Shown in pieces: positions 1-40,800 of a DNA stretch of 40,800 bases. The number at the start of each line of letters is the position of its first letter. Position 1 is the first letter of the stretch. The notes beneath the pieces were generated by a model. It saw only the letters and a list, made by a program, of their open reading frames with translations. It was not told the origin of the DNA and ran no database searches. The DNA is from a virus. The position numbers and the translations under genes are program-made. The stretch spans positions 1 through 40,800 of IMG/VR virus record IMGVR_UViG_3300008113_000152; one strand, 5' to 3'.

Positions 1-662
1 TGACCACCAGAAATTTTATCATCTGGATCAAACATATCTTGACTTGCGTATGTGTGATTAGTTGCTACAAGGCCAATGTTTAATGAACCAAACATATTGA
101 CACAGTTACGAACAAGTGCTGTTAGTGCTTTAGGCTTACGACCCATGTCACCTTTAAGGTCACCTGCTTCAAACTGATTTACATCAGTGGGAGTTAGCAA
201 CATACCAAGTGAATCAAGCACAAACAAAACTTTAGGACGAGTTTCTTCTGGCATTGCTTTATACTCTGCAACAAATTCTGTAATAGTCTTTGCTACATCA
301 TCGATCATTGCCATATTGAGTTTAAGAAGTTTATCTTCTGAAGTATCCACGCCAAGTGCTTTTAGCCAATCTTCATCAAGAGCATTTTCTGAATCAATTA
401 AGATTGGATAGATGCCTTGTGCTTGTGCTGCCTTGATAAGATTGCCCGAACAAATATAAGATTTGCCAGCGCCACTTTCACCTGCAAATACTGTAACTTT
501 ACCTAACGGAACACCTTTATGAAAATCTCCGCTGATTAGATAATTTAAAGCATAATTACCTGTTGAGATCCAATCTGTGGGATCATTAAAACCAATACTA
601 AGCCCTTCAATTGATTTAGTAATTGATTTTCTAAATTTTGAAATATCAAATGCTTTTGCCAT
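1..662 (-). CDS. uvsX: UvsX, RecA-like recombinase (partial, C-terminus cut by window edge)
   Basis: The first 220 residues of a T4 UvsX/RecA-family strand-exchange ATPase, which pairs ssDNA with homologous duplex for recombination-dependent replication. A Walker A motif, GESGAGKS, sits at residues 61-68 and a Walker B strand, VLFVLDS, ends with Asp150. The segment ILIDSENALD (about 87-96) and the later VATNHTY (about 199-205) are typical of the RecA core. The gene begins ATGGCAAAAG at 662, and its A is shared with the TAA of the 62-residue gene upstream (TAATG junction), so translation is probably coupled. A GGAG lies 11 bases before the ATG. It belongs to the gp32 operon behind the sigma70-type promoter at 1949-1977. 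The C-terminal third lies outside the window. Confidence 0.95.
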   Translation of the reverse strand, partial: MAKAFDISKFRKSITKSIEGLSIGFNDPTDWISTGNYALNYLISGDFHKGVPLGKVTVFAGESGAGKSYICSGNLIKAAQAQGIYPILIDSENALDEDWLKALGVDTSEDKLLKLNMAMIDDVAKTITEFVAEYKAMPEETRPKVLFVLDSLGMLLTPTDVNQFEAGDLKGDMGRKPKALTALVRNCVNMFGSLNIGLVATNHTYASQDMFDPDDKISGG

Positions 663-850
663 TATTGATCTAACTCCAAGCTGTTTATTTCTTTAATTAG
701 TGCCAATAACTCGTCCTCTGTATTACACAAAATCTTTTGAGTTTTCCACTCTTCTTTTTTGTTACGGCCACTGATTTCAATCATAAAACCGTTATCGTAG
801 CGATAGAATGTGATACTTTCGCCAACTTTAGATAAATTTATTTTTGCCAT
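662..850 (-). CDS. Small conserved-looking protein between gp32 and uvsX, function unknown
   Basis: A 62-residue protein beginning MAKINLSK and ending with an acidic, leucine-rich helix (DELLALIKEINSLELDQ). I do not recognise a family. The first 30 residues look like two or three beta strands (ESITFYRY, GFMIEISG), followed by a lysine-rich turn, so a small alpha/beta fold is likely. The ribosome site AGGA is 9 bases upstream of the ATG. Its stop codon overlaps the start of uvsX by one base, so the two are probably translationally coupled. Its place between a single-strand binding protein and a recombinase makes a replication or recombination accessory role plausible, but this is inference from position only. 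Confidence 0.7.
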   Translation of the reverse strand: MAKINLSKVGESITFYRYDNGFMIEISGRNKKEEWKTQKILCNTEDELLALIKEINSLELDQ

Positions 851-873
851 TATTGTTTTCCTGTAATCAAAGA

Positions 874-897
874 GAGTATGGGCGTGAACCCATACTC
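874..897 (-). terminator. Hairpin after gp32, probable weak terminator or attenuator
   Basis: A perfect 9-base-pair stem (GAGTATGGG / CCCATACTC) with a 6-base loop lies between the gp32 stop and the 62-residue gene. On the minus strand it is followed only by TCTTTGATT, so the U-tract is poor. It may partly terminate transcription, so that gp32 is made in excess over UvsX, or it may stabilise the gp32 mRNA 3' end. Confidence 0.55.
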
Positions 898-909
898 GTT
901 ATTTTATTA

Positions 910-1893
910 TTATTGCTTTTGACGGTTACGAATCATGGCAAGAATATCTTGCGCACGACTGTTACCTTCTGCTGAAGAATTTGCAGCATCAGCTACGTTA
1001 ACACCCTTAACTGGTGCTACTGGTGCTGGTTCTTCTTCGTAGCTTTCTTCTGTTGAAGCAGGTTTGACTGCTTTAGCCACTGGATCTCCAGTAGCACTGC
1101 CAATGCCAGCTGGCTTGTAATATTGACTCCAACGAGTTGGATCATATGCTTCGCCGTTAACACTTGCTTCAAACATTTCTTTGATTACTTTGAGTTCGAC
1201 CTCACCTGGCTTCTTAGGTAAGAAGCTCTTAAGATCAAACAATCCATATTGATCAATTGCTGCTTTTTCTGCATCGCTAAGAGCACGTTCTCTACGGCTA
1301 TACTTACTAGTAGAATAATCAGCAAAGCCGCCTTTACTGGTTTTAGCAATACGGAAATCTAACCCACGTAGATAATCTGTAGGTGTTTCATTGATTTCTG
1401 GATCAATCAAGCCGTTGCGGATGATTTGATAAATTTGAGGACCAATAATAAATCTACGGATTGGATTTTCTGGTACACTATCTTCTTTAAGTGGATCTTC
1501 AACAACGAAGCCTTGGAAAATGTATGAACGTTTTTTCCAGTACTTACGACCCATTTCTTCTAGACTCTTGTCCTTAAACCAGCCACGTACTTCTGAAAGA
1601 ATTGGGCATGTTTCATTTGGACCGTACATCTCCACGCAAGGTACTTGTACTTGAATTTTCTTATTATCAGTTTCGCCTTTGATACCAGCGAACTCTAATT
1701 TGATCATAGCACGTTCAACCCAAAAGAAAGTATTTGAGCTGTCGCCGTCTGGAAGTAAGCGAACTACTGCTTCCTTGCCTTCTTGCATGTTCCAATGTGG
1801 ATAAATTGCGTTGTCGCCACCGCCGGTGGAGTTTCCTGAAGATTTGTTTTGTGCTTCTTGAAGTTTTGCACGAATTTCTGCTAATGATGCCAT
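910..1893 (-). CDS. gp32: gp32-like single-stranded DNA binding protein
   Basis: A 327-residue homologue of T4 gene 32 protein (301 residues), which coats ssDNA cooperatively and organises the replisome. The N-terminus (MASLAEIRAKLQEAQ) is a short basic helix as in other T4-type gp32 proteins. It is followed by an HWNMQEGKEAVVRLLPDG strand region and a C-x-E-x-Y...ETCPI segment that could hold part of the metal site. The tail is acidic (EESYEEEP) and then ends AQDILAMIRNRQKQ, a helical tip after the acidic patch. I chose the ATG at 1893 because AGGAGG lies 9 bases upstream. A longer reading to 1977 would run 28 basic residues through the promoter. It is the first gene of an operon with the 62-residue gene and uvsX, and a hairpin follows at 874-897. 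Confidence 0.92.
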   Translation of the reverse strand: MASLAEIRAKLQEAQNKSSGNSTGGGDNAIYPHWNMQEGKEAVVRLLPDGDSSNTFFWVERAMIKLEFAGIKGETDNKKIQVQVPCVEMYGPNETCPILSEVRGWFKDKSLEEMGRKYWKKRSYIFQGFVVEDPLKEDSVPENPIRRFIIGPQIYQIIRNGLIDPEINETPTDYLRGLDFRIAKTSKGGFADYSTSKYSRRERALSDAEKAAIDQYGLFDLKSFLPKKPGEVELKVIKEMFEASVNGEAYDPTRWSQYYKPAGIGSATGDPVAKAVKPASTEESYEEEPAPVAPVKGVNVADAANSSAEGNSRAQDILAMIRNRQKQ

Positions 1894-1948
1894 TTTAATT
1901 TGCCTCCTATTATTTTGCCTTAAAATGTATGCCTTACGCACAATATAT

Positions 1949-1977
1949 ATTATGCGTTTTTTATTTAGCAATGTCAA
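1949..1977 (-). promoter_or_regulatory. Sigma70-type promoter for the gp32-uvsX operon
   Basis: On the minus strand there is a perfect -35 box TTGACA (1972-1977), a 17-base spacer and the -10 box CATAAT (1949-1954, one mismatch to TATAAT). It is about 55 bases upstream of the gp32 start. This differs from the NATAAATA late elements found before structural genes and suggests early or middle expression by host sigma70 polymerase. Confidence 0.75.
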
Positions 1978-2009
1978 TAAAAAACAACGTTTTTTTGATT
2001 AATTTTGCC

Positions 2010-2036
2010 AAAAGAAAAGGACTCCGGAGAGTCCTT
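2010..2036 (-). terminator. Rho-independent terminator after the 787-residue structural gene
   Basis: A perfect 8-base-pair stem (AAGGACTC at 2017-2024 with GAGTCCTT at 2029-2036) carries a 4-base loop, which reads UCCG on the minus strand and so fits the stable UNCG type. It is followed on the minus strand by TTTTCTTTT. It lies just after the stop at 2055 and just before the gp32 promoter, insulating the two operons. Confidence 0.85.
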
Positions 2037-2054
2037 AACTAGGCGGAAATGATA

Positions 2055-4418
2055 TTATCGCATGCCTGCTAATCTTTTGATACTTTCTAATTCAGGAGTA
2101 GCATTTTCGATCGATTCTTGTTCGTTCGGAGATTGGGCTGCTTGTTTGACTGCATCTAAAAGATCTTGCATCTTTAACTTAGGGTTAACTAAAGCTTCAG
2201 GAACAATAGTTTGATCAATATATACTAAATCAGCATCGTCAAAATATACAGGTGCATTTTTATCTAACCCTGCTTCTTTACGCAACCACTTGGTAAGTTT
2301 TAGCTGGTCGCCAGTTTTTGCATACCATTTAGCGACGTTCCAGCCATGTACACTTCCTTCGACAACTGCCGCTTCTTGTTGGTGCATTCCTGATAATTCT
2401 TTAATTCGATCTAAATCTGGATTTACCGATGACTGTTGCTGCGGTGCTAATTTTTCTACTAAACGTCTTGCTAGACTTTCTGCTTGCTCACCAAACTTCT
2501 TGCCTACCATAGTACAGACGCCTTCTGGGCCTTTAGGGAATGTGCCTGACTCTTTGTCATAAAATGAATAAATGAATTGTGCTAATTCGTTTACATTTGA
2601 TTGTTTTTCTTCTAGTCCTTTTGATGTTTCAACGGATTCGTAGCGATCGTAATCATCATAGTCGCCGTCATCGGAACCATTTTCTGAAGCTTCTTCTTCA
2701 GCTTTTTCTTGTAGATAATTTTGATTATCGCCATCAAGATCATTAAAATCAATCTTTATTGATTTGCCATTACCAAACGCTGTGATTTCATTAATTTCAA
2801 CTTCTGGATATTCTGCAGGAGATCCGCCATGATATCCCCAAGTAGCAGGTAGATATTCACCGTGAACACTATAATCAATATCAACATTGATATATTCGAT
2901 ACCTTCTACTGGACTTTCTTCACCGTCTTCAATATAATCTGCGGTTTCTTCTGGAGAAGTAATTGCAGTAATATCTGTATCTCCTAACATAATTTTAGAA
3001 ATTACAGCCTTACCGTTTTCATCTCTTTCAAAGAAAACTTGTGTTTTTACTTCTAATTCGTAATCTCCCGAACTAGATGCTTCGGCAGTAATATCTTCAC
3101 GTTGTCCATATGCTACAGCATCTGCATCTGCTGCATCGTTAGCATATTGCATTGGATCTTCTACGTCCTCTTCGTCTTGAAAATCGCCAAAGTCTAATTC
3201 TTCTAGTATATCTGGAGCATTTTCTTCTAACCAATTTTTAACAAGACCCCTGACACAAGTATCGGGGTCTTGTTCTGCTGCCTCTTTAATTTGTGCAAAT
3301 AGTCTTGGATCTTCGATTATGCCTTCTAAACTTTTAATTGCATTTAACCCCTTTTCGCCTGCAGGAAAATGTTGTGTTGTTAGTTCGTTAAGTTCATTGA
3401 TTGCAATTTTTTTCTCATCTGGATCTTGACTTAAGATTCCACTGTCTTCACCAAGATACGCTACCCAACTTTCAAACTTGGCAAACGGATCAAGTAGATT
3501 CGAATCAAAATCTTCTTCTATTTCTAGTTCTTCATTACCTGTCATAGCAACTATGTCGTCATAGCCTATTTTGGACTCTTCCTTCATAAGTCTGTATAAA
3601 ATTGGAAACACAGACTTAATGTCCTCTTTGAAATTTTTGACAGTGAATTTTTCTGTAAAATCTTCTATAACATCCTGCGGCACTTCTAATGAATCTTGTA
3701 ATTGAAAATTTGTTTTAAATTGTTCGTAAAATGCTTGCTTTGATAATTTTGAAAGTTCTTCGCGTAGCCTGTTTAATGCATCTGAGCTTTTTTCGTAAAT
3801 TGAATTTGTATCAGAATTTAAAAGATCGTTTCTTACTACATAGTTTCCAAAGCCTTTAAGTTGAGCAATTTGCTCACTCATTCCTACAATATGCTTGCCA
3901 ATTTCATCGTACGGCACTCCGCCGTTAGCCACATGACGTTGCATAGCACGAGCACCTGCTAAATGGATGAACGGATATTTAAATCTTTCACCGTCTTGAT
4001 TTTCAACAAATAATGCTGAAATGTTTCTTGCTCTCGAACCAACTTGCTCATCTTGAATAGGTTTACTATGTTTAATGATTAACTTTGTATCCATTAAGTT
4101 TTGATAGCTAATTGTTCTCGAGCCATACAGGCTGCTTTCACTCATAATTGATTCTCCGACGGTCTTTGTTTGATTGTATTGACTTAAAAATGCAAAATCT
4201 CTTTGATCTAGATTGTCTTTAGCAACGTCTCTAGTATCAAAGGTTAGTAATCTACGCTTTGCAAATTGTCTTAATTCTCTTAAAAAATCGTACCATTTTT
4301 CTTTTTGTACGATATCCATATTTTCTGTAATACCATTGCTAAAGTATACTTTCATTGATCTTGGTTCAGCTCGAATTTTATAAAATAAATCTGTAGCAAT
4401 GCTTTTCATTGAGTCCAT
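2055..4418 (-). CDS. Large probable virion structural protein (787 aa)
   Basis: From memory, the N-terminal 220 residues resemble a large virion protein of marine T4-like phages: WYDFLRELRQFAKRRLLTFDTRD near 42-64 and FIHLAGARAMQRHVANGG near 150-167. Residues about 418-600 are very acidic, with runs of D and E, and enclose a beta-rich stretch (YELEVKTQVFF to IKIDFNDLDGD) that looks like an inserted domain. The C-terminus carries two copies of a short motif, IKELSGM (about 670) and IKRLAGM (the last residues). It follows gp17 by 16 bases and is the last gene before a strong terminator. ACTAAATA, one mismatch from the late-promoter octamer, lies 4 bases before the ATG. A start at Met4 is also possible. 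The exact role (head or neck surface) is unknown. Confidence 0.75.
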   Translation of the reverse strand: MDSMKSIATDLFYKIRAEPRSMKVYFSNGITENMDIVQKEKWYDFLRELRQFAKRRLLTFDTRDVAKDNLDQRDFAFLSQYNQTKTVGESIMSESSLYGSRTISYQNLMDTKLIIKHSKPIQDEQVGSRARNISALFVENQDGERFKYPFIHLAGARAMQRHVANGGVPYDEIGKHIVGMSEQIAQLKGFGNYVVRNDLLNSDTNSIYEKSSDALNRLREELSKLSKQAFYEQFKTNFQLQDSLEVPQDVIEDFTEKFTVKNFKEDIKSVFPILYRLMKEESKIGYDDIVAMTGNEELEIEEDFDSNLLDPFAKFESWVAYLGEDSGILSQDPDEKKIAINELNELTTQHFPAGEKGLNAIKSLEGIIEDPRLFAQIKEAAEQDPDTCVRGLVKNWLEENAPDILEELDFGDFQDEEDVEDPMQYANDAADADAVAYGQREDITAEASSSGDYELEVKTQVFFERDENGKAVISKIMLGDTDITAITSPEETADYIEDGEESPVEGIEYINVDIDYSVHGEYLPATWGYHGGSPAEYPEVEINEITAFGNGKSIKIDFNDLDGDNQNYLQEKAEEEASENGSDDGDYDDYDRYESVETSKGLEEKQSNVNELAQFIYSFYDKESGTFPKGPEGVCTMVGKKFGEQAESLARRLVEKLAPQQQSSVNPDLDRIKELSGMHQQEAAVVEGSVHGWNVAKWYAKTGDQLKLTKWLRKEAGLDKNAPVYFDDADLVYIDQTIVPEALVNPKLKMQDLLDAVKQAAQSPNEQESIENATPELESIKRLAGMR
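3241..3273. repeat. Perfect 10-bp inverted repeat inside the 787-residue gene
   Basis: ACAAGACCCC (3241-3250) and GGGGTCTTGT (3264-3273) are perfect inverted copies around a 13-base centre, in the middle of coding DNA. The stem is GC-richer than its surroundings. There is no long U-run on either strand, so it is not a standard terminator. Confidence 0.8.
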
Positions 4419-4434
4419 ATTATATTTAGTTAAT

Positions 4435-6024
4435 TTAGAATATGCCCGTGCTCATATAAAATGGCATGGGCATTTGTTCTTCCGAAATTTTTTCAGTCAT
4501 TTTTTCGTAAATTTGTGGATCCCAGTCAGCTAAAACTCCGGCCATACGCACACATAATAAAGTTGAAGATACTAAATCGTCGTGTTCTCCGGTTTTAGCG
4601 CCAAACCCTACACCGTGTGCAACAAACGTTTTTAACTCTGAAATTAGAGGTTTAGAATTTAACTTCATTTGCTGTGTTTCAATCATGTGTTTAAGTTGAC
4701 TACACGCTGTAATTTTTGTTTTGTGTGTGGTATTAAATCCCTTGCGAAACTTGCGTACATGTCCTTTACGCATAGGTTCTGATAAAAACAATCCATGAAA
4801 GTTTTCTTCACCAATATCTCTAATAACTATTAGAGCAGCTTCGCCCAATGTATTGTTTTCAACACTAAAGTATAGCTGCGGAACTCCGCCTTTTTCCTCA
4901 CCACGATCGTGAATATATTTGCAAATTTCTCTAAGGTGTTTAACCTGTTGCTGAATAGGAGTTAAATTATGGCGCCATTCTGCTACCTGTTCCATGCTGG
5001 GCATTTCAAATACCTGTATAGCACCATAGTCACCACCAGTTCCTAGGCTAGGATCAAGAGCAACTAGATAGGTAGCATTTGGATTAATATCTTTATACCA
5101 ACGTGTTTGACCCATTGTCATAATAGGATCAACACCTTTCATTTCTGCAAGACGTACTGCGTTGATTAATGTTTCGTCAAAGATTAAGAATTCGCAATCA
5201 AATTCTCTACGAAAACGTTCGTCACCAATTTTTGCACGTTCTACTCTTGCCCAATCGTCATCGCGATCCGGGTGTTCGTTCCAGTGTGCAAAGTAGCTGT
5301 AAAAACCATTAGTTCCTAGCTTTTGTTCATTTCCAAATTCGTCAAACTTTTTGTTAGCTTCTGTCCAAATTAACGCAAACTGATCTTCGTCTGAGTTTGG
5401 TGTTGATGTAATAATACACTTACCGCCTGTTGACAATGTTGGCGATAGTGCAGTCCAAAACTCTTTAGCTTTTTCAGGAGGTTGTACAAACGCAAACTCA
5501 TCACAGTAAATTAACGAAAGAGATTTACCACGGCCGGTATTTTCTGTAGTTGTTGTTGCTTGTATACGAGCACCGTTATCATATTCAATTGTATTTCTAT
5601 TATATGAATACACACCAGCACGGATAAAGTCTGGCAAGTTTTCGTAACCATAACGATAACGGTTCATAATGTCCTGCGCACCTTCGTACTTGTGAGCAGC
5701 GATCAGTACCTGTGCTTCTGGGACAAACATTGTATACCATAATAAGTAACCTGTGGCACAGGTTGTTTTACCCATCTGGCGGGGTAGCATAGCAATACAC
5801 TGCTTGTTATTATGATATGCGTCTATTAATCTTTCTTGATATTCGTAGGGTACAAAATCAATAGCACCACGAACAGGATGTTGAATTTTTAAGAAGGTTT
5901 TACAGAAGTATAATGGACCAGTTATAGGATCCATACATGCTTCTAGATGTTTAATTTCTTCTAGAGTGTAACGCTGAGGTTTGTGGGCCTTTTTGATTAA
6001 GACCCCGTCGAGACTTTTGCTCAT
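4435..6024 (-). CDS. gp17: Terminase large subunit gp17 (packaging ATPase and nuclease)
   Basis: A 529-residue T4 gp17 homologue (T4: 610). It is the motor that pumps DNA into the prohead and cuts the concatemer. The N-terminal ATPase has the Walker A PRQMGKTT at 81-88 and the Walker B LSLIYCDEFAF with Asp175 and catalytic Glu176. The C-terminal RNase H-like nuclease shows its three acidic sites: Asp324 in ALDPSLGTGGD, Glu389 in SVENNTLGE and the HDD at 481-483, so it appears intact. There is no sign of an intein. The start at 6024 is preceded by AAGGA about 9 bases upstream. It lies 14 bases after the 231-residue gene and is separated from the gp16 gene by that gene and a 191-residue gene, whereas in T4 genes 16 and 17 are adjacent. 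Confidence 0.96.
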   Translation of the reverse strand: MSKSLDGVLIKKAHKPQRYTLEEIKHLEACMDPITGPLYFCKTFLKIQHPVRGAIDFVPYEYQERLIDAYHNNKQCIAMLPRQMGKTTCATGYLLWYTMFVPEAQVLIAAHKYEGAQDIMNRYRYGYENLPDFIRAGVYSYNRNTIEYDNGARIQATTTTENTGRGKSLSLIYCDEFAFVQPPEKAKEFWTALSPTLSTGGKCIITSTPNSDEDQFALIWTEANKKFDEFGNEQKLGTNGFYSYFAHWNEHPDRDDDWARVERAKIGDERFRREFDCEFLIFDETLINAVRLAEMKGVDPIMTMGQTRWYKDINPNATYLVALDPSLGTGGDYGAIQVFEMPSMEQVAEWRHNLTPIQQQVKHLREICKYIHDRGEEKGGVPQLYFSVENNTLGEAALIVIRDIGEENFHGLFLSEPMRKGHVRKFRKGFNTTHKTKITACSQLKHMIETQQMKLNSKPLISELKTFVAHGVGFGAKTGEHDDLVSSTLLCVRMAGVLADWDPQIYEKMTEKISEEQMPMPFYMSTGIF

Positions 6025-6038
6025 GGGGTCAATCCTTA

Positions 6039-6734
6039 TTACTGATTCTTATATTCTTGTAAACGAGCACGTAGATCATTTTTAATAGCTGCTAAAGGAT
6101 CTTCGCTCTCTGGCATAGCCATTGGATTATCGCCTTGTTTGTAACTGTGCTTAACCATTGTTTTTTCTTTGTTCATACCACCTGCTAGATGTTTAATGAT
6201 TCTTAAATGATCATCATATTTTTCATCTGGCTCGTTTTCGTATGCTTCATTTTCGTAAGGTGATGGATCTTTTACACGTAGATCTTTTGGATGTTTTGGA
6301 CCATTCATTCCGCCACCTGCATTAACTGTAATGTCGTCTATGTCTGCATATTGTTCATTAGGTTGGTTACTATAAGCTTCGCCCTTCTTAAGAGCAATGT
6401 CTGGCTGACTATCACCGTCGACATCAATATCTAATTTGTTATCATCGGTATCAATGTCATCTAACTCTGCATTATTCATTGCATCCGGTTTATTAATTTG
6501 TAGAGGAGCAACCATAGCATCTACTTTTGGTCCAGCTACATCTGGATTGACCTTAGAAATTAATTTCATTAGATTTGAAATATTATCCATTCCCTGAGCA
6601 TTTAAATTTACGCTCATACTAGGAGGTGGTTCGTTTGCCGGAGGTGTACTTGGCATTGCTGATGGCATTCCGCACTCCTCGCCAACCGGTTTATCTAAAT
6701 CTGCAATTTTTCTATATAATTCATTAAAGTTCAT
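6039..6734 (-). CDS. Acidic, disordered-looking 231-residue protein with an LAGGM motif
   Basis: I do not recognise a named family. The protein starts MNFNELYRKIADLDKPVGEE, continues with a proline-rich stretch (PPANEPPPSM) and then a highly acidic part (DDIDTDDNKLDIDVDGDSQPD) that resembles low-complexity or calcium-binding-like aspartate loops. It has IIKHLAGGM at about 179-187 and a short basic C-terminal helix (LRARLQEYKNQ). I chose the ATG at 6734 because GGGGAG is 5 bases upstream and the upstream gene stops one base away (TAATATG). A start 27 bases earlier would overlap that gene. The LAG motif is shared with the 787-residue protein, which suggests a common partner or processing event. 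It lies between the capsid-targeting-like protein and gp17. Confidence 0.7.
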   Translation of the reverse strand: MNFNELYRKIADLDKPVGEECGMPSAMPSTPPANEPPPSMSVNLNAQGMDNISNLMKLISKVNPDVAGPKVDAMVAPLQINKPDAMNNAELDDIDTDDNKLDIDVDGDSQPDIALKKGEAYSNQPNEQYADIDDITVNAGGGMNGPKHPKDLRVKDPSPYENEAYENEPDEKYDDHLRIIKHLAGGMNKEKTMVKHSYKQGDNPMAMPESEDPLAAIKNDLRARLQEYKNQ

Positions 6735-6735
6735 A

Positions 6736-7311
6736 TTAACTCCCCACGGCGCTTTTAGCACCGGCTTTATCTTCTTTAGCTTTGGGAGCTGATCCTAGAA
6801 CATCAGGTTTACCTTTGTCATGTCCCAATTCTTTTTTACGTGCTTTAGCTGTTTTCTCTAAATCTTTTAAGAATGATTTATTAAAATCATCACCAAAATA
6901 ATCTTTATGTTTAATCTTAGCAACTTCGCTATATGACGGGTCTGTTAACAAAGATTTACCAGATTCATCGCCAGCAACTGTTTGTTCCAATTCTTCAGTA
7001 GTGTATCTCACCAACACATATTCTTCTTTGATCAAATCACATGATTTAATAATGCTTGCAATTTCTGGAGGTGTAACAGGATATGCTGTTTCAACTTCAA
7101 ACATCGAAACTTCTATGTTTTCCAATTGCGGAAAATCAATAGCATTTTTCTGTATTGGAGTTTGAGCTGTTTTATCAAATCGTGTGCATCCAAATTTTTG
7201 GAGACGATCTTTAACTGTTGACTGAAAGCCCTCGGGCAGCTCACCCGCAACTTTGATCCTAAAGGACCACATTTTTTTGCTTTCAGCTAGATATTCTTTA
7301 AAAGTTTTCAT
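6736..7311 (-). CDS. Putative internal head protein with a capsid-targeting-like N-terminus (191 aa)
   Basis: The N-terminus MKTFKEYLAES closely matches the capsid-targeting peptide of T4 internal proteins I-III (MKTYQEFIAEA) and contains an L-x-E site of the kind cut by the T4 gp21 prohead protease. The middle (about 15-110) contains alternating strands and helices. The C-terminal third is lysine- and alanine-rich (KTAKARKKELGHDKGKP and the final SAPKAKEDKAGAKSAVGS), as expected of a DNA-contacting internal protein. A late-promoter octamer lies 5 bases before the ATG and no good ribosome site is present. The family is not one I can name. The internal-protein idea is inference from the N-terminus and composition. 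It ends one base before the next gene. Confidence 0.72.
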   Translation of the reverse strand: MKTFKEYLAESKKMWSFRIKVAGELPEGFQSTVKDRLQKFGCTRFDKTAQTPIQKNAIDFPQLENIEVSMFEVETAYPVTPPEIASIIKSCDLIKEEYVLVRYTTEELEQTVAGDESGKSLLTDPSYSEVAKIKHKDYFGDDFNKSFLKDLEKTAKARKKELGHDKGKPDVLGSAPKAKEDKAGAKSAVGS

Positions 7312-7316
7312 ACGTA

Positions 7317-7324
7317 TATTTATT
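7317..7324 (-). promoter_or_regulatory. Late promoter -10 element (AATAAATA) for the 191-residue gene
   Basis: AATAAATA on the minus strand matches the T4 late consensus TATAAATA in 7 of 8 bases. It contains the TAA stop of gp16 (7320-7322) and ends 5 bases before the ATG. If initiation occurs as at T4 late promoters, the first transcribed base would be the A of the start codon. Confidence 0.65.
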
Positions 7325-7796
7325 CCTTTTGGCTGAGTTTTTTCATCAGCTCATTTCTATCTGTAATAATAAATCCTTGTCCATTTAATACATCGTTTTC
7401 TGAACTTGGCGTATCTTTGTCTATTTTGTACTTTTTAAGCTGTAAATCAATAGCTTTTAATTTCTTTTCAACTTTATTAGATTTAGCAGTAATTGCGTGT
7501 CCTAACATACTACTAGCAACTTCAAAAATTCTACTAGCATATCGCACTTCTACATTCATGCCCAAATCCATTAAATCATCATATGCTTGTTCAGCTTTTT
7601 GAGCTAGATCGTCTAATTCTTTTTCATCAAGATTTTCTAATTCTTTAATTTCAGGTAATGATTTGGTTATTTCTTCAACTTCTTTATAGCTACGATCTAA
7701 ATCTTTTACCTGCTCGTGTTCGGCAGGTACTGATGAAACATATTTTTCATCTTTTTTTTCAGGTAAGTTAAAAAGGTCTTCAAGTTTTTTAGTCAT
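7320..7796 (-). CDS. gp16: Terminase small subunit gp16-like
   Basis: A 158-residue protein (T4 gp16: 164) that should recognise or present DNA to the gp17 motor. It is almost all helical: an acidic N-terminal part (KKLEDLFNLPEKKDE, then LPEIKELENLDEKELDDLA) and a central pair of helices (VRYASRIFEVASSMLGHAITAKSNKVEKKLKAIDLQLKKYK) forming the coiled coil typical of T4-type small terminases. The short N-terminal motif DLFNLPE matches marine T4-like gp16 proteins as I remember them. GATAAGTA, one mismatch from the late element, lies 5 bases before the ATG. It is encoded two genes upstream of gp17, which supports the call. No catalytic motif is expected. Confidence 0.75.
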   Translation of the reverse strand: MTKKLEDLFNLPEKKDEKYVSSVPAEHEQVKDLDRSYKEVEEITKSLPEIKELENLDEKELDDLAQKAEQAYDDLMDLGMNVEVRYASRIFEVASSMLGHAITAKSNKVEKKLKAIDLQLKKYKIDKDTPSSENDVLNGQGFIITDRNELMKKLSQKE

Positions 7797-7804
7797 ATCA
7801 ATAC

Positions 7805-8248
7805 TTATCTACGTTTTTTACCCTGATGGAAAATATCGCCTTCGTTTACTACTCTAAACTTGATACCTTTTTGTTTACACCAAGCAACGGCAGCTTCCCA
7901 CTTGGCTAAGTTTTTAACATATTGCGCTTGATTATATTGACTCTTACCAGTGTGTTCTCTTAGTGTTTGACTCTGGGGTTTTACTTCTACCACTTCTGCA
8001 TGTTTTTTTCCACTTTTATCAGTATACTGAACAAAAAAATCCGGAACATATATTGTATATTTTCCAGTTAATGGATCTCTATAAGGTATTTGTATACTTT
8101 CACTAGCCCAATGTTCAACTCCGGGATGTTCATCTAACATTTTCATAAAAACAAATTCCCAACTACTACGAGCTAGCGGAGTTTTCTTCCCGATGTATTT
8201 GTCGGGATTTTTCATTTCAAATTTACCTTGAGCAAATCTTGACGACAT
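7805..8248 (-). CDS. gp4: gp4-like head completion protein (TnsA/PD-(D/E)XK nuclease fold)
   Basis: A 147-residue homologue of T4 gp4 (150 residues), needed to complete DNA-filled heads before tail joining. The motif order of a PD-(D/E)XK nuclease is visible: Glu31 in SSWE, PDF with Asp70, and EVK at 88-90. The final part (WEAAVAWCKQKGIKFRVVNEGD) matches the C-terminal helix-strand of TnsA-like nucleases. The N-terminus (FEMKNPDKYIGKKTPLARSSWEF) is the conserved phage gp4 signature. The ATG is reached through a TAATATG junction with the upstream gene. In T4, gene 4 is far from 16/17, but here it is next to gp16, so head-finishing and packaging genes are clustered. Confidence 0.88.
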   Translation of the reverse strand: MSSRFAQGKFEMKNPDKYIGKKTPLARSSWEFVFMKMLDEHPGVEHWASESIQIPYRDPLTGKYTIYVPDFFVQYTDKSGKKHAEVVEVKPQSQTLREHTGKSQYNQAQYVKNLAKWEAAVAWCKQKGIKFRVVNEGDIFHQGKKRR

Positions 8249-8249
8249 A

Positions 8250-8618
8250 TTATGGTATTATATTTCTATTAACAGAGTCGTTAGTTACTTTTACTGCTCT
8301 ATAACCTAGAGTGGATGTTGCTGGTCTATTATTATTAATAATTTCTGCAACAATTGAACTTAACTGAAGATTGTTCAATCCTTTTAATGTATCTAATATT
8401 TCAAATACATTTACATTATCAATCTTAGCCTGTTTTAAAAGAACAGCCGATGTTAACGCGGCGGCATCGATATCAAATCCTTTTTCTTCAAAAAATGCCT
8501 GCGCTGCTCCAACTTCGTTGGCATTGAATTCTAAAGGTGCTCTTCCATAACTATCAAAAAATAATTTTGTTGCTTGACCAGTATCTGTATATTGTCTTGG
8601 TGGTAAATTAGTTGGCAT
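8250..8618 (-). CDS. Conserved-looking 122-residue phage protein, probable virion component
   Basis: No named function. The protein has an N-terminal linker (PPRQYTDTGQ), then FFDSYGRAPLEFNANEVGAAQAFFEEKGFD and a helical core ending VFEILDTLKGLNNLQLSSIVAEIINNNRP, followed by a short tail. I recall similar small proteins next to tail tube-like genes in marine T4-like phages, but cannot name them. AGGAG sits 6 bases before the ATG, and the start is one base after the stop of the tube-like gene (TAATATG). The same junction connects it to gp4, so the three genes look translationally coupled. Confidence 0.72.
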   Translation of the reverse strand: MPTNLPPRQYTDTGQATKLFFDSYGRAPLEFNANEVGAAQAFFEEKGFDIDAAALTSAVLLKQAKIDNVNVFEILDTLKGLNNLQLSSIVAEIINNNRPATSTLGYRAVKVTNDSVNRNIIP

Positions 8619-8619
8619 A

Positions 8620-9747
8620 TTATTCTCCTGATGGTGATGTCACAGGAGCTCCGGTAAATGCAGCAGTTGCAATGGTTCTTGGCGATGCTACTCCGTCGTT
8701 ATTTGATGGACTGGTTCCGGCATTTTTAGGAAATACTGTTCCAACAATACCTCCTACGGTATTAACGGCAGCATCAAATCCTCCGGGTGATGATAAAATA
8801 TTTGCAAATTCTGCTGCTAAACCTTCTTTAGTCAAATTACTTAGATTTTTTGCAGTATTAATTGCGGCAATAGCGGTATTTAAAAATCCGCCTTTTTTAG
8901 TAAAAATATTGCCTTTTGATACATCTCCAAATACTGATTCCATTCCTGATAAAACTCCGCCATCGCCAAACAAATTACTGACGCCACCGCCAGCAACACT
9001 TAACGGACTAGGTACCAAGTCATAGTATGCACCTTTGGCAAAACCATCTGGAACATCTTGAAATACTTGACCAGAACTATATTGAACAGCTTCATATGAA
9101 AGAGTCATTTGACTTTCTGCAGTTCCACTTTCTGCATAGGAAAGATTGCCGTGCGACCAATTTGTAATTCTTGGATTAATTAATGTATATCCGTTGTATC
9201 TTCGACGACTCATTGTATAAATTGAAATACTATTAAAAAAGGGAGAAAAATATCGATTATCCATTCCATAATTATAATTCTCCATGTCTTGAGCAGCAGG
9301 ACGATAATGATCAGTGGTATATGCAGCAGTCGGTGCTAATCTATCAGCAATATGGGTTCCGTAATATAATGCCCACATAGCATTAACAACACCAGTATTA
9401 TCATCGTGAAGAGTAATAGTTATAGGTTCATAGTTAATTTGTTTATATAAAATCTTTTTTCTATTATATTGATTTTTAATAACTTGATCAAAAGCATATT
9501 TTGGTAAATCTGCAGTTTTTACTAATAGACCTACTTCTCCGCTGTGTCTTTCATTAAATGAGGTCGCGCCAACTGCTTCATTACTAATATTAAATTGCAC
9601 AAAGAACATGAATTTTGTTCTTGGCGCCAATGCATAGTTATTATCAACAAAGATTCGAGTAGCATGCCTCCAGTTGGCCATGTTGCCTTTTGGATTTGTT
9701 GCTCCGTTAACAATACCATTTAAGAAACGTGTGAATTTATTTGCCAT
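8620..9747 (-). CDS. Second tail-tube-like virion protein (375 aa)
   Basis: A virion protein resembling a family I remember from marine T4-like phages. It begins MANKFTRFLNGIVNG, then has WRHATRIFVDNNYALAPRTKFMFFVQF, EVGLLVKTADLPKY, INYEPITITLHDDNTGVVNAMW and the late ITNWSHG...MTLSYEAVQY, a pattern also seen in T4-type tube proteins. Residues about 240-375 are glycine- and serine-rich and probably flexible. A baseplate or tube-initiator role like T4 gp54 is possible but unproven. A terminator and a late promoter separate it from gp19. The late octamer ends 5 bases from the ATG, and there is no ribosome site between them. Confidence 0.75.
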   Translation of the reverse strand: MANKFTRFLNGIVNGATNPKGNMANWRHATRIFVDNNYALAPRTKFMFFVQFNISNEAVGATSFNERHSGEVGLLVKTADLPKYAFDQVIKNQYNRKKILYKQINYEPITITLHDDNTGVVNAMWALYYGTHIADRLAPTAAYTTDHYRPAAQDMENYNYGMDNRYFSPFFNSISIYTMSRRRYNGYTLINPRITNWSHGNLSYAESGTAESQMTLSYEAVQYSSGQVFQDVPDGFAKGAYYDLVPSPLSVAGGGVSNLFGDGGVLSGMESVFGDVSKGNIFTKKGGFLNTAIAAINTAKNLSNLTKEGLAAEFANILSSPGGFDAAVNTVGGIVGTVFPKNAGTSPSNNDGVASPRTIATAAFTGAPVTSPSGE

Positions 9748-9752
9748 ACATT

Positions 9753-9760
9753 TATTTATT
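9753..9760 (-). promoter_or_regulatory. Late promoter -10 element (AATAAATA) for the tube-like gene
   Basis: AATAAATA on the minus strand lies 5 bases before the ATG at 9747 and 5 bases after the gp19 terminator stem. The predicted +1 is at or beside the A of the ATG. Confidence 0.7.
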
Positions 9761-9765
9761 GAATA

Positions 9766-9795
9766 AAAAAGCCCAGAAGTTGCTCTGGGCTTTTT
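9766..9795. terminator. Strong bidirectional-looking terminator after gp19
   Basis: A perfect 12-base-pair stem (AAAAAGCCCAGA with TCTGGGCTTTTT) has a 6-base loop. Both arms carry A/T runs, so it can work on either strand. In context it ends minus-strand transcripts of gp18-gp19 just before a new late promoter. Confidence 0.92.
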
Positions 9796-9814
9796 ATTAT
9801 TGCTACAGTCTTAA

Positions 9815-10468
9815 TTAACCAACTGTTGCTGAACCACCGCCAGTACTTCCAGCGCCAGCAGCAACACGCTGACCAATTGCACGACCAATACCGTCGATCT
9901 GACCGCCTTTGTATTGTACGGCATTATCAAATCTAATAGTTAATGCTACTGTTGCAGGTTCGTTAGTTCCGTAATTCATCTCGCCGTAATCTGCGTTTTG
10001 AATAAAGCAACCGTATACTTCAAAAGTTTCTAAAGTAGTTGGAGCACTTGCACCATTGCCGCCATCTAAGATTTCAATCTTAGTTGTAAACTTATAGTCA
10101 ATACCAGAACGTGCTGCGGCTTGCTCCATAAAGTCAAATTGTTTCTGAATTTGCTCGCCAACTAGACGTTGAACGTTGCCACTAGCATCATCTCTTAAAG
10201 TTAATGTCATTGTTTCCCAAGTATACTTTCCTGCTAGATAAACTTTAGAATTGTATACAGGAATTTCCATTTCTTCAAAACTAACTTTTGGTCTGGTAAT
10301 GTCCATTACCTGCTTGGTCAGTTCTGTTGAAATAGAACCAGTTGCACCAAATCCTTGTAGTATCACTCTAAAGCGATACTTGAGTTTTGGCATTAACAGA
10401 CCTTGCGTAGAGCTAGATTGATTACTAGCTAACGGTACTGTGTATTTGTTTAATGAGGTAATTGCCAT
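9815..10468 (-). CDS. gp19: Tail tube protein gp19
   Basis: A 217-residue T4 gp19-type tail tube protein (T4: 163), which polymerises as hexamer rings inside the sheath. Core strands include LKYRFRVILQGF, KVSFEEMEIPVYNSKVYLAGKYTWETMTLTLRDDASG and VYGCFIQNADYGEMNYG, the last followed by VALTIRFDNAVQY. This is the usual tube order, with the LTLRDD turn and the final IRFDNA strand. The C-terminus is a glycine/alanine/serine tail not present in T4. It begins 3 bases after the gp18 stop, with GGGGAG upstream, so it is co-transcribed with gp18, and a strong terminator follows. Confidence 0.93.
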   Translation of the reverse strand: MAITSLNKYTVPLASNQSSSTQGLLMPKLKYRFRVILQGFGATGSISTELTKQVMDITRPKVSFEEMEIPVYNSKVYLAGKYTWETMTLTLRDDASGNVQRLVGEQIQKQFDFMEQAAARSGIDYKFTTKIEILDGGNGASAPTTLETFEVYGCFIQNADYGEMNYGTNEPATVALTIRFDNAVQYKGGQIDGIGRAIGQRVAAGAGSTGGGSATVG

Positions 10469-10471
10469 TTA

Positions 10472-13400
10472 TTAAATCTCCCCTGTATTTTTGATACGTA
10501 ATGGAATGTAGATAAACTCAATGGCCTTCACTGGTTCGATTGCAATATCTACATAAAGCTCATTTCTATCAATTCTAGTTGGAGTGTTATTAGATTCATC
10601 ACACACAACTGCGAAGTCATAGATTGCTCTTAAACCTACTAGTTCAAGTAATAGACTGTCACATGCTTGTTTGATTTCATCACGAGTAATTTTATCGTTT
10701 GGTTCAAACACGTACGGGCGAGCCAATTTACTTAATTGACTACGTAGGTAAACTACTAAACGTGCTACATTAATTCTATCTAATGCACTTGCATTTCTTG
10801 CACGAGTTTTTTGACCATATGCAACATGCCCAACGCCGTTAAAGAACGCGATTGGATTTACTTTAATATCATATAATGTATCTCGCTGTCCTTCGTTTAA
10901 TGCTACTTGTTGGAATTCTCCAGTTGATCTATCAATATAACCAACTGCTGTTGCATTTGTAATACCGCCACGTCTTGTACCAGCTGGTGCAAACCATGGA
11001 TAACTTACTTGATCACTTAAAGCAATTGTACGTAACATCATGTGACTTGCTGGTACCACTGCGTTCACACCGCTTAGATCTGTAGTGAATCCGTTTGGAT
11101 ACCAAACTGCACTGTATTCATCGTAGCTTACTAGTCCCTTATCACCGTTGTCTAATGCACCGTTAGCATTAGTTCCCCAGTTGGTTAAACTAGTTGAATC
11201 TGCTGTTAGTCTTAGTGGACTATCCCCAAGAACAAATGATGTTACACCGCGATCAAGATTTAAATTAACTAGATTGCTTAATAGCTCAGGATACCCCGGA
11301 CAAGCAATTAAATTAAAGTTACGACGCTCTTCGTCGCGAATTTCTTGACTTGTATCGACAGCAGCTTTAAGTGCCTGTACAACTACTTGACGCTGAGCAA
11401 TGCGTCCAAAAGTTCCACTACCGTCTTCTTGATTACCACTTGCAGTTACCCAACGATCAGTTGCGTAAGCAGCCATAGATTGACCTAGATAACGTGTGTT
11501 GTCTTTAGTTGTATCGATATAATTATTTCTGTATTTTTTAACGTTGCCACTGCTACGTCTTGTGTTGTATAACAAAATACTTCTTGGATAGTTTGCTGGA
11601 TCTGGAGCATCTGGATCAACAAAATCATTTGTTAACAATGTCACAATACTTGCTGCTACGTTTCCTGTAGCACCGCTTGAACCGTAACGTGCATCAGCAA
11701 ACACAACACCCTCTTCTGATTGATCATCAGTTTTATCTACTAATACCCATTCCTTAGTATTATTATTATATCTGTAGATAGTTGGGAAGTTTTCAGCATC
11801 TGCTGTACTAATCCATAAATCATTGTCTACTAATGCAGTGCCGTCACTTTGTGTTGTTGGTTTTGAAGCTGCAACAATTGGACCTGCTGGGTCAGTATTT
11901 GGAAATACTGTTTTGTAACCTTTCCATGATGTACCGTTATGTGTCATAATGTCTACATCGCTGAAACTAGGATTAAACCATAGTTGTCCGTCAGCTGGCT
12001 CGTTTAACGGCGCAGATCTCTTAGATTTAAAATCATTCGATGCGTTAAACAATGGTAACCAGTTACTTGCTAAGAAAGTACCACCGGTACCAATACCAAC
12101 TAAAGAATATAAATTAGCTGTACCTGTTAATGCCGATTGGTTAAATGCTGTAAAGATTTTACCCAATGGAACATTCGTTCCGTCGGTGAATCTAATATCT
12201 CCACCTGTTTTGTGGACAATTACAACTTCATTTGCACTGGTTACACTTGCTTCAACCTGTGTTAATCCTAAAGCATTAATTGCAGTAGCGATTCTGTCAG
12301 AATCAGAAGCACCCGCGGTTGCTGTAAATGTTACAGTTTTTGCTGTGTCAAGAGCTAACTGACCTTTTACCATTTCTCGAATAGTAAAAGTATTTGTTCC
12401 AGCTATAAATGTATTTGCTGCAACAGGAGCAGATACTACTCTAGTTTGTCCAGCAACTTTTCTTTTCCATACACGGAAAGTTGCTGTCTGTGGAGTGTTA
12501 TCGTATCCAAAATCTTCTGTTGAATTATATTGAATAAATGCTGTATCGACCGGAATATTTGTGCCACCGCCTGTTCTATCTAAATTAAAAATAGCTGCAT
12601 GTGTTGTTGCATATAATGGAGATTCTTTAGCAGTCCATAGACTTGTACCGCTGCTCCATTGTTTTAATCTCCAACGAGATCCAATATTTGGTTCTGTTGT
12701 TTTGATCCATACACTACCGCTTGGTCGTGGATTTGTGTCGTCTGATCTAAATTCAGGAACCTGTGTATGTGGACTCATTTGTAACTGTGGACCGTAGTAG
12801 GTACCAGCAGTAAGTCCAACGTCTGTTAAGATTGTTCCAGAATTTCCGCCGCCACTGGCAATAATAATTGCATTTGATCTAGCAGAATCGCCAACATTAT
12901 CGTCGTTAGTAGCATCTGTGTATAGATATACTCTATCAAAGCTTTTTGCTGCGGTTACGCCGTTGATGTTAAGTGCATTAATTGCTGTTACTAAAGATGT
13001 TGCATCAGTGCCAGTAGCTGTTACAGTTACACCGTTAATTAAAAATGTTTGTCCAGCTGTAATTGATGGGCTTGTTACTGTACTTTTTACTGTAGCATGA
13101 CTAGCAGCCCATGCAGTAGAACCAACTAGTACCCAAGCATCGCCACCTAATAAAGTGGTATCTCTCTTATAAAAAATCTTTACAGATTCTTTATCAACAG
13201 TGTAGGTCTCATTCATTTCTGCAACTACAGCATAGTCGCCCGGAACTCCAACACTTGATTTTGGAGCACGACCATATGAACCACTATTTTCAAGATTAAC
13301 GTTATCATCTGATGTTAACACAATTGGAGTCTTTGATGCAAATTTCTGACCGCCTGTTGTGCTGGCTGCGTTTCCATTCCATTCAAAAATACCCCATGCG

Positions 13401-13828
13401 GTGTTGGCAGTATCTAACCACCAGTCACCATTGTCAGGGTTCGCTCCCGGGGCTGTTGTGCTTCCAGCAAGCTGAGTTAAATCAATGTCTGCTCTTACAA
13501 TAAAAGCAGCATTGGATACACCTAATAAGCTGTACGCTGATAAAAGACCGTATTCGTTTCTTTCAGATCCATGTACTGGTGTTCCACTTACTGTTTTTTC
13601 AAAGAAAGGAACCCCATAGTTATCAACTAAGTCTCTTTGACTGGTAATTTTAAATGCTTTACCTGCATTTGCTTTTGTGGTCGCTACGGCTGTGCCTGTG
13701 CCTGCGCCATTTGTTTTATTCTGTCCGGTAGCCACTACTATTAGTGGAACTGTACCTGGCTCTGCTGGCGTATAGAAACTTTCGTCAATGACGGTTACTG
13801 ATGCGCCTGGTGAATTTAATGTTGCCAT
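10472..13828 (-). CDS. gp18: Tail sheath protein gp18 (enlarged, 1118 aa)
   Basis: The contractile sheath subunit. The N-terminus (LNSPGASVTVIDES, then DLVDNYGVPFFEK and LLSAYSLLGVSNAAFIVRA) and the C-terminus (TRARNASALDRINVARLVVYLRSQL, then VVCDESNNTPTRIDRNELYVDIAIEPVKAIEFI) match T4 gp18. The whole is 1118 residues against 659 in T4. The extra mass lies between about 130 and 730 and contains repeated beta modules with phrases such as GDWWLDTANTAWGIFEW, SGSVWIKT, GQLWFNPS and DNDLWIST, so an enlarged surface domain set is likely. A late octamer at 13862-13869 and GGGAG before the ATG precede it. It starts the gp18-gp19 operon. Confidence 0.95.
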   Translation of the reverse strand: MATLNSPGASVTVIDESFYTPAEPGTVPLIVVATGQNKTNGAGTGTAVATTKANAGKAFKITSQRDLVDNYGVPFFEKTVSGTPVHGSERNEYGLLSAYSLLGVSNAAFIVRADIDLTQLAGSTTAPGANPDNGDWWLDTANTAWGIFEWNGNAASTTGGQKFASKTPIVLTSDDNVNLENSGSYGRAPKSSVGVPGDYAVVAEMNETYTVDKESVKIFYKRDTTLLGGDAWVLVGSTAWAASHATVKSTVTSPSITAGQTFLINGVTVTATGTDATSLVTAINALNINGVTAAKSFDRVYLYTDATNDDNVGDSARSNAIIIASGGGNSGTILTDVGLTAGTYYGPQLQMSPHTQVPEFRSDDTNPRPSGSVWIKTTEPNIGSRWRLKQWSSGTSLWTAKESPLYATTHAAIFNLDRTGGGTNIPVDTAFIQYNSTEDFGYDNTPQTATFRVWKRKVAGQTRVVSAPVAANTFIAGTNTFTIREMVKGQLALDTAKTVTFTATAGASDSDRIATAINALGLTQVEASVTSANEVVIVHKTGGDIRFTDGTNVPLGKIFTAFNQSALTGTANLYSLVGIGTGGTFLASNWLPLFNASNDFKSKRSAPLNEPADGQLWFNPSFSDVDIMTHNGTSWKGYKTVFPNTDPAGPIVAASKPTTQSDGTALVDNDLWISTADAENFPTIYRYNNNTKEWVLVDKTDDQSEEGVVFADARYGSSGATGNVAASIVTLLTNDFVDPDAPDPANYPRSILLYNTRRSSGNVKKYRNNYIDTTKDNTRYLGQSMAAYATDRWVTASGNQEDGSGTFGRIAQRQVVVQALKAAVDTSQEIRDEERRNFNLIACPGYPELLSNLVNLNLDRGVTSFVLGDSPLRLTADSTSLTNWGTNANGALDNGDKGLVSYDEYSAVWYPNGFTTDLSGVNAVVPASHMMLRTIALSDQVSYPWFAPAGTRRGGITNATAVGYIDRSTGEFQQVALNEGQRDTLYDIKVNPIAFFNGVGHVAYGQKTRARNASALDRINVARLVVYLRSQLSKLARPYVFEPNDKITRDEIKQACDSLLLELVGLRAIYDFAVVCDESNNTPTRIDRNELYVDIAIEPVKAIEFIYIPLRIKNTGEI

Positions 13829-13861
13829 CTGATAAATCTCCCGGTATTAAATACTCTAATA

Positions 13862-13869
13862 TATTTATT
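13862..13869 (-). promoter_or_regulatory. Late promoter -10 element (AATAAATA) for gp18-gp19
   Basis: AATAAATA on the minus strand, 33 bases before the gp18 ATG, leaves room for a short leader with the GGGAG ribosome site. It is the conventional spacing, unlike the near-leaderless cases in this window. Confidence 0.75.
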
Positions 13870-13920
13870 GCCATTTTGAAAAAACGGTAGCTTACAACCA
13901 GAAGAAAAGGGGCCAAAAAG

Positions 13921-13928
13921 GGTAAATA
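13921..13928 (+). promoter_or_regulatory. Possible late promoter (GGTAAATA) for the HNH gene
   Basis: GGTAAATA lies 5 bases before the HNH ATG and matches NATAAATA except for one base. The identical octamer precedes gp14. No ribosome site follows it. Confidence 0.4.
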
Positions 13929-13933
13929 TTTTT

Positions 13934-14266
13934 ATGAGACCCTTATGTAAGTGTGGTTTACGGCCCGCAGCAGTTAATTACCATAAAAATGGTAAAACTT
14001 ACTATAGAAGTAAGTGTGAAACCTGTCTTTACGGCAATGATGATGTTATACCAAAATGGTATAGAGCGGGATATAAAAAATTATCCAAGTGTGATAAATG
14101 TGGTTACACCAGTAAACATCCAGAACAGTTTGATGTTTATCATATAGACGAAAATTTAAACAATTGTCGGCCAAATAATCTTAAGACTGTATGTGCAAAC
14201 TGTCAGAGAGTCCTACATAAAGAGGGCGTTCGTTGGCGTCAGGGGGATCTTGTACCAGATTTCTAA
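13934..14266 (+). CDS. HNH endonuclease, probable homing-type mobile gene
   Basis: A 110-residue zinc-finger HNH protein. Cys pairs appear at C5-C7, C28-C31, C53-C56 and C87-C90, giving probably two zinc ribbons. The HNH core is His70 (in DVYHID), Asn82 in RPNNL and His95 (in CQRVLH). Free-standing HNH genes of this kind are common as selfish homing elements in T4-like phages. The gene is on the plus strand among minus-strand genes, and its last 86 bases overlap the end of the kinase gene in antisense. There is no good ribosome site. A GGTAAATA late-type element sits 5 bases before the ATG. It may cut a site in a related phage lacking it, but the target cannot be deduced. Confidence 0.82.
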   Translation: MRPLCKCGLRPAAVNYHKNGKTYYRSKCETCLYGNDDVIPKWYRAGYKKLSKCDKCGYTSKHPEQFDVYHIDENLNNCRPNNLKTVCANCQRVLHKEGVRWRQGDLVPDF

Positions 14267-14879
14267 TTTTACTATATAATTCATCAATAGTAGAATCATT
14301 ATCCAATTCGTGATCAAACTTAGTACCGACCCAAGCAGTTTCACTAGCATGAATTCTCGCTTTTTCTAAATTATGCTTGCTGGTTGCCCAAGACATATTA
14401 CCTGTCTCGCCCCGATTTGCATTCAATGCCCATTCGTACCATTCAGGTAATGCGCCACGTTTTACCCATACAATAATACCACCGGCATCTCGTATAGATT
14501 TAATTTCATTAGGAAAACGACAATCTGAAATTACCACCGAATCTTTAGAGTTTCTAAGTTTATTTTCTAAACTTGCAATCCAAATATCATCGTGGAAGCC
14601 TTTACGGCATACTTCTGTGCCCCAATACTGTAGTACCCAGCGAGGAGTGAGTGTGGGTATGTTAAGGCGTTCTGACCACCAAGGATCTACCTGTTCTCGC
14701 CATTCACGAGCGGCTTTTGTACGCCCTTCCAATAACGTACGGTCCCAGCCGAATACCGAGGATACTGCGTCTTTTAGTGTAGATGCAAAACTTTCTCGTC
14801 TAAAGCCATGAAAGTTTACTAGATAGTCTGCAACAGTATCTTTACCGCTGCCAATAAAACCGCAGATTCCTATAATCAT
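14181..14879 (-). CDS. gp1: Deoxynucleoside monophosphate kinase (T4 gp1-like)
   Basis: A 232-residue P-loop kinase (T4 gp1: 241) that phosphorylates dNMPs to dNDPs for phage DNA synthesis. The P-loop GFIGSGKDT lies at 7-15. LQYWGTEVCRKGFHDDIW (about 93-110) and VVISDCRFPNEIKSIRDAGGIIVWVKR (about 124-150) are the NMP-binding and Walker B-like parts. STIDELYSKIRNLV (about 195-208) is the usual C-terminal helix. The last 25 or so residues are read antisense to the HNH gene and look unlike a folded domain, so the native end may have been replaced. TAGGAG is 5 bases before the ATG. GATAAATT, one mismatch from the late octamer, is 25 bases upstream. Confidence 0.88.
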   Translation of the reverse strand: MIIGICGFIGSGKDTVADYLVNFHGFRRESFASTLKDAVSSVFGWDRTLLEGRTKAAREWREQVDPWWSERLNIPTLTPRWVLQYWGTEVCRKGFHDDIWIASLENKLRNSKDSVVISDCRFPNEIKSIRDAGGIIVWVKRGALPEWYEWALNANRGETGNMSWATSKHNLEKARIHASETAWVGTKFDHELDNDSTIDELYSKIRNLVQDPPDANERPLYVGLSDSLHIQS

Positions 14880-14924
14880 AATATCTCCTAGACTAGAGTA
14901 TTATAATTTATCTAGAGTAAAAAA

Positions 14925-15683
14925 TCAACCAATAATAAATGTATAGCCGTGACCGCCAGGAACTAATTTCATCAAATCATCAACTAGTTTATCCATTTCA
15001 GTCTGAGCTTCTGTTTTTAATGTAGTGCCATTAAGACTAGTTCCGCCAGCTGGGCCGGCAATTTGTGCAAATTTTTCTCTGGCTTGACCTAGTATCATTT
15101 TACAGTTAGCCAAACTATAATCTTTAATCCACTGACTAGCATAGGTATCGTTGATTATTGAACTATCGGGCCTAGTATTATAACACCAAAGCATAAGCTC
15201 TTCGTTATTTCTAGGTCGTTGTTGTAATACTAGTTTTCTACTTTGAGGAATCCAATGAAAGTTCATAAATGCACCAAACATTCTTCCGACCATTTCTTGA
15301 TACCCAGCAAACAGTTCATAGGTAGCTAGTCCGCCCATATTAGTAGATGATAACAAGTATGTATTTGTATAGGCTAAATTGAACGGTTCAAATACAGTGC
15401 CACCCCCGCCGCCACCCGATCTAGAACCAACCGATCGTCTAAATATTTGACGAACTTGTTGTATTTCTTTGGGTAATATATATTCGTTTTGATCAATTTC
15501 TGTAGTTAAAAATATCATACTTTCTTCTACAGCATTGTCGCTACGTTGGCGAAAAGTTGCTAGGGCTCTGTTTAATGCTGTTTCGTAATGTATAGGATCT
15601 AGTTCTACGTCGATCATGCCATCGCCCAGCATGGCTTTGCAGTAGTCGTAAACAGCTTGTCTTTCAGGATTAATTTGGCTCAT
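14925..15683 (-). CDS. gp13: Neck protein gp13
   Basis: A 252-residue homologue of T4 gp13 (309 residues), which with gp14 forms the head-tail connector neck. The C-terminal pattern SQWIKDYSLANCKMILGQAREKF...GG.SLNGTTLKTEAQTEMDKLVDDL...G aligns with the T4 gp13 end, which has the same W-x-KDY...LNG/DG...EA spacing and a final G. The N-terminal part (MLGDGMIDVELDPIHYETALNRALATFRQRSDNAVEES) fits the LG-x-P-x-I-x-VELTPDQ region of T4. A glycine run (SRSGGGGGG) occurs at about 93-100. A late octamer ends 4 bases before the ATG and there is no ribosome site. In T4, gene 14 follows 13 on the same strand, but here gp14 is divergent. Confidence 0.87.
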   Translation of the reverse strand: MSQINPERQAVYDYCKAMLGDGMIDVELDPIHYETALNRALATFRQRSDNAVEESMIFLTTEIDQNEYILPKEIQQVRQIFRRSVGSRSGGGGGGTVFEPFNLAYTNTYLLSSTNMGGLATYELFAGYQEMVGRMFGAFMNFHWIPQSRKLVLQQRPRNNEELMLWCYNTRPDSSIINDTYASQWIKDYSLANCKMILGQAREKFAQIAGPAGGTSLNGTTLKTEAQTEMDKLVDDLMKLVPGGHGYTFIIG

Positions 15684-15687
15684 ACAG

Positions 15688-15695
15688 TATTTATC
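15688..15695 (-). promoter_or_regulatory. Late promoter -10 element (GATAAATA) for gp13
   Basis: GATAAATA on the minus strand ends 4 bases before the gp13 ATG. It is back to back with the plus-strand element at 15702-15709, with only 6 bases between them. Confidence 0.7.
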
Positions 15696-15701
15696 GGTAG
15701 C

Positions 15702-15709
15702 GGTAAATA
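15702..15709 (+). promoter_or_regulatory. Probable late promoter (GGTAAATA) for gp14-gp15
   Basis: GGTAAATA, one mismatch from NATAAATA, ends 7 bases before the gp14 ATG at 15717. It forms a divergent pair with the gp13 element. No other promoter is visible for the plus-strand island. Confidence 0.6.
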
Positions 15710-15716
15710 TAGTACT

Positions 15717-16919
15717 ATGCCAAGACTTTCACTTTATCGTCCTGAAAAAGGCAACGATTACAAATTTATAGATAAAAATATTTGGGAAATGTTCCAGGTG
15801 GGCGGTACTGACGTTTTAATACACAAATACGTAGGACCAAAATCAACATCTGCGCTGGAAAATACTCCTACCACCCCAGAATATCAGGGAAGTCCAGCCG
15901 AAACACAAATACAAGATCTGCTATTTTTAGAAAATAGAGATCGCAAATATGATCCAGATGTTTATATTTTACGTGGTGTTTATAACATACAGGATTTAGA
16001 TTTTAATCTAAGTCAATTTGGATTGTTTTTACAAAATGATACAATTTTTATAACTTTTCATATAAATGATACTGTTGAAAAAATTGGTAGAAAATTAATC
16101 AGTGGGGATGTTATAGAACTTCCTCATTTAAAAGATGATTTTGCATTAAACGATTTAAATTTTGCATTGAAAAGATTTTACGTTATAGAAGATGTTACTC
16201 GTGCAGCAGAAGGGTTTAGTGCAACATGGTATCCGCATTTATATCGTGCTAAGTGCAAACCTCTAGTCGATAGTCAAGAATTTAAAGATATTTTAGATGG
16301 CGTTGCGGGCGAAGGTACAAATCAAACACTGCGAGATGTTATGAGTACCTACGAACGAGAAATGCAAATTACTCAGGCAGTATTAGATCAAGCAGAAGCT
16401 GATGCGCCGCTGAGTGGTTACAATACCAGTGCATTTTATACTGTTCAAGTAAACGAAGAAGGTAAACCAGAATTAGTAACTGTTGATACCGCTCAGGTTG
16501 CGGCTTCAAACAGTCAAATTGATATCAGTATGGTATTACAGACTGCTGATAGATTAGGATATGACGGTTATCTATTAGGTCAGGATTCCGCGCCCAACGG
16601 TTCCCCATTTACCAGCGGTTTAGCATTTCCAGTTAATGCACAAGAGGGTCAATATCATCTTAGAACAGATTACACTCCTAAGAGATTATTTAGATATAAT
16701 GGAAAATATTGGGTGAGAGTTGAAGACGTGGCTAGAACAACAATGAGCAATATTGGACCTACAGATACACAATCCGGAGATCGTTTTGAAGGTTATAATG
16801 TTAGAAATACACAAAAAGCCAGTTTTATTAATAATACAAACACTGATAATATCAATGGAAAAACCGTTGATGAAAAACAAAGCTTAAGTAAAGCACTACG
16901 ACCAAAGGCAGATAACTAA
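15717..16919 (+). CDS. gp14: Neck protein gp14
   Basis: A 400-residue homologue of T4 gp14 (256 residues), the second neck protein needed to close the head and accept the tail. The diagnostic stretch is AETQIQDLLFLENRDRKYDPDVYILRGVY, then DFNLSQFGLFLQNDTIFITFHINDTVEKIGRKLISGDVIELPHLKDD, matching the order of MRG...FF-x-NFG-x-Q...EGDLIYFP in T4. The C-terminal 170 residues are an extension with AQEGQYHLRTDYTPKRLFRYNGKYWVRVED, a module common in marine T4-like gp14. I chose MPRLSLYRPEKG at 15717. A start at 15657 would read 20 residues antisense through the gp13 start. It overlaps gp15 by one base (TAATG). Confidence 0.88.
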   Translation: MPRLSLYRPEKGNDYKFIDKNIWEMFQVGGTDVLIHKYVGPKSTSALENTPTTPEYQGSPAETQIQDLLFLENRDRKYDPDVYILRGVYNIQDLDFNLSQFGLFLQNDTIFITFHINDTVEKIGRKLISGDVIELPHLKDDFALNDLNFALKRFYVIEDVTRAAEGFSATWYPHLYRAKCKPLVDSQEFKDILDGVAGEGTNQTLRDVMSTYEREMQITQAVLDQAEADAPLSGYNTSAFYTVQVNEEGKPELVTVDTAQVAASNSQIDISMVLQTADRLGYDGYLLGQDSAPNGSPFTSGLAFPVNAQEGQYHLRTDYTPKRLFRYNGKYWVRVEDVARTTMSNIGPTDTQSGDRFEGYNVRNTQKASFINNTNTDNINGKTVDEKQSLSKALRPKADN

Positions 16920-18364
16920 TGGATTTTTTCTATGATGGACAAATAAGAAGATACGTAACACAGTTTATGCGAATCTTCATCGGTTTTAAATATCAAGCCG
17001 GCGACGGTGATCTTCGCCATGTTCCTGTGATGTACGGTGATTTATCAAGATCAGTAGCTGCTATTATTAAAGAAAATAGTGAAAATAAATTACCAACAGT
17101 TCCTAGAATTAGTTGCTATATCAGTGGTTTAGAATTAGACACCACTAGAATATCAGATGCTAGTTTTGTTAGTAAACTAAACATTAGAGAACGCACCTAT
17201 AATCAATTTGATAATTTTGGTGAACCTATCTATCAAGGTGGGCAAGGTGGTGGCTATACTGTTGAAAGACTAATGCCTACTCCTTTCAAACTTACAATGA
17301 AGGCTGATATTTGGACCAGTAATACTGATCAAAAATTGCAATTAATAGAACAGATATTGGTTCTGTTTAACCCTAGTTTAGAAATTCAAACTACAGATAA
17401 CTATATTGATTGGACTAGTTTAAGTGTTGTTGATTTAAAAAATTTAACATTTAGTTCAAGAACAATTCCTCAGGGTACGGAATCAGAAATTGATGTATGT
17501 ACGATAGAATGCGAAATGCCCATTTATATTACTCCACCGGCTAAGGTCAAGCGTCTTGGAGTTGTTAAGAATATCATTATGAATATTTTTAATACCCAAG
17601 GCGATGTAGGAAATATCAATGATCTTGTTTATAACGGAACTCCACCATTAAAATATGTAAACACTCCGGGTAATTTTGGTGTGTTATTACTAAAAAGCAA
17701 TAACGGTCAAGCTAACGATTATAATTTAAGTGTACTAAGTCCAGGAGAAGCTGTTCAAACATTAGAAAACGGTTCTCCAACAAAACTAGGCAAACGAATA
17801 GATTGGAATACTATTCTTGAACAATATGAAGGATATCGTCCTGGTATTAGTCAAATATATTTCTTACAACCTAACGGATTTGAAATTAGAGGATCTTTTG
17901 TAGTCAACGAAGTTGATTCGACATATCTATTAATTACAATTGATGAAAAACCCTCAAATACTATTATTAGCGGACGAACAACAATTGATGCTATTATTGA
18001 TCCAATTAAGTTTAATCCTAAAGCCAATACAGTTGCGGCTGGAAACAGATATCTAATACTAGATGATATAACTACAGAAAATAAAACATATGACGGTGAA
18101 CAAGACAACAATCCGACAACTGGTCAAATAAAAACAGGCGTATTTGCATGGGAACAATTCCAAGCAGGTGCTAATGATATTATTGAATACACCGGTACAG
18201 GATGGCAAATAGTGTTTGATGCTAGCAATGTAAACAATACGTTACCAGTTTATACTCAAAATTTAAAAACTGGTATTCAATATCGCTGGGACGGAACTCA
18301 ATGGCTCAAAAGTTTTGAGGGAGAATATCGTTCAGGTTACTGGCGTTTTAGAATGGATCTCTAA
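16919..18364 (+). CDS. gp15: Tail terminator / sheath stabiliser gp15
   Basis: A 481-residue homologue of T4 gp15 (272 residues), the hexamer that caps the tail and joins it to the neck. The N-terminus FFYDGQIRRYVTQFMRIFIGF...HVPVMYGDLSR and the later PRISCYISGLELD and PTPFKLTMKADIWTSNTDQKLQLIEQILVLFNPSLEIQT are the T4 order (YFYNSSFRRYATLMGDLF; RVPITY; PRINLHLVDF; SPIKMIYELSIFTR...QIVEQILPYF). The second half (about 235-481) is an extension beyond T4 and ends with a short module TGIQYRWDGTQWLKSFEGEYRSGYWRF, similar to the W-rich modules of the fibre genes. It is translated from a one-base stop-start overlap with gp14. Confidence 0.88.
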   Translation: MDFFYDGQIRRYVTQFMRIFIGFKYQAGDGDLRHVPVMYGDLSRSVAAIIKENSENKLPTVPRISCYISGLELDTTRISDASFVSKLNIRERTYNQFDNFGEPIYQGGQGGGYTVERLMPTPFKLTMKADIWTSNTDQKLQLIEQILVLFNPSLEIQTTDNYIDWTSLSVVDLKNLTFSSRTIPQGTESEIDVCTIECEMPIYITPPAKVKRLGVVKNIIMNIFNTQGDVGNINDLVYNGTPPLKYVNTPGNFGVLLLKSNNGQANDYNLSVLSPGEAVQTLENGSPTKLGKRIDWNTILEQYEGYRPGISQIYFLQPNGFEIRGSFVVNEVDSTYLLITIDEKPSNTIISGRTTIDAIIDPIKFNPKANTVAAGNRYLILDDITTENKTYDGEQDNNPTTGQIKTGVFAWEQFQAGANDIIEYTGTGWQIVFDASNVNNTLPVYTQNLKTGIQYRWDGTQWLKSFEGEYRSGYWRFRMDL

Positions 18365-18374
18365 TAAGTACTTG

Positions 18375-18776
18375 ATGCAAAAACGTGCAGGTATTTTATT
18401 TCTTTGTACATCAACTAAAAGATTTTTATTAATCCATGAAAATTTAAAATGGACTGTACCTACTTTTGAAAAAAGTAAAAATATTTTTGAAAGTGGTCAA
18501 GAATTAATAGAACGATATAAAAAATCGCAAGGAAAACTATTACCAATCGAACTGTATCTCAGTGAAGATAAAGGATTTGAATACGGAACTTACATATGTT
18601 TAGTTGAAGAAGAATTTTTGACTACAGAGGTTCAAACAATGTGCTGGTCTAGTTTAGAAGATATTCCAAAAAATTTACACACGGGTTTAAAATTAACTAT
18701 TACTAATCCTTTAATTAGAACAAAAATAGATACAGTATTAATTATGAGTCAAGACTATGAGTTTAAAAATCAGTGA
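18375..18776 (+). CDS. Nudix-fold-like protein lacking the catalytic Nudix box
   Basis: A 133-residue protein whose layout suggests a Nudix hydrolase: strand AGILFLCTSTKRFLLIHENLKWTVP, a helix (NIFESGQELIERYKKSQGK), strand IELYLSEDK...YGTYICLVEEEF and the late TMCWSSLEDIPKNLHTGLK, as in CWV-x-LP-x-HPG of Nudix proteins. The signature GX5EX7REUXEEXGU is not conserved: only a distorted ELIERYKKSQG is present, with lysines where the catalytic glutamates should be. It is therefore probably not an active pyrophosphohydrolase and may bind rather than cut. The start at 18375 (10 bases after gp15) is preferred over an upstream ATG that overlaps gp15. The ribosome site is weak. Confidence 0.6.
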   Translation: MQKRAGILFLCTSTKRFLLIHENLKWTVPTFEKSKNIFESGQELIERYKKSQGKLLPIELYLSEDKGFEYGTYICLVEEEFLTTEVQTMCWSSLEDIPKNLHTGLKLTITNPLIRTKIDTVLIMSQDYEFKNQ

Positions 18777-19017
18777 ATTACATTCGTATCATGCTGATAT
18801 TATTAGATATCAAACATATATTGATAATATTATCGACGCACAAGAGCGTGTTATTGCACAATCTCTTTTAAGAGATTACAAAAACCTTGTGAACAGAATT
18901 GATACTAAGATTGAAAATATTGTGTTTGATGACATAAAAAAAGTCCTGTCATCTCAACGACAGGACTCTTCTAAATTACACGAACTTAGACAACAGCTAG
19001 AGCGCCTTGCTTCTTAA
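18757..19017 (+). CDS. Small helical protein ending the plus-strand island, function unknown
   Basis: An 86-residue, almost entirely helical protein (SYHADIIRYQTYIDNIIDAQERVIAQ..., KKVLSSQRQDSSKLHELRQQLERLAS), likely to form a coiled coil. I do not recognise a family. Its start overlaps the end of the preceding gene by 20 bases in another frame. Its last codons contain the hairpin that terminates the opposing 1918-residue gene, and its stop shares a TTAA palindrome with that gene's stop. That constraint on its codons argues that both readings are real, but the protein is supported mainly by its operon position. Confidence 0.6.
   Translation: MSLKISELHSYHADIIRYQTYIDNIIDAQERVIAQSLLRDYKNLVNRIDTKIENIVFDDIKKVLSSQRQDSSKLHELRQQLERLAS
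18936..18967 (-). terminator. Rho-independent terminator of the 1918-residue gene, inside the opposing 86-residue gene
   Basis: A perfect 9-base-pair stem (AGTCCTGTC with GACAGGACT) and 8-base loop are followed on the minus strand by a run of seven T. The plus strand has no U-run after the hairpin. It therefore works on leftward transcripts only, about 50 bases past the stop at 19014. Confidence 0.85.
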
Positions 19018-22000
19018 GCTTGCGCTTCACCCCAACGTAAAATTAAGTTAGCAGTAACAGCAGCAGTACCAGTTGAATAAATGTTAATTGCCAATACGTC
19101 TGGGCCGTTAGGGAATGTACCTCTTCCGCCAATTGCAGTAGAAGTCAATTCTTTTAGTTCACTAAGATCTAACACTTCGCGAACGCCCTGTGGAGAAGCA
19201 AACGCAAATACCTGTTCACCCGGTTGTGCGTATGTTGGTGAAGTAAATGTTACACTTCCAGACACAGCCGCAGTGACGTCTTTGGAAATTGTAATTGTAG
19301 TTTGGCCAGCTCCTGGAGAATCTGTTTGGATTCTTTCTACCACAGTACCAGACTGAACACCGCCAGTTGCAGAAACTACAAATCCTAATCTTACATCGGC
19401 TACTTGACTACTAGTAAAAATAGCTGATCTTAATCTAGCTTTAGGAGTGGTATTAAAACCAGTAGTCGGAGTTGCTGCCACTGGAGCAAATCCAGCAAAC
19501 GTAATTGACGAACCATTGGCAATTTGTGCAAATGATGGTTGACCGCCTTGCGCTGTTGAAGTTAGACCAAACCATGTAATATCAGCTGCCAATGACGGAT
19601 AGTTTAATGGATTTAACACACCCTCAATAATAAAAGAATCCGATGATGCTGGATTACCACCAACAACTTCTAGAGAGTTAAGTAATAATTGTGCTCTGTT
19701 TAATAACTCGCGTTCTCCTAAATCTCCTGTGATAGCATTTGATACACTGGGTGCAAGTCTAATTGCAAACGCTGTGGTTTTTAAATTTGTAACTGCAAGA
19801 TTTGTGATCTGATAGTTAAAGATATATCCGCGATCTGTATCAAAACGACCGTCCATGATATACGCACTACCCCAGTGACTAATTAAAGGACTAGCTGTTG
19901 ACGAAACTAATACTACACCGACATTGGCATCATGACCTGCTGCTGCCCCGGCAGTAAATGTACGCTGAGCACCGGCTGAAAAGTTTACATAAGATGTTCC
20001 TCTAGTCAACCCTCCCAATACATTTCCAGACTTAGAAGTATAGCTGATCAGTTCATTTTCACAATATACTGTGCCAACCTCGGGAAAAAATTGTGCATCT
20101 TTTAGTGTAAGGTTTGTGCTAGATGATGTTATTGTAGCTGCTAATTTAGATCTACCGCCCTCATTTAACACCTCATATCGTACAGGTAAGTTACCAGTTC
20201 TCATGTAAGCTTCGGTATTTAGGTTATTTCCTTTTAATCTGTGTGCAAATACATAATCACCGTTAGGTCCCCTAAACATCCAGTCGATAAATCCAGCACC
20301 GTACCACGAGTACTGCATACCGATCATCTGCATTTTAGTTACATCGAGGATATAACCACTTGGACCTGAACCGTCACACTTATCAAGGTTCCATTCTGAT
20401 TGCGGAATTCTATAATCTTGAATTAAACACACTTTAGCATTTGTTACGTTAACAACTCCTCTGAAGTCAGGGTTAACAGTCATCGAAGTTTGACTTATTA
20501 CATCACTAACTAAGTGTGTCATTCCTCTAATAATAATCCTATCGCCTTCTTGTAGTTGATCCCTAAATCTTGTGTTACTTCCGGTAACTAAATTTGAATC
20601 AACATTCATTGATACAGTACCTGCTAATTGAAAAGTACTAGATCTTTTAACCAAAGCCATTTCATCGCCATTAAATTCAAAGAAAATACCATTTTGATCA
20701 TCAAAAGCGCCAGCTCTTACATAGGCTCCGTGCCAACCCGTATGAGCCATTTGACACTGAGCACCAATTTCAGCAACTACATTACCTAATTGAGTTTGTG
20801 CTCTTACTCTAAATACTCGTTCGTCAAGGATTTCAACAACCTCGTAGTCACCGTTATATCCAACAGTTATGGCACCACTAATTCTTACATCGGATTTAAT
20901 TTGTAATCCGTGATCGTTATCATCGATGGTGATTGTTATTAAACTGTTTACGGCAGTTCCGTCTGCAACAATTCCTCTAATATCGTAGCTAGGTGCAAAA
21001 AGAGCACCTGTAGTATACATTGCACCTTTACCAGACTGGTAACGAATATATTTTTTACTCATACGTACTGCTTGAGCACCATGACTTGGGGTGCCTGTGC
21101 TTAATAACACACCTCCATCGAATGGTCTATGTAGGAAGAATGCATCAGTTCTTGGATAGATCAATCCAGTTATACCCGGCGATGTACCAATAAGTCCTGC
21201 AGATCTTACGGTATATCTTAAAGTATTTTTAGTCGGAACATCTTCAACAAAGAAAGGTCCCGAAGCCAGTGCATGATTAGAACCGCCGGAACCAATAGCT
21301 ACCGATATTGATGATCCGGGAGTTAATCCATGCCCGCTTGGAAATGTTACCAATATTTTTGCAATAGCACTATATGTTGTTGTAGTTCCATTTAATAATG
21401 GACCGGATAGCCCGTCACTTATATCAATACTAGACAAGAATTGAACAGGGTCGCCAGTTGATCTTGCAGTTCCAGAGATAGTCGAAACTGATATAATACC
21501 GCCACCTGCAGCAATTTGAGTCACTGATAAGATTAAATTTCTACTTTGGTTTCCTTCCCCGTCTAACAAATTCTCCGGAATTCTTATTAAATTTCCTACC
21601 AAATATCCTGTCCCAGATTGGCTAAGTGTTATTCCTGTGTATGAACCAGAAACTCTATTCACGTTAAATGAAGCACCATTACCTATAGGCGTTTGTACAA
21701 CTGCCGTTCCTCTAGCAATAAATCCTGTCGAGAACGATTGTCCAGCCGGTAGTGTACCGGTAATATTACTGGCACTTAAAATTCCGCCACCAGATGTAAT
21801 TGTAGCTACTCTAAATGTTATATCATTAGCAGGAGTAGCTCCTACAGCATCTGCTGGAAACGGATTCGACGTCGGAGTAAATGGGTCAGAATAAGTTGAC
21901 ACATTTCTTAATCTAGTTTCGTCAAAAAATGCATTAATTCCGCTAGTGCTACTAATATCAAATGTACCACCTAATGTCAATTGAGTATTTCCTTGATAGT

Positions 22001-24770
22001 TTGTAGTATCATTTGCTGTAGGACCTTCTTGTACCCCATTAAGCCATAGTTTTATTTCGTCACTTAATCTATTAACTGCAATGTGGATCCATTGGTTTAA
22101 TAACGTTCTTACATCGGTTGTGCCTGTTATTGTAATACTGTTAAGACTATTGCCAAAAACTAAATTGCCAGTGGTGCCATCAACATAGATCCACCAAGTA
22201 TTGTCAGTAGAAGTGTTTCTACGATCAACAATATAATTTGCGCCTGAGCCGCTAATAGTTTGGATATAAATGAATGTTTCAAAACTAAAATTCCCAAACG
22301 TATTATAATCATTACTGGCAGCGTATTGTATCATACCGCCAACAATCCTTGCTGTTTGAGCTGATGTTCTACCAAATTTTTTCTGACTGTAAGATAGGCC
22401 TACACCACTTGTAGATGGAGTAGTTCCATTATATAAGTTTTCAAAATCTATAGAATCTTGAGCTGTCCTACCTTCTGGAATATTAAATCTAGACAAAAAT
22501 CTTGTGCTAGCGTAAACTTCTAGGGTATCTCCACTAATTTTGCACAAATCATTTTGTACATAATTTTCGCCTTCGTAAATGGCTGTTGCAAATTCGTATT
22601 GATTTTGTGCATTAACTGTAAATCTTGAAATTGCGCCGGCGCCATCGCTGGCTATAGAAGTTCCTGCTAAATTCGTATAACTTGCATCAGATCCAACTAA
22701 TCTTGTAGTTCTTCCTGAAAGAAAACTTACAGTGTTCCCGCCCACTGAGCTAACTTCCATCGCTCTATTTGAACCATTATTGATAAGATGTCCTGGCAAA
22801 ACTCCATTAGCATCTAATAATGTAAAAGAGGTAGCTCCAACTTCAACGTTTTGTGTAGCAAACGCAGTCACAACTACTCCGCCAGATCCTCTTATCGCAG
22901 ATACCTGCGTACCTACATTATAAGCAGATGCGTTAACTAGGGTACTTATAACAAGGCTTGTGGATACACTGGTAGTATAAGCGCCAATACCGCCTGGGGT
23001 ATAAAATGACACTGTTGTATTGATATTACCTGTTAACGCTTTACTAAGAGTAATTGTTGTGCCAGCAATATTGTTTACAAAAGTACCTGGTTGAAGTCCA
23101 GCAATAGTTGTATTGTTGCCAGATATTAATTGTCCTATAACAATTTGAGCAGCAGAGTTAACTACAATTGTGCTCTGGCCACTGGTACCGGTTGCAGTTC
23201 TTTGAACTACAAAATCATTATTTCCGCCATACTGTTGTTCAGTAATTCTAGTTCCAACAGGCAATGAACCGCCAGTTAATCTTTGTCCAACTGCTATTCT
23301 TCCACTTACTAGAGAAGACGCAAATATTGTTGTTGCGCTTGATGTTGCTTGAAATTGAGCTGAGTTGCTAGTTAACGGATCACCGACTTGTGGGGCTGTC
23401 CCAGTGAAGGCAAGAGTATTTTCTCCTGCAACATAATCTAAATTTGTAATAAAACTACCGCTATTACCTTGAGAAGCTACAGAGAATGTCGGGCCACCAA
23501 TATTTGCTCCAGTATAAAATCCAGAAACACGCAACTGTGTATAGGATGTAGATAATACTTCTCCAGAGATTGAGCCAACTCTTGATTTACTAAAATAGGT
23601 AAAGGATGTTGCTGTTGGAGTAGTATTAACTAAAAAGGTTCCTTCAGCACGACTAAATCCAGTTACCGAGCTAGCTAACGCTTTAATACTAATTGGTGTT
23701 CCTGCTGTTAAAAAATGAGGACTAACACAATTTACTGTAATTATACTAGGGCCAATACTATTTGTAGTAGATGATGCATCAGTTGTTACTGAAACAACTA
23801 GAATATCACTACCCGGAATTTCGTATGTCGATGGATATCCTCTAGTTGTCGAAATGGCTTGCCATTTAGTAGGCTGCAATCCGTATTCAAAGTCAGCATC
23901 AAGCATGGCCTGCGGAGCAGCCATTCTTTGTCGCTCCATTGCATCAGTACCAAATTGATACGGTCTAGTTCTTAATTCGTTTTCATCAACAAAAATTTGA
24001 ATAGAATCTGTAGATGCATGTGTACTGGTATTGTAATATAAAGTTAATTGTGTATAACCCTGTGCCCATTCTAACAATCTCGGAAATATGTCAGTTTCGT
24101 CTCGAATAAATTCTCTTACAGCACCTGCAGTAGGGTCACTAAAATCATATATAATTTCGTTTTTAGTTGTATTGGTAATTAAAAGAATTTGATTTTGTTC
24201 ATATTTTTTAGGAAATTTAAGTCTACCAACTCCGGTAACTTCTGTTGGCAAGGCACCTAATCCATTTTCAATTACATTGGTTAAAATTCCAACAAGCTCG
24301 GTTACTCTCGCGGTAGTTCCATTCTCAGTTATTTTTCCGGGAATAATAGCCTGCGATACCACTGCCTGATACGATGGTGCTGCGGTATTAGTAAGAATAT
24401 ATGTGTTAATTATACCTCTTAAAAATATATGTGTTTGAATTTCTACCTGTCTATCGCCGTCAATTTGCGGAACATCATTTACCCAATATTTAGAAGATAC
24501 ACGACGAGTTTCTTCATTTCCGCCATATCTTAAATCAAACAAATATGCATCGATGATATATCCTACATCCCTTTCACATTTTTCAGAATTAAAAACATAC
24601 CCAACAAATGGAGCAATGTTTGCAGTAACCTGTGCATTGATGTATGCCGTTGCTTCCTTTTTTAAATAAGTTTTATTTGCAAGAAGCAAATCATATGCAT
24701 TTGGTCTTGCATTACTAAGATACGAAAGACCTGGTTTAAAACTGTATTCTCTAAGTTGAATTTTTGCCAT
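19014..24770 (-). CDS. Giant modular tail/adhesin protein with a LamG-like lectin domain (1918 aa)
   Basis: A virion surface protein, probably tail-fibre or baseplate associated. Residues about 60-85 have KCERDVGYIIDAYLFDLRYGG, a motif I remember from giant structural proteins of marine T4-like phages. DADFEYGLQPTKW follows near 290. Residues 400-750 are Ig-like beta repeats rich in T, S, G and V. Residues about 775-965 look like a LamG/ConA-like lectin jelly roll (FENLYNGTTP, FGNFSFETFIYI, LNQWIHIAVNR, IKLWLNGV). The C-terminal module (HRPFDGGV near 1212, KYIRYQSGKG, DDQNGIFFEFNG, SEWNLDKCDGSGPSGYILD, WYGAGFIDW, AYMRTGNLPVRYE) is shared with the 2471-residue protein. AAGAG precedes the ATG. 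It follows the 355-residue gene by 11 bases and ends at the convergent TTAA. Confidence 0.82.
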   Translation of the reverse strand: MAKIQLREYSFKPGLSYLSNARPNAYDLLLANKTYLKKEATAYINAQVTANIAPFVGYVFNSEKCERDVGYIIDAYLFDLRYGGNEETRRVSSKYWVNDVPQIDGDRQVEIQTHIFLRGIINTYILTNTAAPSYQAVVSQAIIPGKITENGTTARVTELVGILTNVIENGLGALPTEVTGVGRLKFPKKYEQNQILLITNTTKNEIIYDFSDPTAGAVREFIRDETDIFPRLLEWAQGYTQLTLYYNTSTHASTDSIQIFVDENELRTRPYQFGTDAMERQRMAAPQAMLDADFEYGLQPTKWQAISTTRGYPSTYEIPGSDILVVSVTTDASSTTNSIGPSIITVNCVSPHFLTAGTPISIKALASSVTGFSRAEGTFLVNTTPTATSFTYFSKSRVGSISGEVLSTSYTQLRVSGFYTGANIGGPTFSVASQGNSGSFITNLDYVAGENTLAFTGTAPQVGDPLTSNSAQFQATSSATTIFASSLVSGRIAVGQRLTGGSLPVGTRITEQQYGGNNDFVVQRTATGTSGQSTIVVNSAAQIVIGQLISGNNTTIAGLQPGTFVNNIAGTTITLSKALTGNINTTVSFYTPGGIGAYTTSVSTSLVISTLVNASAYNVGTQVSAIRGSGGVVVTAFATQNVEVGATSFTLLDANGVLPGHLINNGSNRAMEVSSVGGNTVSFLSGRTTRLVGSDASYTNLAGTSIASDGAGAISRFTVNAQNQYEFATAIYEGENYVQNDLCKISGDTLEVYASTRFLSRFNIPEGRTAQDSIDFENLYNGTTPSTSGVGLSYSQKKFGRTSAQTARIVGGMIQYAASNDYNTFGNFSFETFIYIQTISGSGANYIVDRRNTSTDNTWWIYVDGTTGNLVFGNSLNSITITGTTDVRTLLNQWIHIAVNRLSDEIKLWLNGVQEGPTANDTTNYQGNTQLTLGGTFDISSTSGINAFFDETRLRNVSTYSDPFTPTSNPFPADAVGATPANDITFRVATITSGGGILSASNITGTLPAGQSFSTGFIARGTAVVQTPIGNGASFNVNRVSGSYTGITLSQSGTGYLVGNLIRIPENLLDGEGNQSRNLILSVTQIAAGGGIISVSTISGTARSTGDPVQFLSSIDISDGLSGPLLNGTTTTYSAIAKILVTFPSGHGLTPGSSISVAIGSGGSNHALASGPFFVEDVPTKNTLRYTVRSAGLIGTSPGITGLIYPRTDAFFLHRPFDGGVLLSTGTPSHGAQAVRMSKKYIRYQSGKGAMYTTGALFAPSYDIRGIVADGTAVNSLITITIDDNDHGLQIKSDVRISGAITVGYNGDYEVVEILDERVFRVRAQTQLGNVVAEIGAQCQMAHTGWHGAYVRAGAFDDQNGIFFEFNGDEMALVKRSSTFQLAGTVSMNVDSNLVTGSNTRFRDQLQEGDRIIIRGMTHLVSDVISQTSMTVNPDFRGVVNVTNAKVCLIQDYRIPQSEWNLDKCDGSGPSGYILDVTKMQMIGMQYSWYGAGFIDWMFRGPNGDYVFAHRLKGNNLNTEAYMRTGNLPVRYEVLNEGGRSKLAATITSSSTNLTLKDAQFFPEVGTVYCENELISYTSKSGNVLGGLTRGTSYVNFSAGAQRTFTAGAAAGHDANVGVVLVSSTASPLISHWGSAYIMDGRFDTDRGYIFNYQITNLAVTNLKTTAFAIRLAPSVSNAITGDLGERELLNRAQLLLNSLEVVGGNPASSDSFIIEGVLNPLNYPSLAADITWFGLTSTAQGGQPSFAQIANGSSITFAGFAPVAATPTTGFNTTPKARLRSAIFTSSQVADVRLGFVVSATGGVQSGTVVERIQTDSPGAGQTTITISKDVTAAVSGSVTFTSPTYAQPGEQVFAFASPQGVREVLDLSELKELTSTAIGGRGTFPNGPDVLAINIYSTGTAAVTANLILRWGEAQA
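21880..22450 (-). other. LamG/ConA-like lectin domain within the 1918-residue protein
   Basis: About residues 775-965. Features are the opening FENLYNGT, FGRTSAQTARIVGG, SFETFIYI strand, YIVDRR, WWIYVDG, LNQWIHIAVNR, IKLWLNGVQEG and FFDETRLRN, in the usual order of LamG-type jelly rolls, where a W-x-H-x-A strand precedes the KLWLNG strand. It suggests binding of surface glycan on the host. The paralogous 2471-residue protein shows no such domain. Confidence 0.7.
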
Positions 24771-24781
24771 ATTTTTTCTCT

Positions 24782-25849
24782 TTAACCACCTAATGCAATT
24801 GCTAATGCAGTTGCTTTTCTATTTGCATAAACTTTTGTTGCCACTAGCGTATTAGTTTCTGGTGCAGTTGTTTGTGTTGTACCATCATTAAATACAATTT
24901 CTGATACATAACCAGCCTTAAATCTATAACTTGGATTACCTAACGCATATTGATTATTTACTGCCGGTACTAACACATATCTTCTATCATTATCTAATAC
25001 ATTTGTGGTTGTTAAAACTAATTGACCTGCTCCTTTAGCAAATGCATCAGTTGAAATGACTAAAGAAGTTTGTCCAGTTACTGAGGTTCCATTATAACCA
25101 GATTGTCTCATGTTAATTCCGCCGCTGGCATCAAATGCAACATCAGTTTCAAAACCAGCAGATGGTTTAATTTTTCCACTAGATGTCTTTGTTAAAATAT
25201 TAGTTTCAATGTCAACACCGCCACTACCTATCCATATTTTATTAAATCTGTTAGTATTAGAACCAATTTGTAGTGTGTTGTTTGTAAAAGATAAAATATT
25301 ACCTTTATTTGTTTGATCGTAATTTAATCTAATAGGACTGTTTATTTCTAATGTTGTAGAATCTGATGCGCCAATTTGATTATTTTGAAAATAAAATCCT
25401 TCAATGCTAACTCGTTGATCGGCGTTAATAACAATCGATCCAGATTCTGTTATTTGTACAAGTCCACTACCTGATGAATTTTGAAGTTTAATTGATGTAG
25501 CATTAACTGTACTATGTAATAAAAAGTCGGTGCCGTCAAAACTTAAACTACCTGCATTTTGACTACTTGAATTTTTAAATTCAATTTTTTCGTTGCTTCT
25601 TACATCTAAATTTCCAACCAACGACGTAACTGCCGTAATTGTACCCAAGGTTACATTAGTTGTTGCACCACCAAGATTTGAAAGATCTGACCGTAATAAC
25701 TCAAAACCTCCACGAGTTTCGCCGTCGTATAATCTTAAAGTTTTTGAATCATAGTCATAGGTAATTTCGCCGCGAAATCCTTCCCTAAAAGTTTTTAAAC
25801 TAACAGGAAGTAATCTTAATCGAGCAGCAAGTATCTCACGTGTTGGCAT
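24782..25849 (-). CDS. Tail-fibre-like protein with an ALGG C-terminal tag (355 aa)
   Basis: The N-terminus (EGFRGEITYDYDSKTLRLYDGETRGGFELLRSD, about 23-55) is the 'tail fibre head' type motif with a D-x-x-x-x-x-L-x-L-x-DG-x-T-x-GG signature. The middle contains repeated short beta units (FKNSSSQNAGSLSFDG, LVQITESGSIVINADQRVSIEGFYFQNNQIG) like those of the 497- and 503-residue paralogues. The C-terminus ends ATALAIALGG, shared with the 1114-residue protein. The start is supported by AGGTGGG 6 bases upstream. A late octamer and a terminator lie in front. The precise fibre or adaptor role is unproven. Confidence 0.78.
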   Translation of the reverse strand: MPTREILAARLRLLPVSLKTFREGFRGEITYDYDSKTLRLYDGETRGGFELLRSDLSNLGGATTNVTLGTITAVTSLVGNLDVRSNEKIEFKNSSSQNAGSLSFDGTDFLLHSTVNATSIKLQNSSGSGLVQITESGSIVINADQRVSIEGFYFQNNQIGASDSTTLEINSPIRLNYDQTNKGNILSFTNNTLQIGSNTNRFNKIWIGSGGVDIETNILTKTSSGKIKPSAGFETDVAFDASGGINMRQSGYNGTSVTGQTSLVISTDAFAKGAGQLVLTTTNVLDNDRRYVLVPAVNNQYALGNPSYRFKAGYVSEIVFNDGTTQTTAPETNTLVATKVYANRKATALAIALGG

Positions 25850-25867
25850 GTTATCCCACCTTTTTAT

Positions 25868-25875
25868 TATTTATC
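25868..25875 (-). promoter_or_regulatory. Late promoter -10 element (GATAAATA) for the 355- and 1918-residue genes
   Basis: GATAAATA on the minus strand, 18 bases before the ATG at 25849, lies directly after the terminator stem of the 2471-residue gene. A conventional ribosome site follows. Confidence 0.75.
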
Positions 25876-25892
25876 ATAATCAAAAGGTAACA

Positions 25893-25918
25893 AAAAACCC
25901 CACCTAAGTGGGGTTTTT
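25893..25918. terminator. Strong terminator after the 2471-residue gene
   Basis: A perfect 11-base-pair stem (AAAAACCCCAC with GTGGGGTTTTT) has a 4-base loop CTAA. A/T runs on both sides allow either direction. In context it ends the minus-strand transcript of the gene that stops at 25924. Confidence 0.92.
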
Positions 25919-25923
25919 GTTGA

Positions 25924-28900
25924 TTAGGCCTGTGATTCTTTCCAAGTAATTCGCGCAGTAACTGATGTAACTGCCGAAGTATCTGTTGGAACCATACAAA
26001 CACTTAACACATCAGGACCGTTCGGGAATACATAGTCACCACCAAGTACAGAATTTCCTAGATCAACTAGTTCATTCAAATCTTGAACTGTGACGTTTCC
26101 AGCAGTTGATGCAGTTGCACGGAATTCATAAATTGTAACTCCGCCCACAATACTATCAGTTGCTTGTCCAGTATGTTTAATCACTTGAGTTAATGACGGT
26201 GTACCAAAGTTAGCAAAATATGCCTGTTGTGATAATGCACCGTTTAGAATCAATCTTACTGAAGCAGGTCTACTATTGGTATTTTGTACAACAATACCTA
26301 CCTGTTGTAATGTAATACTCATACGGTTGATAATATCTCGATCACCCAATGCGCCTACAATACTGCTGTCAACACTTGGTGCTAGACGTAGACTTAAAAT
26401 TGGAGTAATAGTTGTACCACTAGTGTTTGCAGGAATGCTAATAGTATCGCTACCACCAGAACCTGTTGCAAGAGTAAACAAGTATGCCTTATCATCTTCA
26501 AATGTTCCATCCATAATTACCGAAGCACCCCAGTGATATAAGCTTGGTGCGTAAGTTGGTGCAGCACCATTCTTAATCTCGTAACGAGCAGGTAAATTAC
26601 CAGATCTCATATATGCTTCTACTTCTCTATTATTATGAATAAACTCATGAACATAAATTACTTTTCCGTCCGGACCTTTAAATCCAAAACGTACTTTACC
26701 TGCACCGTACCATGAATAATCAATGTAGGCCATTTGCATACGATTAACGTCAAGTACAAAACCGCTAGGTCCAGTACCATCGCATTTATCAAGACTCCAA
26801 CTACTTTGATTAACCTTGGTATCAACAACTTTGGTAATAACTGCTCCAGATACTGTCACTCCTCTGTATCTTGGTGTAACATGTAATTCAGTGTTACTGA
26901 CTACAACTACTACTTTCATAGTCTGTCCTCTAATTACAATAACATCACCGGCTGCTAACTGCTTAGTGAAATTAGTATCGGAACCTGTGACTAATCTACC
27001 TCTATTATTAATTGCAGCAGTTCCTCCAAGTTGTCCAGTTGCACTTCTACGTACACAACCTAACGCTTGTCCGTTATATTCGTAGAATAGACCGTTCTGA
27101 TCATCAAACATACCAGCACGAACTAGAGCATCCGACCATTCAGTTACAAACAGATTTGGAAATCCGCCCGGTGTAAGATCACCAGGAACACCGTTTGTAG
27201 CATAACGGAAAGTGAAATCATCAACTACATCAAATACTGTAAAATATCCAAGTCCGCCTGCTGGAGTTGTATACGGAGTTGCTGATCCAGAACCAACAAC
27301 AACCTGTTCAATTTTGATTCTATTAGTTGCAACTAATTTATGCGGTCTACGTGTTTTAACTGTTGCATAAGTTGTACCGTCGTGTGTGATACGATTTACG
27401 TCAATACTTGGACTAAAGTTAACACCTGTAGAATATTGTAGCCCTTTACCAGATTGATAGCGGAAATACTTGCGTGTCTGACGTACAATACTTACGTTTG
27501 GACTAGTTGATGCATTAATCTCAACACCGCCATCAAATGGTCTATGTACATTAGTACAATCTGGACGTACATATAATTCAGTTTCCTGAATAATTGGTAA
27601 TGCTAATAACACACCGTTTCTAACGTTACTTCCCTGTTGACCAGTAAAGAATATCGTACCTGTTGGTGCATTAGTTGTCAGTGCACCAGTATTGTCATAT
27701 CTAATATAGCTAGAACCTAGTACTGTTGATGCAATCAAGTAATGTTGGAAACCAGTACCACGAGTTGTAATATCAACTGGTATCATTCTCAATGCATTAT
27801 CTTCGTTGGTTGCTAATTGAATGATATCCTTGGTTTTTCTAATTACATAATAGGAAGTACCATCAGTTAATCCAGCCATTACAGTACCACTGTTAGGTAA
27901 ACCAAAGGTATAAACCACTTTTGTACCAGTATATAAATTATGGTCTGGTAGATAAATTTCATCAGTGTCAAGATTAACAACATCAATTTGCAAGCTAGCC
28001 ACACCAACAAAACTGCCCTGTGGATTAAATTGAATTTGTCTAGCAGTAAACGGATCAGTTACAATCATTTCTTGATCGTTTACTACAGACAATACATTCA
28101 TTTCATAGGTTACGTTTTCAATAACTGCAAATCTATGAGCAGCGTTACCTGTTGGAGCTACTGCTGTAATATTTACTGCTGTTTGTGTAGCAACTGCGCC
28201 ACCACCACTACCGCCTTCGATAGCTTCAGCGTAGGTGTTGTGCAGAGTAATATTATTAGCGTCTTGTCTGTTAACATAGTAAATTCTATTAGCTACTAAT
28301 CCGCCAATTGGTGTTTGATACGAAGTAGCGCCAGCAGTGTTAATTACTTGACTTTGAGTACCAACAGCTGGAGTTGTTCCTGCATGATTTCCGCCAATTG
28401 CATCAATTTCATAACGCACTGCGTCACCTGTTAATAATCTGTGAGCGGTGATTGTAATTGTATCATTGGCAACACTTGGTGCAGTGTTTGCGTTAAAATA
28501 AATTGTACGTTTTGGAATTTGATTACTTACCTTAACAGTATTGCCGCCTCTATAACTTACTAGGAATCTAGTACTGTATGATGGTAATGTAGGCACTCTT
28601 AACCAACTTAAATTATCCAAGTTAGTGGTTAGTGATACAGGAACTTGGCTGGCGCCAGTGTTGGCACTAGTCAAACTCATAAAGTATGTGTTGTTATATA
28701 AAACAACGTCACCGTATACATAAGTATCACTGGCGTTCCACTCGCCTCTATAAATTGTTCCTCTTAGAGTCGGATTCGATACTTTAAACTGGTGAACAGT
28801 TCCCAATCCTACACCAACAAGATCAACTAAGTCTGTATTGGTATACGCACCAACCCAAGTGTTGTGTAGAGAGAAGTTGTTGGCCGCTGATGCGCCACCA

Positions 28901-31900
28901 CCGCCCCTAGGTGCACCAGATGCAGTATTATTAACAAAATACTGGCGTCCATCAACCAGACCGTTAATTACACGACCACCGGCCCATACTCTATAAATTA
29001 CTCTGTCACCAGTTACTAAACCGTGTGAAGTAAAATTAATACGATCCGATGAAGCTAACACTGTAGCTGCTGAGCTACCGTTAACAATTAAATCTCTGGC
29101 TACAATTGTTGCTAGTCCACCCGATAAGCTTTCGCCAAATACCTGATCTGTAGTAAATGTATGGGCTCCGGCACTTCCTAAACTTGCAAATCTAGTAATA
29201 GCAATTCCTGCCAATGCATTTGCTTTGGTAGTTGCTAATTGGAAACTGTCTAAACCGGTTCTAATTACATAATATGCAGTATTATTGATTAGACTATTAT
29301 AAGTGTTGTTACCTGTTGGAGGAACTGTACCTTCACCAATAGCGTTGGCTAATGCTCCTTTTGAGTAGGTTACTTTGGTACCAGTATTAAATCCATGATT
29401 TGTAATTTGGAATTCACCGGTTTCCATTTGTAGATAATCTGCAGGTTCAAAGTAGAATATTCTATTTGAAACTGTAGTACCTATCGGTAAAGCAATAGTA
29501 TTATTTCCAACGCTGGTAGCAGTATAACCGCCATCTAAAGTTCCAGTAGACGATACATCTTCAAAAGTATGGTCAATAGCACTGCTGGCTAAACCTTGGA
29601 TAGGAACAGCATTATAGAAATGTATAAATGTCCAGTTAGTACCTGCAGTTGTAATATCAATTGGGAATCCTGCATAAGCCAATGCCGGTGTCAATGCTAA
29701 TCCAAATGTATTCGCATTAAAGATAATTGCAAAATAAACTACACCGTTACCTGCGCTAACACCTGTAGCAACACCGCCTGTGGTTGCAGCAACAGTTACA
29801 GTTTCACCTGCTTTTAAGTTATGAGTAGTAACAGTCCACCAATCGTTGGTAGCATCACCGGCACCGGCTGTAAGTTGTCTACTACGTCCAGCTTCTGTTT
29901 CAAATAGTTGGAAACTTCCGTATAGTTTTTCAACTAATGCTCCTTCTACAATAGCAGCAGCAGTTGTTGCTCGTTGTGCTCTGGTAACTGTTAGTGTAGT
30001 ACCTGAAATGTTAGTAATTAAAATAAACTCGGTACCTACTTTAATAGTGTCACCTATTGCTAATCCAGTGTTGGTAGTAATTGTCAAACTAGTTGCAACA
30101 GCAGTTGCAGCACTTAATGTTCCAGATATATTCCATAGAATAGTATTATTAACATTTCTAACAATATATTGTGTGTTGTTAACAAGACCAGGGTATCCAG
30201 ACAGGCCGCTACCTAAATCAAGTCCGCCGTTATTTTTATAACGAATAACAGCACCATCAACAAACACCTGATCTTGAATAGGTACTACAAATCTGTTGGC
30301 GTAAATGTTTTGAACAAATGGTGCAGTAAATGCCATTGGTGTACAAGCATTAGTTGTTTGAACAATTCCGCTTAACTGTACTGTTGGGTTACCTGTTGGT
30401 AACGCAGCCGATAACAGATGAACCTTAAAGATATCATTGGTGATTGGAACCATGTAGTACTGACTACCGCTGGTCAATCCAGGAATAACCTGTGTAGGCT
30501 GTGTTAGATATGTACGAATTCTTGGCCAGTTAGCACCAGTTGCATCAGTTACTGTGTCAAATAGTGGACCAGGATAATCTGGGCCAGTAGGATATACACC
30601 CTGTGATGCAATTCCTGTAACTAAATCAGTGGATCCTGAAAGATTTCCAACACGTTGATTTGTCTGTACTCCGCCGTGATTTGCTAGGAAGAAGCTGTTG
30701 CTAAATGGATTTTCATCAATTGCGCAGCAGAAAAATCTTCCGCCACCCGTAACACCTGTGCCACCGACACCAGAGGTAATTGTACCGCCACTAAAGTCAA
30801 CTGGTGAGCCTGTAGGAGTTAAGCTAATAGAAAATTCTACAACACCGTCACCAGTCCATACATTTCTTACATAGTAATATTGAAAAGCACCAAAAGTATT
30901 GGCACTGGTAGTCACACCAGTTGGCGCAGATGAACCAGTACCTAATTTTAGAATAATTTTTTGTCCTTCGTAGATATTTGCTGGCACAGTTTGATATTGA
31001 GAGATAACACGATCACGTGCTGCTCCGCTTCCACCTGTTGCTGTTGCAGTAAATGTGTTTACAGTAAATCCTGGCTGAATACACATAAAACCGCCTGCAA
31101 TTGTGGTCAATGCACTAAAGTCAAGTTTACTACCAGAAGTTGCACTGGCGTAAGGTCCTGTTGCTACTGAAACGTTTTCACCCCAAAATAGTTCAAATGA
31201 GTCAGCGTCTACTCTATTGACAAAATAGATTGCATCACCTGTAGGAACGTTAGTTCCACCACTATTGGCTTGCCCATAGTTTTGAAAAATTACTGGCTCA
31301 CCAGTTTCTAAACCGTGATTTTTAATGTAGATTGCATCGCTATTGGCAGTAATACCGCAGTGTTGCAGAGTAAACCATTTACCAGTTTTAGATCTCCAAT
31401 CGTCAATAGACGCACGATGTCTATTCCAAAGCGGATCTTCATGTAGTTGTGCTCTAATACCGAATCCTGTTACAGCATCATATCTGTTAAAACTGGTTGT
31501 ACCATTGCCACCAGAATTTAATACAGTGTAAACTTGACTGGCAGTTGCATTGATATCAACACCAGCTGCATTGGTTGGTCCCTGCATTCTAAAAGTAGTG
31601 CCATTTCTATCAAAACTGGTAGAGATAACTCTAAATACACCGTTTAATGCTGCAACATCTGCCCCGCTAACTGTAATTTGCTGTTTAGGAAAAATATTAA
31701 GTCCTTGACATGTATTTCCAGCTGTTAATGTAACAATATAAACTGAAGTTGCATTAACTGATTCAATAGAAGCAATATTAGGAATTACATCAGTACCGCG
31801 TCTAAACAATGCAAATGTATGAGTACCTGATCCAATACCGTTAAAAACTAATTGACTTGTATCGGCATATGCATCTTTTGGGTTCATGTATAACTTGAAA

Positions 31901-33339
31901 GTATCTGGTCCTGTTACATTAACAAACATAAATTTGCCCAATGTAGCACTTACCGCAGTACCGTATTGTGGTATTTGACCACCAGCATAGTTGAACCATG
32001 TAGATGCATTAGCATTGACCTGAGGCAACACTCCAGCTGGGCTAACACCAACATAAGCCACCATGTCTCCAGTTACTAGACCGTGTTTAGCCATAGTAAT
32101 TACGCCTGTTGAAATGTTAATATCAAGCTGAGTAATATTTCTTCTGATTGAACCGGTGTGGAATGGCTCAGTTGGATTAAAATAGCCAGTTCCGTAACTG
32201 GTTGCTGTATATGATACCGCACTACCGTTGGTATTTGATTGACTGATTGTATACGTACCAGTACCGCCTACTCCAGTACCGAATGCAGTAATGATACAGC
32301 CCGGAGTAAATGTTCCACCAGTAATAACAGATCCAATAGTTAACACTCCACTGGTCAATACTGTAACGGTCAGTGTTGTTGTACTAGTAGTGGCTGTAAA
32401 CACAGCGTTTGTTCCTGCTAAAGTTATACGATCGTCAACTTCGCCTGTTCCTGTAGTTAAAGAAACTGGATTAAAATCTAATTTTAAATTAGCAAGACTG
32501 TTTACCAAATAGAATGTACTGTTTGCTGGAAAGCCATGTCTTTGTTCAGTGTAGGCTGTTAAGGTACTAGGATTAGAACCGTTAGTAACTAACATACCTG
32601 TGGTGTTTGCAACAGAATTATCTAAATCTACTTGCGATCCTACATAGAATCTACCCAATGTAATTGTTACATATGGAGTAAAAATACTAGCCGGAACGGC
32701 AACATTACCTGGTTGAACAGCACGAGCTTCGTAAGTGAATGTTAAATCTGTAGTTCTTTTAACTACAAATGTACCTTCAGCAGACGGAGAACCTACTCCT
32801 CTTACATCAATAGGAATACCAGTAACAATACCGTGTGCAACACTGGTTGTTACTGTTACAATTCTTGTACCACTGGTTGTGATGCCAACAATGTTTGTTA
32901 ACGGAGTATCACCTAAAATGCTATGGAACGCTGGAACTTCATTCATGCGCTCTACGGTTTCCCACTTGGTAGATTGCAAACCGTATTCAAAGTCCGTATC
33001 AATAAGTGTGTTTGGTTGTGAAACACGCATCTTAGATACAGGATCTGTAAATGTCGGGCTTGGTTCTATTTCGTTGAAATCTTGTTCAATGAAAATCTGT
33101 AGATTATCACCAGCAAGCATTGCTGCACAATCGTATTGTAAAACAAACGTAGTTGTATCGTTTGCAGTACTATAAGTTGCACTGATAATTTTCTTTGTAG
33201 TATCAGCAAAGTTAAACAAAATAATGTTTTTTGTAACGTTTGTGATTAACAACACCCTTTTAGGTGAAACGTTACCATCGACCGTGATAGAATCTGATCC
33301 CGGTGTAAATGTATAATTGAAAACTAGTGTCTTAGCCAT
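25924..33339 (-). CDS. Giant repeat tail/adhesin protein (2471 aa)
   Basis: The longest gene in the window, a virion surface protein. Near 111-128 is DTDFEYGLQSTKWETV. From about 200 to 1900 it is a series of beta modules of variable length with the phrase HGL-x-TGD/E-x-V (for example KHGLVTGDMVAY, NHGLETGEPVIF, NHGFNTGTKVTY, SHGLVTGDRVIY, DHNLYTGTKVVY), each followed by a YYV or YFV strand and a FxL strand. One CBM5/12-like module lies at about 1526-1580. The C-terminal module (HRPFDGGVEIN near 1930, KYFRYQSGKG, DDQNGLFYEYNG, SSWSLDKCDGTGPSG, WYGAGKVRFGF, AYMRSGNLPARYE) is paralogous to that of the 1918-residue protein. The start is preceded by AAAAAGGA. A late octamer overlaps the previous stop. 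Confidence 0.82.
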   Translation of the reverse strand: MAKTLVFNYTFTPGSDSITVDGNVSPKRVLLITNVTKNIILFNFADTTKKIISATYSTANDTTTFVLQYDCAAMLAGDNLQIFIEQDFNEIEPSPTFTDPVSKMRVSQPNTLIDTDFEYGLQSTKWETVERMNEVPAFHSILGDTPLTNIVGITTSGTRIVTVTTSVAHGIVTGIPIDVRGVGSPSAEGTFVVKRTTDLTFTYEARAVQPGNVAVPASIFTPYVTITLGRFYVGSQVDLDNSVANTTGMLVTNGSNPSTLTAYTEQRHGFPANSTFYLVNSLANLKLDFNPVSLTTGTGEVDDRITLAGTNAVFTATTSTTTLTVTVLTSGVLTIGSVITGGTFTPGCIITAFGTGVGGTGTYTISQSNTNGSAVSYTATSYGTGYFNPTEPFHTGSIRRNITQLDINISTGVITMAKHGLVTGDMVAYVGVSPAGVLPQVNANASTWFNYAGGQIPQYGTAVSATLGKFMFVNVTGPDTFKLYMNPKDAYADTSQLVFNGIGSGTHTFALFRRGTDVIPNIASIESVNATSVYIVTLTAGNTCQGLNIFPKQQITVSGADVAALNGVFRVISTSFDRNGTTFRMQGPTNAAGVDINATASQVYTVLNSGGNGTTSFNRYDAVTGFGIRAQLHEDPLWNRHRASIDDWRSKTGKWFTLQHCGITANSDAIYIKNHGLETGEPVIFQNYGQANSGGTNVPTGDAIYFVNRVDADSFELFWGENVSVATGPYASATSGSKLDFSALTTIAGGFMCIQPGFTVNTFTATATGGSGAARDRVISQYQTVPANIYEGQKIILKLGTGSSAPTGVTTSANTFGAFQYYYVRNVWTGDGVVEFSISLTPTGSPVDFSGGTITSGVGGTGVTGGGRFFCCAIDENPFSNSFFLANHGGVQTNQRVGNLSGSTDLVTGIASQGVYPTGPDYPGPLFDTVTDATGANWPRIRTYLTQPTQVIPGLTSGSQYYMVPITNDIFKVHLLSAALPTGNPTVQLSGIVQTTNACTPMAFTAPFVQNIYANRFVVPIQDQVFVDGAVIRYKNNGGLDLGSGLSGYPGLVNNTQYIVRNVNNTILWNISGTLSAATAVATSLTITTNTGLAIGDTIKVGTEFILITNISGTTLTVTRAQRATTAAAIVEGALVEKLYGSFQLFETEAGRSRQLTAGAGDATNDWWTVTTHNLKAGETVTVAATTGGVATGVSAGNGVVYFAIIFNANTFGLALTPALAYAGFPIDITTAGTNWTFIHFYNAVPIQGLASSAIDHTFEDVSSTGTLDGGYTATSVGNNTIALPIGTTVSNRIFYFEPADYLQMETGEFQITNHGFNTGTKVTYSKGALANAIGEGTVPPTGNNTYNSLINNTAYYVIRTGLDSFQLATTKANALAGIAITRFASLGSAGAHTFTTDQVFGESLSGGLATIVARDLIVNGSSAATVLASSDRINFTSHGLVTGDRVIYRVWAGGRVINGLVDGRQYFVNNTASGAPRGGGGASAANNFSLHNTWVGAYTNTDLVDLVGVGLGTVHQFKVSNPTLRGTIYRGEWNASDTYVYGDVVLYNNTYFMSLTSANTGASQVPVSLTTNLDNLSWLRVPTLPSYSTRFLVSYRGGNTVKVSNQIPKRTIYFNANTAPSVANDTITITAHRLLTGDAVRYEIDAIGGNHAGTTPAVGTQSQVINTAGATSYQTPIGGLVANRIYYVNRQDANNITLHNTYAEAIEGGSGGGAVATQTAVNITAVAPTGNAAHRFAVIENVTYEMNVLSVVNDQEMIVTDPFTARQIQFNPQGSFVGVASLQIDVVNLDTDEIYLPDHNLYTGTKVVYTFGLPNSGTVMAGLTDGTSYYVIRKTKDIIQLATNEDNALRMIPVDITTRGTGFQHYLIASTVLGSSYIRYDNTGALTTNAPTGTIFFTGQQGSNVRNGVLLALPIIQETELYVRPDCTNVHRPFDGGVEINASTSPNVSIVRQTRKYFRYQSGKGLQYSTGVNFSPSIDVNRITHDGTTYATVKTRRPHKLVATNRIKIEQVVVGSGSATPYTTPAGGLGYFTVFDVVDDFTFRYATNGVPGDLTPGGFPNLFVTEWSDALVRAGMFDDQNGLFYEYNGQALGCVRRSATGQLGGTAAINNRGRLVTGSDTNFTKQLAAGDVIVIRGQTMKVVVVVSNTELHVTPRYRGVTVSGAVITKVVDTKVNQSSWSLDKCDGTGPSGFVLDVNRMQMAYIDYSWYGAGKVRFGFKGPDGKVIYVHEFIHNNREVEAYMRSGNLPARYEIKNGAAPTYAPSLYHWGASVIMDGTFEDDKAYLFTLATGSGGSDTISIPANTSGTTITPILSLRLAPSVDSSIVGALGDRDIINRMSITLQQVGIVVQNTNSRPASVRLILNGALSQQAYFANFGTPSLTQVIKHTGQATDSIVGGVTIYEFRATASTAGNVTVQDLNELVDLGNSVLGGDYVFPNGPDVLSVCMVPTDTSAVTSVTARITWKESQA

Positions 33340-33358
33340 TTATTTCTATCCTTTTTAA

Positions 33359-33366
33359 TATTTATC
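33359..33366 (-). promoter_or_regulatory. Late promoter -10 element (GATAAATA) overlapping the stop of the 1114-residue gene
   Basis: GATAAATA, 19 bases before the ATG at 33339, contains the TAA stop (33362-33364) of the upstream gene. It should drive the 2471-residue gene separately in addition to read-through. Confidence 0.7.
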
Positions 33367-36300
33367 CGCCTAACGCAATGGCGTAAGCGATCGAGTTAAC
33401 GTTTGTTTGCGTATTGTTTGTATCAACATACGATTTAACTGCTGCCTCTGTTGGAACTGCTGAATTTGAATTTCCGCTTAGTGTGGTGTCTGATGAAAAT
33501 TCGTTAACCAATTCACCTAACTGAGCTCCAATACTACCTAATCTTAAACTGGTCAAACCGCTTAGATCGAATGCACTTGCATTTAACGTTGCTTTACCAG
33601 TTGCTTGATCGACTTTAAAGTATTCACCAACTCTGAAATTACCATCTTGGTCTGTTGTAACATAATAAACACGACCCGGATATGTTTCAATAACTTCATT
33701 TACTTGTGATGCTGCTTGTGAAGGAACACCTGGGTAATTAGTAGTACTAATGCCACCGGTACCAACACTTAAAAAGTCGTGACCTGTTAGTCTGACTGTA
33801 CTAAATCTGTATCTTAGAGTAACTGCGGTAGTATCTGCGCTTGCTGTTAATTTTTCTGTTGTTAAAATTACCAACGCATAACCTGCAGGTTTATAACCAC
33901 TACCACCTGCTGAATAATCAGCAACCGTTTGAATAATATATGGTTGAGAATCGCCGGCAATTGTAATACTGCCACCTGGTCTAGGTTCAGAACTAAATCC
34001 AGATAATGCTAATACAAATCCTTTCTGTCCTGTTACACCGCCGGTGGCAATAACTGCGCTTACTCCAGAACCATTTGAAACAGTTTCGCCTGCTTGGAAT
34101 GTATTAGATACTGCTTTATAATAAATTCTGCTAACACCCTCTTGCGAACTCAATACCGTTCCAGTGGCTCCTGATACACTACCAGTAATTGTCTGCCCTG
34201 GACTAAACGAACCGCCAACGATACTTTGATATGTAATTAGTCCGCCATGCAATACACCAGTCACCGGAGTTTCAAATGTATCAAATCCTTCTGATGCTGA
34301 TCCATAAGTTCCGTAACTATTATTACCGTTTAATGCACGAATTTGACCACCGTCTGATGAAGCATATCCAAACACACAATAATAAGTGAACACAGAAACT
34401 AGTTCTGCTTTAGCTGCATGTCTGGTCCAGACTCCAACACCCCCATCGTTGATACATGTAAAGTTACTTAGGACCATTGATTTATTGCCGGTATTATGAA
34501 CTCCGCCGTCAATTAACGCACCAATGCCTGCGGTAGAAAATGTAGTAACATCCTGAATATATGGACTCTTAGTAGTTACAGGACTGTCAGGATTTAGTGC
34601 AAAGAATACACCGCCTCTAGTCGCTGCTTCAATACTAGTTGGTGTTCCGCCACTTATTGCAAACCCGTTCATGCCTGTACAATTTAGATCTTTTACCATC
34701 GAAGCATTACTCATTAAGAACATAGTTGTTCTACTGTTCAATGTTGATCCGTCTGTACTAGTTCCTGCGGCTGCTGTTACAGTAGTAGTTCTTACACCGT
34801 CGCCAACGATTGAAACGCTAGCCGGTACTACAATAGGTAGTTGTTCTGTATAAGTTCCGCTCTTAACATAAATTGTTGCGGGTCCAGTGACTTGTGTGCA
34901 GGCATATCTAATAGATGCAAATGCACGATTCAGTGTTCTGCCGTTATTACTATTACTACCTTCGGGAGTGACATAATAGACATTTGCTGTTTGATTATTA
35001 TTTTCGTATCCAGGAATTCCAGCTGCACTGGCTACCAAAATTTGACCATTAGTACCAATTGGTAATCTTGCTACTGAGCCAGCCGAGTTTCTAAAATAAG
35101 TATCGCCCGTGGTTGTTAAAACAGGACCTAAGTCACCTGTTTGAGCAACTAGCTGCCACGAACCGGGCGACGAAACTGGATCGTTTCCAATATTATCACT
35201 AACAATAGAAATATACGAACTCTGTAAGTATGAAACAACATCATCTAAATCATATTCAGTGCCGGCACTCCAAGTGCCCATCCATTTCATACCAGAACTT
35301 AATAGTTCCCAGTATGTAGCATTTGGTGGTTCAATATTGGTTGCGTTATCTGATGTGTGCGCTAGGATACAAAGATAAACACGACCACCGTATCTAACAG
35401 CTTCGCCTGGTTTGTAAGCTGTAGCGTTTGCGTAATTTCCCACAAACGATAAACCGTCGACAAATTTTGTCCAATATGTGGCATTTGTCGGAACTTGGTT
35501 TGTTGCTGTTAAAATATTAACATATACATGTCCGCCGTATTTTACTAAATCTCCTGGAACATACGGATGTGCTGGAGCTCCTGTCCATATTCCTCTAAAC
35601 TGGAATCCTTTGGCAAATAAATCCCATTTGGTATTATCTGATGGTTCTTGATTAATTGCTACATCAACTTTGGCTGCATAGATACTACCACCATAATCAA
35701 CTAATTCACCTGGTTTATAAGTACCGGCAGTACTGTAAGTACCAACGTAAGTATAACCTTTAACTAGTACATCCCAATAGGTTGCATTAGTTGGAAGATT
35801 TCCTGTAGTGGTTTGTTTTGCAATATATTGGTATCCGCCGTATTGAACAACTTCCCCAATATTATAAGTTGTTCCGCCGGCATAAGTGCCGCTAAATTTA
35901 GAGCCAGTATTAAGCGTATCCCAGAAAGTTGCATTACTTGGAGCATTGCCTGTGGTATCTTGTTTGGCAACGAACGTATGTGCTCCAAAACTAACAATAT
36001 CACCTTTTCTATATGCAGTCCCTCCTGCGTAAGCACCTCTAAATTGAACACCGGTTGTGATTGCAGTCCAGTATACTGGATCAGTTGGCAAATTCCCTAA
36101 TGTGGTCTGTACTGCTACATATGAGTTTGAACCGTATGTTACAACGTCACCTGGTTGATATGAAGTGCCTCCAGCATATGCTCCTTCAAATTGTAGACCA
36201 GACGCAAATAATGTGAACTTAGCTACATCAAATGTTGATGTACTAGTGTGATGTAAATTACAGATGTATAACTGTCCGCCATAACTAACAACATCGTTAA

Positions 36301-36706
36301 CTTTATATCTTACAGCAGAAGACCATGCACCGCCAAATGCAATACCGTCTACTAAAACTTCCCAGTTGGCAGAGTTTTGTTCTAGTCCCAGTGCAGCGGT
36401 AGCAGCAGAAGTGTGACCAGTAATACAAATATAAGCGCGGCCTCCGTACTTGACTACGTCGGCAACTTTATAATATGTACTGGTCGCCCACGCTTGTGCC
36501 CACTGAATACCGTCATTCATTAACTGCCATCTAGTGGATAAATCGCTATAAAAGCCCCCTGCTACGGTTGCAGATGATGTGTGACTTGATACGCACACAT
36601 AAGCCTTGCCACCATATCTTACAATATCGTCTTTAACATATGCAGTAGATGTTGTCCATGTATTCTTCCATACAAAACGCAATCTACCTAATTTAAACTC
36701 TGCCAT
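33362..36706 (-). CDS. Tail-fibre-like protein with ten CBM-like repeats and a beta-helix (1114 aa)
   Basis: Residues 1-523 contain ten tandem repeats of about 50 residues of the pattern W/Y-x(5)-Y-x-x-x-D-x-V-x-Y-x-G-x-x-Y-x(10)-P-x-x-x-x-x-W, typical of CBM5/12-like carbohydrate-binding modules. Residues about 575-760 look like a right-handed beta-helix (VYYVTPEGSNSNNGRTLNRAF, TIYVKSGTYTEQLPI, SIVGDGVRTTTV). The C-terminus has PGRVYYVTTDQDGNFRVGEYF, then SFDLSGL-type segments, AAVKSYVDT and the ALGG end. A receptor-binding or polysaccharide-degrading fibre is likely; no catalytic residues were identified with confidence. CGAGG lies 7 bases before the ATG and a late octamer in front overlaps the previous stop. 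Confidence 0.82.
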   Translation of the reverse strand: MAEFKLGRLRFVWKNTWTTSTAYVKDDIVRYGGKAYVCVSSHTSSATVAGGFYSDLSTRWQLMNDGIQWAQAWATSTYYKVADVVKYGGRAYICITGHTSAATAALGLEQNSANWEVLVDGIAFGGAWSSAVRYKVNDVVSYGGQLYICNLHHTSTSTFDVAKFTLFASGLQFEGAYAGGTSYQPGDVVTYGSNSYVAVQTTLGNLPTDPVYWTAITTGVQFRGAYAGGTAYRKGDIVSFGAHTFVAKQDTTGNAPSNATFWDTLNTGSKFSGTYAGGTTYNIGEVVQYGGYQYIAKQTTTGNLPTNATYWDVLVKGYTYVGTYSTAGTYKPGELVDYGGSIYAAKVDVAINQEPSDNTKWDLFAKGFQFRGIWTGAPAHPYVPGDLVKYGGHVYVNILTATNQVPTNATYWTKFVDGLSFVGNYANATAYKPGEAVRYGGRVYLCILAHTSDNATNIEPPNATYWELLSSGMKWMGTWSAGTEYDLDDVVSYLQSSYISIVSDNIGNDPVSSPGSWQLVAQTGDLGPVLTTTGDTYFRNSAGSVARLPIGTNGQILVASAAGIPGYENNNQTANVYYVTPEGSNSNNGRTLNRAFASIRYACTQVTGPATIYVKSGTYTEQLPIVVPASVSIVGDGVRTTTVTAAAGTSTDGSTLNSRTTMFLMSNASMVKDLNCTGMNGFAISGGTPTSIEAATRGGVFFALNPDSPVTTKSPYIQDVTTFSTAGIGALIDGGVHNTGNKSMVLSNFTCINDGGVGVWTRHAAKAELVSVFTYYCVFGYASSDGGQIRALNGNNSYGTYGSASEGFDTFETPVTGVLHGGLITYQSIVGGSFSPGQTITGSVSGATGTVLSSQEGVSRIYYKAVSNTFQAGETVSNGSGVSAVIATGGVTGQKGFVLALSGFSSEPRPGGSITIAGDSQPYIIQTVADYSAGGSGYKPAGYALVILTTEKLTASADTTAVTLRYRFSTVRLTGHDFLSVGTGGISTTNYPGVPSQAASQVNEVIETYPGRVYYVTTDQDGNFRVGEYFKVDQATGKATLNASAFDLSGLTSLRLGSIGAQLGELVNEFSSDTTLSGNSNSAVPTEAAVKSYVDTNNTQTNVNSIAYAIALGG
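35135..36706 (-). repeat. Array of ten ~50-residue CBM5/12-like modules
   Basis: In-frame protein repeat, one copy about every 150 bases. Units start with phrases such as TWTTSTAYVKDDIVRYGG, AWATSTYYKVADVVKYGG, AYAGGTAYRKGDIVSFG and TYAGGTTYNIGEVVQYGG. Units 4 to 6 are most alike, which suggests recent duplication. The last unit has lost the YGG loop (YLQSSY). Confidence 0.8.
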
Positions 36707-36727
36707 GGTTAATCCTCGTTAATTTTA

Positions 36728-36735
36728 TATTTATT
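36728..36735 (-). promoter_or_regulatory. Late promoter -10 element (AATAAATA) overlapping the stop of the 124-residue gene
   Basis: AATAAATA, 21 bases before the ATG at 36706, contains the TAA stop at 36731-36733. It is followed by a conventional CGAGG ribosome site. Confidence 0.72.
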
Positions 36736-37105
36736 GTCCAACATCTACTAAACTATAATCGTATTTTTTATTGATACGTGCTACTAGTTCACCATTCTCA
36801 TTGATATAATAATAAATGTTACGCTCGTCCCACTTATATTGATCAAAATATAAATTTGGGTATGGTTTTGTTTTATCTTCTAATGTACCATCAAAAAAAT
36901 CAACACCAAATTCAAAATCATTAAAATTTTCGTCAAACGGTCCGGCAACATTAATAGGAACTATATCGTCTCCCAAGACCTGGTCAACTTTACTTAAAAA
37001 AATGTTACCTTCTGCATCGCGACGAAGTCCGTAAAAATATCTAATATTACCTTCACCAAGCATTGAGCCTAGATCTGGTGCGCCAACGTAATATGTTTGA
37101 CTCAT
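36731..37105 (-). CDS. 124-residue virion-associated protein, function unknown
   Basis: Begins MSQTYYVGAPDLGSMLGEGNIRYFYGLRRDAEGNIFLSKVDQ, followed by PFDENFNDFEFGVDFFDGTLED and PYPNLYFDQYKWDERNIYYYINENGEL. Aromatic and acidic residues alternate, suggesting a beta-rich small structural or adaptor protein. I recall the YGLRRD...FLSKVDQ...GVDFFDG pattern from tail-fibre neighbourhoods of marine T4-like phages, but have no function for it. It follows the 109-residue gene by 12 bases, with AAGGA upstream, and precedes the 1114-residue fibre gene behind a separate late promoter. Confidence 0.75.
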   Translation of the reverse strand: MSQTYYVGAPDLGSMLGEGNIRYFYGLRRDAEGNIFLSKVDQVLGDDIVPINVAGPFDENFNDFEFGVDFFDGTLEDKTKPYPNLYFDQYKWDERNIYYYINENGELVARINKKYDYSLVDVGQ

Positions 37106-37117
37106 TTTTATAATTCC

Positions 37118-37447
37118 TTATGTAATTTCTACGTAACTTACAACAACGTCAACAGAATCTGGTTTTGTACTGACAACTTTCATTTCGTTATCGCTCATTA
37201 AAATTAATTTTTCTCCACCATTGATTGCTCTTAACGTTTGAAACGGTGGAATAATTGTTTCTTTAATAAAGTATGCTGTAGTACTAGATGTATCTGTCAT
37301 TAACACACTAACCTGAACTGCTTCCTCTAACAAATTGGTCATACTAAATCCAATAATTGTAACTCTAGCAGAAGCTCCCGTTTGAATAACTTGTGTTGGT
37401 GTTGTTCCGATTTCTGGTATAACTGTATTTTTAAATGCTGTTGCCAT
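37118..37447 (-). CDS. 109-residue beta-rich virion protein, function unknown
   Basis: All beta. ARVTIIGFSMTNLLEEAVQVSVLMTDTSSTTAYFIKETIIPPFQTLRAINGGEKLILMSDNEMKVVSTKPDSVDVVVSYVEI is a jelly-roll-like succession of strands in which two turns carry the phrases IPPFQ and GGEKLIL. This pattern occurs in small accessory proteins next to tail fibres in marine T4-like phages as far as I remember. TAGGA is about 6 bases upstream of the ATG. It starts 3 bases after the stop of the 503-residue fibre gene, so it is co-transcribed. An assembly, adaptor or decoration role is a guess. Confidence 0.73.
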   Translation of the reverse strand: MATAFKNTVIPEIGTTPTQVIQTGASARVTIIGFSMTNLLEEAVQVSVLMTDTSSTTAYFIKETIIPPFQTLRAINGGEKLILMSDNEMKVVSTKPDSVDVVVSYVEIT

Positions 37448-37450
37448 TTT

Positions 37451-38962
37451 TTATCCTAGTTGTATAACTTTCTCAATTGCAACGTCAATTGCTGTTTGTT
37501 CAGTAATAGCACCCTGAGCGCCGGATGGATTTTGCCATTGTAAACCGTTCCAAACTTCAACAACTTGAGTATCGGTGTTAAAACGAGTCATACCAACTAC
37601 TGCATATGCTGTTGGCCTTTCTAAGTTAGTACCAACTGGTAATACAAATCCGTTGGTGCCTTGAAATTTAAAATATCCATTTCCTGTTGGCTGTAATAAA
37701 CTTACTGCATCATTTACAGTGTTTGTAATAGTATTGTTATTAAATGCAAAATTTGCTAATCTAACTGCGCCAGTACCGTTGGCCTCAATAGTGAAATTTT
37801 CATTAGTTACAGTTGTTGTAATTAAATTACCTTGAATACTAATATTACCGACAGTTAACGAATTTTTAATGTCAAATCTAGTTGTATTCATATCCGCAAC
37901 TAACGAACCATTTGCATAAAATCTAATAGTATTGTCATTTGCACCCGGTGTTAGTTCTGCTGTAATTTTAGTATTACCGTCGGCATCTTCTACGCCCGAT
38001 AATCCATACCATGCTGATCCGTCATACCCTTCATATTTGCTAGTTTCCGTATTATATCTAATCATGCCCGGACTAGCGGGGAATGGTCTTTGAGCAATTG
38101 TTCCTTTTGGTAATGTAATTGCTTGAGTTGTATCAAATCTAACTACCCCAGATCCGTTAGGACGTATTAGTAAATCTTCGTTGTTGTCCCATGTAGAAAT
38201 TACATTTTCATTAATATCTATTTTTTCTAATCTTATAGCACCGGTACCGTTGGCTTTAAGTTCTAAATTAGCGTTTGAAGTAATTGTTCTAATAACATTA
38301 TCGAATATTTCAATATCAGATAGTAATATATTATTAGCATTAAGATTTTTCCATCTTAATTGCGGAGTTCCTAGCGTATAAGTATCCGTAGTTTCTGGTC
38401 TTAAATTGCTGGTAATACCTGCAACGATAGAAATGGTATCTGTTGCTTCATCACCAATTGTAATATTACCACCAATATTAATATTACCGTCTGCTGTAAT
38501 ATTTCCTGTTGTATATAAATTACCATATACATTAGCATCAGAAAATACTTCAACTTTACCAGTACCATTTGGTCTAAACTGTAAATTTGAATTTGAAACA
38601 GCAGTTGAAATTTGATTATTTTGAATTACTAGATCATCAACTTGAATCTTAGATTGATAAACAGTAAAGTCATTGTTAGCAGGTAACAACGATAAAGTGT
38701 TTGTAGTTGAACTTAAATTGTTGCCATTGAAAATTAGATTAGCTATTCTTGATTCGTTAACAACTTCTAAATCTATGGTACGTGTAGTACCTGCAACATC
38801 TAAATCGTATTGAGGATTATTCGTGTTGATGCCCACTCTTGGAGTTGCATTAGTGGGTGATGCCACTTTTAAGAATAATAGATCGGTCTCAAAAGCCAGA
38901 TCTACTCCGTTACGAAGCAAATTTGCCTTTAAGAGCGGACCGGAAATACGACCAACAGCCAT
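37451..38962 (-). CDS. Tail-fibre-like protein, paralogue of the next gene (503 aa)
   Basis: Repeats of about 40-45 residues built on N-L/F-x-x-x-x-NG-T/S-G-x-V/I (NLQFRPNGTGKVEV, NLELKANGTGAIRLE, DLLIRPNGSGVVRF, NFTIEANGTGAVRLA), separated by FNNNTIT-like turns. Two capping modules have the pattern P-x-x-G-x-R-Y/F-NT-x-T-x-x-x-E-x-Y/W-x-G-x-x-W near 297-322 and 455-478. The N-terminus VGRISGPLLKANLLRNGVDLAFETDLLFL matches the neighbouring 497-residue gene almost residue for residue. It is probably a tail-fibre shaft or adaptor. A structured 100-base leader and a late octamer precede it, with GAGGAG 5 bases upstream. Confidence 0.82.
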   Translation of the reverse strand: MAVGRISGPLLKANLLRNGVDLAFETDLLFLKVASPTNATPRVGINTNNPQYDLDVAGTTRTIDLEVVNESRIANLIFNGNNLSSTTNTLSLLPANNDFTVYQSKIQVDDLVIQNNQISTAVSNSNLQFRPNGTGKVEVFSDANVYGNLYTTGNITADGNINIGGNITIGDEATDTISIVAGITSNLRPETTDTYTLGTPQLRWKNLNANNILLSDIEIFDNVIRTITSNANLELKANGTGAIRLEKIDINENVISTWDNNEDLLIRPNGSGVVRFDTTQAITLPKGTIAQRPFPASPGMIRYNTETSKYEGYDGSAWYGLSGVEDADGNTKITAELTPGANDNTIRFYANGSLVADMNTTRFDIKNSLTVGNISIQGNLITTTVTNENFTIEANGTGAVRLANFAFNNNTITNTVNDAVSLLQPTGNGYFKFQGTNGFVLPVGTNLERPTAYAVVGMTRFNTDTQVVEVWNGLQWQNPSGAQGAITEQTAIDVAIEKVIQLG

Positions 38963-39062
38963 TAGCTCTCCTCAATACCCCGTGTTTCACGGTTAACCAC
39001 CTTACATTGCGGGTTTACCACAGTTTGATTACACAAGCATTTGGTCTACGCTTGTACTAGTT
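38963..39062 (-). promoter_or_regulatory. Structured 5' leader of the 503-residue gene
   Basis: About 100 bases lie between the late octamer and the ATG, far longer than at other genes here. On the minus strand it contains a 6-base-pair hairpin ACAAGC/GCTTGT (39033-39055) right at the predicted 5' end, a palindrome GGTTAACC and a small CCGTG-AAA-CACGG hairpin (38980-38992) just before the GAGGAG ribosome site. It may control translation or mRNA stability. Confidence 0.5.
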
Positions 39063-39070
39063 TATTTATT
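39063..39070 (-). promoter_or_regulatory. Late promoter -10 element (AATAAATA) for the 503-, 109- and 124-residue genes
   Basis: AATAAATA on the minus strand, 100 bases upstream of the start at 38962 and 11 bases beyond the stop of the previous gene at 39082. No strong terminator is visible between them. Confidence 0.7.
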
Positions 39071-39081
39071 CAAAATTGGAT

Positions 39082-40575
39082 TTAACCAAAGATGATGGTG
39101 TAAAGATCAATGATTTCTTCAAGTTGAGTTTGAGTAACAGTCGAACTTGGTCCAATTATAAGAGCATACTCGGTTCCGTTGAATACTTCTAAATTACCGG
39201 TGTCGGTATTTAAACGGAAGTCGCCAGTTTGAGTACCCGGTGGGGCTGTTGTAATAGTTGGACCGTTGGGAATAGCTAGCGCATTGGTTCCAGCAATTTT
39301 AAAATACCCTCGGCCTACAGTATTTAAAAGTATGTTTTGATTGGTGCTGAAAATTGTGTCGCCGCTAAATTTAAATTGTTCAACACTTAAATCTCCAGTA
39401 CCTTGCGCTTCGATCCTAATATCACCGTTAAGTACTGATGTACTGATTTTACTAACTGTTGATTCAATCGACAGTGTGTCATTTACAGAAATTTTGGTTG
39501 CATTGATTTTTGTTTGATCGATTGTGGTTTTTATTGCTCCACTAATTTGAAATTTAATAACATTACTGTTAACAGATTTTATGTCATCAATGTAGACTCG
39601 TGTGTTTCCGTCAAGATCAGAAACTTGAGTAAATCCCACAACTGTTCCACCAAACCCTTCAAAATTATTTTTTGTAGAATTAAATCTAAACTCTCCGTCA
39701 TTCAGTGATGATCGATCTCCAGTAGTGCCTACAGGTACTAATATTGCGTTAGTTTTATCAAATACAACAGTTGGATTAAAAACTACAGTTGTTCCAACAT
39801 TATTCGAAATTACATTATTGGTGAATCGTATTTGTTCTGCTAAAACGCCGCCGGTCGCACTACCAGATAATTCTAAGTTAGAATTAGAGATAGTAGTTTT
39901 AATAGTGTTGGCTTCAATTCTAATATTTTCTAAATCTATATAATCTGAAAGATATGCTGTTCGCCATCTAAAATTTGGAATTCCTAAAGAATAAGTTCCT
40001 GTAGTAGATGGATTTAAGTTTTGTGAAAATACCGGATTAATTGCTACAGTATCATTAGGATCCGCACCAATAGCAATTTGGCCGCCTATAGATACATCTC
40101 CGTCAACTAATATATTACCAGATAGATATAGATTTCCGTTAATATCCAGTTGCTGATAAAAATTAACATCGCCAGTTCCGGATGGATCTAGATTAATATT
40201 AACGTTACTATTTTTTGAGCCAATGACATTACCATCAAAATATAGATCATCTGTTTCATTTCGATCTATAAGGATAACACCATTTTGTCCCCCGGCCGCT
40301 TGCAGATATAACGGTCCGTTGATTGTTTTTAATTGATCATTTTCAACAATAATGCCTTCTAATGTGGCACGAGGAGCAATTAATTCAACTGTACGAGTTT
40401 TACCATCTATTTGTAGAGTTCTACTGAAAGCATCGGTATTGATACCAATGCCTCCCGCACCGCTATTAAGACCTACGTCAAGATATAATAAGTCTGTATC
40501 AAAGGCGAGATCAACATCCTGTCTAAGCAGGTTGTCTGCAAGCATGGGGCCGGAAATTCTACCAATATCTGACAT
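39082..40575 (-). CDS. Tail-fibre-like protein, paralogue of the 503-residue gene (497 aa)
   Basis: The N-terminus DIGRISGPMLADNLLRQDVDLAFDTDLLYLDV is shared with the downstream paralogue. The body has repeats such as NLELSGSATGGVLAEQIRFTNNVISN and DIRIEAQGTGDLSVEQFKFSGDTIF, plus two caps (GEFRFNSTKNNFEGFGG, GDFRLNTDTGNLEVFNG). The C-terminus is a short helix (TQLEEIIDLYTIIFG). Both paralogues share the middle phrase (Y-x-LG-x-P-x-x-RW, here TYSLGIPNFRWRTAYLSD). AAAGGA lies 9 bases upstream of the ATG behind a late octamer. It is probably a fibre shaft or adaptor subunit that could pair with the 503-residue protein. Confidence 0.82.
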   Translation of the reverse strand: MSDIGRISGPMLADNLLRQDVDLAFDTDLLYLDVGLNSGAGGIGINTDAFSRTLQIDGKTRTVELIAPRATLEGIIVENDQLKTINGPLYLQAAGGQNGVILIDRNETDDLYFDGNVIGSKNSNVNINLDPSGTGDVNFYQQLDINGNLYLSGNILVDGDVSIGGQIAIGADPNDTVAINPVFSQNLNPSTTGTYSLGIPNFRWRTAYLSDYIDLENIRIEANTIKTTISNSNLELSGSATGGVLAEQIRFTNNVISNNVGTTVVFNPTVVFDKTNAILVPVGTTGDRSSLNDGEFRFNSTKNNFEGFGGTVVGFTQVSDLDGNTRVYIDDIKSVNSNVIKFQISGAIKTTIDQTKINATKISVNDTLSIESTVSKISTSVLNGDIRIEAQGTGDLSVEQFKFSGDTIFSTNQNILLNTVGRGYFKIAGTNALAIPNGPTITTAPPGTQTGDFRLNTDTGNLEVFNGTEYALIIGPSSTVTQTQLEEIIDLYTIIFG

Positions 40576-40592
40576 GACTTCTTCCTTTTAAC

Positions 40593-40600
40593 TATTTATT
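40593..40600 (-). promoter_or_regulatory. Late promoter -10 element (AATAAATA) for the 497-residue gene
   Basis: AATAAATA on the minus strand, 17 bases before the ATG, with AAAGGA between, has the conventional spacing. The previous gene stops at 40618. Confidence 0.75.
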
Positions 40601-40617
40601 GGAAGAGCAGATAGATT

Positions 40618-40800
40618 TTACTGATCAAAACCGTAGTAGATTGTGATTTCTTTACCTAAGGGAACTGCGGATAAAAAATTAAGATACGTGCCGGATGGGT
40701 ATCCTACTGGATTTGTTACTATGGTAAAGTTTGATGTAGAAATTTGAATAACGTTTTCAACCAAAACAATTATGTTATCTGCACTGGCAGGTACAAAAGT
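40618..40800 (-). CDS. C-terminus of a further virion/tail protein (partial)
   Basis: Sixty codons before the stop TAA at 40618-40620, ending EITIYYGFDQ. The visible sequence (NIIVLVENVIQISTSNFTIVTNPVGYPSGTY) has the beta-strand style of tail-fibre-associated proteins of marine T4-like phages. The N-terminus is beyond the window edge and the family is not assignable from this fragment. Confidence 0.7.
   Translation of the reverse strand, partial: TFVPASADNIIVLVENVIQISTSNFTIVTNPVGYPSGTYLNFLSAVPLGKEITIYYGFDQ

Follow-up and report, generated by a model that had tools for sequence, protein, structure and literature searches.

The late genes of this T4-like jumbo phage appear to fall into two classes, and in one of them the late promoter lies so close to the start codon that gp55-type late transcription very probably yields mRNAs that are leaderless, or carry a leader of only 1–3 nt, and that start at an AUG without a Shine-Dalgarno (SD) sequence. 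This reading is drawn from sequence comparison of the whole analysed stretch of 40,800 nt (the window) with related phages, and we infer from it both the transcript 5′ ends and the ribosome pathway. In the proposed mechanism, the host RNA polymerase together with the phage gp55-type sigma factor would read T4-type late promoters, and the first transcribed base would be the A of the AUG or lie within about three bases of it. For the neck, capsid-like, 191-aa, tube-like and 787-aa genes (and, in relatives, the terminase gene), the mRNA would be leaderless or nearly so, and ribosomes would bind the 5′-terminal AUG without an SD. In the same phage, a second late class, to which the sheath, tail and fibre genes belong, has the octamer 14–40 nt upstream and an SD.

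In the window, four genes have NATAAATA, or a form of it that differs only at the second base, close to the ATG: the gap between the two measures 5, 5, 4 and 7 nt and contains no SD in any of the four. On the minus strand, AATAAATA is found at 7317–7324, 5 nt before the ATG at 7311 of a 191-aa gene (6736–7311, MKTFKEYLAE...), and again at 9753–9760, 5 nt before the ATG at 9747 of a 375-aa tail-tube-like gene (8620–9747; phrog_4542). On the same strand, GATAAATA at 15688–15695 is located 4 nt before the ATG at 15683 of the gene for a 252-aa neck protein (14925–15683; head-tail adaptor Ad2, phrog_211). These three genes are predicted to be leaderless. On the plus strand, the variant GGTAAATA at 15702–15709 precedes by 7 nt the ATG at 15717 of a 400-aa capsid-like gene (15717–16919; virion structural (head), phrog_11591), for which a leader of 0–3 nt is predicted. 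Three weaker cases accompany them: GGTAAATA at 13921–13928 (plus), 5 nt before the ATG at 13934 of an HNH gene; the weak variant GATAAGTA at 7802–7809 (minus), 5 nt before the ATG at 7796 of a 158-aa small-terminase-like (gp16-like) gene (7320–7796, minus; phrog_445, weak), a possible leaderless start; and the weak octamer ACTAAATA at 4423–4430 (minus), 4 nt before the ATG at 4418 of a 787-aa virion structural gene (2055–4418, minus; phrog_13484), which is predicted to be leaderless. The leadered class is represented on the minus strand by octamers at 13862–13869 (33 nt before the gp18 sheath ATG at 13828), 25868–25875 (18 nt before the ATG at 25849), 33359–33366 (19 nt before 33339), 36728–36735 (21 nt before 36706) and 40593–40600 (17 nt before 40575), each with a visible SD. 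All these sites had been listed by the sequence-only reading; its coordinates for the four main octamers and its spacings were confirmed. One long-leader octamer, at 39063–39070 and about 100 nt before the ATG at 38962, was absent from its list. The (N/T)ATAAATA octamer is present upstream of virion genes according to the PHROG assignments, and the start codon is ATG at all the named genes and throughout the aligned families.

The separation of the two classes was also seen in the whole contigs of four jumbo T4-like phages, the window phage and three relatives (G001–G004), for which the spacing count was restricted by design to ATG starts and 20 other A5T2 words served as controls. The octamer occurs 4–8 nt before an ATG at 41 sites, as compared with a control mean of about 4.4 (an enrichment of about ninefold), while no site has a spacing of 9–13 nt, for which the control words give about 4.0. 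An SD-like word is found in 2 of the 41 genes of the 4–8-nt class versus 50 of the 62 genes of the 14–40-nt class. The base preceding the ATG is T or C at 33 of the 41 short-spaced sites, and at 20 of the 21 sites where the spacing is exactly 5 nt. The two architectural classes proposed earlier are therefore both real, and the empty 9–13-nt gap separates them. Short spacing as a general T4-like property was rejected: the T4, Syn9 and CBB genomes have no octamer at 4–8 nt from an ATG, and PA5oct and Atu_ph07 have two each, no more than the control words.

The spacing on which the sequence-only reading had staked its prediction turned out to be conserved among relatives: it is 5 nt in 78 of 80 neck-gene loci (octamer variants included) and in 33 of 33 distinct upstream regions of the 191-aa gene, and it stays fixed while the spacer sequence changes. 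Of the neck-gene spacers, 54 end in T, 12 in C and none in a purine. For the capsid-like gene, the spacing among 76 loci is 7 nt in 63, 8 nt in 8 and 5 nt in 5, and among the sister-clade loci it is 5 nt in 14 of 18 and 7 nt in 4 of 18. In T4, the first base of the late octamer lies at −13 (PMC2988020), so with a spacing of 5 nt, +1 coincides with the A of the AUG, in agreement with the earlier placement of +1 on or next to that base. Spacings of 7–8 nt imply a leader of 2–3 nt rather than none. The earlier prediction of leaderless late mRNAs is thus supported by the conserved spacing and the two classes, but since the neck gene of the window has a spacing of 4 nt (versus the 5 nt typical of relatives) and the capsid-like gene one of 7 nt, strict leaderlessness is not claimed for every gene.

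The neck and capsid-like octamers stand back to back, and the two ATGs diverge across 33 nt in the window and 24–45 nt in relatives. In sister clades, the neck octamer is mostly found 16–28 nt from the ATG, mostly with an SD or GAGA; a few lie at 5 or 8 nt and none at 9–15 nt. The neck and capsid-like orthologues of PA5oct, Atu_ph07 and CBB have the octamer 19–32 nt upstream with an SD (32 nt for the PA5oct neck gene), and therefore we infer that the short spacing is probably the derived state. In PA5oct, the gene for gp262, a structural protein detected by MS, has a short-spaced element, TATAAATA-CGTGT-ATG, at 144985. The gp18 sheath octamer of relatives remains 31–33 nt from the ATG, with an SD present.

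The tube-like and terminase genes share a conserved terminator–octamer–ATG module. In the window, a bidirectional intrinsic terminator (9766–9795; −17.5 kcal/mol, z −3.55) lies between gp19 (9815–10468) and the tube-like gene, and its hairpin ends 18 nt before the tube-like ATG. The relatives of this gene were collected with the G003 homologue as the query, the window's own copy matching only 100%-identical copies. The terminator is kept in 24 of 24 distinct relatives, all of which have a spacing of 4–5 nt. For the terminase gene of relatives, the spacing is 4–6 nt in 36 of 38. The hairpin ends 16–19 nt before the ATG in all 24 tube-like upstreams and in 36 of the 38 terminase upstreams; the two terminase upstreams without that hairpin carry an SD instead. 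The space for a leader is limited by such upstream terminators and by the close divergent ATGs.

The 191-aa gene had been labelled gp13/gp14, a label that finds no support, as the gene has no match in PHROG, Pfam or NCBIfam; the neck protein is encoded at 14925–15683. The PA5oct orthologue of the 191-aa gene is a structural protein detected by MS. The TAA stop codon of the gene upstream (7320–7796) lies within the octamer at 7317–7324, and directly upstream of this octamer stands AAAAGGA, 12–13 nt from the ATG, which corresponds to the last codons of that gene. In many relatives, a distant GGA likewise precedes the start of the 191-aa gene. The GGA-type SD of this gene sits at a poor distance. 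For the 787-aa gene, the window's copy recovered few loci as a query; in G002, G003 and G004, GATAAATA lies exactly 5 nt from the ATG. The gp16-like gene is the least certain leaderless case: a variant lies 4 nt from the ATG in G002 and G003, an SD takes its place in G004, and in the window the weak variant at 7802–7809 overlaps the stop of the gene upstream. Because the octamers of the 191-aa and gp16-like genes overlap the preceding gene ends, their conservation could be due in part to coding. These two genes and the 787-aa gene may also be read from polycistronic mRNAs.

A rival explanation is that the octamers are promoters but translation proceeds mainly from longer read-through mRNAs, the near-ATG promoter adding little. 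The same-strand series containing the 191-aa, 787-aa and gp16-like genes and the AAAAGGA upstream of the 191-aa ATG are in its favor, but terminators lie just upstream of the octamer in the tube-like and terminase families, the neck and capsid-like genes point away from each other, and 39 of the 41 short-spaced genes lack an SD; we regard it as unlikely. It is very improbable that translation really begins at codons further downstream, which would give the promoters ordinary leaders. The start codons are predicted rather than experimental, but the protein alignments of distant relatives begin at the same ATG (MKTFKEYL, MPRLSLYRP, MSQIDQ), and the third codon positions, as examined in the neck gene, vary most directly after the predicted ATG; a wrong start codon was rejected on this N-terminal conservation.

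The octamer might instead be an A/U-rich element bound by the ribosome or S1 within a longer leader, not a promoter, and A/U-rich leaders can indeed help translation initiation. This possibility can be given very little weight in view of the exact register (4–8 nt filled, 9–13 nt empty) with a pyrimidine at −1, the shift of the sister-clade octamer to 16–28 nt together with an SD, the terminators immediately upstream, and the control AT words, which show no enrichment. As for chance matches in an AT-rich genome, the GC content of the window (37.6%) makes ATAAATA-like words common by composition. However, ATAAATA is depleted there: 9 copies were observed, all on the minus strand and each upstream of some gene start, against 21 ± 4.9 expected from dinucleotide shuffles. 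The ninefold enrichment at 4–8 nt and the conservation of the octamer in dozens of distinct loci also oppose chance, which is extremely improbable and was rejected on the control words and the shuffles.

For leaderless late transcription by a T4-type system, the phage carries the expected sigma factor: a gp55-type homologue (G001 ORF L090:570-1424) matches phrog_12791 (E 4.7e-83) and phrog_234 (E 1.6e-24). Searches by phmmer with the T4 gp45 and gp33 proteins gave matches in Syn9 only, and the PF02916 (gp45 family) search gave no match anywhere, controls included, and was hence uninformative.

T4 is the textbook case of late transcription, with messages that have leaders and are SD-driven, and a late promoter placed so that the message begins at the start codon is very unusual for T4-type viruses. 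The T4 late promoters (TATAAATA, gp55/gp33/gp45; PMC2988020) resemble those described here in the octamer, in having no reported −35 box, in the gp55 homologue and in the position upstream of virion genes; they differ in that the octamer is at least 12 nt from the start codon, usually with an SD after it. The cyanophage late promoters NATAAATA of S-PM2 and Syn9 (PMC2984593) have the same degenerate octamer, but in Syn9 12 octamers lie at 14–33 nt and none at 4–8 nt. In the open-access literature searched, no paper was found that describes late genes of T4-like phages as leaderless; the nearest match was AR9, but its leaders are 26–491 nt. The Thermus phage phiYS40 belongs to another phage family and has other promoters than the window phage. 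It is a lytic phage with leaderless messages (cited in PMC3594737), but its host phylum commonly has leaderless genes (PMC12340547). In Deinococcus-Thermus, a −10 element about 6–7 bp before the start codon coexists with an SD class, an arrangement similar to the present one, but with bacterial housekeeping-type promoters and no phage late sigma system (PMC12340547).

If the leaderless reading is correct, two modes of translation initiation operate side by side in a widespread aquatic group of T4-like phages, and the SD-free mode serves several genes of the head, neck, tube-like and packaging kinds. The orthologues found in both states would then provide a natural experiment on the change from leadered to leaderless messages, and the octamer–ATG rule would help to fix the start codons of late genes that lack annotation in jumbo phages from metagenomes. 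A broader picture, which we offer tentatively and consider possible rather than probable, is that this jumbo-phage clade built a second expression class without SDs, which serves head, neck and packaging genes and consists of insulated modules (terminator–octamer–AUG) and of promoters placed back to back across gaps down to 24 nt, with all signals within about 20 nt, and a late shift to 5′-AUG initiation, possibly aided by phage translation factors. The phage-borne IF1 shows only 49–59% identity, mostly to Zetaproteobacteria and Nitrospira, which is too low to call the host. One relative encodes both IF1 and bS21.

The window is a portion of a jumbo T4-like phage, and its minus strand matches lengthwise, at the sampled points, a 209,836-base IMG/VR contig (G001; locus L083). 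By terminase and sheath, the closest isolates are the PA5oct-like phages, Sinorhizobium phage Phosso and Agrobacterium phage Atu_ph07, and the Pseudomonas phage PA5oct has the same gene order: neck (Ad2), dNMP kinase, sheath, tube, tube-like, head closure and terminase.

Late NATAAATA promoters are already known in T4-like phages (PMC2984593). The sequence-only reading had reported four late octamers ending 4–7 nt before the ATG and had predicted leaderless late mRNAs; their coordinates and spacings were checked and match exactly. ATAAATA falls below expectation in the window (9 copies vs 21 ± 4.9), and all nine are on the strand that encodes the main gene block, each upstream of a gene start. 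One octamer (39063–39070) differs from the others: it lies about 100 nt upstream of the ATG at 38962, marking a long-leader late gene. Whole contigs were all scored in the same way (ORFs ≥ 50 aa, nearest ATG). Sites at 4–8, 9–13 and 14–33 nt, respectively, numbered 7, 0 and 16 in G001, and 11, 0 and 18, 19, 0 and 21, and 4, 0 and 5 in the related phages G002 (280 kb), G003 (353 kb) and G004 (78 kb), so that the 9–13 nt zone is empty in all four. The counts were 0, 2 and 24 in T4, 0, 0 and 12 in Syn9, 0, 0 and 18 in CBB, 2, 0 and 27 in PA5oct, and 2, 0 and 37 in Atu_ph07. Twenty other words composed of five A and two T gave means of 0.2–1.7 per contig at 4–8 nt in G001–G004. These counts make the short class (4–8 nt) a mark of the G001–G004 group, not of T4-like phages at large. 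In cultured PA5oct (NC_071039), the structural protein gp262 has TATAAATA at 144985, exactly 5 nt before the annotated ATG.

The proposed division into two classes of late gene is borne out by this vacant zone and by the Shine-Dalgarno (SD) counts: an SD-like word is found in 2/41 short-class sites vs 50/62 at 14–40 nt. The base preceding the ATG is T or C in 33/41 of the short class, in 20 of the 21 with a spacing of exactly 5 nt, and in the neck genes (T 54, C 12, purine 0). A pyrimidine preceding A is the usual appearance of a bacterial transcription start.

The spacing is also kept in relatives. For the neck gene (14925–15683, minus strand; 80 loci, protein identity mostly 70–83%), it is 5 nt in 78/80: NATAAATA in 77 and CTAAATA in one more, with differing spacers (ACAGT, CTCGT, CTAGC, CTTAT and others). 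For the 191-aa gene (6736–7311, minus strand), NNTAAATA lies 5 nt from an in-frame ATG in 33/33 distinct upstream regions (48–100% protein identity; three with a duplicated ATG included). Its octamer (7317–7324) includes the TAA stop of the gene before it, and relatives share this overlap. Where the 787-aa gene (2055–4418, minus strand) has a weak ACTAAATA, its counterparts in G002, G003 and G004 have GATAAATA with a spacing of exactly 5 nt. Among 76 capsid-like loci with an MPRLSLY start (L020, with a different neighbour, left out), the spacing is 7 nt in 63, 8 nt in 8 and 5 nt in 5. The HNH gene (13934–14266, plus strand), on the opposite strand between the sheath and dNMP kinase genes, is preceded by a separate GGTAAATA, also with a 5-nt spacing to the ATG.

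The space for a leader is limited as well. The neck and capsid-like (15717–16919, plus strand) genes diverge from back-to-back late promoters across 33 nt in the window (15684–15716) and 24–45 nt in relatives; at the 24-nt extreme, the octamers overlap (TATTTATAAATA; L001, L023, L024 and L029 examined upstream of the neck gene). This gap has no room for a conventional SD leader unless the transcript starts within the neighbouring gene. A terminator (9766–9795; −17.5 kcal/mol, z −3.55) separates gp19 from the octamer of the tube-like gene (8620–9747, minus strand); in relatives, a hairpin and U-run, with varying stem sequences, end 18–19 nt before the ATG in 24/24 distinct upstreams. The terminase has the same terminator-octamer module in 36/38 distinct upstreams of relatives (L442–L521); one of the two exceptions, both with an SD in its place, is the window's phage (6025–6070, before the ATG at 6024). 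Taken together, spacing conservation, SD absence and leader space lend good comparative support to the predicted leaderless late mRNAs.

The same gene can occur in both states. Among 44 distinct neck-gene upstreams of sister clades, the octamer is found 16–28 nt from the ATG, in most cases together with GGAGA or AAGAGA; a few are at 5 or 8 nt and none at 9–15. The facing capsid-like gene in some of these clades has GATAAATA at 5 nt in 14/18 and at 7 nt in 4/18. The neck and capsid-like orthologues of PA5oct, Atu_ph07 and CBB have the octamer 19–32 nt upstream with an SD, as does the PA5oct 191-aa orthologue at 25 nt. Since several outlying lineages have the leadered state, the short state is probably derived.

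The T4 late octamer begins at −13, A(−13) being named as a variant (PMC2988020), and therefore ends at −6; a 5-nt spacer would thus place +1 on the A of the AUG. With 4 nt, the start could move one base, onto the A, and with 7–8 nt a 2–3 nt leader would be expected. The window's phage encodes a gp55-type late sigma factor. Translation of such messages would proceed via recognition of the 5′-terminal AUG (reviewed in PMC9031893). Phage phiYS40 is cited in PMC3594737 as having leaderless messages, and −10 elements adjoin ORFs in Deinococcus-Thermus (PMC12340547). No description combining a late octamer with a leaderless start was found in the open-access literature searched, which does not prove novelty. 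Several of these phages encode translation factors, a sample too small for a link to leaderless translation. Atu_ph07 and CBB, which have no enriched short class, encode IF3. G003 encodes an IF1 homologue and bS21 (L117:6599–6817; 33352–33510), and G002 encodes bS21 (15466–15624).
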